Source: Salvelinus alpinus (taxonomy: Eukaryota > Chordata > Actinopteri > Salmoniformes > Salmonidae). Taken from it: 64,000 nucleotides of DNA. The DNA lies in assembly GCF_045679555.1 (NCBI RefSeq), contig NC_092120.1, forward strand, positions 10,965,305 to 11,029,304, written 5' to 3'. The notes below the pieces were generated by a model. That model searched no databases, was not told the origin of the DNA, and saw only the letters and a program-made list of their open reading frames with translations. Position 1 is the stretch's first letter; the number at the start of each line of letters is the position of its first letter. Positions 1 to 64,000 of the stretch are shown in pieces. The position numbers were made by a program, and so were the translations under genes.

Positions 1-604
1 ATATTGCCTTTATCACCAATTCAGTCTGAAAAGGAGCAATGGGATGGCAGGACAGAGAAACCGATGGAGATGGGAGATCAAACAAGCAATATTGAGTGTA
101 ATAAGAAAGAGAGGGAGAGAGACAAGTAGGAATAGATTGTTAAGGGCATGACACAGAGACAAACAAAGCAAGGGCACTTATTTCCATCGCTGGGCCTACA
201 ACAGCACCAAGTGAGTCGAGTCAGAGTTGGATTAATTGGCTTTGACCATGACATGCACCCGTTTCTCTCCGGAAAGATCAGCGCTGCCGCTATAGCTTCC
301 CCTATCCCCCAGCTAAGTCTAGCTCTGCTCGGTCAAGCTCTTGAGGGTGTGTAGGAGTGGTGCTTTGGGAAGGTGGATTGAAGACGTGGGTTTGGTTTTG
401 AGTGACAGATTGAGAACAATCGCTAAGCATGGTTTAGTACAGTGGTAATTGGCTGTATTGTGTAGCTCTGAGGCAAGTTTGTTTTCACTATGTTGTCATC
501 CTTGTGTAGTCATATTTCTCAGTGCTGGCTGTGTTAATGACCTGCTGAAAGAAAATAGCATAGGCTGGTCATCAGCCTTCACTGTGTTTTTGCTGTTGGC
601 TAGC
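1..604. other. No feature recognised
   Basis: AT-rich sequence with only short chance frames; no repeat ends seen. Confidence 0.5.
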
Positions 605-619
605 CTTTGCTGTGTTTTG

Positions 620-730
620 GACACAGGTGACATTAATAAGGGATCATAGCTTTCACCTGGATTCACCTGGTCAGTTTATGTCACGGAAAGAGCAGGAGTT
701 CTTAGTGTTTTGGACACTCAGTGTATATAA
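620..730 (+). mobile_element. Tc1-like MITE fragment (3' end)
   Basis: Shares gacattaataagggatcat and the terminal ttttggacactcagtgta with the complete element at 19225-19578. Only this end is present. Confidence 0.65.
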
Positions 731-1104
731 TACATTGGCTATCTCAGGTCTGCCAGTCATGTTATGCTGGTTTGCAAAGCGATGTTTAATTCATATTGGA
801 ATCCAGCCAGAGTGGGGATATCCAACAATTGGAACTTTTATTCACCCACAATCTGCAATCAGAATGACTGCCAGGGTAAAAAGATGAATATGTGATACTA
901 CCTAAACAATCTAAACTGGAACAACCATTTCAGTAACAGGTGCAATAAGTCCAACTAACAGATTGGATTAGTTTAGAATTGTTTTATTTTATCTAAGATT
1001 AATGAATCAATCAACGTACATGCAAAAACAAAAATCAACCTGCAATAGAGCTTGCTGGGAAATATGTTAATGATGGGCGTGGTTTTTACCTGACTAGCTT
1101 GACC

Positions 1105-1770
1105 AGCTAGCTAGACCATGCTGGACCAGCATACACCAGCTTGGTCACCAGCATACCAGTATCACCAGCATAAACTGGTCACCAGCATACCAGCATCACC
1201 AGCATGAGCTTCTCACCAGCATCATCAGCTTGAGCAGCTAGTGGGCCAGCCTAACCAGACAAGGGGTGGGCAACTTTGATAGGGGTGGGGGCCACCAAAA
1301 ATCTGAACTCATGAGGGGCCGCAGTGGCTCGCGGGTCTGTGTACCCACATCCATACTCACACATGCAGCCTTTTGGGGGACCTACAGTATGTGAAATTTT
1401 GTTTTGCTAACAAAATCAATGGCGGCCCCCCGATCAATAATTCGACCATGATTACTACAGGTTTAGATAGTTGGCTAGACTAACTTACTCATCTAAAACC
1501 TGTTAGCTGACATGGGCTAATTGAGTGACTGTCAGTGACTGACATAAGAGAAAAACTGCTGATGCACATTCAAATTTAGAAATTGCACCCTGTGTATTCT
1601 ACTATTCTAACTAAGTTGAGACCCTTTAAAAAAAAATAACATTGTGTGGAAATAGATCCGCGGGCCTACAAAAGGGGGGCCAGTTGCCCATCCCTGTGCT
1701 AGACCATGCTAGCCAGACCAGATATACCAGCATGAACCAGCTTGAAATGTAGGCTGTTTTTTTCAGCAGT
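1105..1770. repeat. ACCAGC-type dispersed repeat interrupted by a hAT-like element
   Basis: 1105-1258 and 1697-1770 are made of variants of accagcatgctgg and accagcat, a low-complexity dispersed repeat of fish. Between them, about 1260-1695, lies an element with inverted ends (aggggtgggcaac at left, gttgcccatccct at right). I could not define a clean target duplication. Confidence 0.55.
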
Positions 1771-3040
1771 GTGTACCTCGTCATCAGAAAGTTGAACTGA
1801 GTTAGTATTTCATGGGAGAGTTTCCCATTGAACAATATAAACTATGAAAATCCTGTAAAAGGGTCTCAAATTCCATACAATTCATAGAAAAAACATTTAA
1901 TTCACAATATGTGTTCCTTGAGCATTGCCCTCTCTTGTCCTATTTGCTCCAGTTGGCAAACACAGCTACCTTTCAATCAGGGCAGTAGCACTGACACGTT
2001 TCAGGTAAATTAGGCTGCGTCAGCCATTTCATCACAGCCTCAGTCACTGAGAGGAGCACTTCCTCGACAACAAGCCAGGGAGACTGTCTGGAGATGACAC
2101 AGGGAGACACACCAACGCAGACAGGCTCACCTGTTTCAGACAGGGACGGAAGTCTAATGGGGTGCACGACAGGATAGGGGCATGAGCCACCTGGCGGAGG
2201 GTACTACAGCTCTGTGATATGAACCCTGGTAGAGGTGGCGATGCACAGGAGTTATCCCTGCTGAGATTCCCATTAGCAGAGAGACTGGACAGTGCTGAGT
2301 GACCCACGTACAGGCGAGCACAGGGGGGAAATTAAGCTAGAGCAATGTTAATAAATTGCCATGGACACCTGATATTTTCTAACGGGAATCTGAACCAAGT
2401 AAGAAAGCAATTAACAGTGATAGGAGAGAACCATGAACAACAACAGGGCCTAAAACACATGTGGAACGTCAAAAAGAGAAAACTTGAGAAGTCTTATCAC
2501 TTATCATGGAGATGAGATTTTAAAAATACAAGGGTTTTAGAAAATAGAAAAACATGGCTTTGGTAAAAAAGGTACTTTGTGAAAATTCCCTAAATGTCCA
2601 TTAGTTGCTACCTGGAGAGACAAAGAGTCTAGAGCAAAGGTATTCACTTCCTGATGGTTTTCTGTTCTACCTGATAATTAATTGCAGACACCCGGTGTCT
2701 CAGGTCTAAATCAGTCCCTGATTAGAGGGGAACAATGAATAAACGCAGTGGAACTGGCTTCAAGGTCCAGAGTTAAGTATGACAGGTCTAGAGTATAAAG
2801 CTGGGATTGAACTAAATCTCCTTGAGGCCACTCTAGCTGAGAAGAATGTTTATTTCTCCCTTTGCTCTCAATTCGTTTTTTGGAACTTGCCCAGAGTCTT
2901 TTCCTTGTAGTCACCAGAGTACACACTCCAATTGAACAGACTCTAGTCTCTACACACCATGTTTTTTGGACTACAATTTAACCTGTTGTGTGTGTTCATG
3001 ATCAGTCAAAGTAGTTCAGATGATAATCAGTGCCTTATCA
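1771..3040. other. No gene recognised
   Basis: Contains a modestly GC-rich patch at about 1975-2320 whose frames on both strands look random. Confidence 0.5.
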
Positions 3041-3341
3041 TTGTGCTCTAATTCCTAGCCTGGCTCTATGCTCTAACTCATAGCCTGGGTCTATGCTCTA
3101 ACTCCTAGCCTGTCTCTATGCTCTAACTCCTAGCCTGGGTCTATGCTCTAACTCCTAGCCTGGGTCTATGCTCTAACTCCTAGCCTGGCTCTATGCTCTA
3201 ACTCCTAGCCTGGGTCTATGCTCTAACTCCTAGCCTGGGTCTATGCTCTAACTCCTAGCCTGGGTCTATGCTCTAACTCCTAGCCTGGGTCTATGCTCTA
3301 ACTCCTAGCCTGGCTCTATGCTCTAATTCCTAGCCTGGGTC
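3041..3341 (+). repeat. 25-bp minisatellite, about 12 copies
   Basis: Unit ctatgctctaactcctagcc plus tgggt. Copies start every 25 bp with single-base variants (cctggct or cctgtct for cctgggt; attcct or actcat for actcct). Confidence 0.95.
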
Positions 3342-3633
3342 AAAATCAGCTGCTAGAGACAAAGGAATATGCTCCTTATAAAAGTGTGAAACATTCAGGT
3401 GCACTGAATTAGATGTACAATTAACTGTACTGGAACATGTTTTCTGAGTGTTCTTGGACATCCCTGACCTACTAGTGCTATGTTTGTGTGTACTAGATGG
3501 TTGTCCATGCTTACATGATCCTCCAGGCTATACTCACCTCTATTAAGAGTGTGTTCCTTATTTAAAGATCTAGGCATTGGAGGATAAGGATTAGAGAGGA
3601 GCAATGATGTGACATTCTCCTGATCCTCTTAAC

Positions 3634-4423
3634 TACACTAAACAAAAATATAAATGCATACATGTAAAGTATTGGTCCCAGGCTTCATGAGCTGAAATTA
3701 AAAATCCCAGAAATGTTCCATACACACAAAAAGCTTATTCTCTCAAATGTTGTGCACAAAGTAGTTTATATCCCTGTTAATGAGAATTTCTCCTTTGCCA
3801 AGGTAATCCATCCACCTGACAGGTGTGGCATATCAAGAAGCTGATTAAACAGCATGATCATTACACAGGTGCACCTTGTGCTAGGGACAATAAACGGCCA
3901 CTCTAAAATGTGCAGTTTTGTCTCACGTCACAATGCCACAGATGTCTCAAGTTTTGAGGGAGCGCTCAATTGGCATGCTAACTGCAGGAATGTCCACCAG
4001 AGCTGTAGCCATATAATTGAATGTTAATTTCTCTACCATAAGCCACCTTCAATGTCATTTTAGAGAATTTGGCAGTATGTCCAACCGACCTCACACCACG
4101 TGTAACTTCTTCACCTGTTGGATTGTCTGAGAGGGGTTGTTGGGGTGCTGAGGAGTATTTCTGTCTGTAATAAAGCTCTTTTGTAGGGAAAAACTCATTC
4201 TGATTGGCTGGGCCTGGCTCCCCAGTGTGTGGGCCTGGCTGCCAAGTGGGTGAGCCGATGCCCTCCCAGGCCAACCCATATCTGCACCCCTGCCCAGTCA
4301 TGTGAATTCCATAGATTAGGGCCTAATGAATGTATTTAAATTGACATATTTCCTTATATGAACTGTAACTCAGTAAAATATTTGAAATTATTGCATGTTG
4401 CATTTATATTTTTGTTCAGTATA
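3634..4423 (-). mobile_element. Tc1-like element, non-autonomous, TA-flanked
   Basis: Inverted ends cactaaacaaaaatataaat and atttatatttttgttcagt, flanked by TA. The inside matches, in reverse orientation, the related element at 11147-12154 (the shared text around ccctaatctatggatttcac). No long frame remains. Confidence 0.75.
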
Positions 4424-4551
4424 GAAGAGAAAGCAGATGGACTTGATGGGAAAGTGATTATGTTAGTCCGTTCCTGAGTTAATGCTGCGTTCAAAACAAC
4501 TGGGAACTCGGAAATCTCAGACTTCCAACTTTGGAAAAAAAACTAGCTTAA

Positions 4552-5435
4552 TCTGTATGGGACCTCGCTTTGTGCACGGAGGAATTGTGATGCTGAAAAA
4601 GAAAAGAGCCTTCCCCAAACTGTTGTCACAAAGTTAGAAGCACAGAATCATCAAGAATGTAATTGTATGCTGTAGCGTTAAGATTTCCCTTCACTGGAAC
4701 TAAGGGGCCTATCCCAAACCATGAAAAACAGCCCCAGACCATTATTCCTCCTCCACCAAACTTTACAGTTGGCACAATCCATTTGGGAAGGTAGCGTTCT
4801 CCTGGTATCCGCCAAACCCAGATTCGGACTGCTAGATGGTGAAGTGTGATATATCACTTCAGAGAACGAGTTTGCACTGCTCCAGAGTCCAATGACGGCG
4901 AGCTTTACACAACTCCAGCTGACGCTTGGCATTGTGCATGGTGATCTTAGGCTTGTATGCGCAGCCGCTCGGCCATGGAAACCTATTTCATCAAGCTCCT
5001 GATGAACAGTTCTTGTGCTGATGTTGCTTCCAGAGGCAGTTTGGAACTCGGTAGTGAGTGTTGCAACCGAGGACAGACTATTTTTTACACGCTACGCACT
5101 TCAGCACTAGGTGGTCCTGTTCTGTGAGCTTGTGTGGTCTACCACTTCGCGGCTGAGCCATGTTGCTCCTAGACATTTCCATCTAGCAATAACAGCACTT
5201 ACAGTTGATTAGGGCAGTTCTAGCAGGGCAGACATTTGATGAACTGACTTGTTGGAAAGGTGGCATTCTATGATGGTGAAACATTGAAAGTCACTGAGTT
5301 ATTTAGTAAGGCCATTCTACTGCCAATGTTTGTCTATGTAGATTGCATGGCTGTGTGCTCGATGTTATACATGTTTCTGAAATAGCCGAATCCACTAATT
5401 TGAAGGGGTGTCCACATACTTTTGTATATATAGTG
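4552..5435 (-). mobile_element. Tc1-like element, truncated at its left end
   Basis: Same family as 43301-44081: shares gacctcgctttgtgcacgg and the right end cacatacttttgtatatata followed by gtg and TA. Transposase text is present only as short broken frames on the minus strand. The left end is missing. Confidence 0.75.
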
Positions 5436-5829
5436 TATTTTTAGTACTGACTAACCACATGATATGTTATAGCAATCTATCAGTCAATTACGTGACACGC
5501 AACCATTGGTTGATGCTTGCAACGTCTGAGAAGGGGAACGCAACCTATATGTGGTTCGCTGATAAATACCTATCAGGCATTGTAAGATCTGTCAGGAGTC
5601 AGAAATATCCAAGCAGTGGAACATGACCTGAGTATTCACTCAGTTGGGAGTCCAGGCAGTTATCTTCTCTACTATTGTTGGATGCCAGTTTACTAGGGGA
5701 GTAGCCTGCCTACTTCATAACAGGGCCTGTTGACCAATCCTGAAACAAATTATGGAGAGAAGAAAAAAAAAAGACCAAAAAACATGGTAAACCAGTGAAC
5801 CAGTATCCCCGACCGTCCTGTTTATGACT

Positions 5830-6053
5830 GCACGTCCCAGTCCAGCCCAACCCAGCCTTGCACTCACTCCCATATTTTTTGAACAAGTCAAGTGACGCCA
5901 CTACTCCCTGTAGCCATATTGTTATTACTTTCAAGGCAACGAGTGAGCAGCTGTCCGCGGACAGCAAGGTAGAGGGCGACTGACAAGTGTGGAATTTCAT
6001 TAAACGAAGCTACAAGTTACTTGTAAATTGCTGGTCGAAGTTAAAGTCGGGTA
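5830..6053 (+). promoter_or_regulatory. Candidate CpG-containing promoter and non-coding first exon, possibly of plekhf2
   Basis: A stretch free of recognised repeats with a CRE-like AAGTGACGCC, a CCGCGG, and a possible exon end AAAGTCGG/GTATGTGC at about 6053. It is followed by the GCTAGC-rich sequence often seen in salmonid first introns and by scattered CpGs to about 6530. It is on the same strand and upstream of plekhf2, but 24 kb away, and nothing ties it to that gene by sequence. Confidence 0.2.
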
Positions 6054-6905
6054 TGTGCTTTGTTGGAATGGTATCTCACTATTTGTGTTCTTGTATTCTT
6101 AGCCATAGTCACAGCTACTGTAGCTAGCTAACTCGCCACTGTTCCACTGCACTGTGCTAACACCACAGCGGCTAAGTTAGCTAGCAAGTTGGAAACGGGA
6201 CCGAATGGAGGATTTAGCTAGCCTTTGCTTTAGCATTAACATTGTGGCTAATGAGCGTAGCTAGCAACTAACTAAATAAGTTGATCTAGCTAACTTAGCT
6301 AGCGCTACACCAATTATGAATTATATTGAGATAACGTTGGCCAAGTTAACCACGCGAGTCATCTTTAGTAGCTAATGTTAGCTAGTTAACCAGTACACCA
6401 TTCATAGACGTTGTTAGCAAACTACCTTCTTTAGCGCCCATTAACGATGGTATCGTCTGACTGGGGGTGTTTTCTTAAGCGCCCCGACGCTTGTTCTAAA
6501 CGTTAACGCATCGTTTGCGGTAGGGTTTTTGGAAACATAAGGAACGTATCTTTCATATCAGCAGGTGGGGAAAAAGTACTCAATGTTCATACTTGAATAA
6601 ACATAAAGATACCTTAATAGAAAATGACTCAAGTAAAAATATAAGTCACACAGTCAAATACTACTTGAGTAAAAGTATTTGGTTTTAAATATACTTAAGT
6701 AGCTATCAAAAGTAATTGGAATTGCCAAAATAAACCAGATCAGAGACAGTAGGGATGAACAGGGATGTTCTCTTGATAAGTGTGTCAATTGAACCATTTT
6801 CTTGGCAAAATGTAACGAGTACCTTTGGTTGTCAGGGAAAATGTATGGAGTAAAAGGTACAGTATTTTCTTTAGGAATGTAGTGAAGTAACAAAAATATT
6901 TTTAA

Positions 6906-6946
<41 letters not shown>

Positions 6947-7000
6947 AGAAAAGTACAGATACCCCCCCCCCAAAAAAAAAATACTTACGTAGTACTTTAA

Positions 7001-7841
7001 CCCTGCTGCTGTGTTCTGGTCAAATTGGACCAATCTACGTTTTCGCTCTGAAAAATGTAATTAATGTAATCTGATAGTCATGGAACCTTATGACATTGTC
7101 CACACAGGGCATCTGAACACACAAAATACATCTTGATGATTTTCATTACATTTTGGGTGTTTTATTTAACTTTTGTACACCTGTGGTGTTCCCGGTCAAC
7201 AATGACCGGTCATTAGAAATGAATGGGTGAGACTACAAATAGTGTATAAAATTGAGTTCAGGCACATGCCCATTCATCAGATGGACACACTTCCTCTCCC
7301 AGACCCCCACATGCATGTGTGTTTGAGCACACACACACCTCACTCCCCTTCTTGGCTTCCATGGCAACCCCCATGGAACCTTTCCCCAATAGAATCACCT
7401 GTTGGCATTCTCACAAACAATCACAACATTGTTTCAATAATATATAGAACTTTTTTCGCAGCTCTGGTATGTAAAGCTTTTTTGAGGCCTTGCTCACAAT
7501 TAATTCTGTGGCAGCACAATGACCAAACAATATACTGTATGTGAGCCTCTTGATCATGACACTGTGTTTCATCTGAGTATTTGTTATAGTCAAAATAACC
7601 ATACATTATGCTTTTTTTATACTCAACAAGTTGTATAAGCCTAAAGGCCATAAATAGCAAATAGAAGTTCAAACTTGTAATGTTCACATGAATTTAAGTT
7701 GATTAAAAAGATCTAACACAACATTAGGTGATAATATATGGATTATTATGGATTTATAATCAGCTATAATGGGGTATAATGGGGTGGTCATTTTGGACCG
7801 AGAACACAGAATTAATTAACATGAAACAAACAACAGGAGGG
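7001..7841. mobile_element. TTAA-flanked, piggyBac-like non-autonomous element
   Basis: Inserted in the hAT element after TTAA (6997-7000); the right copy is TTGA (7842-7845). Ends are ccctgctgctgtgttctggt and the inverse complement of gagaacacag...aggaggg. No transposase frame. The ORFs in it look random. Confidence 0.6.
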
Positions 7842-7859
7842 TTGAAGTATTTTTACTTA

Positions 7860-9458
7860 CAGTTGAAGACGGAAGTTTACATACACCTTAGCCAAATACA
7901 TTTGAACTCAGTTTTTTCACAATTCCTGACATTTAATCCGAGTAAAAATTCCCTGTTTTAGGTCAGTTAGGATCACCACTTTATTTTAAGAATGTGAAAT
8001 GTCAGAATAATAGTAGAGTGGATTTATTTAAGCTTTTATTTATTTTATCACATTCCCAGTGGGTCAGAAGATTACATACACTCAATTAGTATTTGGTAGC
8101 ATTGCCTTTAAATTGTTTAACTTGGGTCAAATGTTTCTGGTAGCCTTCCACAAGCTTCCCACAATAAGTTGGGTGAATTTTGGTCCATTCCTCCTGACAG
8201 CTGGTGTAACTGGGTCAGGTTTGTCGGCCACCTTGCTCGCACATGCATTTTCAGTTCTGCCCACAGATTTTCTATAGGATTGAGGTCAGGGCTTTGTGAA
8301 TCCTTAAGCCATTTTCCCACAACTTTGGAAGTATGCTTGGGGTCATTGTCCATTTGCAACACCTATTTGCGACCAAGCTTTAACTTCCTGACCGATGTCT
8401 TGAGATGTTGCTTCAATATAGCCACATACTTTTCCTACCTCATGATGCCATTTATTTTGTGAAGTGCACCAGTCCCTCCTGCAGCAAAGCACCCCCACAA
8501 CATGATGCTGCCACACCCGTGCTTAACGGCTGGGATAGTGTTCTTCGGCTTGCAAGCCTCCCCCTTTCCCTCCAAACATAATGATGGATATTATGGCCAA
8601 ACGGTTCTATTTTTGATTCATCAGACCAGAGGACATTTCTCCCAAAAGTATGATCTTTGTCCCCATGTGCAGTTGCAAACCGTAGTCTGGCTTTTTTATG
8701 GCGGATTTAGAGCAGTGGCTTCTTCCTTGCTGAGCGGCCTTCCAGGTTATGTCGATATAGGACTCGTTTTACTGTGGGTATAGATACTTTTGTACCTGTT
8801 TCCTCCAGCATCTTCACAAGGTCCTTTGCTATTGTTCTGGGATTGATTTGCACTTTTCGCACAAAAGTACGTTCATCTCTAGGAGACAGAACGCGTCTCC
8901 TTCCTGAGCGGTATGACGGCTGCGTGGTCCCATGGTGTTTATACTTGCGTACTATTGTTTGTACAGATGAACGTGGTACCTTCAGGCGTTTGGAAATTGC
9001 TCCCAAGGATGAACCAGACTTGTGGAGGTCTACAATTTTTTTTCTGAGGTCTTGGCTGATTTCTTTTGATTTTCCCATGATGTCAAGAGAAGAGGCACTG
9101 AGTTTGAAGGTAGGACTTGAAATACATCCACAAGTACACCTCCAATCGACTCAAATGTTGTCAATTAGCCTATCAGAAGCTTCTAAAGCCATGACACCAT
9201 TTTCTGGAATTTTCCAAGCTGTTTAAAGGCACAGTCAACTTAGTGTATGTAAACTTCTGACCCACTGGAATTGTGATACAGTGAATTTTAAGTGAAATAA
9301 TCTCTGTAAAAAATTGTTGGAAAAATTACTTGTGTCATGCACAAAGTAGATGTCCTAACTGACTTGCCAAAACTATAGTTTGTTAACAAGAAATTTGTGG
9401 AGTGGTTGAAACACTTAGGTTGGAGTCATTAGTTTATGTAAACTTCCGAATTCAACTG
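7860..9458 (-). mobile_element. Tc1 element of the Sleeping Beauty ancestor family, full length, inactive
   Basis: 1599 bp flanked by TA. The outer repeat cagttgaagacggaagttta at the left pairs with taaacttccgaattcaactg at the right; inner repeats lie near 8060 and 9245, giving the IR/DR layout of this family. The minus strand encodes an N-terminal bipartite DNA-binding region (8707-9078, MGKSKEISQDLRKKIVDLHK, GRRRVLSPRDE) and a separate C-terminal catalytic piece (8117-8362, DNDPKHTS and DLNPIENLW). The two are in different frames with stops between, so no active enzyme is made. Confidence 0.92.
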
Positions 9459-9583
9459 TAAGTACTTCACACCACTGCATATCAGCGAGAAATAATTTTC
9501 AAAAATCAAAAGGTTAAATTACCTTTTTATAGGGTTAGGGTTCCCACAGAGACATATTACCATGTTACAGCCCTTGTTTTCAG

Positions 9584-10116
9584 TAGTGATGGGGAAATGA
9601 AGCTTCCTGAAGCATTGCATATTTCTAGCCAATTGTGTCAAATAGGTTCATTACTCAAGGCTTTGATCAACACTGTGTATACTAGTGGCACCTGGTAGTC
9701 AAAACAATTTAGCACAGCCAAATTATTATAGATGACATCCCACATGCACAGTGTAGCCTTTTTGTCTTCTTCTGAAGATGATACCTAGCCAATCAGGTGT
9801 TTGCGCCAGGTAGCCTAGTGGTTAGAGCTTTGGGCCAGTAACCGAAAGGTTGCTGCGTCGAATCCCCGAGCTGACAAGGTAAAAATCTGTCGTTCTGCCC
9901 ACTGTTCCCCGGTAGGCCGTCTTTGTAAATAAGAATTTGTTCTTAACTGACTTGCCTAGTTAAATAAATAAAAATAAGATTTTGTTAGATGAAACGAAGC
10001 TTCGGATGTCATTGATCACGTGCCTTTGATAAAGCGATACAAGCATCGGCACACTGCTTAAAAATAAACTGCTTAGCAATTGCCTCGGAGCACCGGTATT
10101 AAACGTAACATCACTA
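9584..10116. mobile_element. hAT-like non-autonomous element carrying a SINE
   Basis: Left end tagtgatggggaaa and right end acatcacta are inverse complements. The flanks GTTTTCAG and GTTTATGG are a decayed 8-bp duplication. No coding frame. Confidence 0.5.
9806..9976 (+). mobile_element. HpaI-type tRNA-derived SINE
   Basis: Begins with a tRNA-like head (ggtagcctagtggttagag, box B near gtcgaatccccg), then gagctgacaaggtaaaaatc, and ends in cttgcctagttaaataaa. It lacks the middle cagttaaccc segment that the copy at 22738 has. Confidence 0.85.
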
Positions 10117-10403
10117 GTTTATGGAAGACAGAGTGGACTAGCTAATTAGCTATCTGCATCACTGACACCTGTGTGTAAACAAAAGACAGACGCAACAAAC
10201 ATCTTGTCTCTGAAAAATACTGTCGGGTGCAACTGTGTTAAAACCGGTTAAAACATTGTATAGTACTAAGTGTGTGTTTTTAATTTGTGAAATTATTTTG
10301 TTGTGAGATGAAAGTAGAGGGATTTGTCTTTCTAGAACCGTACTGCAATTGAGAATCAATGCTTTCTTAAGGGTCCTTCCTAACAATGCAGAGAAATGTA
10401 TAA

Positions 10404-10750
10404 ATAATAGAAAACAAGGAATAAATACACAGTGAGTAATGATAACTTGGCTGTATACACGGGGTACCAGTACCGAGTCAATGTGCAGGGGTACGGGGTA
10501 ATTGAGGTAGATGTGTACATATAGGTATGGGTAAAGTTACTATGCAACAGGATAGATAATTAACAGTAGCAGCAGCGTTTGTGACGAGTCAAAATAGTTT
10601 GTGCCCAGTGATGTACTGGGCCGTACGGACTACCATTAACACCTTGTGGTTGGATGCCAAGCAGTTGCCATACCAAGTGGTGCAACCATTCAAGATCATT
10701 TCAATGGTGCAGCTGTATAACTTTTTGAGGATCTGAGGGCCCATGCCAAA
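10404..10750 (-). mobile_element. LINE 3' part, left piece of a split element
   Basis: Non-LTR retrotransposon text running on the minus strand (tacacggggtaccagtaccg, cagctgtataactttttgag). It continues at 12289 after an insertion; both sides of the insertion carry TGCCAAA. Confidence 0.7.
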
Positions 10751-10856
10751 AAGGGCTGTTGCGATCACAAAAAAATGTCAAAAATAAAAACGCGAAGCAA
10801 ACCAAACTCTTTGGTCCTTTAAAAACCTGATGTATGTAAAATATTGTGTGCTATAT

Positions 10857-11027
10857 AAAAAGAAAGGAGGACCAAGGCACTCTTCATATAATTAATTAAA
10901 ATGCCACGAAGGCCATGCAGCCGAAACGCGTCGGTTTTTAAACAACTTTGTTTCTATTGAACATGCCATACTAATAAAGGCATTTTAATTAATTATATGA
11001 AGAGTGCCTTGGTCCTCCTTTCTTTTT
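10857..11027. repeat. Foldback: perfect 49-bp inverted repeat with a 73-bp loop
   Basis: The arm aaaaagaaaggaggaccaag, continuing through gcactcttcatataattaat to atgcc, returns base for base in reverse complement. The loop contains ccgaaacgcgtcgg. As RNA this would be a long hairpin. Confidence 0.9.
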
Positions 11028-11146
11028 GATGACCAATTTACCCCTTTTACCAAAGAGCACCTTCTATCTACCAAAATATACTATAGTGTACCTTAGTAGC
11101 GCTTCCCTTCCTCCTCTTTCTATTGTGTGCTATATGTTGGAAAATA

Positions 11147-12154
11147 TACTGAACAAAAATATAAATGCAATATGCAACAATTTCAATAATTTGACTGATT
11201 TACAGTTCATATAAGGAAATCTGTTATTCATTACATGCTGACCAGACCAGACACGTCGCGTGCGCGAGCGTCGCAAAATAAATTTAGAAATCCATGTTAT
11301 TCAATTATTGCACCCACACTGCTCGCGCGCGTCAAGGGCTAAAATAGAACTCATTCCTATTTCTGACGCAGATCGCACTGCAAGTCCTGCCTCTCCCATC
11401 TCCTCATTGGTTTATAGAAGCAGGTACCCACATGCCATCTCCTCATTGGTTATACCCACGTGGGTGATTGAAAGATGAACTTTGTTGCCGGTTGTCGTGG
11501 AAATACAATGAAAGTTTAGATGCGATCGCCATATAAGTTCAAAGATGAAAAAGCCTGGAAGGAGGAGAGATGACTAGAAACGATTCGGTTGGCCGTTTTA
11601 TGTGTGGATTAATTGTCGGAGAAGAGGTCCTTGTGCATTTCAGGTAAAATAACTCAATGTTTATATCCCAGGACAAATTAGCTAGCAACAGCAAGCTAGC
11701 TAAATAGGACAAATTAATGTTAGCTAGATAGTGCAAGCTAGCTAGCTAAATTGCCATACATGTTTAATGCTTTTCGACCTGCCCCCAAATTAATGTCATT
11801 GGTTCAGAGTTTGTTTTGATATTTTAACCTGCGTGTTGTGATCGCGTTTGGTGTGGGGGGGGCAAAATACATTTATGCACGATAGCGCACGCGCGCAGCC
11901 GGTTTGGGTTCCGTGTTAGGCCCTAATCTATGGATTTCACATGACTGGGCAGGGGCGCAGCCATGGGTGGGCCTAGGAATGTGTTTTCTCCACAAAGGGC
12001 TTTATTACAGTCAGAAATACTCCTCAGTTTCATCAGCTGTCCAGGTCAATCCCGCAGTGGAAGAAGCCGGATGTGGAGGTCCAGGGATCTTTTTATTTCA
12101 GTTCATGAAACATGGGAACAACACTTTACATGTAGTTTTTTATTTTAGTTCAGT
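11147..12154 (+). mobile_element. Tc1-like element with a second TA-flanked element inside
   Basis: Left end tactgaacaaaaatataaat, right end ttttattttagttcagta. Interrupted at a TA by 11234-11916, then resumes with ggccctaatctatggatttc. Same family as 3634-4423. Confidence 0.7.
11234..11916. repeat. CpG-rich dispersed salmonid repeat inserted at TA
   Basis: 683 bp from catgctgaccagaccagaca to gcagccggtttgggttccgt, flanked by TA at 11232-11233 and 11917-11918. It has cacgtcgcgtgcgcgagcgt and gctagc-rich text. I recall this as a frequent salmonid interspersed sequence; it has no coding frame. Confidence 0.6.
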
Positions 12155-12288
12155 ATAAATGAATGTGTCTCTGGATGACTGATGTTTGTTTCCAACATTA
12201 GGTATGTTTTCCTGAATAAGTTGAATCTGCTTTGTGTTTTGTTTCCTTGCCAACGCCTTTTGCGATACTGGTATCATCATGGATCTAT

Positions 12289-12860
12289 TGCCAAATCTTT
12301 TCACCCTCCTGAGGGGGAAGAGGCATTGTTGCGCCTTCTTCATGACTGTTTAGACCATGATAGTTCCTTAGCAATGTGGACACCGAGGAACTTGAACCTC
12401 TCGACCCTCTGTTTCCTGTAGTCCACAATCAGCTACTTTGTCTTGCTGACGTTGAGGGAGAGGTTGTTGTCCTGGCACCACACTGCTTAGTCACCTCCCT
12501 ATAGGCTGTCTCATCATCGTTGGTGATCAGGCCTACCACATTTGTGTCGTCAGCAAACTTAATGATGGTGTTGGAGTTGTGCATGGCTACAGGAGGGGAC
12601 TAAGCACGCACCCCCGAGGGGCCTCCATGTTGAAGGTCAGCGTGGTGGATGTGTTATTGCCTACCCTCACCACATGGGAGCGGCCCGCCAGGAAGTCCAG
12701 GATCCAGTTGCAGAGGGATGTGTTCAGTCCCATGGTCCTGAGCTTATTGATGAGCTTGGAATGCACTATGGTGTTGGAATGCTGAGATGTAGTCAATAAA
12801 CAGCATTCTCACATAGGTGTTCCTCTTGTCCAGGTGGCAGAGGGCACTGTGGAATGCAAT
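12289..12860 (-). pseudogene. LINE reverse-transcriptase fragment (right piece of the split element)
   Basis: On the minus strand, 12587-12796 encodes NWILDFLAGRSHVVRVGNN and later GCVLSPLL, a reverse-transcriptase segment of Rex1/CR1-like LINEs. The frame is broken on both sides. Confidence 0.8.
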
Positions 12861-15616
12861 AGAGATTAACGCTATGCTCCTTTAGTCCATTATTGGGCTA
12901 GTTAATTAGACAGAATTTAGATAGCTAGCCGTTTTGTTGTTTATCACCACATCCAGTACTTAAGTAACTAGAGAGCTTACAACGGCCATAAATAGATTCA
13001 ACTCACTTAGCTAGCTAACTAGTAATCATGACAAATATCAATCACCATTTAAACTTGTAGAAACTTGAATGCAGAACACCACCACAATGACGGCTCAGCT
13101 ATCATTAAATGTACTTTATCCTCGTCCTGGGGAGGCAAAGGTGTGTACCTTTTTTGTTTGTTTTTCCTTGCTCAATTTGTAAAGCATGGCACCACCAACG
13201 GCAGAATAGTGGGTTCGATTCCCAGGACCAACCTTACGTAAATGTATGCATGCGTACTGCAAGTTGCTTTGGCTAAATGCGTCTGCTTATGGCATATTTT
13301 TGCCTTAGCACTACACAACTGATTCAAATGATTAACTCATCAAGCTTTGAGGATTTTCTAAAATATGCAACTCTTTCAGTTGCCAGGACCAGGATTAAGA
13401 AATTGCGATTACGACATCAGCTAGCTAGTTTTTCACCTGGTCAGAGCATCAGCCTTGTACAATTTTGTCAAAATTAGAGGTATTGTGCAATCTAGCGGTT
13501 GCTTTTGCTCTGTTACGAAACACACACACACACACAAACGACTACCCAGTGCCTGATGCTGCTCACTCTCTCGTAACTGTAGAGTAGCCTAGATGGCTTA
13601 GGGCAAAAGGACAACGTTGTGCAAGTGTGTCAATAGGCCATTGCCTATTGAATGCAGGTGCTGTCATTTTCTCCCCCCCTCGAGTAGTTTCACGTGGTCA
13701 GAGGCAAAGCATAAAATGTGCATCTGAAAAGAAGCACCTACAATAAGTTGTTTGACAGCGGTTTTATTCCGAGCTAGGCCTAGGTGAGGCTAAATGCAGT
13801 CGACTTGCCCAGGAGGACTCCTCCCAGCCTCAGGCAACTTGCTGCTCTGCCGCACCGGTACAGGATGTTGCTCTGGTTCCTGTAATCCAATATGGCTCTG
13901 TTTATAAATGGATGCAGATTAAATACACTAGAATAGTTCCCACTCTGAAACAAATAGGTTGCCGTCGCTTTAGTAGCTCACAGGTATTGTTTAGCTTGCT
14001 AAAGTTATCGGTGTAGTGTATGTCAATTGTGCTTATCTTTCTCACCAGGAAGTAGTTCTGTCACAAAGGCCTATAATGTGATAGTAAATCGTTTTCTGTC
14101 GCAACAGGAGGGTTTTTCATATTATGTAAGCATTTCACTTCTGCGTTTGTTGTGCCTGCCTCCAACCTGGCGTTTTTGAAAAGGCACAATTCAGACTCAC
14201 TTTCGCAGTGCCTTTTTACTTCTGATTTATTCTCTTTATGTCTCTGTGAGAGGATTTCACTTGTGTCAACTTCACTTTTATCCACATGGAGGTAAACAAA
14301 CAGTTAGCAAGATGGGCTGTGAGTAGCCTAGTTTTTTCTTGCTATTAGCAGACAGTTTTATTTTAAAGTGGCTAACTGCAAGCCTTACCACTCAACCTTT
14401 TTACTGTTCTCTGCTACCTTTTCTATTAAAATGTCCCAGAAGTGAATATGATGAACGCATATGCACATCTGAATGAGTGTAACAGATGTTGTTATGGTGC
14501 ATTCCTGTGTAGATAACTCTTCGCTGTTAATGCTCCTACAGACACACACCATGGTTGAGTTTAACGAGCACTACCAAAAACCTGGAAGAGCAGCCATTTC
14601 ACATGTCATCAGAAAATATAATGTGTTCATACTGAAACCCCATATGGAGCTCAGCTACCCTCTTTTTTTTCACTTCAAACATCAATCTGTAGTGAATGCT
14701 GTTGCCTGCTGCTGAGGGAGCGATCATAGCTTTCTGAGTGAGTGGTATAAGTAACAACAACTTATCCACATAGCAGAGAGCTTAAGGATCAACCACATGA
14801 CACAGTGCCCTTTGACCTCTACTACAACTCGGTCGAACTCTTGATCTCCATGGTGATTTTACAACCCTGTGAGCGGTCTGAGCTAATGCATAGACTTACT
14901 AAAGCTACCACGCTGCCTGTACTGGAAATTGTAGAGGTGGAAATGATGTTGTCAACCTATAGGCCTAGCCTAAAAAATAATGTTGAGACAAAAAGGTACT
15001 TTGATCATATATAGCGTTCATTTGGGTCAGGCACTTTGTCTTTGACAATCTTTCAATGATTTCTGTTAAATCAAATCCCATGATCCATCGCCTGCTCCAT
15101 TAAATCGATTCAGAGGTTTTATGTAGCCTAGCCCCACAACACTGGGGGGTGGCTTCCCCTCTAGTCAAAGTTAACATCCTTTCTGCCTAATGCTTTTTTT
15201 ACTAGCTTTTCTTAGTCAGCAAAGTTATGGCAAGGACTAAAGCTTTCCCTCCAAGGTTCTCGGTAGAGAATAGTCGCTGAATAATTATTTGCCATTTTAA
15301 GAGTAGAGTTTTTTTTATTTTTTTTTCTCATTTAAGCTCTCACCTGCACAAGGTTATAATCTAGCCTATCTACAGGTGGCTTCACTGTAATCATTTACAC
15401 AGTGGAATGTCCCACACCTTCACTTGAAGGTTAAGGTCCCCTAACAAAGGTTAGACGGAAGGTTAGACTGAAGCAACCTGGTTGCTGTTGGATTGATAAG
15501 GGCCCTCCCTCTATTCTGTAAATGCAGTGCACTGGACATGCTTTGGTTAGACTGCCCTTTTGCTCTGGTTTAGAGAGCACATTCACAACAGTCCCAAGCC
15601 ATTGTGCATGTCATGA
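12861..15616. other. Gene-free stretch
   Basis: Apart from the SINE at 13169-13295 I see no coding, repeat or RNA signal. Scattered GCTAGC text and a short CA run near 13520. Confidence 0.5.
13169..13295 (+). mobile_element. tRNA-derived SINE with V-type middle
   Basis: Head with box B gtgggttcgattcccagga, then gcaagttgctttggctaaat and gcgtctgctta, the diverged form of the conserved gcgtctgctaaatgac block of teleost SINEs. Not a tRNA gene: the cloverleaf is incomplete. Confidence 0.6.
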
Positions 15617-16275
15617 ATTAGGCTTGGGCAGTATACCATATGCCAGGGTATTTGGAAAAAGCCAAGGGATGGTTTTTCAATACTGTTTTATATATTTTAA
15701 TATTTGTAGATACTTTTGAAGTAAATACCTGCAGTCAACTTGTGCAATACTATAGGAGATAAAGAACATTGCGTAATATAGTTATCCTGTCACATTTTTA
15801 TGAAGCTTACGGTAGTCCCTAGTCACGTGTCACATGGTGTTTGTTTACAAGCAACTACGACGAGAGATCGGAGCTTTGTGAGTCACTCACTGTTGTGCAG
15901 CATGCGCCAGGGGATCTAATTACACTATGGAATTCACAACTAAATGTTTGCCAGCTAGATATCTTATAACGTATGTTAACAGTCTAAAATGTGCAAAATG
16001 TCTGCAGTTGTGCATTTGGTGTGCAAATTTAGTAGCTAGTTAGTTAGCTATCTAGCTAAGTGGTTAGCTTATTCCAAAATCAAGCATTAGCTTGGTAGCA
16101 GCAGAGAATCCCATCCTGGATCAAGAGCCTTGCTGGAAAATATTTGTTTTGTGTGCAGCAAAATGAGTGAGTAGTATTTTTGAGTTACTTGTATAGTTTA
16201 GTTCAGAAACTGTACAACATGTTTACAATGCGCTCTTTAGCATTTTGTAGGTATTCTCTATTGGGATTTTACATA
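15617..16275. repeat. hAT-like relic (gggcagtatacc family)
   Basis: Starts taggcttgggcagtatacca, the left end of a common fish hAT-like repeat, and runs through GCTAGC-rich text. No right end was found; it is cut off by the Tc1-like fragment at 16276. Confidence 0.45.
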
Positions 16276-16601
16276 TACAGTGCATTCGGAAACTATTTAG
16301 ACCCCTTCCCCTTTTCCAATGTTTGTTACGTTACAGCCTTATTCTGACCTGGATGAAAAACATGGATGAATCCTGTTTCCATTGATCATCCTTGAGATGT
16401 TTATACAACTTGATTTGAGTCTACCTGTGGTAAATTCAATTGATTGGACATGATTTGGAAAGGCGCACACACACACACACCAGTCTATATAAGGTCCCAC
16501 AGTTGACAGTGCATGTCAGAGCAAATCCAAGGTCGAAGAAATTGTCAGTAGAGTTCTGAGACAGGATTGTGTCGAGGCACAGATCTGGGGAAGGGTACCA
16601 T
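16276..16601 (+). mobile_element. Tc1-like element, 5' fragment
   Basis: Left end cagtgcattcggaaactatt, then gttacgttacagccttattc, a short CA repeat, and the untranslated leader up to cagatctggggaagggtacc. The transposase body is missing. Confidence 0.75.
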
Positions 16602-16995
16602 ATCGACTGTAGTAGCGTAAATGTGAAGTGAAAATGCCATCATGCCACTATATCATCGGAGGCCATTAGGTCAAATGGCTTGTTTCGAAAGGTTACCAAA
16701 AGGAAAGGTTACCCCCCCTATATTTGCAGTGAGGGGTTTGAACTTAACTTAGCCCTGTCCTATTCAACAGGTCAATGTGCCTGCACTGCACACCTGTTTA
16801 GATATCACATAAACAGCCACTTCACACAACATATTTCCAACCCCCTTATCTCGTATTGTGATCATGTAATCCTCTGTAGACATGCTGTGCTCATGGTAAG
16901 CCAGGACTGTGTCCTCTGCTGTAAGGCTGTATTTCCTCTGCAGAGTTAAGCGAGGCTGAAGTTGTTTGTTGTAAACTGACGAGAACACAGTGCAG

Positions 16996-18766
16996 TAGTG
17001 TTGTCACGATACCAGAATTTTGACTTCGATACTCGATACCACAACAAATAAAGAAGGCGTATCAGCCAAAGTCAAGTAATGTCACTTGATCCAGACAGAT
17101 CTTTTGAGTTCAATATCATTTCATTACAATTTGAGTTTTGGTTAAAAAAATATATATATATAATTAAACTACATAATGGTAATCATTTATTTGAGTGGTA
17201 AATCTTAGGGATGTGCAACTTTCCCTTTCTTGACGATTCAGTACATATCCAGATACATGGGCTCCAATACGATACAGGAACAATATGTTTTGATTTTAAA
17301 TGACTCGGTGCGATTTGGTTTGATTAGAGGAACGAAACGATACGATTCGATGCACTGACATTTGTTGTATAAACACATTCGTTTTCCATTCTAATCTGCA
17401 GCTAATGGAGTTTATGAGCTGGGCGCCTCTAAGCTGAATCTGTCTGAGCTGACCTCTCTCACTGTGTGTGTAAATTATGTGTATATGTCGGCACCTGAGC
17501 TGAGCCATAAGGGAGACTGCATCTACCACCCCACCTATCAGATAATGGGGATAATGTTTGCTTTTTGTCCCTCAACTTTCGATCTGAAATCCCCATCACC
17601 AACTAATTTTGTCATTTTTGCAGATTCAAAGTGTTTGAGCTAGTAATGTATCAATATTCATCGTTGCAAATTAGCTATGACATAGCCAATGAAAATAGAG
17701 CACAATTTTGAATTTCAGCCCTGTCTCAATTGAATGGTTTAGACCTTTTTGGAAGTTGGAACTGGCTTCAAGGTCCAGAGTTGAATTTGAGGGCTTTAGT
17801 CTATTGATAGACTTGATAGAAATCTAGATGTACCCTAGGACTGTCCACAGTACAGGGGAATGCATATTCAATAGGAGTATGTGCATGCATTGAGTTATTG
17901 AGCTTGTTTTGCTGATTCCATGTGGCTACAGATGAAAAACAATCTGTTTCCCTTCCATTTGGGACTTATTTTATTATACTGATCAACATCATTTGCTGCT
18001 TTTTTTTCATTCTAAAAGTTTGCGCTCTCTCTTTAAGACCCTTGACTTCATTCACACACAGTCAGTTCAAGGCTAGAGCAAAGATGATATGTGAATTGGG
18101 GGAGACAATGAAAATGTTATGTTTTTGATGTCAATCAGCTTTGAAATCAGCAATATTTTGCGTTAACATTTGCATATTATCAGAAGCATGGTACTAGGGT
18201 AGTGAATTGATGTTTGCTTCAGCTAGCAAGGAAAGTTGGCCTATAATTTTAATTTGTATTTATTTAACTAGGCAAGTTAGTTAAGAACAAATTCTTATTT
18301 ACAATGAAGACCTACCCCAGCCAAACCCTAACCCGGACGACGCTGGGCCATTTGTGCGCTGCCTTATGGGACTCCCAATCACGTCCGGTTGTGATACAGC
18401 CTGGAATCGAACCAGGGTCTGTAGTGACGCCTCTAGCACTGAGATGCAGTGCCTTAGACCGCTGCGCTTCTCTGAAGCTACCGGTATCTTCTTGCAAGTG
18501 TTTTAGCATGTAATGCTAATGAGTGCAGTGGTTCCTCAGGCCAGGCTAGAGCTAGCAAAGAGTAAGTGGAGCAGGGACGGTGCTCTCTCGCTGTAAGGGG
18601 ACATTGGCTGACCTGATACAGACATACTTGATCCACTCTCAATCAGTAGACGACGTTAGGCACATTTGACACTGACAGAAGTACCGAAAGTAACAAATTC
18701 TAGTAACAAACTTTCATTTTCTAGTATTGAAAAATGACTGACAGTTTGGTATACCGTGCTACACTA
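16996..18766. mobile_element. hAT-type element carrying a SINE
   Basis: Left end tagtgttgtcacgatacc and right end ggtataccgtgctacacta are imperfect inverse complements. Flanks CAGTGCAG (16988-16995) and CAGTGCAA (18767-18774) form a near-perfect 8-bp duplication. The short relic tagggatgtgcaactttcc near 17210 belongs to another hAT family. No transposase is recognisable. Confidence 0.6.
18249..18473 (-). mobile_element. tRNA-derived SINE, minus strand
   Basis: Read on the minus strand it starts gcagcggtctaaggcactgc, has box B ggttcgattccaggc, and ends at the plus-strand side in the salmonid tail tatttaactaggcaagttag. Same family as 24536-24745. Confidence 0.85.
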
Positions 18767-19182
18767 CAGTGCAATGGTACCTGTCAGTACCAAGGACTCA
18801 ACATATTTTTTTCTGGCTGTCTGGCCCTTGGTGATTGGGGCTGGCTGCAGAGTGGGCATCAGCTCGGAGAAATTCTTTTGGAGGTGTCTGGTCACTGGTG
18901 ACATTCATTCTCAGTGAGGAGGCATAGGCCTGTAGCTGTACTGTACGTCGGCTTACATAAACACCTGCTAGTGGGGGTGGTGGTGAAGTCAAATGTCTCA
19001 CATATACAGTGAGGGTGGGCTTATCCTCTCATACAACCTGTGCTACATGGTCCAAGGTGTAGTGAATCATGAGCTTGGCAGTCACACTTTCACTTTAATA
19101 GCTGAAATGCTTGAGGCGGATCTTTTCTTCCTGTCTGGTTGAATTATGCTATCCTCTGTCTTTCATGCAATGCTTCCTTCAG

Positions 19183-19903
19183 TTAAAGGGGCAATCAGCA
19201 GTTTCTACATACGTTTTAGACTTATACACTGAGTGTACAAAACATTACAAACACCTTCCTAATATTGAGTTGCACCCCCCCACCTTTTTTGGTGGGGTTT
19301 CAGTTCTTGACACAAACCGATGCGCCTGGCACCTACTGCCATACCCTGTTCAAAGGCACTTAAATCTTTTGTCTTGCCTATTCACCCTCTGAATGGCACA
19401 CACAATTCATGTCTGAATTGTCTCAAGGCATAAAAATCCTTCTTTAACCCATCTCTTCCCCTTCATCTACACTGATTTGAAGTGACATCAATAAGGGATC
19501 ATAGGTTTCAACTGGATGCACCTGGTCAGTTTGTCATGAAAAGAGCAGATTTTCTTAATGTTTTGTACACTCAGTGTAAATTATATATGCCCATTGATTC
19601 TTGAAGAATTTAACTTATAAATGTGTCATGACCTAAGTTCAACTGTCGTACCCCATCAGAACCCAAACTATAAACATGTTTTACTCTCACTGTTTGTCAA
19701 CAAAGTAAATACAAATGCTATATAATAGCCTTCAAACATGGTTAAAACTATCATTTTGATATCATGGATGGTGAATCCTTGCATCCATAGCTCTGTCTAT
19801 GAATTTGAGTGGTTAGATTTCTCAAGGCCCATCCCTTAACTTTTTACTGAAACTGGTGGGGAGGTCACTTTGTTATTGTTTTAACTGCTGATTGCCGCTT
19901 TAA
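19183..19903. mobile_element. TTAA-type MITE with a nested Tc1-like MITE
   Basis: Left end ttaaaggggcaatcagcagt and right end aactgctgattgccgctttaa are inverse complements that include the TTAA. The inner element is annotated separately at 19225-19578. Confidence 0.65.
19225..19578 (+). mobile_element. Tc1-like MITE, complete
   Basis: Ends tacactgagtgtacaaaaca and tgttttgtacactcagtgta are inverse complements, at TA. No coding frame. A fragment of the same family lies at 620-730. Confidence 0.8.
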
Positions 19904-20089
19904 GGTCGTGAATTCGTGTTTTGGTGAGTGGTGTAAAAATATCTTGATGCTCATCTCTTCAGATGAATGTGTGCCGGGTAATTACTTCCTCTGTAGGAGG
20001 AGGCTGTGGCAAACTGTGCATACACCAAAAACGTGAGCGCCCCCCCCAACAGTGAGGTTGTTAAGCTACCACGCCACAAGAGTTTATAG

Positions 20090-20520
20090 ACCCAGAGGCG
20101 CAACATCGCGAGACTTCCAGAAACGGCTGCGAAATAGACTAAGTAGACAGGCTGGGGTTTGAGAAGTCAATGAGAGAAGTGAAATTCTTCCTTAGTAGTT
20201 AATTTTCTCAATCTAAAGGCACAACCTAGATTCAAGTCAATGTCTTAATAAGTAGTTGAACATGTTTTTACTCCAACCTCGTGAAATTGACATACTAGCA
20301 CGTTTTGATTTTTGTCAAAAACAACTTTATATTGAGTGCCTTTAATTTGACGGCCTGCATATGCGAAGTTTGGCGCCAGACGACCGTTAGACCTGCTGCC
20401 GTGTTTCTACGCATGAGCTTAGCTAGCCAACGTCGCAATGACATCGCCTACAAGCGTGATCGAGGATTTCTATTGGCGAAGCAGTTTCCGCCTGTCTTTG
20501 ACCTCTCATATGCAAAAGCA
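20090..20520. repeat. Dispersed salmonid repeat, unclassified
   Basis: From gaggcgcaacatcgcgagac to cctgtctttgacctctcata. I recognise this as a recurring salmonid sequence, but it shows no transposase, TIR or tRNA head that would classify it. Confidence 0.4.
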
Positions 20521-21488
20521 GCAGCATCCTTGTCAACAACAGAACCCTCTTAATTGGTTTTGCTTGTTTTGGAGATTTCTGTTTGGGTTAGAGCATACAA
20601 ACACCTCTCTTTCTTCCGCCACTTTCATTCTCTTGGTATCTGAGTCACTTCTGTCTTGCCAGGGTTCATGAGACATGGGCCGGTATAGAACTGCATTGCA
20701 CTTTGACTCAAACAGTGATCCTCAACAAGTATTCTAGTGTCTGACAGTTAGGCTAAGTAATGTTGTAGCCCAGCATTGAGGAGAAAGGTTGAATGTCCCC
20801 TGCTACCTCCCTCTGTCTGCTTCATGAAGACAAGAGTTTTGCAATGGTGACCCATCTGGGGAAACCTTGGGTTATTTTTAGATGTACTGTCTCCCAATTT
20901 GAGACTGAAAGAAGAATGTTTTGCATTGGGTGCCTCTTCTGTTCAACGTTACAGGAAGGTAAGGGCAAGGAACCATTCATTATGAGAGCCAGGCCTTTTT
21001 TAAAGCTGTTGTTTATTGCCAGTGTCTCCTATACCATTAGTTTATTATGACCATTACACCATGTAATTGGATGCCCTCCTGCCTAGGGAAAATGTTAGCA
21101 TTATTGGCCTTGATGTTGCCTCAGGAAGATGTTGGGTGGCAACTGTGTTCATTAGGCCTTCCCCACAAACTCATATAAACCTAACATAGAAAATGTTGTG
21201 GGGAAAAGAAGAACTAACATCATGAGTGTTGACTTTCCCTAAGTTGTCCTATTTTCATGTCTGCCTAATGTTGGTTGTATTTTCACAACCTCAATCTGCT
21301 TCTTGGCAAAATGTCTAGAAAAATAAACTTGAAAGAGCGAGAGGACAGAGCTCGTAATTAGGGATGCACGATATATCGGTGAACATATTGGAATTGGCCA
21401 ATATTAGCTGAAAATGCCAACATCGGTATCGGCCAATGTCTAGTTTAACGCCAGATGTGCAAAACCAATGTGAAAGCTGACGTGCATA

Positions 21489-23040
21489 CTAGAGGTCGAC
21501 CGATTATGATTTTTCTACGCCAATACCAATTATTGGAGGACCAAAAAAAGCCGATACCGATTAATCGGCCTATTTTATTTCTATATATATATATTTATTT
21601 GTAATGATGACAATTACAACAATACTGAATGAACAATGAACACTTTTATTTTAACGTAATATAATACATAAATAAAATCAATTTAGTCTCAAATAAATAA
21701 TGAAACATGTTCAATTTGGTATAAATAATGCAAAAACAAAGTGTTGGAGAAGAAAGTAAAAATGCAATATGTGCCATGTAAAAAAGCTAACGTTTAAGTT
21801 CCTTGCTCAGAACGTGAACATATGAAAGCTGGTGGATCCTTTTAACATGAGTCTTCAATATTCCCAGGTAAGAAGTTTTAGGTTGTAGTTATTATAGGAC
21901 TATTTCTCTCTATACCATTTGTATTTCATATACCTTTGACTATTGGATGTTCTAATAGGCACTAGTATTGCCAGCCTAAACTCGGGAGTTGATAGGCTTT
22001 AAGTCATAAACAGAGCCGTGCTTGAAGCATTGCGAAGAGCTGCTGGCAAACGCAGTAAAGTGCTGTTTGAATTAATGCTTACGAGCCTGCTGCTGCCTAC
22101 CACCACTCAGTCAGACTGCTCTATCAAATCATAGACTTAATTATAATATAATAACACACAGAAATACGAGCTTAGGTCATTAATATGGTCAAATCCGGAA
22201 ACTATCATTTCGAAAAAACGAAACGTTCCGTATTTTATCTAACGGGTGGCATCCATAAGTCTAGATATTGCTGTTACATTGCACAACCTTCAATGTTATG
22301 TCATAATTACGTAAAATTGTGGCAAATTAGGCGGCCCAAACTGTTGCGTATACCCTGACTCGGCGTGCAATGAACGCAAGAGAAGTGACACAATTTCACC
22401 TGGTTAATATTGCCTGCTAACCTGGATTTCTTTTAGCTAAATATGCAGGTTTAAAAATATATACTTCTGTGTATTGATTTTAAGAAAGACATTGATGTTT
22501 ATGGTTAGGTACACATTGGAGCAAGGACAGTCATTTTTCGCGAATACGCACCGCATCGATTATATGCAACGCAGGACACGCTAGATAAACTAGTAATATC
22601 ATCAACCATGTGTAGTTAACTAGTGATTATGATTGATTGATTGTTTTTCTATAAGATAAGTTTAATGCTAGCTAGCAACTTACCTTGGCTTCTACTGCAT
22701 TCGCGTAACAGGCAGGCTTCTCGTGGAGTGCAAGAGAGGCAGGTGGTTAGAGCGTTGGACTAGTTAACTGTAAGGTTGCAAGATTGAATCCCCGAGCTGA
22801 CAAGGTAAAAATCTGTCGTTCTGCCCCTGAACAAGGCAGTTAACCCATCGTTCCTAGGCCGTCATTGAAAATAAGAATGTGTTCCTAACTGACTTGCCTA
22901 GTTAAATAAAGATTAAATAAAGGTGTTAAAATAAAATAAAAATTGGCCAAATCGGTGACCAAAAATACCGATTTCCGATTGTTATAACTTGAAATCGGCC
23001 CTAATTAATCGTCCATTCCGATTGATCGGTCGACATCTAG
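21489..23040. mobile_element. Nested hAT-like element (gaggtcgaccgatta family)
   Basis: Left end ctagaggtcgaccgattat and right end gatcggtcgacatctag are inverse complements; inner sequences aaaaagccgataccgattaa and aaatcggccctaattaatcg extend the symmetry. It carries a SINE at 22738-22935. No coding frame. Confidence 0.65.
22738..22935 (+). mobile_element. HpaI-type tRNA-derived SINE
   Basis: Head ggcaggtggttagagcgttg, box B region gattgaatccccgagctg, then caaggcagttaaccc with the HpaI site GTTAAC, and tail acttgcctagttaaataaag. Confidence 0.88.
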
Positions 23041-24535
23041 ACATAATGACGCCACGTAAAATGTTGCGCTATATGTGCAACACAGCATTCCTAAACTAGC
23101 CCACAATGTCTGCTGTGTGGATCGAGCTGTCAACAAGTCAAACAGTCATTTGAAAGCGTAACAAAATTTCCACGAGACAACTCAAAGGCAAAATCTATTA
23201 AAGCTAAGATAATGGAATTCGTTGCCCTTGAAAATCAACTGTTCGCCGACTGGTCGAGCACTGGTTAACACTACCAAAAGCTCTATTTTTCAGATGTTGC
23301 CCTACCGGAGTTACAATGTAATAGCGTCAATGTATGTCAAGAAGCTAATAGCATACTATGGAACACCGTTTGGGTCTTTGTGTGTCAAAAACGATACAGT
23401 AGCACTGTCAAAGCTGTACAAAAAAGTCAGCAAACACCGGCCACGAACGATGTGTTTACAATACCGTGTTTGTAATAAAGCATTATTTGTTTGACCGCAA
23501 CTTATGGGGTAGGTAACTTTAGCTTGGTACCTAGCTAGTACCAATACAACGCAGCCTGAAAACAACGACCAGTAGAAACTGCAGTTATTTTCATTATTCT
23601 TAGCAATGATTTAGGAATCCGTGTGAGTAAGTATTGTTGTTCGCTTATTGATTTTAAACTTCTTCAGTTCATGAAAATAAATAGCTAGCCAGCTACTTAG
23701 CTTTGGGCAACAGGGTTAACGTTATAAGCAGCCAGCTAGCTTCATCTGGCTAGTGAGGCTCAACCGGACCGGGTTATGTGTTGTGAAGCTAGCCACAATA
23801 AGGATTAAGCACAATAGTGGAATTTGCAGTTTGCCTTAAAAATAAAAGTATGTCATTGACAGTGATGCAAATTAATACAAATAGTAGAATTATACTATTA
23901 TTTTGAAGGCTAACCACGAAGTCCGCTATTGTGGCTAATCCTTATTGTGGCTAGCTTCACATAGATGGGTCCGACCACCATTTAATCAAATAAGAACTGT
24001 TTTATAAATTAGGGTTATTTTAGATGACACCGAGCAATATAGTTAGCTAGCTAACTATAGCTACTGAAACAGATTGTCATTTTTGGGGAAGAACATTGTT
24101 TGCATCCATGAGCTAGCTAGCTTTTTTTTATGACCAGCACTGTAGGTGCGCTAGACAACTTTACCAGCATCATAGCATACGTATCGATGAATCGTTGTGA
24201 CATATGAAATACGAGTGATAGTGTAATCAATGTGTAATAACTATGTAAAAAAAATAATGAACACGTTCAATTATTATGTGACGTGCAGTCATATTCAGGT
24301 CCTGATTGGTCAACAAACTTCTTTGACACATAAAATAGTGTTAAATAGTATATTTTTTGACACGCAAAGACCCAAATGGCTTTCCATAGAAATCCTGGTT
24401 GAGAATGAAAAGACTGAACAAATGAACAACGAAACAGCACAGCAAGCAAGTGAAAGAAATAGGTTTTGATTATGTTTTACTGGAAATGGGGACATACGTA
24501 AATGCCAACAAAATAACTTTTTGGTGTGTGTATAA

Positions 24536-24745
24536 CCTTTATTTAACTTGGCAAGTCAGTCAAGAACAAATTCTAATTTACAATGACGGCCTACCCCGGC
24601 CAAACCCGGACAACGCTGGGCCAATTGTACGCCGCCCTATGGAACTTCCAATCACTGCCGGATGTGATACGGCCTGGATTCGAACCAGGGACTGTAGTAA
24701 CGCCTCTTGCACTGAGATGCAGTGCCTTAGACCGCTGCTTGTGTA
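24536..24745 (-). mobile_element. tRNA-derived SINE, minus strand
   Basis: Plus-strand text runs from the tail tttatttaacttggcaagtc to gtgccttagaccgctg. On the minus strand the box B is ctggttcgaatccagg. Same family as 18249-18473. Confidence 0.85.
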
Positions 24746-24882
24746 TGTTAACTTTTTAACTGTACTAGAATGCTTAAAAGGCCACAGTAATTTTAAATAT
24801 TGGTATCATTTTCTTTGGCAAGGAAAATATCTGATATCGGTATCAGCCAAAAATGTAATATCGGTGCATCACTACTCGTAAA

Positions 24883-26504
24883 CTATTAATCATGGGTTTA
24901 TCTTTAGCTCCTGCTTCTCCCGTAACCTGAGGTAGGCTATAGCAACAAGTGTTGGCGTCAGCTAACCCTGCCATTCAAAATGAAGTCTTTCGTCCTGTTA
25001 CTCCAGCATCCAAAACTATGAGGAGTGCGCTGTAAAAGGTTGTCCTTTTTCCCAACCTGTCCAAGATCTGGTGTCGCTGATGGCGGAGGGAAAGCTTATG
25101 AGGTTTTGAAAGGACCAGCTGGTGATGGGGAAGCCCATAGTCAACCTGGTGCTGGGATAGAGGTGTATTCACCACCTTGCTACCCTCTGCTACCTGGCAC
25201 ATTCTTCAACCTGGTGACCCTCTGCCATTTGCCAACTTGTACGTCCACTCAGTCAAGAGGCACAAGAGCAACCAATCAGCAAATGACAAACTTAAACACT
25301 CCCAAGTGTTGTTGCTACCTGTTGCGTGGTGTCCGGAGTCCAGGTTTGTGTGAGGGGGTGGTTATCCTGTATGTGTTTTGGCTAGGTAGTTCTTTGCTAT
25401 GTTATTTTTGTTTGAGTTTTGATAGAACTCTTGAAATCAAGTCTTTCATCTGTCATTATTAATAACAGTACTAAATCTTTCGGGGACATACACACGTTTT
25501 TGATGCGACGACTAACGAGTAATTACCTAGTTCCAGTACGTATTTTCTTTCGTCACTGATCATTTGGACAAATCACGATTTCACAGGTGTGCTCATCTTT
25601 AACATTTCAGAGATTGGGGACATTTGGCCCATAAACTTGCCTGTAACCTGCAAGGAGAGGGGGTTGGAGCTACAGCTCTGCTTCCCCTCCTCGTTCTAGT
25701 GTCTTTTCTAGCTAGTCTGCCCCCAGAACTTAATCGAGCATCTGATGCAATTTCGTGGGATTTTAGTTATGGATTTCCGAGATTACTAGGTAGTGGACCC
25801 TGTGTACCCTACCTATTTGACAGCAGCAGTACATCTATAGTATTAAAATGTCTACGTTAATTCAGTCTGTATGTGCTTACTCTTTCACTCTTTCTTACTG
25901 GTTGACCCGTTGTGCTGAAGGTGGTGTATGACCCGAGCTATGCTGAAAGGACATGAATGTTTTTCTGTCTTCCCCATCTGTTTACTGCGTGTCACACTGA
26001 AGAGGAGGCGGCGTGAAAGTGAGACTGATGTTTTGTAGGTCATAATGCTGTTATTTTGGATGAGAGCTGGAATCTGCATCTTCAGAACTAAATATATTGA
26101 ATCCACTGAAGCAGTACATGTACTATAGGCCTAAGACATGTTAGGCCTCTTACTGTATAAAGTTAATGCAAAATCTTTAGCCTCACTCTGAAGCACTTTT
26201 CTCTGAAATTGCATAGGCCTCCCTCTCCACTCTGTGTTTAACTTTGCAAAGCAGAGGTGAGTCACAGTAGTTCAGGCACAACCAGGATTTGCAGTTGGTT
26301 TTGTCCCAACATGTTGGGCCCTTCAGATGAAAACAACCACGCCTAACCTGGTGGGCGCAGAGCGTCACGCTTTAATGCTGAATGTCAAAGCGCCCTCGTA
26401 TGCTTTTTCCATTTACATGTAGGTGTTTGAATCGATGCTGCCATGCAGCCTCACCACTGCAAAGTATTGAAACATTTTTTGACAGTGTAACGTGATCAAG
26501 ATCA
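24883..26504. other. Gene-free stretch
   Basis: Two longer plus-strand frames (25025-25462 and 25624-25860) lack coding composition, domains or splice support. Confidence 0.5.
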
Positions 26505-27415
26505 AATCAAATGTATTTATATAGCCCTTCGTACATCAGCTAATATCTCAAAGTGCTGTACAGAAACCCAGCCTAAAACCCAAACAGCAAGCAATGTAGG
26601 TGTAGAAGCACGGTGGCTAGGAAAAACTCCCTAGAAAGGCCAAAACCTAGGAAGAAACCTAGAGAGGAACCAGGCTATGAGGGGTGGCCAGTCCTCTTCT
26701 GGCTGTGCCGGGTGGAGATTATAACAGAACATGGCCAAGATGTTCAAATGTTCATAAATGACCAGCATGGTCAAATAATAATAATCACAGTAGTTGTCGA
26801 GGGTGCAGCAAGTCAGCACCTCAGGAGTAAAGTCAGTTGGCTTTTCGTAGCCGATCATTCAGAGTATCTCTACTGCTCCTGCTGTCTCTAGAGAGTTGAA
26901 AACAGCAGGTTTGGGACAGGTAGCACGTCCGGTGAACAGGTCAGGGTTCCATAGCCGCAGGCAGAACAGTTGAAACTGGAGCAGCAGCACGGCCAGGTGG
27001 ACTGGGGACAGCAAGGAGTCATCATGCCAGGTAGTCCTGAGGCATGGTCCTAAGGCTCAGGAGGGGTCAGGAGACACTGTGGCCCCATCCGATGATACCC
27101 CCCGAACAGGGCCAAACAGGAAGGATATAACCCCACCCACTTTGCCAAAGCACAGCCCCCACACCACTAGAGGGATATCTTCAACCACCAACTTACCATC
27201 CTGAGACAAGGCAGAGTATAGCCCACAAAGATCTCCGCCACGGCACAACCCAAGGGGGGGCGCCAACCCAGACAGGAAGATCACGTCAGTGACTCAACCC
27301 ACTCAAGTGACGCACCCCTCCTAGGGACGGCATGAAAGAGCACCACTAAGCCAGTGACTCAGCCCCTGTAATAGGGTTAGAGGCCGAGAATCCCAGTGGA
27401 GAGAGGGGAATGGTT
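26505..27415 (-). mobile_element. LINE 3' UTR, minus strand
   Basis: Starts with aaatcaaatgtatttatata and cagctaatatctcaaagtgc, the reverse complement of a LINE 3' end I know from salmonids, and runs through about 900 bp of non-coding text (ctcttctggctgtgccgggt) to ccactgggattc in reverse. It abuts an oppositely oriented reverse-transcriptase piece at about 27420. Confidence 0.7.
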
Positions 27416-27842
<427 letters not shown>

Positions 27843-27884
27843 GTAAAAAAAGAGAAACAAAAAATAAAAATACCAAATAATTAA

Positions 27885-28207
27885 AGAGTGTTTGGACGAT
27901 GATAGTTTGTTGGTAATGTGGACATTAAGGAACTTGAAGCTCTCAACCTGCTCCACTACAATGATTAGCATTCTCACGTTGGTATTCCTTTTGTCCAGGT
28001 GGGATAGGGCAGTGTGGAGTGCAATAGCGATTGCATCATCTGTGGATCTGTTGAGGCGGTATGCAAATTGGAGTGGGTCTAGGGTTTCTGGGATAATGGT
28101 GTTGATGTGAGCCATGACCAGCCTTTCAAAGCACTTCATGGCTACAGACATGAGTGCTACGGGTCGGTAGTCATTTAGGCAGGTTACCTTAGTGTTCTTG
28201 GGCAAAT
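27885..28207 (-). pseudogene. LINE reverse-transcriptase fragment, second family
   Basis: Minus strand encodes CLNDYRPVALMSVAMKCFER and then LDPLQFAYRLNRSTDDAIAI, the fingers region of a Rex1/CR1-like reverse transcriptase. Same family as 10404-12860. An internal deletion joins it to a 3' piece near 27950. Confidence 0.82.
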
Positions 28208-28375
28208 GGGGCTTTCTGGTTCTGTGAAGTTGCAGATGTGAGTGTCCTCAGGATAGAGAGAGTGAGGGAATTAGGTTGAGGGAGACAGAGATGGTGTCTT
28301 CTGGGCAGAGAGCGAGGTTAAGGAGGCGAGTGAGTAACGGAGATTGTCATTAGGAAAGTTAGGAGCAGCTTAGTT

Positions 28376-28487
28376 TTTCTACTGGTATGTCAGAACCTGT
28401 TAGAATATAATGTCACAGTGCAATTCTCTACTGGTACATCAGAACCTGTTAGAATATAATGTCACAGTGCAATTCTCTACTGGTACA
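28376..28487 (+). repeat. 49-bp tandem repeat, two copies plus a partial one
   Basis: actggtac and atcagaacctgttagaatat recur at 28381, 28430 and 28479. The third copy is cut off exactly where the MITE at 28488 begins. Confidence 0.88.
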
Positions 28488-28888
28488 TTAAAGGGATAGT
28501 TCACACAAATTACATATTGGTTTCCTTACTCTGTAAGCGGTCTATAGACAAGGTATGACAGCAATCCATGCTTTGATTTAGTTTCTGTTTCAACATTTTC
28601 CAAGTCATGGGACTGATATTAGAGTTTTTCGTGCTTCATGTTTGAAGCATCAACAAGTTACTTTATTGAGCTTTACAATCAATGTTAGATACTTTCAGAG
28701 GATTTGGATATGACGTGTGAAAAAAGCTATCGGTCCCATGACTGGAGTGGGATTTGTGCCTTAAATGCTACAATGTTCGCATGTGGAAACCGTGCCAGGC
28801 AAACTAAACCAAAGCATGGATTGTCATACCTTCTCCATCGACTGCTTACAGGGCATAATTTAGTAATTTCGGTGAACTATCCCTTTAA
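28488..28888. mobile_element. TTAA-type MITE
   Basis: 401 bp. Ends ttaaagggatagttca and tgaactatccctttaa are perfect 16-bp inverse complements that include TTAA. No coding frame. Confidence 0.8.
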
Positions 28889-29283
28889 GACCCATATTAA
28901 ACTCTTTCTGATTTTGACACCCATCTTCTGTGGACACCGTTATTCTGCAGCTATCAACCTTCATTAAAATGATTGTCCAGATCTATTTTTGGGGACGATG
29001 GGAGTTATTAATACTAAGTGTTTGCGTCTCGATTTGTGTGTGTGTTTATCGTTCCTTGAAGCAGTGTTTCCCCTATAATCATTTAGCAGCGGTGCCGTCA
29101 CTGAAAAAATACATATTTCTGCCGCGATACGCTTTTAAGATCAGAGTGGCAAGTTACAACAAGTTGCATATCTTCCTCAGATTTTCATCAGCTCGTCCGA
29201 GAACCTCCAAGGTCATTTGTAATCCTGGAAGTGTAGCCAACCCATAGAGAGGGAGAGGATTCTAGTGCCCAAGGGTCCGTTTT

Positions 29284-29586
29284 AGCATGGGCAGCACTAT
29301 TGAGGACTTTCACCATTTTGAAGTAGTTAGCAGGGTGGGACTTCCTATGAGTAAAGGAAGGATCACATAATTCCATCCAGGTCATCAGGAGGGATCAGCC
29401 AATGAATTATACTTGTGTGAAAACATTCCATAACTGCAGGTGGCAGTAAATGTATACCTGTTCAAACAGCACACTTCAGGTGGCAATATGCACCCTTTCA
29501 CTTTGTTTACCAACTCATAGAAGTAGTAGAGGAAGAACATTTGACTACTTCAAAATGGAGATGGCCCCAATGACACTGCCCATGCT
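29284..29586. repeat. Foldback repeat with about 42-bp imperfect arms
   Basis: Arm agcatgggcagcactattga to ccattttgaagtag (29284-29326) pairs with ctacttcaaaatggagatgg to cactgcccatgct (29545-29586). The minus-strand frame of 65 codons across the left arm is chance. Confidence 0.7.
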
Positions 29587-30084
29587 CTCACAGTTGCCAT
29601 AATGGATGGGACAAATACAATGTTGCGTCCTCTGACTATCTTTTAGCCAACCTTATTAATAGATGTATGTAATAATTGTTAGCTAAGAGTTACGCTAGTT
29701 AAATTACTTTTTGGGTTAATATAGAATGGTCTGGTGATGTCATTGAGATTTAAGAGAGAAAATGAAACTGTCCTTGATTTTCAGATGAATTTTAAAGGAA
29801 GATATAATTACATGTTCATGTATTTTGGAGTAGGACGTCCAACAAAAAAATCCTCATTTTGAGTGAGTCTTAAGTTAATAAAGCAGCTGACTGAATGAGA
29901 GGCCTAGTCCATGGACATTTTGCTAGAAGTTCTCTATTGAAACGCGTCTGTGTTGCCTGCCATATATTTCCTATATCGCTTTTCATATTCTTATAATGCA
30001 ATGAACTGGATGACACTTTTTTTCCACTTTCAATCTTTGTATCGCAGGTTTGAAGGGGTATTTGCTAAAAATTAAAACACAATC

Positions 30085-30132
30085 GTTTTCTCTCTCTCCC
30101 TCCTGTCTCTGTCTGCTCCAGGCGAGGCTAAG
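30085..30132 (+). promoter_or_regulatory. plekhf2: plekhf2 splice acceptor and 5' UTR remainder of the coding exon
   Basis: A pyrimidine run (tttctctctctccctcctgt) leads to CTGCTCCAG ending at 30121, followed by GCGAGGCTAAG and the start ATG. The coding exon therefore starts at 30122 and at least one non-coding exon lies upstream. Confidence 0.85.
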
Positions 30133-30879
30133 ATGGTGGACCGGCTGGCGAACAGCGAGGCCAACTCCAAGCGGATCCAGGTAGTCGAGGGCTGCTTCGG
30201 CGCGGCGGGCCAGCCACTGGTCATACCGGGCCGCGTACTCATCGGTGAGGGTGTGCTCACCAAGCTGTGTCGCAAGAAGCCCAAGGCGCGGCAGTTCTTC
30301 CTGTTCAACGACATCCTGGTTTACGGCAACATTGTCATCCAGAAGAAGAAGTACAACAAGCAGCACATCATCCCGCTGGAGAGCGTCACCATCGACACGG
30401 TGGCTGACGAGGGCGACCTGCGGAACGGCTGGCTCATCAAGACACCCACCAAGTCCTTCGCCGTCTACGCCGCCACCGCTACCGAGAAGTCAGAGTGGAT
30501 GAGCCACATCGGCAAGTGCGTGGGCGACCTGTTGGAGAAGAGCGGCAAGGCGCCGACTGGCGAGCACGCCGCCGTCTGGATCCCAGACTCAGAGGCCACC
30601 CTCTGCATGCGCTGCCAGAAGATCAAGTTCACGCCCCTCAGCCGCCGCCACCACTGCCGCAAGTGCGGTTATGTGGTTTGTGGCCCGTGCTCTGACAAGA
30701 AGTTCCTGCTGCCCAGCCAGTCATCCAAGCCGGTGCGTGTGTGTGAGTTCTGTTACCTGCAGCTGGCCTCCGCAGGAGGGGGGATGGGCTTAGGCCCACG
30801 CTCGGACTCCTACAGCCGGTCAGGGTCAAAGTTCAACAACGTGTCGGACGACGAAGATGAGGAGGACAGCAGTGACTGA
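30133..30879 (+). CDS. plekhf2: Phafin-2, PH and FYVE domain protein (plekhf2), complete single coding exon
   Basis: A 248-residue protein matching PLEKHF2 from end to end; the human protein is 249 residues. It binds PI3P on early endosomes and takes part in endosome fusion, receptor trafficking and autophagy. A PH domain spans about residues 34-131 (GVLTKLCRKKPKARQFFLFN, ending near EWMSHIGK). A FYVE zinc finger spans about 149-212 with all three PI3P-binding signatures: WIPD (149-152), RRHHCRKCG (171-179) and RVC (202-204), plus the paired zinc-binding cysteines. The C-terminus is the usual acidic SDDEDEEDSSD tail. The whole CDS sits in one exon, as in other vertebrates, and is GC-rich unlike its AT-rich surroundings. 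The ATG follows a splice acceptor by 11 bases. Salmonids often keep two copies of such genes; this may be either. Confidence 0.97.
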   Translation: MVDRLANSEANSKRIQVVEGCFGAAGQPLVIPGRVLIGEGVLTKLCRKKPKARQFFLFNDILVYGNIVIQKKKYNKQHIIPLESVTIDTVADEGDLRNGWLIKTPTKSFAVYAATATEKSEWMSHIGKCVGDLLEKSGKAPTGEHAAVWIPDSEATLCMRCQKIKFTPLSRRHHCRKCGYVVCGPCSDKKFLLPSQSSKPVRVCEFCYLQLASAGGGMGLGPRSDSYSRSGSKFNNVSDDEDEEDSSD

Positions 30880-31058
30880 GGAAGGCCCTCCTGACAGCCT
30901 TCCATCTTTTCCCCTTTTAGTAATCAATTAGCAATATTCCACTAATAATTATAGTTTTTTTTTTTTTTATCCCTCCACAGCTTAAAAATACCGTAGGAAG
31001 ATTAATTCATTGGACAGCAGTGTTTTGAAGAAACATTCTCTTTTTTTCTTCTAGCTGA

Positions 31059-31064
31059 AATAAA
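31059..31064 (+). terminator. plekhf2: plekhf2 candidate proximal polyadenylation signal
   Basis: AATAAA 180 bp after the stop codon, in a T-rich 3' UTR. A second AATAAA lies at 32273-32278. Mammalian PLEKHF2 has a long 3' UTR, so the later signal or one beyond it may be the main site. Confidence 0.45.
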
Positions 31065-32717
31065 TGTTTTTTAACGATAATATAGTGAAATGCCTGATGG
31101 GAATTGTAGTAAGTTCGGTAAAAATATCCCTCTGACTATTTGTAGGTTGGCTGCTTCCTGTATGGCATGCTCCACAGTCCATCTTCTTTGTTCTCCATTA
31201 AACAGTGGACCTCACTACAGGAGCGAATGATGCAAGGAGTAATGTAGCTCCTCTCTGCTAATGTCATCCTCTCTTCAATTACATTCTTGATTTCATTTCC
31301 CCTTATAATTTTTATTTTATTTTTATTTTTTACCAATGAACCTTAAGAGGTGTGTGTACATGCCTCAATGCTGATATTTCTGCGGGGAGAGGTGATTAGC
31401 ATTCAGTCACACTTTACATAGTCTTGCCTACCCCTTTAAATATTTCAGGTAAAATACCTGTAGGTGCTTTTTTTCTAGGTTTGTAACTGCTTCAGTATTT
31501 TCTAACATAAATAACCCCTCCTTAACTAACCTCTCAAATGATTACAGTATCAAAGCCAGAAACGTAAACAGTCTGGTCTGTTGATTTGTCTTTTGTAGTT
31601 ATTTGCTAATGACAAATCGGCTAAAGCTTTATGATTGTATGGTGAAGCTCCTCTAGGTGTATATGTCTTAGCATACAGTGGTGGCAAACTTTCTGTTTTG
31701 AAGTTGAAGAGTTTTTCTCCACAGCTTAGCTTGTAATAGCATGTATTTGAAATGCACATAATCAATCATCCCAAAAATGTACCTCACACAGACCTTAATT
31801 TTCACACAGTGCCTTCTGAGAAAGTGAGTTGTCTGGGCAGGCCTGTTTTAATGAGATATTGCATCAGAGTAGACCCTAGTACTGTAACTTCTGTTTTGAG
31901 GCTGTGTTCTGTCGGTATAACCCTAAGCTGAATAATGGCTGTAGGGAGAAGTTTGTGTGATCATTGTGTCGGTGTCTGTAGAAAGCTTTACTTCAGATAT
32001 TTTTTACTAAATCATAGAAGAAAACATGCACCTAAAAATATTGTCATGCTTTATAGAGTACTGTCCAGTGTTGGAGATGGGTTTTGGTTCATCTAGAGTA
32101 TTTGGCAAGTTTCTGGATTGAGTTTCCACTGAGTGCCTCTAGAGTCCTGTGAGAGCAGAAACTTGACCTGTGATGATCAGGAAATCAGCCCATTGTCTTA
32201 TTGTGGTCTCCTCAGTATGTGACTGCTTCCTAACCTGCCCTCAAAGTTCCAGGGTATCCTGACCTGTCAGAAAATAAAGCTGAACTGAACTTGCCTGACC
32301 ACAGAGAACAGGATATCATTGCATAACGTACAGGAAGTGTCTACCATCGACTTCTTTCCGAGGAACCGAGACCATCCCTGCCCCCCTTGTCCCTCTTCCA
32401 ACTGAGCTTCCCTATAAGGTATGGACAGTCTGTGTCAGCTGACGCTGACATGTGAAAGGCTTGTTGGAGGACCAACAATGACCTACCCGCAACCACCATC
32501 ACTTTTTCACGCTGTGAAGCGAATGTGAAATGCACTAACCATTTCAGGTTTTACACTCTGGGCCAGACAGATCTAATTCAATTTGTCTAGGCATAGTTTA
32601 TCTTCCTGTGTTTCCATGGGAATCCTTTCTCTCCTTTTAAAGCAGTCAGGTTCACAGGTGGCATAGACTTGAACTAATTTGCAGTCTTTCAGTGTAATAT
32701 GGAACGTTTATCCTGAG

Positions 32718-32720
<3 letters not shown>

Positions 32721-32789
<69 letters not shown>
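32721..32789 (+). repeat. TG microsatellite
   Basis: Uninterrupted (TG) run of 34 units in the plekhf2 3' flank. Confidence 0.98.
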
Positions 32790-32791
<2 letters not shown>

Positions 32792-34514
32792 CAGAGTGAC
32801 AGAACTGGCAAAAGGGATCATTTCTTTCCTTTTTTAAATTTTTTCGCTTCTCTAAGAAGTAACTGTAGAGCCCTATAAAAGTCCATCTCTTTGGCAAGCA
32901 ATAAGACATGAGACAAATCTCCTACCCCGTTGTCTCTGATTATCAGGTTGTATTGTTGAAGAAGCAGATGCTCAAAATACTACATCACTCACTCTATTGA
33001 AGGTTTAGCATTATACTCACTTAAGCAAGTTTTGCTGTTGATCCTACTTATAGATATTGGGCACATCTATATTAACTCAAATCCTACCATAATCTGTAGT
33101 TTTCTTAATCAACACGTTTGTTTTTCTTCTTTCACCTCACTTAATGAATATTTTGAAATGACTTTGTTTTAATCCTGTTGATTTTGTATATTTGTATAGT
33201 GTTTGGGGTTTGTTTTGTACAGTATACTATGTAGTTATACAAATGCCGCTGTTTCAGGTCTCTTGTGCTCGTCTCGTCTTCATGTATGGACCGGATTAAA
33301 CACCAGCACTTTACTCTCTTTCTCTGGAGAGAGGTCGTAAACAAGAGCTACAGTGCCTCTGAGACCGTAGACTGACAGGACTGGATTTCCTGTCTGACAT
33401 CACCTCAGGAGAGTGAGCTAGGGGGACCAACACAACCTGAGAATTAACATTGTACACCCATTAAGCAAAAATGATGTCTGAACACAGAACTGAGGGAACA
33501 ATGTGAGATTTCTGAAAGAGAGCATACCATACTGTTTTGAGTTTGTTTTCTTTGCCTGTTTATCTGGTGTGGTCTTTTAACCACTCAAGTCTCATGGAAT
33601 TGAAGTTCTCTCGATTGTTATCGGGTGACGTTTTGTCTTCTCTCAGATTTAGATTTTTCTTGTCATTTAAATTCTTGTTTAAAATGTCTTTAAAGGGCTT
33701 AAACCTGAATGTAATACAGCATATCATCGTTAGATACTAATTTTCTCTGAATTGAAATATATATGTATAAAATATAAATAACATATTGCCTAAAATCTGT
33801 CTTGTCTTCTTTGGCTTGTTGGAAAAAGTCCTCATGGCTTCAGAGGGAAATGACTATTTACCATGGTGTTTAGAGGGAGCTTGCTAGGTGGTGGAGACAG
33901 TCTTCTCGGGAGCTGAGAACTGACTGCTCCATGACCTCATAGGCTGCCTGATAGTCACATGGCCTGTAGTGCTCGTAACAATCATGCCATAATCCAGCAG
34001 CCAAACTGCTCTGTGCAGTTTTCAAGCTCTTTGTCCAGTGATTCAATGAGAAGCCCAGAAAATTCTGAGAAGAGTTTTGTTTTCCTTGTGCATATCTTAA
34101 CATTAGTGATCAAGTCCTGTTTAGTTATGTAGTAGAATTGAATTAGCCACTGTTTCTATTCCGAGCATCACAGAATTCCTTGTGGCTCCGCATTGTGCAG
34201 CAGTAAACAATTCTTTCACAATGTTGAGGAATTCTGCCAGGCTTAAAATGGCATTCAGAAAGAAATGCACCAAGTATTTCTGAAAGCTATTTTAATCATT
34301 CTGAAGATGCCATGTTCATAGCTGTCCTTTCATTTATCTATTCGACATCTTACATTCATACGTTTCTGATGAATTATCAAGATGTACTCATCTAAGCCTG
34401 TGGTGTCTTGACATAAAGTCAAATAAAGTAAAGATTATAGGGATGGTTTTGTCACATTTACCAATCCCATTCCCTGTAGTAATACATGATGTACGAAGCT
34501 TAACTTGTCTAACA

Positions 34515-34598
34515 AGGACCAAATCCCTCCGATACGCCGCCCAGGACCAAATCCCTCCGATACGCCGCCCAGGACCAAATCCCTCCGATACGCCGTCC
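34515..34598 (+). repeat. 28-bp tandem repeat, three copies
   Basis: Unit aggaccaaatccctccgata plus cgccgccc, starting at 34515, 34543 and 34571. The last copy has cgccgtcc. Confidence 0.93.
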
Positions 34599-36064
34599 AG
34601 CCCAAATCCCGCTCACTACAGGTCCTGGCTAATCACCACTGTACAGTTCCCATGGTTACCGCAGAGGGCTGCAGCCTGGCCCTTGCTGTGATTCTGACCT
34701 GCTGTTGAACTTTGACCTCTGTCTGGGAGACGTTTCAGTGCTATTGAATTTTTACTGAGACTTCACAAAAAATATATATTTTTAATCCCATTGAGAAACT
34801 TGGAAGGTTTAGTATTTGTACGTTGATACTTGAGATTTTTGTGATAATGTTGCAGATGGTGTTATAGATTGACTCCTTTATCAGGCCAGTATAAACTTGT
34901 GGTAGTTATACATCTTAAGAATTTTCTTACTCAAATGATGTCAAGGATATTGACTGGGACCAAACTAAACCTAATGGTCCAAGCTGGGGGGGGATTCAGC
35001 CCCTACATGGCAAAAAAGATGTGTACAACATCTTCAGAAAAATAAGTATTGATTGCTTAAAACCTATGACATCAAGCTGAGGAAATGACAGACAATCAGA
35101 CTGGGAGCCATCAGGACTGATGTCCAGCCGGCCTATAACACTGGCAGGTCAGCAACCAAAGACTCATGGGGTGGAGGAAGAGGAAAGAGGTATCGATTAA
35201 GCTAGCTGCCAGTGGGATGTGGCAGGTTAACGCCACTAAGAAAGCAAGATGTACTTGCTCAGGTTGGGGGTGTGCTAGACCACTTTGTCTGTGAACAACA
35301 ACAACATGCAATAAATGCACAGACAACCATTAAGTGGGGTGTTTGGTGTAGAAGTGAGAACTGCTTGTGTGTGACTGCTCTCTTACAGATGGGAGCGATG
35401 GCTGGTCTTGATGCTGTAACTTCAAAAGCTGCAGGATGCTTCCTACTGGCAGATGCTTAAACTGGGTGCATGTAGGTGACTGTAGCAGTTTCCTACTGGG
35501 GACAGTGTTCATACTGAGAACAGAAACTGACATTACCACAGGAGGCTGGTGGGTATTAGGCAGTTTACGCCACACATGCTATACATCCTCTTGCAGCGGT
35601 TTTGAACTCAGTACAGTTGGGATTCCTTCTCCTGGCATTCTCCTTTTCTACTTTCTTTTTGACAGAGGTGCAACAAAATGCTATACTAACTCATTTTCAA
35701 TCTGAGAGTACCTTATTCATACTGCTTGTGTATGAAAAACTGATTCAAATGAATGGAGGTAGAAAAGCTGTTTTGAAAAGCAGCTGTACGTGTTCCATGT
35801 TTCATTCTACAAAGTCCCATTGTTTCGCTCCACAGGTATTAATAACCTTACTGTTGTGTGTCAATTAGCCTGCCTTGTCTCTCCATGGTGGAGTCTGATG
35901 AACTACCCTGCATCGGAAACAGAGGTGTATTGTTTCAATAGTGATGGCTGTTATAGGAAATGCATGAACATACTTGAGGAAGTTGCCCGTTGGGTTCCCA
36001 CAAAAGTCACTTGAATAATGTATGTCAAATACATTTCAAAAGACAGAGGCCTAGAGAACAATTT

Positions 36065-37360
36065 TTTAAATTAATTAATTATTTATTTAACCTTTATTTA
36101 ACCAGGTAGGCTAGTTGAGAACAAGTTCTCATTTACAACTGCGACCTGGCCAAGATAAAGCAAAGCAGTTCGACACATACAACAACAGAGTTACACATGG
36201 AATAAACAAACATACAGTAGAAAAAGTATATATACAGTGTGTTCAAATGAGGTAGGATAAGGGAAGTGAGGCAATAAATAGGCCATGGTGGTGAAGTAAT
36301 TACAATATAGCAATTAAACACTGGAGTGATAGATGTGCAGAAGATGAATGTGCAAGTAGAGATACTGGGGTGCAAAGGACAAGATAAATAAATAAATGCA
36401 GTATGGGGATGGGGTAGTTGAATGGGCTATGTACAGGTGCAGTGATCTGTAAGCTGCTCTGACAGCTGGTGCTTAAAGCTAGTGAGGGAGATATGAGTCT
36501 CCAGCTCCAGTGATTTTTGCAGTTTGTTCCAGTCATTAGCAGCAGACAACTGGAAGGAAAGACGGCCAAAGGAGGAATTGGCTTTGGGGATGACCAGTGA
36601 GATATACCTGCTGGAGCACGTGCTACGGGTGGGTGCTGCTATGGTGACCAGTGAGCTGAGATAAGGCGGGGCTTTACCTAGCAAAGACTTGTAGATGACC
36701 TGGAGCCAGTGGGTTTGGCGACGAGTATGAAGCGAGGGCCAGCCGACGAGAGCGTGTGGTGGGTAGTATATGGGGCTTTGGTGACAAAACGGATGGCACT
36801 GTGATAGATTGCATCCAATTTGTTGAGTAGAGTGTTGGAGGCTATTTTGTAAATGACATCACCGAAGTCGAGGATCGGTAGGATGGTCAGTTGAGGTTAT
36901 GTTTGGCAGCATGAGTGAAGGATGCTTTGTTGTGAAATAGGAAGCCGATTTCTAGATTTCATTTTGGATTGGAGATGCTTAATGTGATTCTGGAAGGAGA
37001 GTTTACAGTCTAGCCAGACACCTAGGTATTTATAGTTGTCCACATATTCAAAGTCAGAACCGTCCAGAGTAGTGATGCTAGACGGGCGGGCAGGGATCGG
37101 TTGAAGAGCATGCACTTAGTTTTACTAGCATTTAAAAGCAGTTGGAGGCCACGGAAGGAGAGAGAGTTGTATGGCATTGAAGCTCGTCTGGAGGTTAGTT
37201 AACGCAGTGTCCAAAGAAGGGCCAGATGTATACAGAATGTCGTCTGCGTAGAGGTGGAAAGGAGAATCACCAGCAGCAAGAGCGACATCATTGATGTATA
37301 CAGAAAAGAGTCGGCCCGAGAATTGAACCCTGTGGCACCCCCATAGAAACTGCTAAACAA
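36065..37360 (-). pseudogene. LINE 3' half, minus strand, degenerate
   Basis: The plus-strand left edge aacctttatttaaccaggta is a LINE 3' tail in reverse. Minus-strand pieces encode EYVDNYKYLGVWLDCKLSF (about 37000-37060) and GKAPPYLSSLVTIAAPTRST (about 36620-36684), the C-terminal reverse-transcriptase region of a CR1/L2-like LINE. Frames are broken in several places. Confidence 0.8.
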
Positions 37361-40300
37361 AACAATGCAAAAAGAGGGCACATAGCTGTCAGAAAAGCTT
37401 CAGCTATGCAATTATGACCTTAACGATGTTCTTTACTGACAGAAGTACAATGGAACGAACTTGTAAAAGAATGCATTGACCAATAATAAACAGAATAATA
37501 ATAGTAACAGTGATTATGATTGTGTAATCAGCAGTGCTTCCCAATGATGAATCATAGCTAACTGAACACAGGAGGTACAACAGCAAGAGAATGTTGTACT
37601 TTACAGTACAACCATCCCCACACATTTTAAATGATGCCTCTGCTGTTCTCAAACATCTTGCATAGCTTTCATTTCCTGTGTTCTGTCCATCACACTGATC
37701 TGACTTGACAGGTGACTGGCAAATAACGCCAGGATCAGCAAGAGTGAAGCTGTTGCAGATAATTGGGGTAACACAATTTCTATAGAAATACAGTAAATCA
37801 AATTAAAAAGTTAAACTTCCTCTTTCAAGGAGTTGCTCTGTCTCCGTCAAACAGATTACATTTGATTAAATGGATGTCTTGTTGACGAGTGCAAAGATGT
37901 GTGAAGCACACCACCAACAATCACCCTTTCGCCCGTCCTTGTCAATTAGCTCCAGTGAGCAACAGTAACAAGACAACTAAAGAGAGAGAGAGAGTCTTGA
38001 CTATTGCGCAGAATTGACTCAGCTATTGTGCCATGTGAGTCATTGTGGGTGCTTACTGAGGTATGTGGTCTGTAGTACAGGGTAACGGTATATAGAGAGT
38101 AGTGGTGAGGTAGTGGTGTGTGCTTCGTGATACACCAATCAGTATCATGGAGACCTGACCTACAGTATAGTACTGTAGGGACTCAAAAGGGTTTGTAACC
38201 TATTCTGGAACAGGATCCATTGGGTGGTGGGTTGCAGTTGTTACACAACTCTCCCCTATTGAAAAGCATGTCAACACTGACTCACTAACTAGTCCTTCAT
38301 AGGACTTCAGGAGTGATGGATGTCATGGTCACAATTCCACTTCTGCCACCAACGTAACAAAGCTTTGGCCTCATGTATAATGACTATACAGTATATTGTC
38401 CTTGTACAGTGTGTATAAAGGACACATTTTTGACACAAGCACAAGAGAAATGCACATACATTGTTGTCTTCCTGGATCTGCTACAACATTTCAAATGAGT
38501 TTGGGCCAAGTTCTGGGCCCAGGCCTTCTGCAGGCCCTTCAGACTGAAGGTTTGTGTATGGTACAACCACATCAATCTCATTGTCAAAGGATTCATGATC
38601 AATGGAGGAGAACATCAGGGGTGTAATAATTAGTCCAAACAGTTGTTTTGCAATGAAAACAAGAGTTTCTATTGGACAAATCCAGGTAGGTCCCGTTCCA
38701 TTCCGTTTAAGAAACGTTTTGCAACAGAATTGGTGTAATGAATATGCCCCAGTTGTGGGCGTACTGGAGGTTTAATCATGTGTACTCAATGACACCCATA
38801 GGACAGGATATTAGTTGGTTACGAAATCAAACACCTACTCCTCCCTTGGGCATTCTGTCTGAGGCAATATTGAACACTATACCTGAGGTCTCAAAGTGGT
38901 TTTGGTTGTGGTGGGAAATGCGTCATGGAATAATTTTATTTAAGTAAACAGCCAGACTTAGCAGTCCTGTCCATTCCTGTCCGCAGTCCAGCTGTTTTAG
39001 AGGGAGATAATGATTTGTTGTGGTAAAAGTGCTTTTGTAAATTGCTTGTTAATGTAGTAGGTAGTATATGAATGTGTTACCATTGAAAAGGGTATCTGTG
39101 TAAGTATGCAAAACTATTCAAACCAATAATTGACTCATTAATGAAATGTCTCATTAGATTATATAGGCACGTCTTCTATAACTTTCTCCAATTATAGCAA
39201 ATTAAGACCTTGTGCCTCATGCAAATCAGTCTGTTGACATCCACCCAGTCCTCGAGTGGTTCAAGTGGCTTTCCTGTTCAAACCAGAAGCCCCGTGGCGG
39301 TAGAAAATACATTTAGTTAGGGGAAAACCCTGAGTCTGATATTAAGCCAGGGCTGAGTACCATTCCAAAAACTGTGACCTTATCCATCTGGCCTTAACCA
39401 ACCTCTTGCATATTGGAAGGTAGAGCTTCTGCTTTCGCCTATCCAGTACTTTCCATTCTGCAAGGTTTAGTCGTCAAGGGCAGAGGAAAGATGTAAGGTT
39501 TTTGGAATGGTATGCAGTCCAAGACTAGAGCCACACAATACCACAGCAAAGGTTCCTGTAGCAAACAGGTGAAAATAATACTAGGTTGGCTTGGAAAGCT
39601 ATTTGGTTAGTTTCTCTTCTAGTGTCAAACTTGGCAGTAGTTACCAAATGCAAATAGGTCGTTTTTGACAAAGGTTTCAAAAAAATTATATTTGATTTAT
39701 CATGCATCTTCAGTAATCTTTGTCCAGGGCATGACTCATTCCATGTTGCTGGAAACATTTATGATGCACTGCACTCGACAAGAAAACGCCAATGTATGAG
39801 CAGTACATCATGTACACACATACTTACCACCCCCATAGCTATCGACATGGTTTGAAAGTCTTTGGTGTGAAGAGATGACACACTGACCATCAGCTATGTC
39901 CAATAACTCAGCATGAGAAACACAATAATACCGCTCCACAGCCTATTTGTCACCCTACCTTCCTGGCTGTGTTGCTATTAACCATTCTATGGTAGTTTCA
40001 GTACATGTTACATTTGTCATTTCTCTGTGGGAGAGTGAATCAGACACCTAGTCTGGATCAATCTGAAAAACCATCCCAGTGATAAACATGCAGATAGGAC
40101 TGACTGTGATGGTTGGAGGGGCGGAAGTAGTCTTCTTATTTGATTGAACATGAGAGGATGCAAATTACAGTATTTAGTACCCTGTTGAATGTTGAAATAA
40201 AGAATTGTTCAATATTCTTCCTTTAGAAGTGGGGTATTTTTTGCCTTATATACATACTACACATGTTGACATGACTTCACCATAGTTCACACATTTTTCA

Positions 40301-40779
40301 AATACTGTTGTTTATTTTCAATGGCATACTGTAATTACTGACAAAGCATGGTTTAGAAAGGTCTTCTGAAAATGACTGAGTGTCATGAAATTGGATGACA
40401 GAACTAGTCTACATCCAAAAATAGAGAAAAGCATCAAAACCTTATTTTGGTTGACGGAATGAGGTGGACTTGAACGAAGGAAGATATTTGACGTCCATTC
40501 GGAACAATTGTGGATGAAGTGAGATTCAGAGCGAGTGACTGGTCTGCCTCTATGGGTAGAGGTGAGTCACAGTACAGTGTTAGGGGACTACTTCAGCGGC
40601 AACTGTAAGCTGAGATGTCGCCGAAGCAAAGACATTTTGCCGAGTCGTTCTGCAGAGTTATTTGAGGAAGGAAAGCGAGGAAGGCTCCTGCCACTCTCAT
40701 TTGAGTATCTTACCTAGTTATTTTCTCATCTCCTTTGGCTTTTTTGTAGCTTTGTGTTTCCCAGTTCACAGGTTTTACA
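37361..40779. other. Gene-free stretch
   Basis: Only the small inverted repeat at 39358-39512 stands out. No exon with both splice sites and coding composition was found. Confidence 0.5.
39358..39512. repeat. Small inverted repeat, 15-bp perfect arms
   Basis: taccattccaaaaac at 39358-39372 and gtttttggaatggta at 39498-39512, with shorter matches further inward. Possibly a tiny MITE; no target duplication found. Confidence 0.5.
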
Positions 40780-42755
40780 GATGCTCCCAACCCCGTGGCT
40801 GCAATCCTTCTAATTTAGTGTAACCTGCGTGCACAACCCATGTTGAATTCCTAGTCTCTGGCAAAGTTTGGAACTGCCAATCTGCGGTCCCTCCACTTTT
40901 TTTGGCCCTGACGGAGACATGGATTTCCCCAGAAAACACTGCTACTTCAGCTGCTCTCTCGTCATCTGTGTTCTCACATAGTCCGAGAGCATCAGGTCGT
41001 TGTGGTGGTGGCACAGGGCTACTAATTTCTCCTAAGTGGAGACTCTCTTTTCCCCCTCTCTCGTCTATCTCCTTATTTGAATTCCATGCTGTCAGTGTCA
41101 CTTGTCCACTCAACTTAACATTGTTGTTATCTATCGCCCACCAGTCGCCCTTGGAGAATTCCTCAATAAGCTTGACACCTTGATAAGCTAATATACCGAC
41201 ACTGGCTCACCACTCATCGTACTGGGTGACTTTAACCTCCTCACGCCTGACTTCAATTAATTTCTTTCCACCTCTTTCTTTTCACTCCTTTCCTCTTGAC
41301 TTCACCCTTTCCCATTCACCTCCCACTCACAAGGCAGGCAATATGCTTGACCTCATCTTCACTAGAGGCTGTTAGCCTACAAACCCCAATCAATGCCTCT
41401 TATCACTACTTTGTTTCCCTTGGTGGTCAGATGTCATGCACAGCCGCAATCTTCACTCTCTCTCCCGCTACTCTCTCCTCTTCTATCCTATCCTTTCTTC
41501 CTTCTAAATCCTTCTCCCTCCTGTTTCCTGACTGCCTCTTCGACCCTATTATCCTCCCTTTCTGCATCCTATGACTCTCACTGTCCCCTTTCCTCCCAGC
41601 CTGCCCGACCTGCCCACTTGACCACATCCCCTCCTCCTTTCTTCAGACCATCTCTGGAGACCTTCTCACTTCCCTCATCAACTCAACCCTGACCACTGAC
41701 TGCGTCCCCTCTGACTTAAAGATGGCCAGAGTCACTCCGCTTCTCAACAACCAACAATTGACCCTCTGACGTCAAAAACGACAGATTGGTATCCCTTCTT
41801 TCTTTTCTTTCCAAAACACTTGAGCGTGCCGTCTCTGACTATCTCGTTAGATCGATTTTCTTGACCATAACCACTCAGGCTTCAAGGCGGCTCACTCAAC
41901 TGAGACTGCTCCCTTCTGTGCCACCAAGGCTCTCCGCTCTGCCAAAGCTGACTCTCTTTCATCTGTTATAATCCTTGCGACACTCATCTCTGTGTGCCTG
42001 GCAGAGATGAGTAGGGTTTGAGCACCCACCACCTCAAGCTCAACCTCAACAAAACGAAGCTGCTCTTCCTCTCGGGAAAGGCCTGCTCGCTACAAGACCT
42101 CTCCATCACGGTTGACACCTCCACGGTGTCCCCCTCCAAGAATGCAAAGAACCTTGGCGTGACACTGGACAACAGCTTGTCGTTCTCTGCAAACATCAAA
42201 GCAATGACTCGCTCCTGCAGGTTCATGCTCTACAACATTTGTAGACTATAACCTTTCCTCACACAGGAAGCGCTGCAGGTCCTAATCCAGGCACTTGTCA
42301 TCTAGACTACTGCAACTCTCTGTTGGCTGGGCTCCCCGCTTGTGCCATCAAACCCCTGCAACTTATCCAGAATGTCGACGCCCGCATGGTGTTCAACAGT
42401 CCTAAGTTCTCCCATGTCACCCCGCTCTTCCGAACACACAACTGGCTTCCATTTGAAGCTTGCATCATCTTCAAGACCCTGGTGCTTGCCTACGGAGCAG
42501 CAAGGGGAACTGCACCTCCTTACCTTCAAGCCATGCTCAAACCCTAAATCCCAACCCTAGCACTCCGTTCTGCCACCTCTGGTCTCTTGGCCCTCCCACC
42601 CCTGCGGGAGGCCAGCTCCCACTCAGCCCAGTCAAAGCTCAGCTCTTCTCTGTCCTGGCACCCCAATGGTGGAACCAGCTTCCCCCTAAAGTCAGGACAG
42701 TGGAGTCCCTGCCTATCTTTAGAAAACATCTGAAACCCTACCTCTCTGAAGAGTA
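40780..42755 (+). pseudogene. L2-like LINE, degenerate and internally deleted
   Basis: In order: an endonuclease start LTETWISPENTATSAALSS (about 40905), IYRPP-type text and VLGDFNLLTPDF around 41220-41260, a reverse-transcriptase stretch LNLNKTKLLFLSGKACS and NLGVTLDNSLSFSANIKAMT (42030-42210), and the C-terminal SPKFSHVTPLFRTHNWLPFE (about 42390-42450). The region between endonuclease and the YADD block is mostly missing and many stops are present. Confidence 0.85.
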
Positions 42756-42763
42756 CCTTAAAT

Positions 42764-42946
42764 CAGGGCTCTCCAACCATGTTCCTGGAGAGCTACCCTC
42801 CTGTAGGTTTTCGCTCCAACCCCAGTTGTAACTAACCTGGTTTAGTTTATCAACCAGCTAATTATTAGAATCAGGTGTGCTAGATTAGGGTTGGAGTGAA
42901 AACCTACAGGATGGTAGCTCTCCAGGAACAGGGTTGGAGAGCCCTG
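42764..42946. mobile_element. hAT-type palindromic MITE inside the LINE
   Basis: 183 bp, starting cagggctctccaaccatgtt and ending aacagggttggagagccctg, near-perfect inverse complements along most of its length. Flanked by a perfect 8-bp duplication CCTTAAAT at 42756-42763 and 42947-42954. Confidence 0.9.
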
Positions 42947-43300
42947 CCTTAAATAACTCTCACACACCATGACGCTCCTTAAAATGTATAAAACAATTGT
43001 ACTAGGAAAACAGTTTAACACGAACCCTGTTAAAGAGCATTTATATACATTTGTTGGGCAGAACAGACACCATTATCTGTCATGTACAATAGAGAATTAC
43101 TGTTTTAATGTGTAGGAGTAGGACATTGTGCATCTCTTTACAGTACTCACCCGCAGCATTACAGATTTTGTGGTAATCAATTTTCCATCCATTCCTTATG
43201 TGGTGTTATAAGTTGCTAAACGATCACACTTTTCAGACGTGTGTGTGTGTTAGAGAGAATACAAAGTTAGAGAGAAATTGCTTCCAGTCTAGTGAAGGTA

Positions 43301-44081
43301 CACTACATGACCAAAAGTATGTGGACAATGGCTCGTTGAACATCTCATTACACAATCATGGGCATTAATACGGAGTTCTTCCACACCGATCTCGCCAAAC
43401 CATTGCTGTATGGACCTCGCTTTGTGCACGGGGGCATTTTCATGCTGAAACAGGAAAGGGCCTTCCCCAAACTGTTGCCACAAAGTTGGAAGCACAGAAT
43501 TGTGTAGAATGTCATTGTTTGCTGTAGCGTTAACATTTCCCTTCACTGAAACTAAGAGGCCTAGCCCAAACCATGAAATACAGCACCAGACATTATTCCT
43601 CCACTATGCATTGGGTGTGGCTGCTCGGCCAAGGAAACCCATTTCATGAAGCTCCCAAAGAACAGCTCTTGTGCTGACGTTGCTTCCAGAGGCAGTTTGT
43701 AACTTGGTAGTGAGTGTTACAATCGAGGACAGATGATTTTTACCCACTTCAGCACTTGGCGGTCCCGTTCTGTGAGCTTGTGTGGCCTACCACTTCGCGG
43801 CTGAACCGTTGTTGCTCCTAGACGTTTCCACTTCACAACAGCACTTACAGTTGACCGGGGCAGCTCTAGCAGGGCAGAAATTTGATATATTGACTTGTTG
43901 GAAAGGTGGCATCTGTTGAATGTAACTGAGATCTTCAGAAAGGCCATTCTACTGCCAATGTTTGTTTATGGTGATTGCATGGCCGTGTGCTCGATTTTAT
44001 ACACCTGTCAGCAACGGTGTGGTTGAAATAGCCAAATCTACTAATTTGAAGGGGTTTCCACATACTTTTGTATATATAGTG
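43301..44081 (-). mobile_element. Tc1-like element, internally deleted
   Basis: TA-flanked. Ends cactacatgaccaaaagtat and atacttttgtatatatagtg are inverse complements. Minus strand keeps an HTH start (43717-43947, SIYQISALLELPRSTVSAVV) and a C-terminal piece (43289-43546, FQHENAPVHKARSIQQWF). The usual aspartate of the DNAPVH motif is Glu-Asn here, a further sign of decay. Confidence 0.85.
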
Positions 44082-45062
44082 TATGATAACCACTTATTAC
44101 TAAGAACAACATAGCCGTTTTACCTCCTTCACTTTATATTTAGATCGTTTGGAGGGTGGAAAACTGTTTGAACTGTGTTTGGAGGGAGCAAATCACAGTT
44201 GCCTCTGTCCACAATTACACACAGCTGACATTAATCTCACTCCACTGCTTTCTTTCAATCTTATCTGAGGGTCGTTGCCAACAAAGCGCAAATTGATATT
44301 TGGGCAATTTTCTAAAATGTTTTCTCATTGGGTGTTTATGCAGAGCTTTAAAGGTATGGCTCTTGACCAGAAAATGCATACCTAACCTATTTGTTGTTGA
44401 TTCGGAGAGCTTAGGGGCATTTTTCTCAAAAACACTGAATTGACAAATATATTTTTTACCAAAATGTGAGATCAAGTAGGCCTAGTGATGATGAAAAGTT
44501 TGACTGTATAGTGTTAGGTCATATTAGGCTTTTTGTAGCTGATAAAATTAGTCAAGGGTTTGTTGTTGATCAGCTATAGTTTGATCAGTTGGTATAGGTT
44601 CAAACAAAAGCCTGCAGTCTCTGTGGGTCTCCACTCTCCATGGACCAAGATTTCAAAAACAGTTGTAGGGGTGTGAAGATTTTGTTGTTAGCATATGACA
44701 TCACAAAATGCAAAGTAGGGCTGCTTTTATCTTGGCTTTGAACCTTTCTCTTCATTTCTAACCCATGAAATGGAGGATTGGGTCATCTCAGAAATCTCAG
44801 GTAAAAGCAACAATTTAAGGCGATTTTGAAAGAACTAATAGCGCCCTCTTTTGGGTTTCATGTACAGGCACAATTGAACTCATAAAGCAGGCGGCAAATC
44901 TTTGTTTTACATCATGGCACCTGATAATTGTCACTGTACATTACGTCAGAGCAAGAGTGTTTTTTAAGGCCATGTGACAATCTGTCAGACGCAAATATCT
45001 GGTTTGATATCGGTCTCAGCCTACCTAAAATCATGGCTGATAGAAGAGGATAGAATTCAACC

Positions 45063-45882
45063 ATGATTACCCGTAGCTCCCAGGAAGTTCTCTCTCCAGG
45101 TAACAAAAATAAAAGTAGCCTAGGTGCCTACCTAGTCTTGTAAAGTAGGCTAGATAAATACATTTAGGCTACATTATAAATGGGTATATGGAAGGAGAAG
45201 GGATGGAAATGACAGAATACATTTTAGAATCAAACTATATTGACCTTGTTATTATCAAAAAACTGAACCTAATATTTAAATATCTGTTTAAAAGGAGGTT
45301 ATGATTAACTGATTGCCCCTCTCTGTTCTCCCTATAGCCTCCAACAGCTCTGACCAGGGTTGGTGTCTGAATGGAGGCGGAAGAGGAAAAGGTCTGGGTT
45401 CCACAACGCCAAAACTGCTTCCCCCAACTTAGAATGTAGTGGGTCCAAGGAGCCAAAGGCTTTCCAGGAGCTATTTGCTGTGCCGGCTCCCCCTGCACCC
45501 AAGGTCCTGTGGCGGCGTCCAGGGAACGTTAGCCAGAGATGCAGCGCTGTGACCTCCAGGGCCTGGGGCCCAGGCAGAGGGGGTTGGATGGAGCATGTAG
45601 GCCATGAGTCTGGTTCAGGGCTGGACCAAGGCCCCTGCCCACTGTGCCTGGTGGGGGCAAAGGGTGACTGCCCCTCCACGTCCCGCCCTAAAGCCACTAA
45701 ACGCCACCGGTAAAAGTGACCACCAAACAGATTCAGAAATAATTTCTGGTTCCATCAGGAGGGAATTCATTTTCACAGCTTTGTTTCGTTTCAGCCTGGC
45801 TGGAAAAGCTGTATGTAAAGGGGGCATTACTGGGGAAAGGGTGCTAAGGTGGCTCTGTCTATGCAGGGACCCGCAAATCTGA
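45063..45882 (+). CDS. Candidate small three-exon gene, unrecognised product
   Basis: Weak prediction. Exon 45063-45099 encodes MITRSSQEVLSP and ends in donor CCAG/GTAACA, with an in-frame stop just upstream. Exon 45358-45709 (acceptor TGACCAG, donor ACCG/GTAAAA) is open for 117 codons in a GC-rich patch and encodes a basic protein with WRRKRKRSG near its start and CPLC near its end. A last exon from 45867 (acceptor CTATGCAG) would add DPQI and stop at 45882; if the second intron is retained the protein stops at 45713. The phases fit and the total is 134 residues. I know no family with this sequence. The minus strand is also open here, so a chance GC-rich patch or a decayed pseudogene is possible. 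Confidence 0.25.
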
Positions 45883-46301
45883 CGGCATGCCGGTGAGACA
45901 ACACACAACTCTTCCCTTTCCTGTGAAAACACATGTTGTCTGTGTGACACTTAATATTGTTTTAGTGTCATACAAAATCTTAAGCCAGTCTGGTTACACA
46001 GTCTGTTTCTGCATCAGCCAACTTGTTGTTGTCCTGCTTGTTTAGCAGAGCAACAAAGAACTGATATATTGTTGAAAGCAGAAACAGACTGGTAGTCTTA
46101 TATATGTTTCTACTCTCACATTCTCAATCTTACACACTTGCAGACTCACCCTACTCACACACTCAAGGGATCTAATCATCATAGACAGCCTTGCAGATTC
46201 GTATATTTTTATAGTGTGAGACATTCTGTCTCATCGATGCTATAACTTTTGACTGTCGGCTCTCTATGGCAGTTGACTATTGATTTGTGTTAGTTTTGCA
46301 C

Positions 46302-46488
46302 AGTGCTCGACTTGGGCAGGAGCTCACCGGAGCTGAGTACCGGCTCCTCACATTTTCTACTGCTTAAACTCCTGTTCCTTTTATAGAATATTAGCTCAAA
46401 TGTACTGTGGAGCTCCTGCACCTAAATGGAATCAGTACCGGACTCAAAATGAGTACCGGCACCTATTTCAATCCAAGTCAAGCAGTGC
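46302..46488. mobile_element. Short hAT-like MITE
   Basis: Ends cagtgctcgacttgg and ccaagtcaagcagtg are inverse complements with one change, flanked by similar 8-mers (gttttgca and cttttgaa). Interior has paired gtaccgg motifs. Confidence 0.55.
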
Positions 46489-47173
46489 TTTTGAATGAAG
46501 CAACTGTAGCTTATTTAAGAAGCCACGGGTCTTTCAAACAAAGAGGTTGCTCTCGATTCCTTCTTACACCTAAACTCCCATAACTCTTGTCCAGTGTCAT
46601 GGATCAAGCACACACTCGCCTTTCCTGGCCCACCAGGGGGCAAGATTCAACTGAAGCAGTTGCAATGGTAGTCTGAGATATTTTCTTGATGGGAGAATGG
46701 AGATCAAATATTCCTCTGGAGTAGTGGATCACACTCTTTTGTACTGTGACATGGCCACCCAAAGTCAATGTGACCTGACACAGGAACAAACACAGGGCCC
46801 AGTGTTGAGCTATAACCCAAATGGGACTGAGCTGTGACTCAGCATTTGAGACTGCTCTGCGGTAATACATGCCTTGGGCCATTGTATTGACAGGCCAATT
46901 CTCACTTAGGTCATCCTGTTACAGTACATTTTATTTCTCTGTGGGCTGTCAGTCAATATAATTGCCCCCCCCCCCCCCGGTCGTTCGCTCCATCTATCCT
47001 GCAAATTTAGCCCCTCTCCTTTCCAGTGGCAGTGTAGGAAAGTAGTTACACAACCTCACCTAACTTTTCTTTCCAGTAGAAAATCTAAACTTTCTTTTAA
47101 TTTAGTGAGATCTTGCGCTGCTCCCTTGCAAATCAGGAAGAATGACCCAGTCATTAAACGAGCCTGTAATTAT

Positions 47174-47201
47174 ACTGAACAAATATATAAATGCAAGTTA
47201 C
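47174..47201. repeat. Short remnant of the ctgaacaaaaatataaatgc Tc1-like end
   Basis: atactgaacaaatatataaa, the left end of the family seen at 3634 and 11147, joined directly to the truncated Tc1 element that follows. Confidence 0.5.
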
Positions 47202-47950
47202 AGTTCTTCCTTGCTGAGCGGCCTTTCAGTTTATGTCGATGTAGGTCTCGTTTTACTGTGGGTATAGATACTTTTGTACCTGTTTCCTCTAGCATCTTCA
47301 CAAGGTCCTTTGCTATTGTTCTGGGATTGATTTGCACTTTTCGCACAAAAGTACGTTCATCTCTAGGAGACAGAACGCGTCTCCTTCCTGAGCGGTATGA
47401 CGGCTGCGTGGTCCCATGGTGTTTATACTTGCGTACTATTGTTTGTACAGATGAACTTGGTACCTTCAGGCGTTTGGAAATTGCTCCCAAAGATGAACCA
47501 GACTTGTGGAGGTCTACAATTATTTTTCTGATGTCTTGGCTGATTTCTTTTGATTTTCCCATGATGTCAAGAGAAGAGGCACTGAGTTTGAAGGTAGGCC
47601 TTGAAATACATCCACAGTTACACCTCCAATTGACTCAAATGTTGTCAATTAGCCTATCAGAAGCTTCTAAAGCCATGACATTATTTTCTGGGATTTTCCA
47701 AGCTGTTTAAAGGCACAGTCAACTTAGTGTATGTAAACTTCTGACCCACTGGAATTGTGATACAGTGAATTTTAAGTGAAATAATCTGTCTGTAAACAAT
47801 TGTTGGAAAAATTACTTGTGTCATGCACAAAGTAGATGTCTTAACCGACTTGCCAAAACTATAGTTTGTTAACAAGAAATGTGTGGAGTGGTTGAAAAAC
47901 AAGTTTGAATGACTCCAACATAAGTGTATGTATACTTCCAGCTTCAACTG
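47202..47950 (-). mobile_element. Tc1 element of the Sleeping Beauty ancestor family, half copy
   Basis: Matches the right half of 7860-9458, ending cttccagcttcaactg at TA (47951). Minus strand 47202-47562 keeps the DNA-binding region (MGKSKEISQDIRKIIVDLHK) open for about 120 codons; the catalytic half is absent. Confidence 0.9.
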
Positions 47951-50900
47951 TATCTGCTCTCTATAGCACAATATAACATCAGAATGTGAGAGGGAAGCCT
48001 CTTGAACTGAGGGTGTGTGGAGGGTGGGATGGGTCGCTAACAACAGTCAGTGCTTTCCTTTTAGTTGCCCTATGAGAGGTTGCCCAGCTGTTCCTGTGGC
48101 TGACCGATGATTTTGCTGGCTGACAATTGTGGCCAGCTTGTTTTTACTCACATTGAAGTTGCTGTATCAGACTGTCATGTTGATGGTTAGGATGCTCTCC
48201 AAACTGCAGTACACCATCTCCAGAATATCTTGACCATCTTATTACTTTGCTCTCTTTCTTCCTATCCTTTAACCCAGATTTCTAGTTTGCAAAAAACTGT
48301 CCTCACAAAACAGACTATGCATATGTCTGAAAAAGGGAAGAATTAAGATAAAACTGAAAATAGATTTTGACCTCAGTCTGAAAGACTGGTAAATGATCTA
48401 GACATATTCAGAGCAAAGACAGAGCTTGGACATTTTTCAAATGTTTTGGGGTTATTCAAGCATAACATTGGCTCCAATCTCTACTGTTTTCTGATAAGTA
48501 CAGCCCCACTGCAAATGCTGGGGCTAGTTCAAAAAGTGAGATATATCTGTACAATTCATGTTTGAGTTGTGAAAGACATTTAAATAAAGCACATGATCTA
48601 TGTAAAACTTTAAAAAATAAAGATTGAGACAAAGACAAGTTGGAAAAAAATCACAAGTTCTCTTTGAAATATTCTTACAAAACAAATCAAAACATGAATG
48701 AATGGAAGAGAGTTACTGAGTTTCTCTGAAAGGAGAGTAATCAAGTCCTTTCATTTCTTTTTTGATTCTATTCCATGTATTAAACTTTGCTGAATCTCGT
48801 TGATAATTATTTTGTTCACATTCTCGTATTCCTTGGCAACATATTAGCTGCACTACCAAACCAACATGCTTGGTATTCAGTCAGTGTCCAAAATTGTGGC
48901 TCTGTCAGATGAGAGTTGATGATTTATATAAATATAATCTATGTGTATCTGCCTGCTGGGCTACTGGACTTGTGAAGCATACATTTCCCAGAAATTGTTT
49001 TCCCATGAAAAACGGGAGAAGGTAGACATCACAGCTACACACGATTCCTTTACTTCCTAGCAGATGGCTGTCCTGTAGCACAACAGCGTAGACAACCAAA
49101 GAGTTCTAACCTTTATGCATTTGAGTTTCTTGAAAACATTGTTTAGTTTTGGGAACAAAACAATTCTGTCAGTGCAAGAGTTTTTTATTAATACAATATG
49201 TGATTGAATAGGGTTCCTAAGTTTACAAAGAGACACCAAAAGTAAGATTAAATGGGTGTGAAAGAGGGTAATTGTAATTGGAACATAAATAATTCACTTG
49301 TTAAAACATTTGATTTCATAATGCTGTACTATTTTGAATGCAGAATGCAATATTCAACCTGTTTTGTGGTTTTGTTAATTTTGATTAATATGAGTTCAAG
49401 TCTAAATGATCACTCTGAAGCTGAAACACTGTTTCCTTCATTAATCAATAGGAATGGCAGGAACAGTAATAATAATTGTAATGAAGGAGACCAAGGGACC
49501 ATAATACCAATTTCATTGGGAGGAACAGTGATAATTTTAATAAGATGAGAACAGCTCAAGCCCCACTCTGTGACAGGTAATCTCCATTGCCCATTGTCTG
49601 ATTGTGACCACATTATGCTAATGACGGAGTCTGCGTTGATTTATGCAAGACCCTGAGGGCAGTGGGAGGCGATAAAGTCACCAGACTGGAAAGGTAGGTA
49701 GGAATTGTATTATCATATAAAAAGGAAGAGACATTTAGTCATGGGAACTGACCTTCATGGCATCATTTGGAGATACTCTGCAGGGATAACAATAAAAGGT
49801 ACTGTAATACAAATTGAAGATATAAGTTTAACTCAAGTAATAATTAACGCTATGAAACAGTAAGGATTTTCATTGTCCTCAGCTTAGCTAACTGAAAAAA
49901 GGCTACATGGTTGTATCAGTCATTAGGATACTCAGTTGATTATATATGTTCCCATCATGTCACAGGCATGCCTGCAGAGCTGTCATTTAGGAGAGACGTG
50001 ATTGACATGACTTAAAAAGTCTACTCCGCCCCCAGAACAACTGGGCAAGTCATCCATCTGTCACATCCTGACAATCCTTTATTTACCTTGCCATCGGCGG
50101 TTTAGATGTTGTCAGTCATGTATTAAGCTAAATAAAAGCTGCCCCAAAAGATACAAAGGAATGAGATGTGGGGGTGAGCGAGGAGATGAAAAAAAGATGA
50201 CAGAAGTTAATGTCATCATTGAAAATAATCCTGCAGCAACAAGAAATGAGAATTATTATGTGGATTATAATTAATAACATTTTTTATAGGGGTTGATACA
50301 TTTTTCCTAGGGGAAAATCAAGTCTCAAATTTCAAAGTGGAAATTACAAACTTCCGTGTCCTTTTTAATCCTCAAATACACTACTAGTTTTACATTTCCT
50401 GCTAAGCAGGACCTTGACCTTGATGACCTTTGGTATATGGGTACTCAATTATATTCAAGGCTATGGTACAGCCAAGGCCTAGTCCAGTCAAGTGAAGATC
50501 AGCTGCCTCACATAAAAGGAAACGTTTACTTGTTTGAGGTAGTCTTCATTGGTCATAATGGTGGCCTTTGCGTACTGAAGTTCAGGATGTTTGTGAAGTG
50601 CTATCATAAGATAGCCTAAAATAGATTCCATTACTGTGTATGGGGACAGCTTCTACTCAACTCCTTTATTTGCTCAGACTGTCGAGGTAGACAGGCAGAC
50701 CTTCCATGCCTTCCCCTACTCTGGGCCTATAATTTACCATCTGAATGGTATTGGAGTTGGTCTTTGTTCACAATCACACAAACAGTGCTTAAATTCTTAT
50801 CTAGCCCATGTAAAACACTGATGAAAATTTCTTCGCTTCGATCAATGTTTAATTTAGACTAATAATATAGTTTTAGTATTGCCAGCGGCTACAGCTTTTC

Positions 50901-51234
50901 TCAAAAGTGTTCTGGCATATAAGGCTTTTCAAGTAGATGTATTGTTGTGTTCGCCTGAATCCTAAAACAGGGTTATTTGGGTCTGATTCATTTTACATGC
51001 TCCTCTTTATCAATATAAGGAGATAATAGTAATTTGGGTAAACCTCTTAAATTGCATATGAATTTGAGTTTGTTTGTTTATTCAACCTTTTTTGAGTGTC
51101 GTTAGGAGGTTAAAATGAGTTGTCGAGGGTGTTAGCCAACAATTAAACATCTTGTAGTTGTGTATAAGGCAGTGGGTGTATCTCACAGCCAGTCTGTGTC
51201 TGAGAAAGGCTTTTGTCTGTAGAGCACACTACTA
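47951..51234. other. Upstream flank of the cd6-like gene, nothing recognised
   Basis: AT-rich, without repeat ends or convincing exons. Any distal regulatory sites of the receptor gene would be here. Confidence 0.45.
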
Positions 51235-51456
51235 TTTGATTTTGTGTCAGAGACGGTGCTTGTGGAAAACCACAAGTTGCAGCAGTGCAAACAGAAATAT
51301 AGTGAGTACACAAGTTCTGACATATACTGCTTTATTCATGATAAGATCAGTAACGTGCATTATTTTTCGTTTGATTGTTATTAATATTAAAAGAACAAAG
51401 TTGTTTCCGGTTGAGGAGTATGCTTAAAGGACCCCGGCCTAACTGTTTTCTGGGAG

Positions 51457-51508
51457 ATGGAACTGTTCAGGACAGCAATACTTCTGTCAGTTCTGGTTCT
51501 CTCTCAAG
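51457..51508 (+). CDS. cd6: cd6-like exon 1, copy a (signal peptide)
   Basis: The ATG opens MELFRTAILLSVLVLSQ and the 18th codon is split after its first base at donor CAAG/GTAACA. A charged start followed by a run of Leu/Val/Ile is a classical signal peptide. This is the first of three identical coding copies spaced 1299 bp apart. In phase (1) it fits the shared exon 2 at 55225. Confidence 0.8.
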
Positions 51509-54500
51509 GTAACATAGTTTAATCTAATATTTCTACTTTGATTGTATTCAACTATATTATCTTTATTGGCTCTTTTGAAGGAAAGTATGACAGTTGTACT
51601 CTATGTACATCAAACACAGCATCAAATGTATTTTAGAATTGTTTGTATGAATACTAAAGATATGCACATCAAAATAGTTGGCAGTGGAGTCACATTTGCT
51701 TTTTTATTATGCTTCAACATCACCATATTTTAGAATTAATTTCTGTCTGTTACGTTTTACTCTACTTTTTGACAGCCATGTGTTGGTTTGTTCAAGAAAG
51801 TAATAACATATTCTTACAAAAAGGGACTGACCGGAGTGATGCCAATTAGGTGTAGGCTAAATGCTGCATAATCTTACAGAGGATTACTTTACTTGCCAAA
51901 GCAAGGAGTTTACTGCAACAGCCAATACGATTCATCGAACACTAGCTAGCTAAAATTCAAAGACCGCTTGACGCAACATAAAAGTACAGGGAATTCAAAT
52001 CAACCAACCATAGTAAACAAGGATTGGCTGAAACGTAAATGTTTTTGTATGAATCACTAATTTGTCACAGAGTGATACATAAACAAAGTGATAGTTCAAA
52101 ATGATTTGCTTTCCGAGGAGGAGAGCTGTGTCATGGGTTAAAGCATGAACAAACTATTTTGCTTCACGAAGATGATTCATTATCTGCATTGATTCCTCAA
52201 ACATTGCTAGTGTGAAATTGGTTTTAATTCAACATTGAGCCACAGATGTTATTCATGGCATATCCATCTAACAACTAAATTAACCAATTGAGGCAGTTGA
52301 TAATAGCTATTATGAAATCCAACGTAAATATGGTGATTTACAGACTCCATATTATATCCTTCTAATGGGACTATTGTGTAGCCACCTTGAAATACCATCA
52401 ACAGACAGTTTACAAAATGGAAAAGATTATTCTGATTAGAGCCAAATTCAATAACCTGTTTGTAATTTACCGCTGCGTGTCCTGGGCTTCATATAGCATT
52501 GACAACACGTGGTAGGCCTAATATCTAAATAACTTTGATTTTGTGTCAGAAACGATGCTTGTGGAAAACCACAAGTTGCAGCAGTGCAAACAGAAATATA
52601 GTGAGTACACAAGTTCTGACATATACTGCTTTATTCATGATAAGATCAGTAACGTGCATTATTTTTCGTTTGATTGTTATTAATATTAAAAGAACAAAGT
52701 TGTTTCCGGTTGAGGAGTATGCTTAAAGGACCCCGGCCTAACTGTTTTCTGGGAGATGGAACTGTTCAGGACAGCAATACTTCTGTCAGTTCTGGTTCTC
52801 TCTCAAGGTAACATAGTTTAATCTAATATTTCTACTTTGATTGTATTCAACTATATTATCTTTATTGGCTCTTTTGAAGGAAAGTATGACAGTTGTACTC
52901 TATGTACATCAAACACAGCATCAAATGTATTTTAGAATTGTTTGTATGAATACTAAAGATATGCACATCAAAATAGTTGGCAGTGGAGTCACATTTGCTT
53001 TTTTATTATGCTTCAACATCACCATATTTTAGAATTAATTTCTGTCTGTTACGTTTTACTCTACTTTTTGACAGCCATGTGTTGGTTTGTTCAAGAAAGT
53101 AATAACATATTCTTACAAAAAGGGACTGACCGGAGTGATGCCAATTAGGTGTAGGCTAAATGCTGCATAATCTTACAGAGGATTACTTTACTTGCCAAAG
53201 CAAGGAGTTTACTGCAACAGCCAATACGATTCATCGAACACTAGCTAGCTAAAATTCAAAGACCGCTTGACGCAACATAAAAGTACAGGGAATTCAAATC
53301 AACCAACCATAGTAAACAAGGATTGGCTGAAACGTAAATGTTTTTGTATGAATCACTAATTTGTCACAGAGTGATACATAAACAAAGTGATAGTTCAAAA
53401 TGATTTGCTTTCCGAGGAGGAGAGCTGTGTCATGGGTTAAAGCATGAACAAACTATTTTGCTTCACGAAGATGATTCATTATCTGCATTGATTCCTCAAA
53501 CATTGCTAGTGTGAAATTGGTTTTAATTCAACATTGAGCCACAGATGTTATTCATGGCATATCCATCTAACAACTAAATTAACCAATTGAGGCAGTTGAT
53601 AATAGCTATTATGAAATCCAACGTAAATATGGTGATTTACAGACTCCATATTATATCCTTCTAATGGGACTATTGTGTAGCCACCTTGAAATACCATCAA
53701 CAGACAGTTTACAAAATGGAAAAGATTATTCTGATTAGAGCCAAATTCAATAACCTGTTTGTAATTTACCGCTGCGTGTCCTGGGCTTCATATAGCATTG
53801 ACAACACGTGGTAGGCCTAATATCTAAATAACTTTGATTTTGTGTCAGAAACGATGCTTGTGGAAAACCACAAGTTGCAGCAGTGCAAACAGAAATATAG
53901 TGAGTACACAAGTTCTGACATATACTGCTTTATTCATGATAAGATCAGTAACGTGCATTATTTTTCGTTTGATTGTTATTAATATTAAAAGAACAAAGTT
54001 GTTTCCGGTTGAGGAGTATGCTTAAAGGACCCCGGCCTAACTGTTTTCTGGGAGATGGAACTGTTCAGGACAGCAATACTTCTGTCAGTTCTGGTTCTCT
54101 CTCAAGGTAACATAGTTTAATCTAATATTTCTACTTTGATTGTATTCAACTATATTATCTTTATTGGCTCTTTTGAAGGAAAGTATGACAGTTGTACTCT
54201 ATGTACATCAAACACAGCATCAAATGTATTTTAGAATTGTTTGTATGAATACTAAAGATATGCACATCAAAATAGTTGGCAGTGGAGTCACATTTGCTTT
54301 TTTATTATGCTTCAACATCACCATATTTTAGAATTAATTTCTGTCTGTTACGTTTTACTCTACTTTTTGACAGCCATGTGTTGGTGTGTTCAAGAAAGTA
54401 ATAACATATTCTTACAAAAAGGGACTGACCGGAGTGATGCCAATTAGGTGTAGGCTAAATGCTGCATAATCTTACAGAGGATTACTTTACTTGCCAAAGC

Positions 54501-57500
54501 AAGGAGTTTACTGCAACAGCCAATACGATTCATCGAACACTAGCTAGCTAAAATTCAAAGACCGCTTGACGCAACATAAAAGTACAGGGAATTCAAATCA
54601 ACCAACCATAGTAAACAAGGATTGGCTGAAACGTACATGTTTTTGTATGAATCACTAATTTGTCACAGAGTGATACATAAACAAAGTGATAGTTCAAAAT
54701 GATTTGCTTTCCGAGGAGGAGAGCTGTGTCATGGGTTAAAGCATGAACAAACTATTTTGCTTCACGAAGATGATTCATTATCTGCATTGATTCCTCAAAC
54801 ATTGCTAGTGTGAAATTGGTTTTAATTCAACATTGAGCCACAGATGTTATTCATGGCATATCCATCTATCAACTAAATTAACCAATTGAGGCAGTTAATA
54901 ATAGCTATTATGAAATCCAACGTAAATATAGTGATTTACAGACTCCATATTATATCCTTCTAATGGGACTATTGTGTAGCCACCTTGAAATACCATCAAC
55001 AGACAGTTTACAAAATGGAAAAGATTATTCTGATTAGAGCCAAATTCAATAACCTGTTTGTAATTTACCGCTGCGTGTCCTGGGCTTCATATAGCATTGA
55101 CAACACGTGGTAAGCTGAAATAACTGATTGGACAGCTGCATGAATACTCTCATAACTACAATACGCATAACTACAATAATTTTTCATTTATCTTAGTTTA
55201 CTTTGTTGTTGTTTGTCATTTCAGGCTTTCTAAATAAAGCCTACTCTGTTCCGGGGAACTTCTCTGGGTCGAGAGAGACTGATGAGCAGCAGACATCCAA
55301 TCTAAGTGAGTTCCAGTTTTATTTAAATGGTTGGAATTATGCTAAAAAGATCCTCAGAACCCGAGCCTCCAATCAAGCTTCATTTGGTTCCGGAGGACAT
55401 TGCAATCTACATCGATCTTACTCTCTGAATACCATCCACCATTCCTTCCTTCCTAAACCCCAAATTCCAATCCCTCGTGCCCATGCAGTCAAATTGCTAG
55501 GTGCTAAAGTAGAGGGATGAATGGGTAAGGTGTCTGTGTGCTTCTTAGAGGGAGGAGACACAACCTCAAGCAACAATCCTGCAGAGAACTTGATTGCTCA
55601 CAAGTCATTATACTGAGATCGAAATGATATGAGGCAAAGGCATTTGTTTTACTATAATGATACAGGTCACCATCAAATAAGCCATAGTATGACAATATTT
55701 TAATTGTTCTGAGGGTTATGATGATGATGCGTAAGGCTCCGTTAGTGCAAAGTGGGAGGAACATCCCATACAAACATGCTCTCTCTAACACACAAACAGA
55801 AAATAAAAAGAAGAAAAGAATGGGTCAATTGTCATTTGTGTCATAGAGGATATCAAATGGTCCGGTGGAGTCAGATTTTGAAGGAAAATGCTATCAATCA
55901 GTTATTCAGTTATAACCATACGACACTAACCTCAATTTCATTCTCTATTTGTTGAACCTAAATTAAGTGAAGACTGAAGTGTGAAATGCAGTACCAAAGG
56001 CTCCAGTGTCACATGATTTGAAACCACTGTGAGTATTTGGTCCCGTGGTGTTTCTAGAATCAGGTTGGTCGACTTCAGTGTCCCCCTCCGAATTCACCAC
56101 CCAGTGACATTTCCACAGGACATGACTCATAGGATGTGGCTGCTCTGCTGAACGTCTGCAGAGCACGGCAACCGATAGGCCAACAAACAGTTAGGGCATT
56201 CAATGTGTGTGGGTATGTGTGTGTATTATGCTGTATAACATGTATAACATGTACTGTACATGTGGCTACACTACATGGGGAAATATAAACAGCCATCTGT
56301 ATTTCACTCTCATATTGATTCTGCATCTCCCCATCCCTCCAGCCATATCTCACCCCCCCAGGCTATCTCAGCACTGCTCTGGGGTTGTCGAGGTGCTCCA
56401 TCAAGGGCTGTGGAGGCCGGTGACCTTTGACCTTGGGTCTGCAGAGTGGGCCAAAGTGGTGGAGGACATATGTACCAACCTGAGCTGCGGGGCAGTGTAC
56501 GAGCTCCGACAGAATGGCACAGCTACTTTAAACTATTCCAGCTCAACGTGTCTGAGCCAGTGTGTCTACAGAGACCTACTTGTGGAGAACTGTACAGAGC
56601 TCTCATACACGGACTGCTCTAACCTGACTGAGATAACCTGTGGTAAGACCCTCATTGCAAAGCTTATGAGTGGATCGGCACAATTTATCTTGAGCAAGAG
56701 TAATAGCTACCGCTGTTGATAAGCAACCACAAACACGTTGTTGCAGTAACGCCTGCAAATTGCATGCCATGGAGAGCCATCGTATGGGCCGTCTCAAGTG
56801 TTTTGTGGACGCTTTGCAACAAGTTCCTCCTTTCAGCACGCTTCCATTTTCAAGCTGCTTTTTAATGATCCTGAGTGAGGCCCAGCTTCTATCGAGGTTA
56901 TCTGATGATCTATGAACTGATTGGTTGATCTGTCCATTCCTCAGGGCACCAGGCCGTGCGATTGGCTGGAGGCTCACACCACTGTGAGGGACGGGTGGAG
57001 TTGTGGAGAGAGGAAAAATGGGGAACGGTGTGTGACGATAGTTGGGACCTGAGAGATGGGGGCGTGGTCTGTGCTCAATTGGGCTGTGGCTCTGCCCTAA
57101 ATGTGAGTGGGGAGGACGGGTCCTTTGAAGCGGGTGTTGGCCAGGTTCTCTTAGACGAGGTGAACTGTGGAGGGAGCGAGAGGAACCTATGGGAGTGTCC
57201 CTCCATGGGGACAGTCAACGACTGTGGACACAAAGAGGACGCTGCAGTGGTTTGTTCAGGTAAGCCTGCAGCTATAATATTATCATTGTCAGTTACTGTA
57301 TTCACAATCATGTCATAGTGTTTTTATATTATCTTTAGATTGGTCTGAATATGGATAGTGCAGTAATAACATGTAAAATACATTACCATGATTGAACATC
57401 TGGTGTCTTGGTGGCGAACCAAGTCCCTATCATAGTGCTGATTTTCAGCACGCTAAATGTCGACAATCAGGATTCTGATGATTGCGAATCAAGAATGATT

Positions 57501-60500
57501 TGGCTCGTGACCTTATCAGCGTGTCTGAATGGATAGCACTGAGTCTCAGTCACACTCAGCACTGACACTGACAAACAAGCTTCAAATCCTCCTACAGTAA
57601 TGCAGAGATCAGGTGATGTGAGAGAGGTCATAAGCAGAAAAGAGACAGCTGCTTTGCATATGAATTATTGTTATTTTCATTAATGAAAAAAAAAAGAAAC
57701 ACACAGGCCTAAGTAATGCATGTCACTCAGAAAGTAGACATACCACGTCAATACCACGTCGCAACAGCTCTGTCTGAGGAAGACCCTCAATGAAAGATGT
57801 TCAACCTGGGAGCCAAGTTCAAGAGTTCCTTGGTGAGAAAACATCCAAACTGCCTTGACCTCAACATGACAACAGTTGTTCGCCACTTCCATGGGTTTTG
57901 AATCTTGCATCTAAATGAACAATTTTTGCTAAATGTATAGTGTGAGTTTTAGTGTGTCTGAAACTCCCGTTCTGTCAAGGCCATGGCTTGTTGACCATGT
58001 TTCCCATCCATTTCGAACACCTCAAGTGATAGTTAATTATGTAGGCCTACTCAAAAGGCTACATCCATCAATATGTGAGTCCTCCACATTTCAAGTACAT
58101 TTTTTAAAGAGAAAACGCACACATTCCTGGCAGTAATTGCCAAATGACTGACTGAAATGTCTAACTTTTGAATAAGAGTCAGATATTGGTTCAATAGATC
58201 ATTAGATACACAGATGGACAAACACAACTCCTCTTGGATTTACAATTTTTGAGCAAATGTTTTTTTTAAGCAAAAATGTTCCCCGTCTTTCAAACAAGAG
58301 TGCCTTGAACACTCAGGAGAAGTGAGCCATGCATCTCTTATACATTCTAGTTCTCTAACACCTCTAGGACTTTTCCATTTCCCTGACAGGAATTCCATCT
58401 CAACCAGGCAACGAGACAGCAGAACAGAACACCCAGACTTCAACCACAGGTGCCTTCAATAGATGCTGACACACATGACCCTCCATCTGTGTAATAATAC
58501 ACCAAGAGTGCCTGCTCTGCTCATATGAACATGTCAAGAAGAATTTGTTATCTAGTCTGTACTCTGCACTATGATTTGTTCTTGTTTCCAGCAGGCTCAG
58601 TTCTACTAGTCACCAGTGCAGAGAGCTGGTCCTCTCCTCCCACAGCTGCTGTCTGGGGCTGCATCGCATTGTCTATAGCCCTCCTCCTCACACTCCTCTC
58701 CAATGCTTCACTCTTCCTGTCTTACAGGAGAAGAGCTGGTGAGTCATCGTGTTTCTCTATTTTTCTTTCTCTTTCATTGCCTCAGACTCAACTGCCACTC
58801 TCCCCATTTGTTCACACCAACAACAACAAACATGCTATCATCAATGAGTAGTAATTAACACTGAGAAACTGCTTTGTCTGAAGGGTATTACATATTCTTC
58901 TCAATGGTTTGCCAATTATGATAATACAACAACACAATGCAATGTGATTCAATACAGTACACAAAGGAAATCACCAAACTGGAACAGTATACATATCACT
59001 GGGTTGGTTGATTGCTCATTAAGAGAGTCCCACCACCAGTGTTGTTTTCACACCAACTTAAAAAAAGCAGCATTTATTATTTCACAAGGATGATAATGTT
59101 TGAATATGTGCCATATGTGACGGTGGTCTAATTCAAATATTTAATTGGTTTTGAGATGTATTGTCCTTATTTTCTTTTCCAACATCAAATACAACAAAGA
59201 CCAACAAACCTATTATCCTAGCTTTGGTATAGAGAAGTTTCAAAGGTAAAACTTTCCCTTCATTACTAGCACTTCTGGTTCACCAAAGACAAGATGGCCG
59301 CCTGCTGTCCATCCAGTCTCAACACACCGACCGAGGGGAGAGAGTCAACCTTCTCACAGTCACCACGGACACAGCTGATTACAGTGAGTTCCTACTGATG
59401 CACTTGTCCTCTCTGTGCCCATTAGTTACTTGCAATTTTAGGAAATGTCTTATTAGTTCAAGTGTCCCATTTGTCAGAATACATTTTCTCTGTGGCCTTT
59501 CATGCAGCTCCACAGTACCTTTCCCAACAACCCTCTCAGAATGACACCGACGCCTTGTGTGACTCTGACTATGAAAACTATGACTTCAATGACCAACCCT
59601 CTATTGCCATGGCTACTGCACTTGGTCTGTTCATCTTCATAGTTTTGGATAAATAGTGAAATTCTAAAAGAAAAAATATGGGAAGTGACACATGGCTATT
59701 AAGGGAGAAAGTGGTCCAAGGACTTGCTCACAGTGCCAACCAAATGGTCTTTTATGTTTTCATTAGTCAGGGTCCTTGACAATGGAGTAAGCACAAGCAG
59801 AGAGCCATGGGAAACCACGCAGACAGCAGAGACCTCTGACGCTCCTGAGAAATATAATATTGTTGCTGAGACAATCAATGGCATTGAGAGAAATAACACT
59901 GCCACCCAAAGCCGTAAGTTACTGTCAGGTTGGGTGAACCAGATTTTTACCATGATCATATTGTGTCCATGTCCGACAGATTTCTTCTTTGTCTTAAAAG
60001 GACATAATGTCCTCTTAAAATCTGGGACTTTACTATAACCGTTTGCAGAATAAGGAATCAGAAAAGTTATAATTTTTTGGAAATTCCCATGGTGACAGAA
60101 AAGTTGAATAAGAGCCCTATTGTAACATACTAGCACTAACAACCATTTGTATGTCCAGTGCATTCGCTGGTGTCATCCAGCACATCTTCTGGGGAATGCT
60201 ATGAAAACATTGAGACACAGGAGAAGGAGCTGCTAGACTCAGGTCAGTTTAAAATGCTCAACGACAAATGCTACAAAAAATAAACAAAATAAAATAATTG
60301 TAGTCCAAAAATGCTTTTGTGGAGTCAGTCAGTGCATCTATGAAATCCATTCTCATGAATCAACGTTAACAGAGTAACTGTGTGGAATGCTAACCACCCA
60401 GGTCCAGATTTGAGAGAAACTGCCCTCACAGACTTGATCTGTGGAAGAGAGCCATCCTTGGGATCGAGTAGTAGTACATCATCAGGGGAATCCTACTACA

Positions 60501-63500
60501 ACGTGGGGATGGCAGTGGAACAGCATCTACAGTCAGGTCCGTTCAAGTCAAAATCACGAGAACAACAACACCTAATTTATCTGGCTGTGTCTAAACACTG
60601 AATGGAGTAGACACAACAGCAAAGGCCTTTTGCACTACAGAACAGTACATGAAAGTATTGTCTTGAAAGTTTTTGGGAGAAAATATGTAGATTCGTAATT
60701 ACTTCACTGGGAGCACATTTTCTCATTTTCTCCTCAGAAAACACCTATACACATTCCCCTGTGCAATCAACAAGTACACACAAGGATCAGCAACAGCCTG
60801 TGAACAGTAGCTTTCACCTACTGAGCAATCAAAATCAAGGTACCTGATATTTCTGATGAGTCTGTGCATGTGTGTTTCAAAGGTGGACAGAATTTCCATT
60901 GAACCATGTAATGTTCCCTGCAGAGACTAATTCTCAGTCTCCTTGCTGGTGTCATATTGTGTTTCAAAACCTGACAAATTAATTTGACGACCACCGGTGT
61001 AATCCCTGAAAGAAAAAGAACAAATCATATTCAAAGGTTTCTCTAAGTTTATAAGCCAATGTGATTTCAAGTTGTGTCAAAACTAAATTCAAAGAACTAA
61101 GGTAGCTTGACAGATGAGGCCATTGGGTATGGGGCATAAACATCTGTGAGGATTTAAATTGTACTTAATTCCTTTAGTTTTCGCCAGATTTACTATCACA
61201 GTGAATAATGGAAAGGGTAGTATTCCTGGCAGGCACATGCTTGAATCCAACAGAGGGAGGGAGAGAGAGCAGAAGAGAGAGACTGTCCTCATTCAGATGG
61301 AGGAAATTGGCCAACTTTCACTCTAATCTGCCATTAAACTAAAGACACTAATACCCTTTATAGACAGACTTTACAGCATGTTGCCTGTAAATTTTCTTTA
61401 TCTGCCAATGTTTTTTAGAACCCAATTCATACAGTCCCATTTTTAACACATTCTTGCCGGGATAAGTATTTTATATCTACTGTGCACATGCCGGCATGAT
61501 TAGGAGTGGGAGTAGATGTGGGTGGATGTTATTTTAATAAATATACACCATCACAAAGAAATCCATTATTAATTTGTTTTTTGGCAGGTCCTAAGAAACA
61601 TTATAGGACCAATACAATTTATTTTCAAAATAATACAAAATAATGGCATATTTTGAGTTTAATTATGTTACTGGTCTGTGCAGCCTATAGGCTACATGGC
61701 TGTGCCATGCATATAAAACCAAGTTATTTTGCTCATTAAACAGAGAAGACACACTTAGGCTACACTGGTCACAGTCAACACACATTTTATAGCAGGCTGA
61801 GAATATAATGAAATATAACAGAATAAAATCCAGAATATTTTTCCCACACAACTTGCGTCACGGCAACGTCATATAAAAAAAAAAGTGATTTTGAAACATA
61901 GTCCAAGGCAAGCCCATGCTTTTTTGATCCACAATCCTCACTTCGCTTTGATAGGGAGCAGGCGTAGGGTCTTACATTGAGAGTCTTCGTCATGATACCC
62001 ATAGAAAATAATAGCAATCTATACTTTCAAAAGCATGAGTCTCCTGTTCATATTTCACCACTGCTGGCTTTTGGAGTTGCCTATATGCGACCTAGCATAA
62101 CAATAGGCCTACGCTTGATTTAGGGTACATTATTGCATACTAAATGTTTCTAATCAGTGATAGATGAGCAAACAAATAGATGAGTTACCACCTCTACTTA
62201 TTTGGCCAGCCAGAGAATTAACCAAATATAGATGGAGATTCAGGTGAAACAAAATCACATTGACAAGTCACAGGCTTTTGGTAGGGAGTAGAACAGGCTA
62301 CCAAGCCACTGAAGATTAGTATTTTTCTCCGCTCATACAGGAGTAATTAAGGCTTAGTTCTCTAATTGTACTTTTTTGCTCATTAGAATTGTTTATTTAT
62401 TATTTAATTTCGAATTATTAGGGGGTGCTGCATCACCCTCAGCACCCCTATTTCCTGTGGCTATGCCATTAATACAAAGGGGTGATTTAAAATGTTCAAA
62501 CATTGATGCATTATCATTAAGGGTAGGTTCCCTTGACAAAGATTAAGCTTAGTCCTTGACATTAAGTCATGTTCAATGGCGGCACCAGGTACCCGTATTC
62601 CCCTACATGGATCACAACTGTGCAGTAGATTCTAGAGTCATGTACTGTCTAATGTACATTGCCTTCATAAAGTATTCATACCCCTTGACATATTCCACTT
62701 TGTTACAGCCTGAATTCAAAATGAATGACATAAATAAAAACACACAATACCCCATAATGACAAAGTGAAAACATGTTTTCAGAAATGTTTGCAATTTTTT
62801 TGAAAATTAAAAATCTATTTTAATTTCAATAAGTATTCACACCCCTGTGTTAATACATGTTAGAATCACCTTTGGCAGTGATTACAGATCTTTCTGGGTA
62901 AATCTCAAAAATCTTTGCACACCTGGATTCTACAATATTTGCACATTATACTTTCTTTAAGTTCTTCAAGCTCTATCAAGTTGGTTGTTTATCATTGCTA
63001 AACAGCTATTTCCAAGTCCGTCCATAGATTTTCAAGCCGATTTAAGTCAAAACTGTAACTAGGCCAGTGTATATTTGGCCTTGTGTTTTAGTTTATTGTC
63101 CTGCTGAAAGGTGAATTTGTCTCCCTGTGTCTATTGAAAAACGGACTGAACCAGGTTTCCTCTAGTATTTTGCCTGTGCTTATCTCCATTCCGTTTTTTT
63201 TATCCTAAAAATAACTCTATTCCTCACTGATGACAAGCATACCCTTAACATGATGCAACCACCACCATACTTGAAAATATGAAGAGGGTACTTAGTGATG
63301 TGTTGGATTTGTCCCAAACATAACACTTTTAAATTGTTATGAATTTGTTAAAATGTCTACAAACATAATTCCACTTTGACATTATGGGGTATTGTGTGTA
63401 GGCCAGTGACACAAAATCTCAATTTAATCTATTTTAAATTCAGGCTGTGTAACAACAAAATATGGAAAAAGTCATGGGGTATAAATACTTTCTGAAGGCA

Positions 63501-63717
63501 TTGTAGATGCAATTGCTGAAAACATGTAGCCTATTGTGGATGTATGTAGATGGTAATGTAAGTCTTTTATACAGATGATTCAAGCAGCTCATCCTCCTCT
63601 GAGCTTTATGAGAACATAGAAGTCCAAGATGAAGAGGGGATTGGTGATGCTACTGTGAAAGAAGACCCGGACCAGTCTCTTTCTGACAGTGACTACGATG
63701 ACATAACAAATTACTAG
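51457..63717 (+). CDS. cd6: CD5/CD6-family lymphocyte scavenger receptor, whole gene span (spliced)
   Basis: A type I membrane receptor of the CD5/CD6 family, which in mammals tunes T-cell receptor signalling at the cell surface. I joined 13 coding exons by eye. All junctions are phase 1, all introns have GT/AG ends, and the sum is 1797 nt, or 598 codons plus stop. Order: signal peptide (1-18), short linker (to about 44), SRCR 1 (45-144), SRCR 2 (145-249), Thr-rich stalk (about 250-287), transmembrane segment (about 288-312), RRR stop-transfer, then a tail of about 280 residues with many Tyr motifs ending in SDSDYDDITNY. Mammalian CD5 and CD6 have three SRCR domains; only two are found here. 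The long tail favours CD6 over CD5, but orthology needs a tree. The first exon is present three times (51457, 52756, 54055). The symbol is therefore provisional; the family call is firm. Confidence 0.88.
52756..52807 (+). CDS. cd6: cd6-like exon 1, copy b (duplicate signal-peptide exon)
   Basis: Same coding sequence, start and GTAACA donor as copy a, placed 1299 bp downstream inside the second tandem unit. It is intact, so it could be used as an alternative first exon or be skipped as an intronic duplicate. Which start is used cannot be read from sequence. Confidence 0.7.
54055..54106 (+). CDS. cd6: cd6-like exon 1, copy c (duplicate signal-peptide exon)
   Basis: Third intact copy of the signal-peptide exon with the same ATG and donor, the one nearest to exon 2 (1.1 kb away). 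A transcript started here needs the shortest first intron, and no other copy of exon 1 would lie within that intron. Confidence 0.72.
55225..55305 (+). CDS. cd6: cd6-like exon 2 (short linker)
   Basis: 81 nt, acceptor TTTCAG and donor CTAA/GTGAGT, phase 1 to 1. It encodes GFLNKAYSVPGNFSG and more, a polar segment of 27 residues with one N-glycosylation sequon (NFS). No SRCR fold is possible at this length; it links the signal peptide to the first SRCR domain. Confidence 0.82.
56343..56642 (+). CDS. cd6: cd6-like exon 3 (divergent SRCR domain 1)
   Basis: 300 nt, acceptor CCTCCAG and donor TGTG/GTAAGA. The product has eight cysteines (QHC, DIC, LSC, STC, SQC, ENC, TDC, ITC) over 100 residues, starts with HCSGVVEVLHQGLWRPVT and ends in TCG, matching the strand order of an SRCR domain. 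It lacks the usual GxVRLxGG opening and WGTVCDD core, as the N-terminal domains of CD5 and CD6 often do. Five N-glycosylation sequons (NLS, NGT, NYS, NCT, NLT) lie in it, so it would be heavily glycosylated. A downstream CAG at 56358-56360 would be out of frame, which supports the acceptor chosen. Confidence 0.85.
56945..57259 (+). CDS. cd6: cd6-like exon 4 (canonical group B SRCR domain 2)
   Basis: 315 nt, acceptor TTCCTCAG and donor TCAG/GTAAGC. It encodes a textbook SRCR domain: VRLAGGSHHCEGRVEL, then WGTVCDDSWDL, VVCAQLGCG, LDEVNCGG, LWECPS, CGHKEDAAVVC. Eight cysteines in group B spacing, one domain in one exon, and flanking phase-1 introns are all typical of CD5, CD6 and CD163 domains. 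By position next to the membrane it corresponds to domain 3 of CD5/CD6, the membrane-proximal domain. Confidence 0.93.
58390..58449 (+). CDS. cd6: cd6-like exon 5 (stalk)
   Basis: 60 nt, acceptor CCTGACAG and donor ACAG/GTGCCT, in phase 1. It encodes GIPSQPGNETAEQNTQTSTT, a Thr/Gln/Ser-rich extracellular stalk with an NET sequon, likely O-glycosylated. The donor is weaker than the others, so the exon may be skipped; skipping keeps the frame. Confidence 0.7.
58592..58738 (+). CDS. cd6: cd6-like exon 6 (transmembrane segment)
   Basis: Encodes the membrane-proximal stalk, a hydrophobic span (AAVWGCIALSIALLLTLL, then SNASLFLSY) and the RRR stop-transfer motif. Donor GCTG/GTGAGT. The acceptor is a tandem CAGCAG, so the exon can begin at 58592 or 58595, adding or dropping one Ala without changing frame. 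A cysteine lies in the first turn of the membrane span. Confidence 0.87.
59270..59383 (+). CDS. cd6: cd6-like exon 7 (juxtamembrane cytoplasmic)
   Basis: 114 nt, acceptor ATTACTAG and donor TACA/GTGAGT. It encodes a basic, polar juxtamembrane stretch (ALLVHQRQDGRLLSIQSQ) ending in TADY. The exon 7/8 junction forms ADYTPQY, with two closely spaced tyrosines. Confidence 0.82.
59508..59624 (+). CDS. cd6: cd6-like exon 8 (tail, first Y-x-N site)
   Basis: 117 nt from acceptor TTTCATGCAG. It contains CDSDYENYDFND, so Y378 sits in a Y-E-N site. The 3' boundary is set at CTTG/GTCTGT because this keeps phase 1 and joins exon 9, but the donor is poor. Without splicing the frame continues for LGLFIFIVLDK to a stop at about 59655, giving a shorter isoform. 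Confidence 0.7.
59767..59913 (+). CDS. cd6: cd6-like exon 9 (tail)
   Basis: 147 nt. The acceptor must be CATTAG: the CAG four bases further on would shift the frame into an early stop. Donor AGCC/GTAAGT is near perfect. It encodes an acidic, Thr-rich stretch with one tyrosine in EKYNIVAETI (Y425). Confidence 0.78.
60159..60242 (+). CDS. cd6: cd6-like exon 10 (tail, Y-x-N module 1)
   Basis: 84 nt, acceptor ATGTCCAG and donor TCAG/GTCAGT. It encodes VSSSTSSGECYENIETQ, a Ser-rich stretch followed by Y459-E-N-I. The same module recurs in exons 11 and 13. Confidence 0.83.
60402..60536 (+). CDS. cd6: cd6-like exon 11 (tail, Y-x-N module 2)
   Basis: 135 nt, acceptor CCACCCAG and donor TCAG/GTCCGT. 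It ends with GSSSSTSSGESYYNVGMAVE: Y504-Y-N-V in the same Ser-rich context as exon 10, so the two look like duplicates of one ancestral exon. Confidence 0.82.
60738..60839 (+). CDS. cd6: cd6-like exon 12 (tail)
   Basis: 102 nt, acceptor TCCTCAG and donor CAAG/GTACCT. Polar Gln/Ser/Asn-rich sequence with one tyrosine in ENTYTHSPVQ (Y521). No recognisable motif beyond that. It joins exon 13 in phase 1 across a 2.7-kb intron that holds a Tc1-like element. Confidence 0.75.
62655..63505. mobile_element. Tc1-like non-autonomous element in the last cd6-like intron
   Basis: Left end tacattgccttcataaagta and right end tactttctgaaggcattgta are inverse complements at TA. Inner text aataccccataatgacaaag and the reverse cattatggggtattgtgt repeat the symmetry. 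No transposase frame. It lies 70 bp before exon 13. Confidence 0.85.
63575..63717 (+). CDS. cd6: cd6-like exon 13 (C-terminus, Y-x-N module 3, stop)
   Basis: 143 nt from acceptor TTTTATACAG to a TAG at 63715. It opens with two Asp and seven Ser, then ELYENIEVQ (Y563-E-N-I), an acidic stretch, and ends SDSDYDDITNY. A C-terminal SDSDYD-type acidic tyrosine site is a shared trait of CD5 and CD6 tails. No AATAAA is seen in the remaining 280 bp, so the 3' UTR probably extends past the window. Confidence 0.87.
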
Positions 63718-63749
63718 CATTTCATCAAACATAGCAGTGAAGTGAGAAC

Positions 63750-63915
63750 TATAAAAACAGAGTCATTTACATTTTAGCAGATGCTATTATCCAGAAAGAC
63801 ATACAGGGGCAATTAAGTGTAATTGCCTTGCTCAAAGGTAGACAGATGTTTTTTCACCTCGTTAGCTTGGGCATTCGAACCAGCGACCTTTCTGTTACTG
63901 GCCCAAAGGTCTTAA
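63750..63915 (-). mobile_element. SINE in the cd6-like 3' UTR
   Basis: cattttagcagatgctatta followed by gggcaattaagtgtaattgc and a box B in reverse (gcattcgaaccagcgacct). This is the V-type SINE arrangement on the minus strand, starting about 33 bp after the stop codon. Confidence 0.6.
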
Positions 63916-64000
63916 CCCCCTTCGCTTCTCCACTGCACAGAATGACCAGCATTGTCAACAAACTGCACTGTCACTGATATTGATTTAATACGGTGACCTG

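What the first reader, a model, noticed from the sequence alone, without database searches (positions are those of the whole stretch)
51235..55112. Triplicated promoter-proximal unit gives the CD6-like receptor three intact signal-peptide exons
Three 1299-bp units, each with the same ATG, signal peptide and GT donor, precede one shared set of downstream exons. All three could splice to exon 2 at 55225 in the same frame, so the protein would not change but start-site number, enhancer copies or first-intron length would. I know of no described CD5/CD6 gene with this layout.
Basis: partly seen in the sequence, partly recalled or inferred. Interest (0 to 1): 0.85.

Follow-up and report, generated by a model that had tools for sequence, protein, structure and literature searches.

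The report
Young triplicated first exon, receptor gene
The start of a CD5/CD6-like immune-receptor gene, with its signal-peptide exon, is present three times in a row in this sequence; it looks like a recent local duplication that leaves the protein unchanged, and similar duplicated first exons are already known in other genes.

Summary
Three units with an exact 1299-bp period lie at 51235-55112, each with the same ATG and 52-nt signal-peptide exon ending in phase 1, all able to join exon 2 at 55225 in frame. Unit 3 matches nothing else in the window. The units differ at 7 bases; the middle unit has no private base and is an exact hybrid of unit 3's start and unit 1's end. Both junctions carry the same 19 nt. 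Simplest history: one duplication, then one unequal crossover (2 to 3 units). Two units are well supported; the third could equally be an assembly loop. 'Three equal promoters' is not shown: units 2 and 3 keep only 222 bp of native upstream DNA. The proposed 5' RACE/CAGE test would not separate 1b from 1c, because offsets 23-553, which include exon 1, are identical in all three. The gene is CD5/CD6-like but shows two SRCR exons, not three. The layout has precedents (PEP1 of Arabis alpina; PGM1 by title). The own-genome search did not complete (8 attempts). Likely a young, perhaps copy-number-variable, mostly neutral duplication.

The parts
51235..52533 (+). Unit 1: 222 bp upstream of the ATG, exon 1a, 1025 bp after the donor; private bases G,G at 51252 and 51256; ends with the 19-nt junction sequence
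52534..53832 (+). Unit 2: no private base; start as unit 3, end as unit 1 (exact hybrid)
53833..55112 (+). Unit 3: 1280 bp; five private bases at 54386, 54636, 54869, 54897, 54930; runs into unique sequence at 55113
52515..52533 (+). Junction 1/2, 19 nt absent at the array's right edge
53814..53832 (+). Junction 2/3, identical 19 nt
51457..51508 (+). Exon 1a, coding part (52 nt, ends in phase 1), signal peptide MELFRTAILLSVLVLSQ (by eye, no predictor run)
52756..52807 (+). Exon 1b, coding part, identical
54055..54106 (+). Exon 1c, coding part, identical
55225..55305 (+). Exon 2, shared
56343..56642 (+). Exon 3, divergent SRCR domain (22.3 bits, below Pfam cut-off 26.1)
56945..57259 (+). Exon 4, SRCR domain (100.4 bits)
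58390..58449 (+). Exon 5, 20-aa spacer (model by eye)
58595..58738 (+). Exon 6, transmembrane segment (by eye)
59270..59383 (+). Exon 7, start of cytoplasmic tail (by eye)
59508..63717 (+). Further tail exons, boundaries not modelled, with tyrosine motifs and the end ...SDSDYDDITNY-stop (stop 63715-63717)
   Evidence: frame translations; stop position read
51259..51276 (+). Perfect 7-bp inverted repeat (CTTGTGG/CCACAAG) starting at base 25 of unit 1; 80-nt DNA fold z -3.0

Best explanation
A young local tandem duplication at the 5' end of a CD5/CD6-like receptor gene. Step 1 (inferred): a segment of about 1.28 kb (222 bp upstream, exon 1, about 1 kb of intron 1) was duplicated at a non-homologous breakpoint, leaving a 19-nt junction. 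Step 2 (inferred): one unequal crossover between two-unit arrays, with its breakpoint in the 531-bp identical stretch, made three units, the middle one an exact hybrid. Consequence: a transcript from any copy encodes the same protein (shown at the level of reading frame). A first exon needs no 3' splice site, so I expect downstream copies to be skipped as part of the intron (inferred). I think it most likely that transcription starts mainly at unit 1, which keeps all native upstream DNA (intron 1 of 3716 nt), with units 2 and 3 as weaker extra starts or silent intron, and that the array is copy-number variable and close to neutral (inferred).
For: Exact period and near identity. All 7 within-unit differences fall in the order that a crossover predicts (unit-1-private sites left, unit-3-private sites right, none private to the middle unit): 8 of 2187 possible assignments, or 7 of 729 if the two neighbouring sites are one event. 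Both junctions are identical, so one is probably a copy of the other. No N in the window. Exon frame shown. Human CD6 promoter position from a review passage. A strong predicted hairpin at the left edge, 0 of 200 shuffles as stable, fits a replication-type first duplication. Precedent for real use of such copies: PEP1.
Against: No reads, RNA or second assembly could be examined. The same hybrid middle unit would arise if an assembler walked a two-unit loop twice. The two bases private to unit 1 sit within 22 bp of its edge and may belong to the breakpoint event, so the crossover test rests on 6 to 7 sites. Units 1 and 3 have 0 of their 5 differences in offsets 23-553 (chance 0.064), a hint that gene conversion may also have acted. 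The hairpin is at one of the two edges folded; the right edge gave z 0.19, 109 of 200 shuffles as stable. Main use of unit 1 rests on analogy with human CD6; copy-number variation was not observed.
Confidence: 0.55

Rival explanations
1. Partial assembly artefact: the genome has two units and the assembler inserted a third by walking the repeat loop twice.
For: The middle unit has no private base and equals unit 3's start plus unit 1's end, which is what such a loop would write.
Against: An unequal crossover predicts the same letters, so nothing here favours the artefact over it. No N in the window, which is weak evidence because a loop error leaves none.
Confidence: 0.25
2. Whole duplication false: two haplotypes of a single-copy locus written in tandem.
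For: Unit 1 and unit 3 differ at 5 of 1258 bases outside the edge (about 0.4%), within what I recall as ordinary fish heterozygosity.
Against: Two identical junctions with 19 nt absent at the outer edges and no gap between copies; gaps between same-scaffold pairs are one of the marks of false duplication (PMC9516828 passage).
Confidence: 0.12
3. Functional promoter array (compatible with the history above): three working start sites raise or buffer expression of the receptor.
For: Exon 1, donor and 222 bp upstream kept in every unit; a RUNX-like site at -188 and a strict ETS-like site at -53, and no TATAWA in the unit (0 against 3.3 expected) (motif consensus recalled); RUNX1/3 and Ets-1 regulate the TATA-less human CD6 promoter by a review passage; PEP1 shows that both exon-1 copies can be used.
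Against: Motif counts near chance (RUNX P 0.65, ETS P 0.20, strict ETS P 0.06; 300 first-order random sequences). Units 2 and 3 lack native DNA beyond -222. The intactness of the copies is explained by youth alone.
Confidence: 0.15
4. Exons 1b/1c are spliced in as internal exons through an AG 16 nt into the unit (52549, 53848), bringing a stop codon and lowering output.
For: A 258-nt exon 52550-52807 would insert an in-frame stop; a branch-like CTAAATAAC precedes this AG at the junctions (by eye).
Against: The acceptor scan was loose: 34 AGs passed in 51235-55225, including the same AG in unit 1 at 51250.
Confidence: 0.04

Closest known systems
PEP1 locus of Arabis alpina (PMC3527215; passages read)
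   Same: Tandem duplication holding part of the promoter, exon 1 and part of intron 1; both exon-1 copies splice to the same exon 2 and in one accession are predicted to give identical proteins; presence varies among accessions.
   Different: Plant MADS-box gene; two copies 6.3 kb apart with diverged upstream DNA and separate start sites by 5' RACE; here three near-identical head-to-tail copies and no expression data.
[quoted passage not shown] passages of that paper read)
   Same: Duplicated first exon feeding one downstream exon set.
   Different: More than 420 million years old by that paper, and there are two isoforms; here the copies are identical in coding sequence.
Human CD5 alternative promoter/exon 1 (HERV-E) and human CD6 gene layout (PMC3195340 passages and reference titles)
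   Same: Same receptor family; in CD6 exons 1 and 2 carry the signal peptide, then SRCR, spacer, transmembrane and tail exons.
   Different: CD5's alternative start is tied to a retroviral insertion, not a tandem copy; CD6 has three SRCR exons, here two were found.
TERT promoter duplications in tumours (PMC9481613 passages)
   Same: A duplicated promoter segment with an ETS motif can raise promoter output.
   Different: There the activity falls as the distance between ETS motifs grows; here copies are 1299 bp apart and include an exon.

Membership tests
CD6 gene | Exons 1 and 2 together encode the signal sequence (human) | tested here: met
   Exon 1 (17 codons) ends in phase 1 and continues into the 81-nt exon 2; cleavage site not predicted by a program
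CD6 gene | Three SRCR exons (human exons 3-5) | tested here: not met
   tblastn of both domains: outside exons 3 and 4 no hit better than E 0.13, but the two exons find each other only at E 0.10-0.16, so that test is weak. Stronger: of 20 plus-strand frames of 40 aa or more over 55306-58600, the ones lying in introns 2-4 leave at most 73 aa open, too short for a 100-aa SRCR exon; 10 of the 20 were scanned, 0 matched SRCR. A frame-broken remnant is not excluded
CD6 gene | About 22-aa spacer exon, then a transmembrane exon, then several tail exons | tested here: met
   60-nt exon 5, 144-nt exon 6 with hydrophobic stretch, tail exons (by eye)
CD6 gene | Closer to CD6 than to other group B SRCR proteins | tested here: inconclusive
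   CD6 5a2e 1.5e-44, but M130/CD163, PIT54 and CD5L rank higher, helped by multiple domains; CD5 chains 0.0013 or weaker
Tandemly duplicated first-exon locus (PEP1-like) | Duplicated segment holds upstream DNA, exon 1 and part of intron 1 | tested here: met
Tandemly duplicated first-exon locus (PEP1-like) | Each exon-1 copy spliced to the same exon 2 | not testable with these tools
   Only frame compatibility shown; no RNA
Tandemly duplicated first-exon locus (PEP1-like) | Separate transcription start sites | not testable with these tools
   No expression data
False duplication of an assembly | Gap between same-scaffold copies | tested here: not met
   No N in 64 kb
False duplication of an assembly | Half or lower read depth, one-copy k-mers | not testable with these tools
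   No reads; own-genome search unanswered

The most novel reading that the evidence does not exclude
A copy-number-variable array of promoter-plus-signal-exon units works as a dosage dial for a lymphocyte receptor: each extra unit adds a start site without touching the protein, and unequal crossover keeps making new alleles.
Probability: 0.08. Interest if true: 0.6.

Novelty: new member of a known kind. Interest (0 to 1): 0.3.

Why it matters
If real, it is a clean case of gene-start multiplication caught early: one duplication plus one crossover, with the protein shielded from change. It would let promoter copy number be compared between individuals in an immune receptor. It also warns that a hybrid middle unit without private bases is equally the mark of a crossover and of an assembler's loop.

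Tried and rejected
Own genome: the genome search gave no answer in eight identical attempts, so copy number elsewhere, paralogues and species remain unchecked. An exact 27-base exon-1 pattern found 0 matches in genome contigs (bacteria and archaea) and in viral contigs, as expected for collections not made of fish.

Mobile-element origin: rejected for the unit within this window, since it matches nothing else there; not excluded genome-wide. Junction copied from nearby: no match of 11 bases or more to a 30-nt stretch across the junction elsewhere in the window, either strand. The right flank has AAATAAC..TGATT in place, like the junction; 33 of 5000 drawn 31-mers scored as well (draws near the array were skipped but stay in the 5000), so the 19 nt may be an older form of the right flank. 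Motif enrichment: none convincing. Tandem Repeats Finder returned 0 rows for 45000-64000 because its longest period is 500. A third SRCR exon was looked for and not found.

Literature: ten searches; four of them named CD5 or CD6 (13, 21, 26, 34). No listed title or abstract start reported a CD5/CD6 gene with tandem first exons; some searches listed only part of their hits (15 of 58, 10 of 13, 10 of 18). I read passages in seven papers and no paper in full. The first teleost CD5 paper (Abos 2018) is not held; I saw only its reference line.
Full report
OBSERVATION. The window holds three head-to-tail units at 51235-52533, 52534-53832 and 53833-55112 with an exact period of 1299 bp. Unit 3 matches the other two over 1283 bp at 99.5% and 99.4% and matches nothing else in the window at E 1e-3. 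The longest repeat expected by chance in such a sequence is about 16 bp. In a window self-comparison (E 1e-10, 80 bp or more) it is the only kilobase-scale near-identical tandem block; the rest are a 300-bp short-unit array, inverted repeats and scattered elements. The window contains no N.

GENE. Each unit has the same ATG (51457, 52756, 54055) and a 52-nt coding exon that ends in phase 1 before GTAACA; exon 2 is 55225-55305. The joined model reads MELFRTAILLSVLVLSQGFLNK... through two SRCR exons, a 20-aa spacer and a transmembrane segment into a tail; later tail exons were only read in frames, not modelled. First introns would be 3716, 2417 or 1118 nt. The exon-1 donor is weak (6 of 9 consensus positions), and no donor-like site of 7 or more was listed in 51235-55224.

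IDENTITY. Exon 4 is a clear SRCR domain (100.4 bits); exon 3 is a divergent one (22.3 bits, cut-off 26.1). Among solved structures CD6 (5a2e) scores 1.5e-44, but CD163/M130, PIT54 and CD5L score higher, partly because they have more domains, and CD5 chains score only 0.0013 or weaker. The exon order agrees with the human CD6 layout given in a review (PMC3195340, passages), but two SRCR exons were found where CD6 has three. The tblastn test for a third is weak, since the two known exons find each other only at E 0.10-0.16; the reading-frame test is better: plus-strand frames lying in introns 2-4 leave at most 73 aa open, and 0 of 10 scanned frames match SRCR. I therefore call the gene CD5/CD6-like and do not file it as CD6. 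The species was not established; a Sleeping Beauty-type transposase fragment in the window fits a fish but does not show a salmonid.

HISTORY. The three units differ at 7 places inside the repeated segment: unit 1 alone at offsets 18 and 22, unit 3 alone at 554, 804, 1037, 1065 and 1098, the middle unit alone at none. The middle unit is thus unit 3's start joined to unit 1's end. One unequal crossover between two-unit arrays predicts this order; it is 8 of 2187 possible assignments, or 7 of 729 if the two neighbouring sites count once. That units 1 and 3 have none of their 5 differences in offsets 23-553 has a chance of 0.064, so gene conversion may also have acted. Both junctions contain the same 19 nt, absent at the outer edges, so one junction is probably a copy of the other. 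The right flank has a similar short motif in place (33 of 5000 drawn 31-mers as good), so the 19 nt may be an older form of that flank. The left edge carries a perfect 7-bp inverted repeat with a strong predicted DNA hairpin (0 of 200 shuffles as stable), while the right edge does not (109 of 200). With recalled mutation rates of 5e-9 to 1e-8 per site and generation, 5 differences in 1258 sites give about 200,000 to 400,000 generations for the first duplication, and zero differences put the crossover below about 117,000 to 235,000 generations; these are rough.

IS IT REAL? For at least two units the case is good: private bases in units 1 and 3, a junction sequence, no gaps. For the third unit it is open: an assembler that walks a two-unit loop twice would write the same hybrid. 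Marks of false duplications in vertebrate assemblies include half read depth and gaps between copies (PMC9516828, passages); depth could not be examined. The search of the window's own genome was tried eight times and never answered.

HOW IT WORKS. Shown: any exon-1 copy gives the same protein in the same frame, because the copies are identical and end in phase 1. Inferred: copies downstream of the active start are removed with the intron, since a first exon needs no acceptor. Including the 52-nt exon a second or third time would shift the frame (52 and 104 are not multiples of 3). Whether units 2 and 3 are promoters is unknown. They keep 222 bp of native upstream DNA; the human CD6 minimal promoter is reported at -506/-146, so they may hold only part of it, while unit 1 keeps all. 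RUNX- and ETS-like sites exist at -188 and -53 but their counts are near chance (P 0.65 and 0.06), and the unit has no TATAWA (3.3 expected). Units 2 and 3 also carry an extra upstream ATG at -201. I judge main use of unit 1 most likely and the array close to neutral.

A CORRECTION FOR THE BENCH. Offsets 23-553 are identical in all three units and contain exon 1 (223-274). Spliced RNA from 1b and 1c is therefore the same unless its 5' UTR begins in the preceding unit, and 1a differs only if the 5' UTR reaches -201.

KNOWN KINDS. PEP1 of Arabis alpina has a tandem duplication with part of the promoter, exon 1 and part of intron 1, both exons splicing to one exon 2, identical predicted proteins in one accession, separate start sites by 5' RACE, and variation among accessions (PMC3527215, passages). 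[quoted passage not shown] Human CD5 has an alternative promoter and exon 1 tied to a retroviral insertion. The present case differs in having three near-identical head-to-tail copies and in its youth. The listings of ten literature searches showed no CD5/CD6 gene with this layout; only four of them named CD5 or CD6.

VERDICT. A confirmed sequence feature, probably a recent tandem duplication, a new member of a known kind. Interest 0.3.

Noticed in passing
window 56343-57259: Only two SRCR exons were found, the first very divergent, where human CD6 has three. A lost, broken or undetected SRCR exon.
   Followed up: partly
window 52555 and 53854: The A at offset 22 of units 2 and 3 (G in unit 1) makes an extra upstream ATG at -201, in frame with the main ATG but ended by a stop after 42 codons.
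   Followed up: partly
window 30076-30879 (+): Long open frame with PH and FYVE domains; PLEKHF (phafin)-like by recall.
   Followed up: partly
window 8720-9460 and 47204-47952: Two copies, 94.7% alike; the second holds a Sleeping Beauty/Tc-type transposase fragment (only this copy scanned).
   Followed up: partly
window 3044-3341: 25-bp tandem repeat, 11.9 copies, 95% matches.
   Followed up: no
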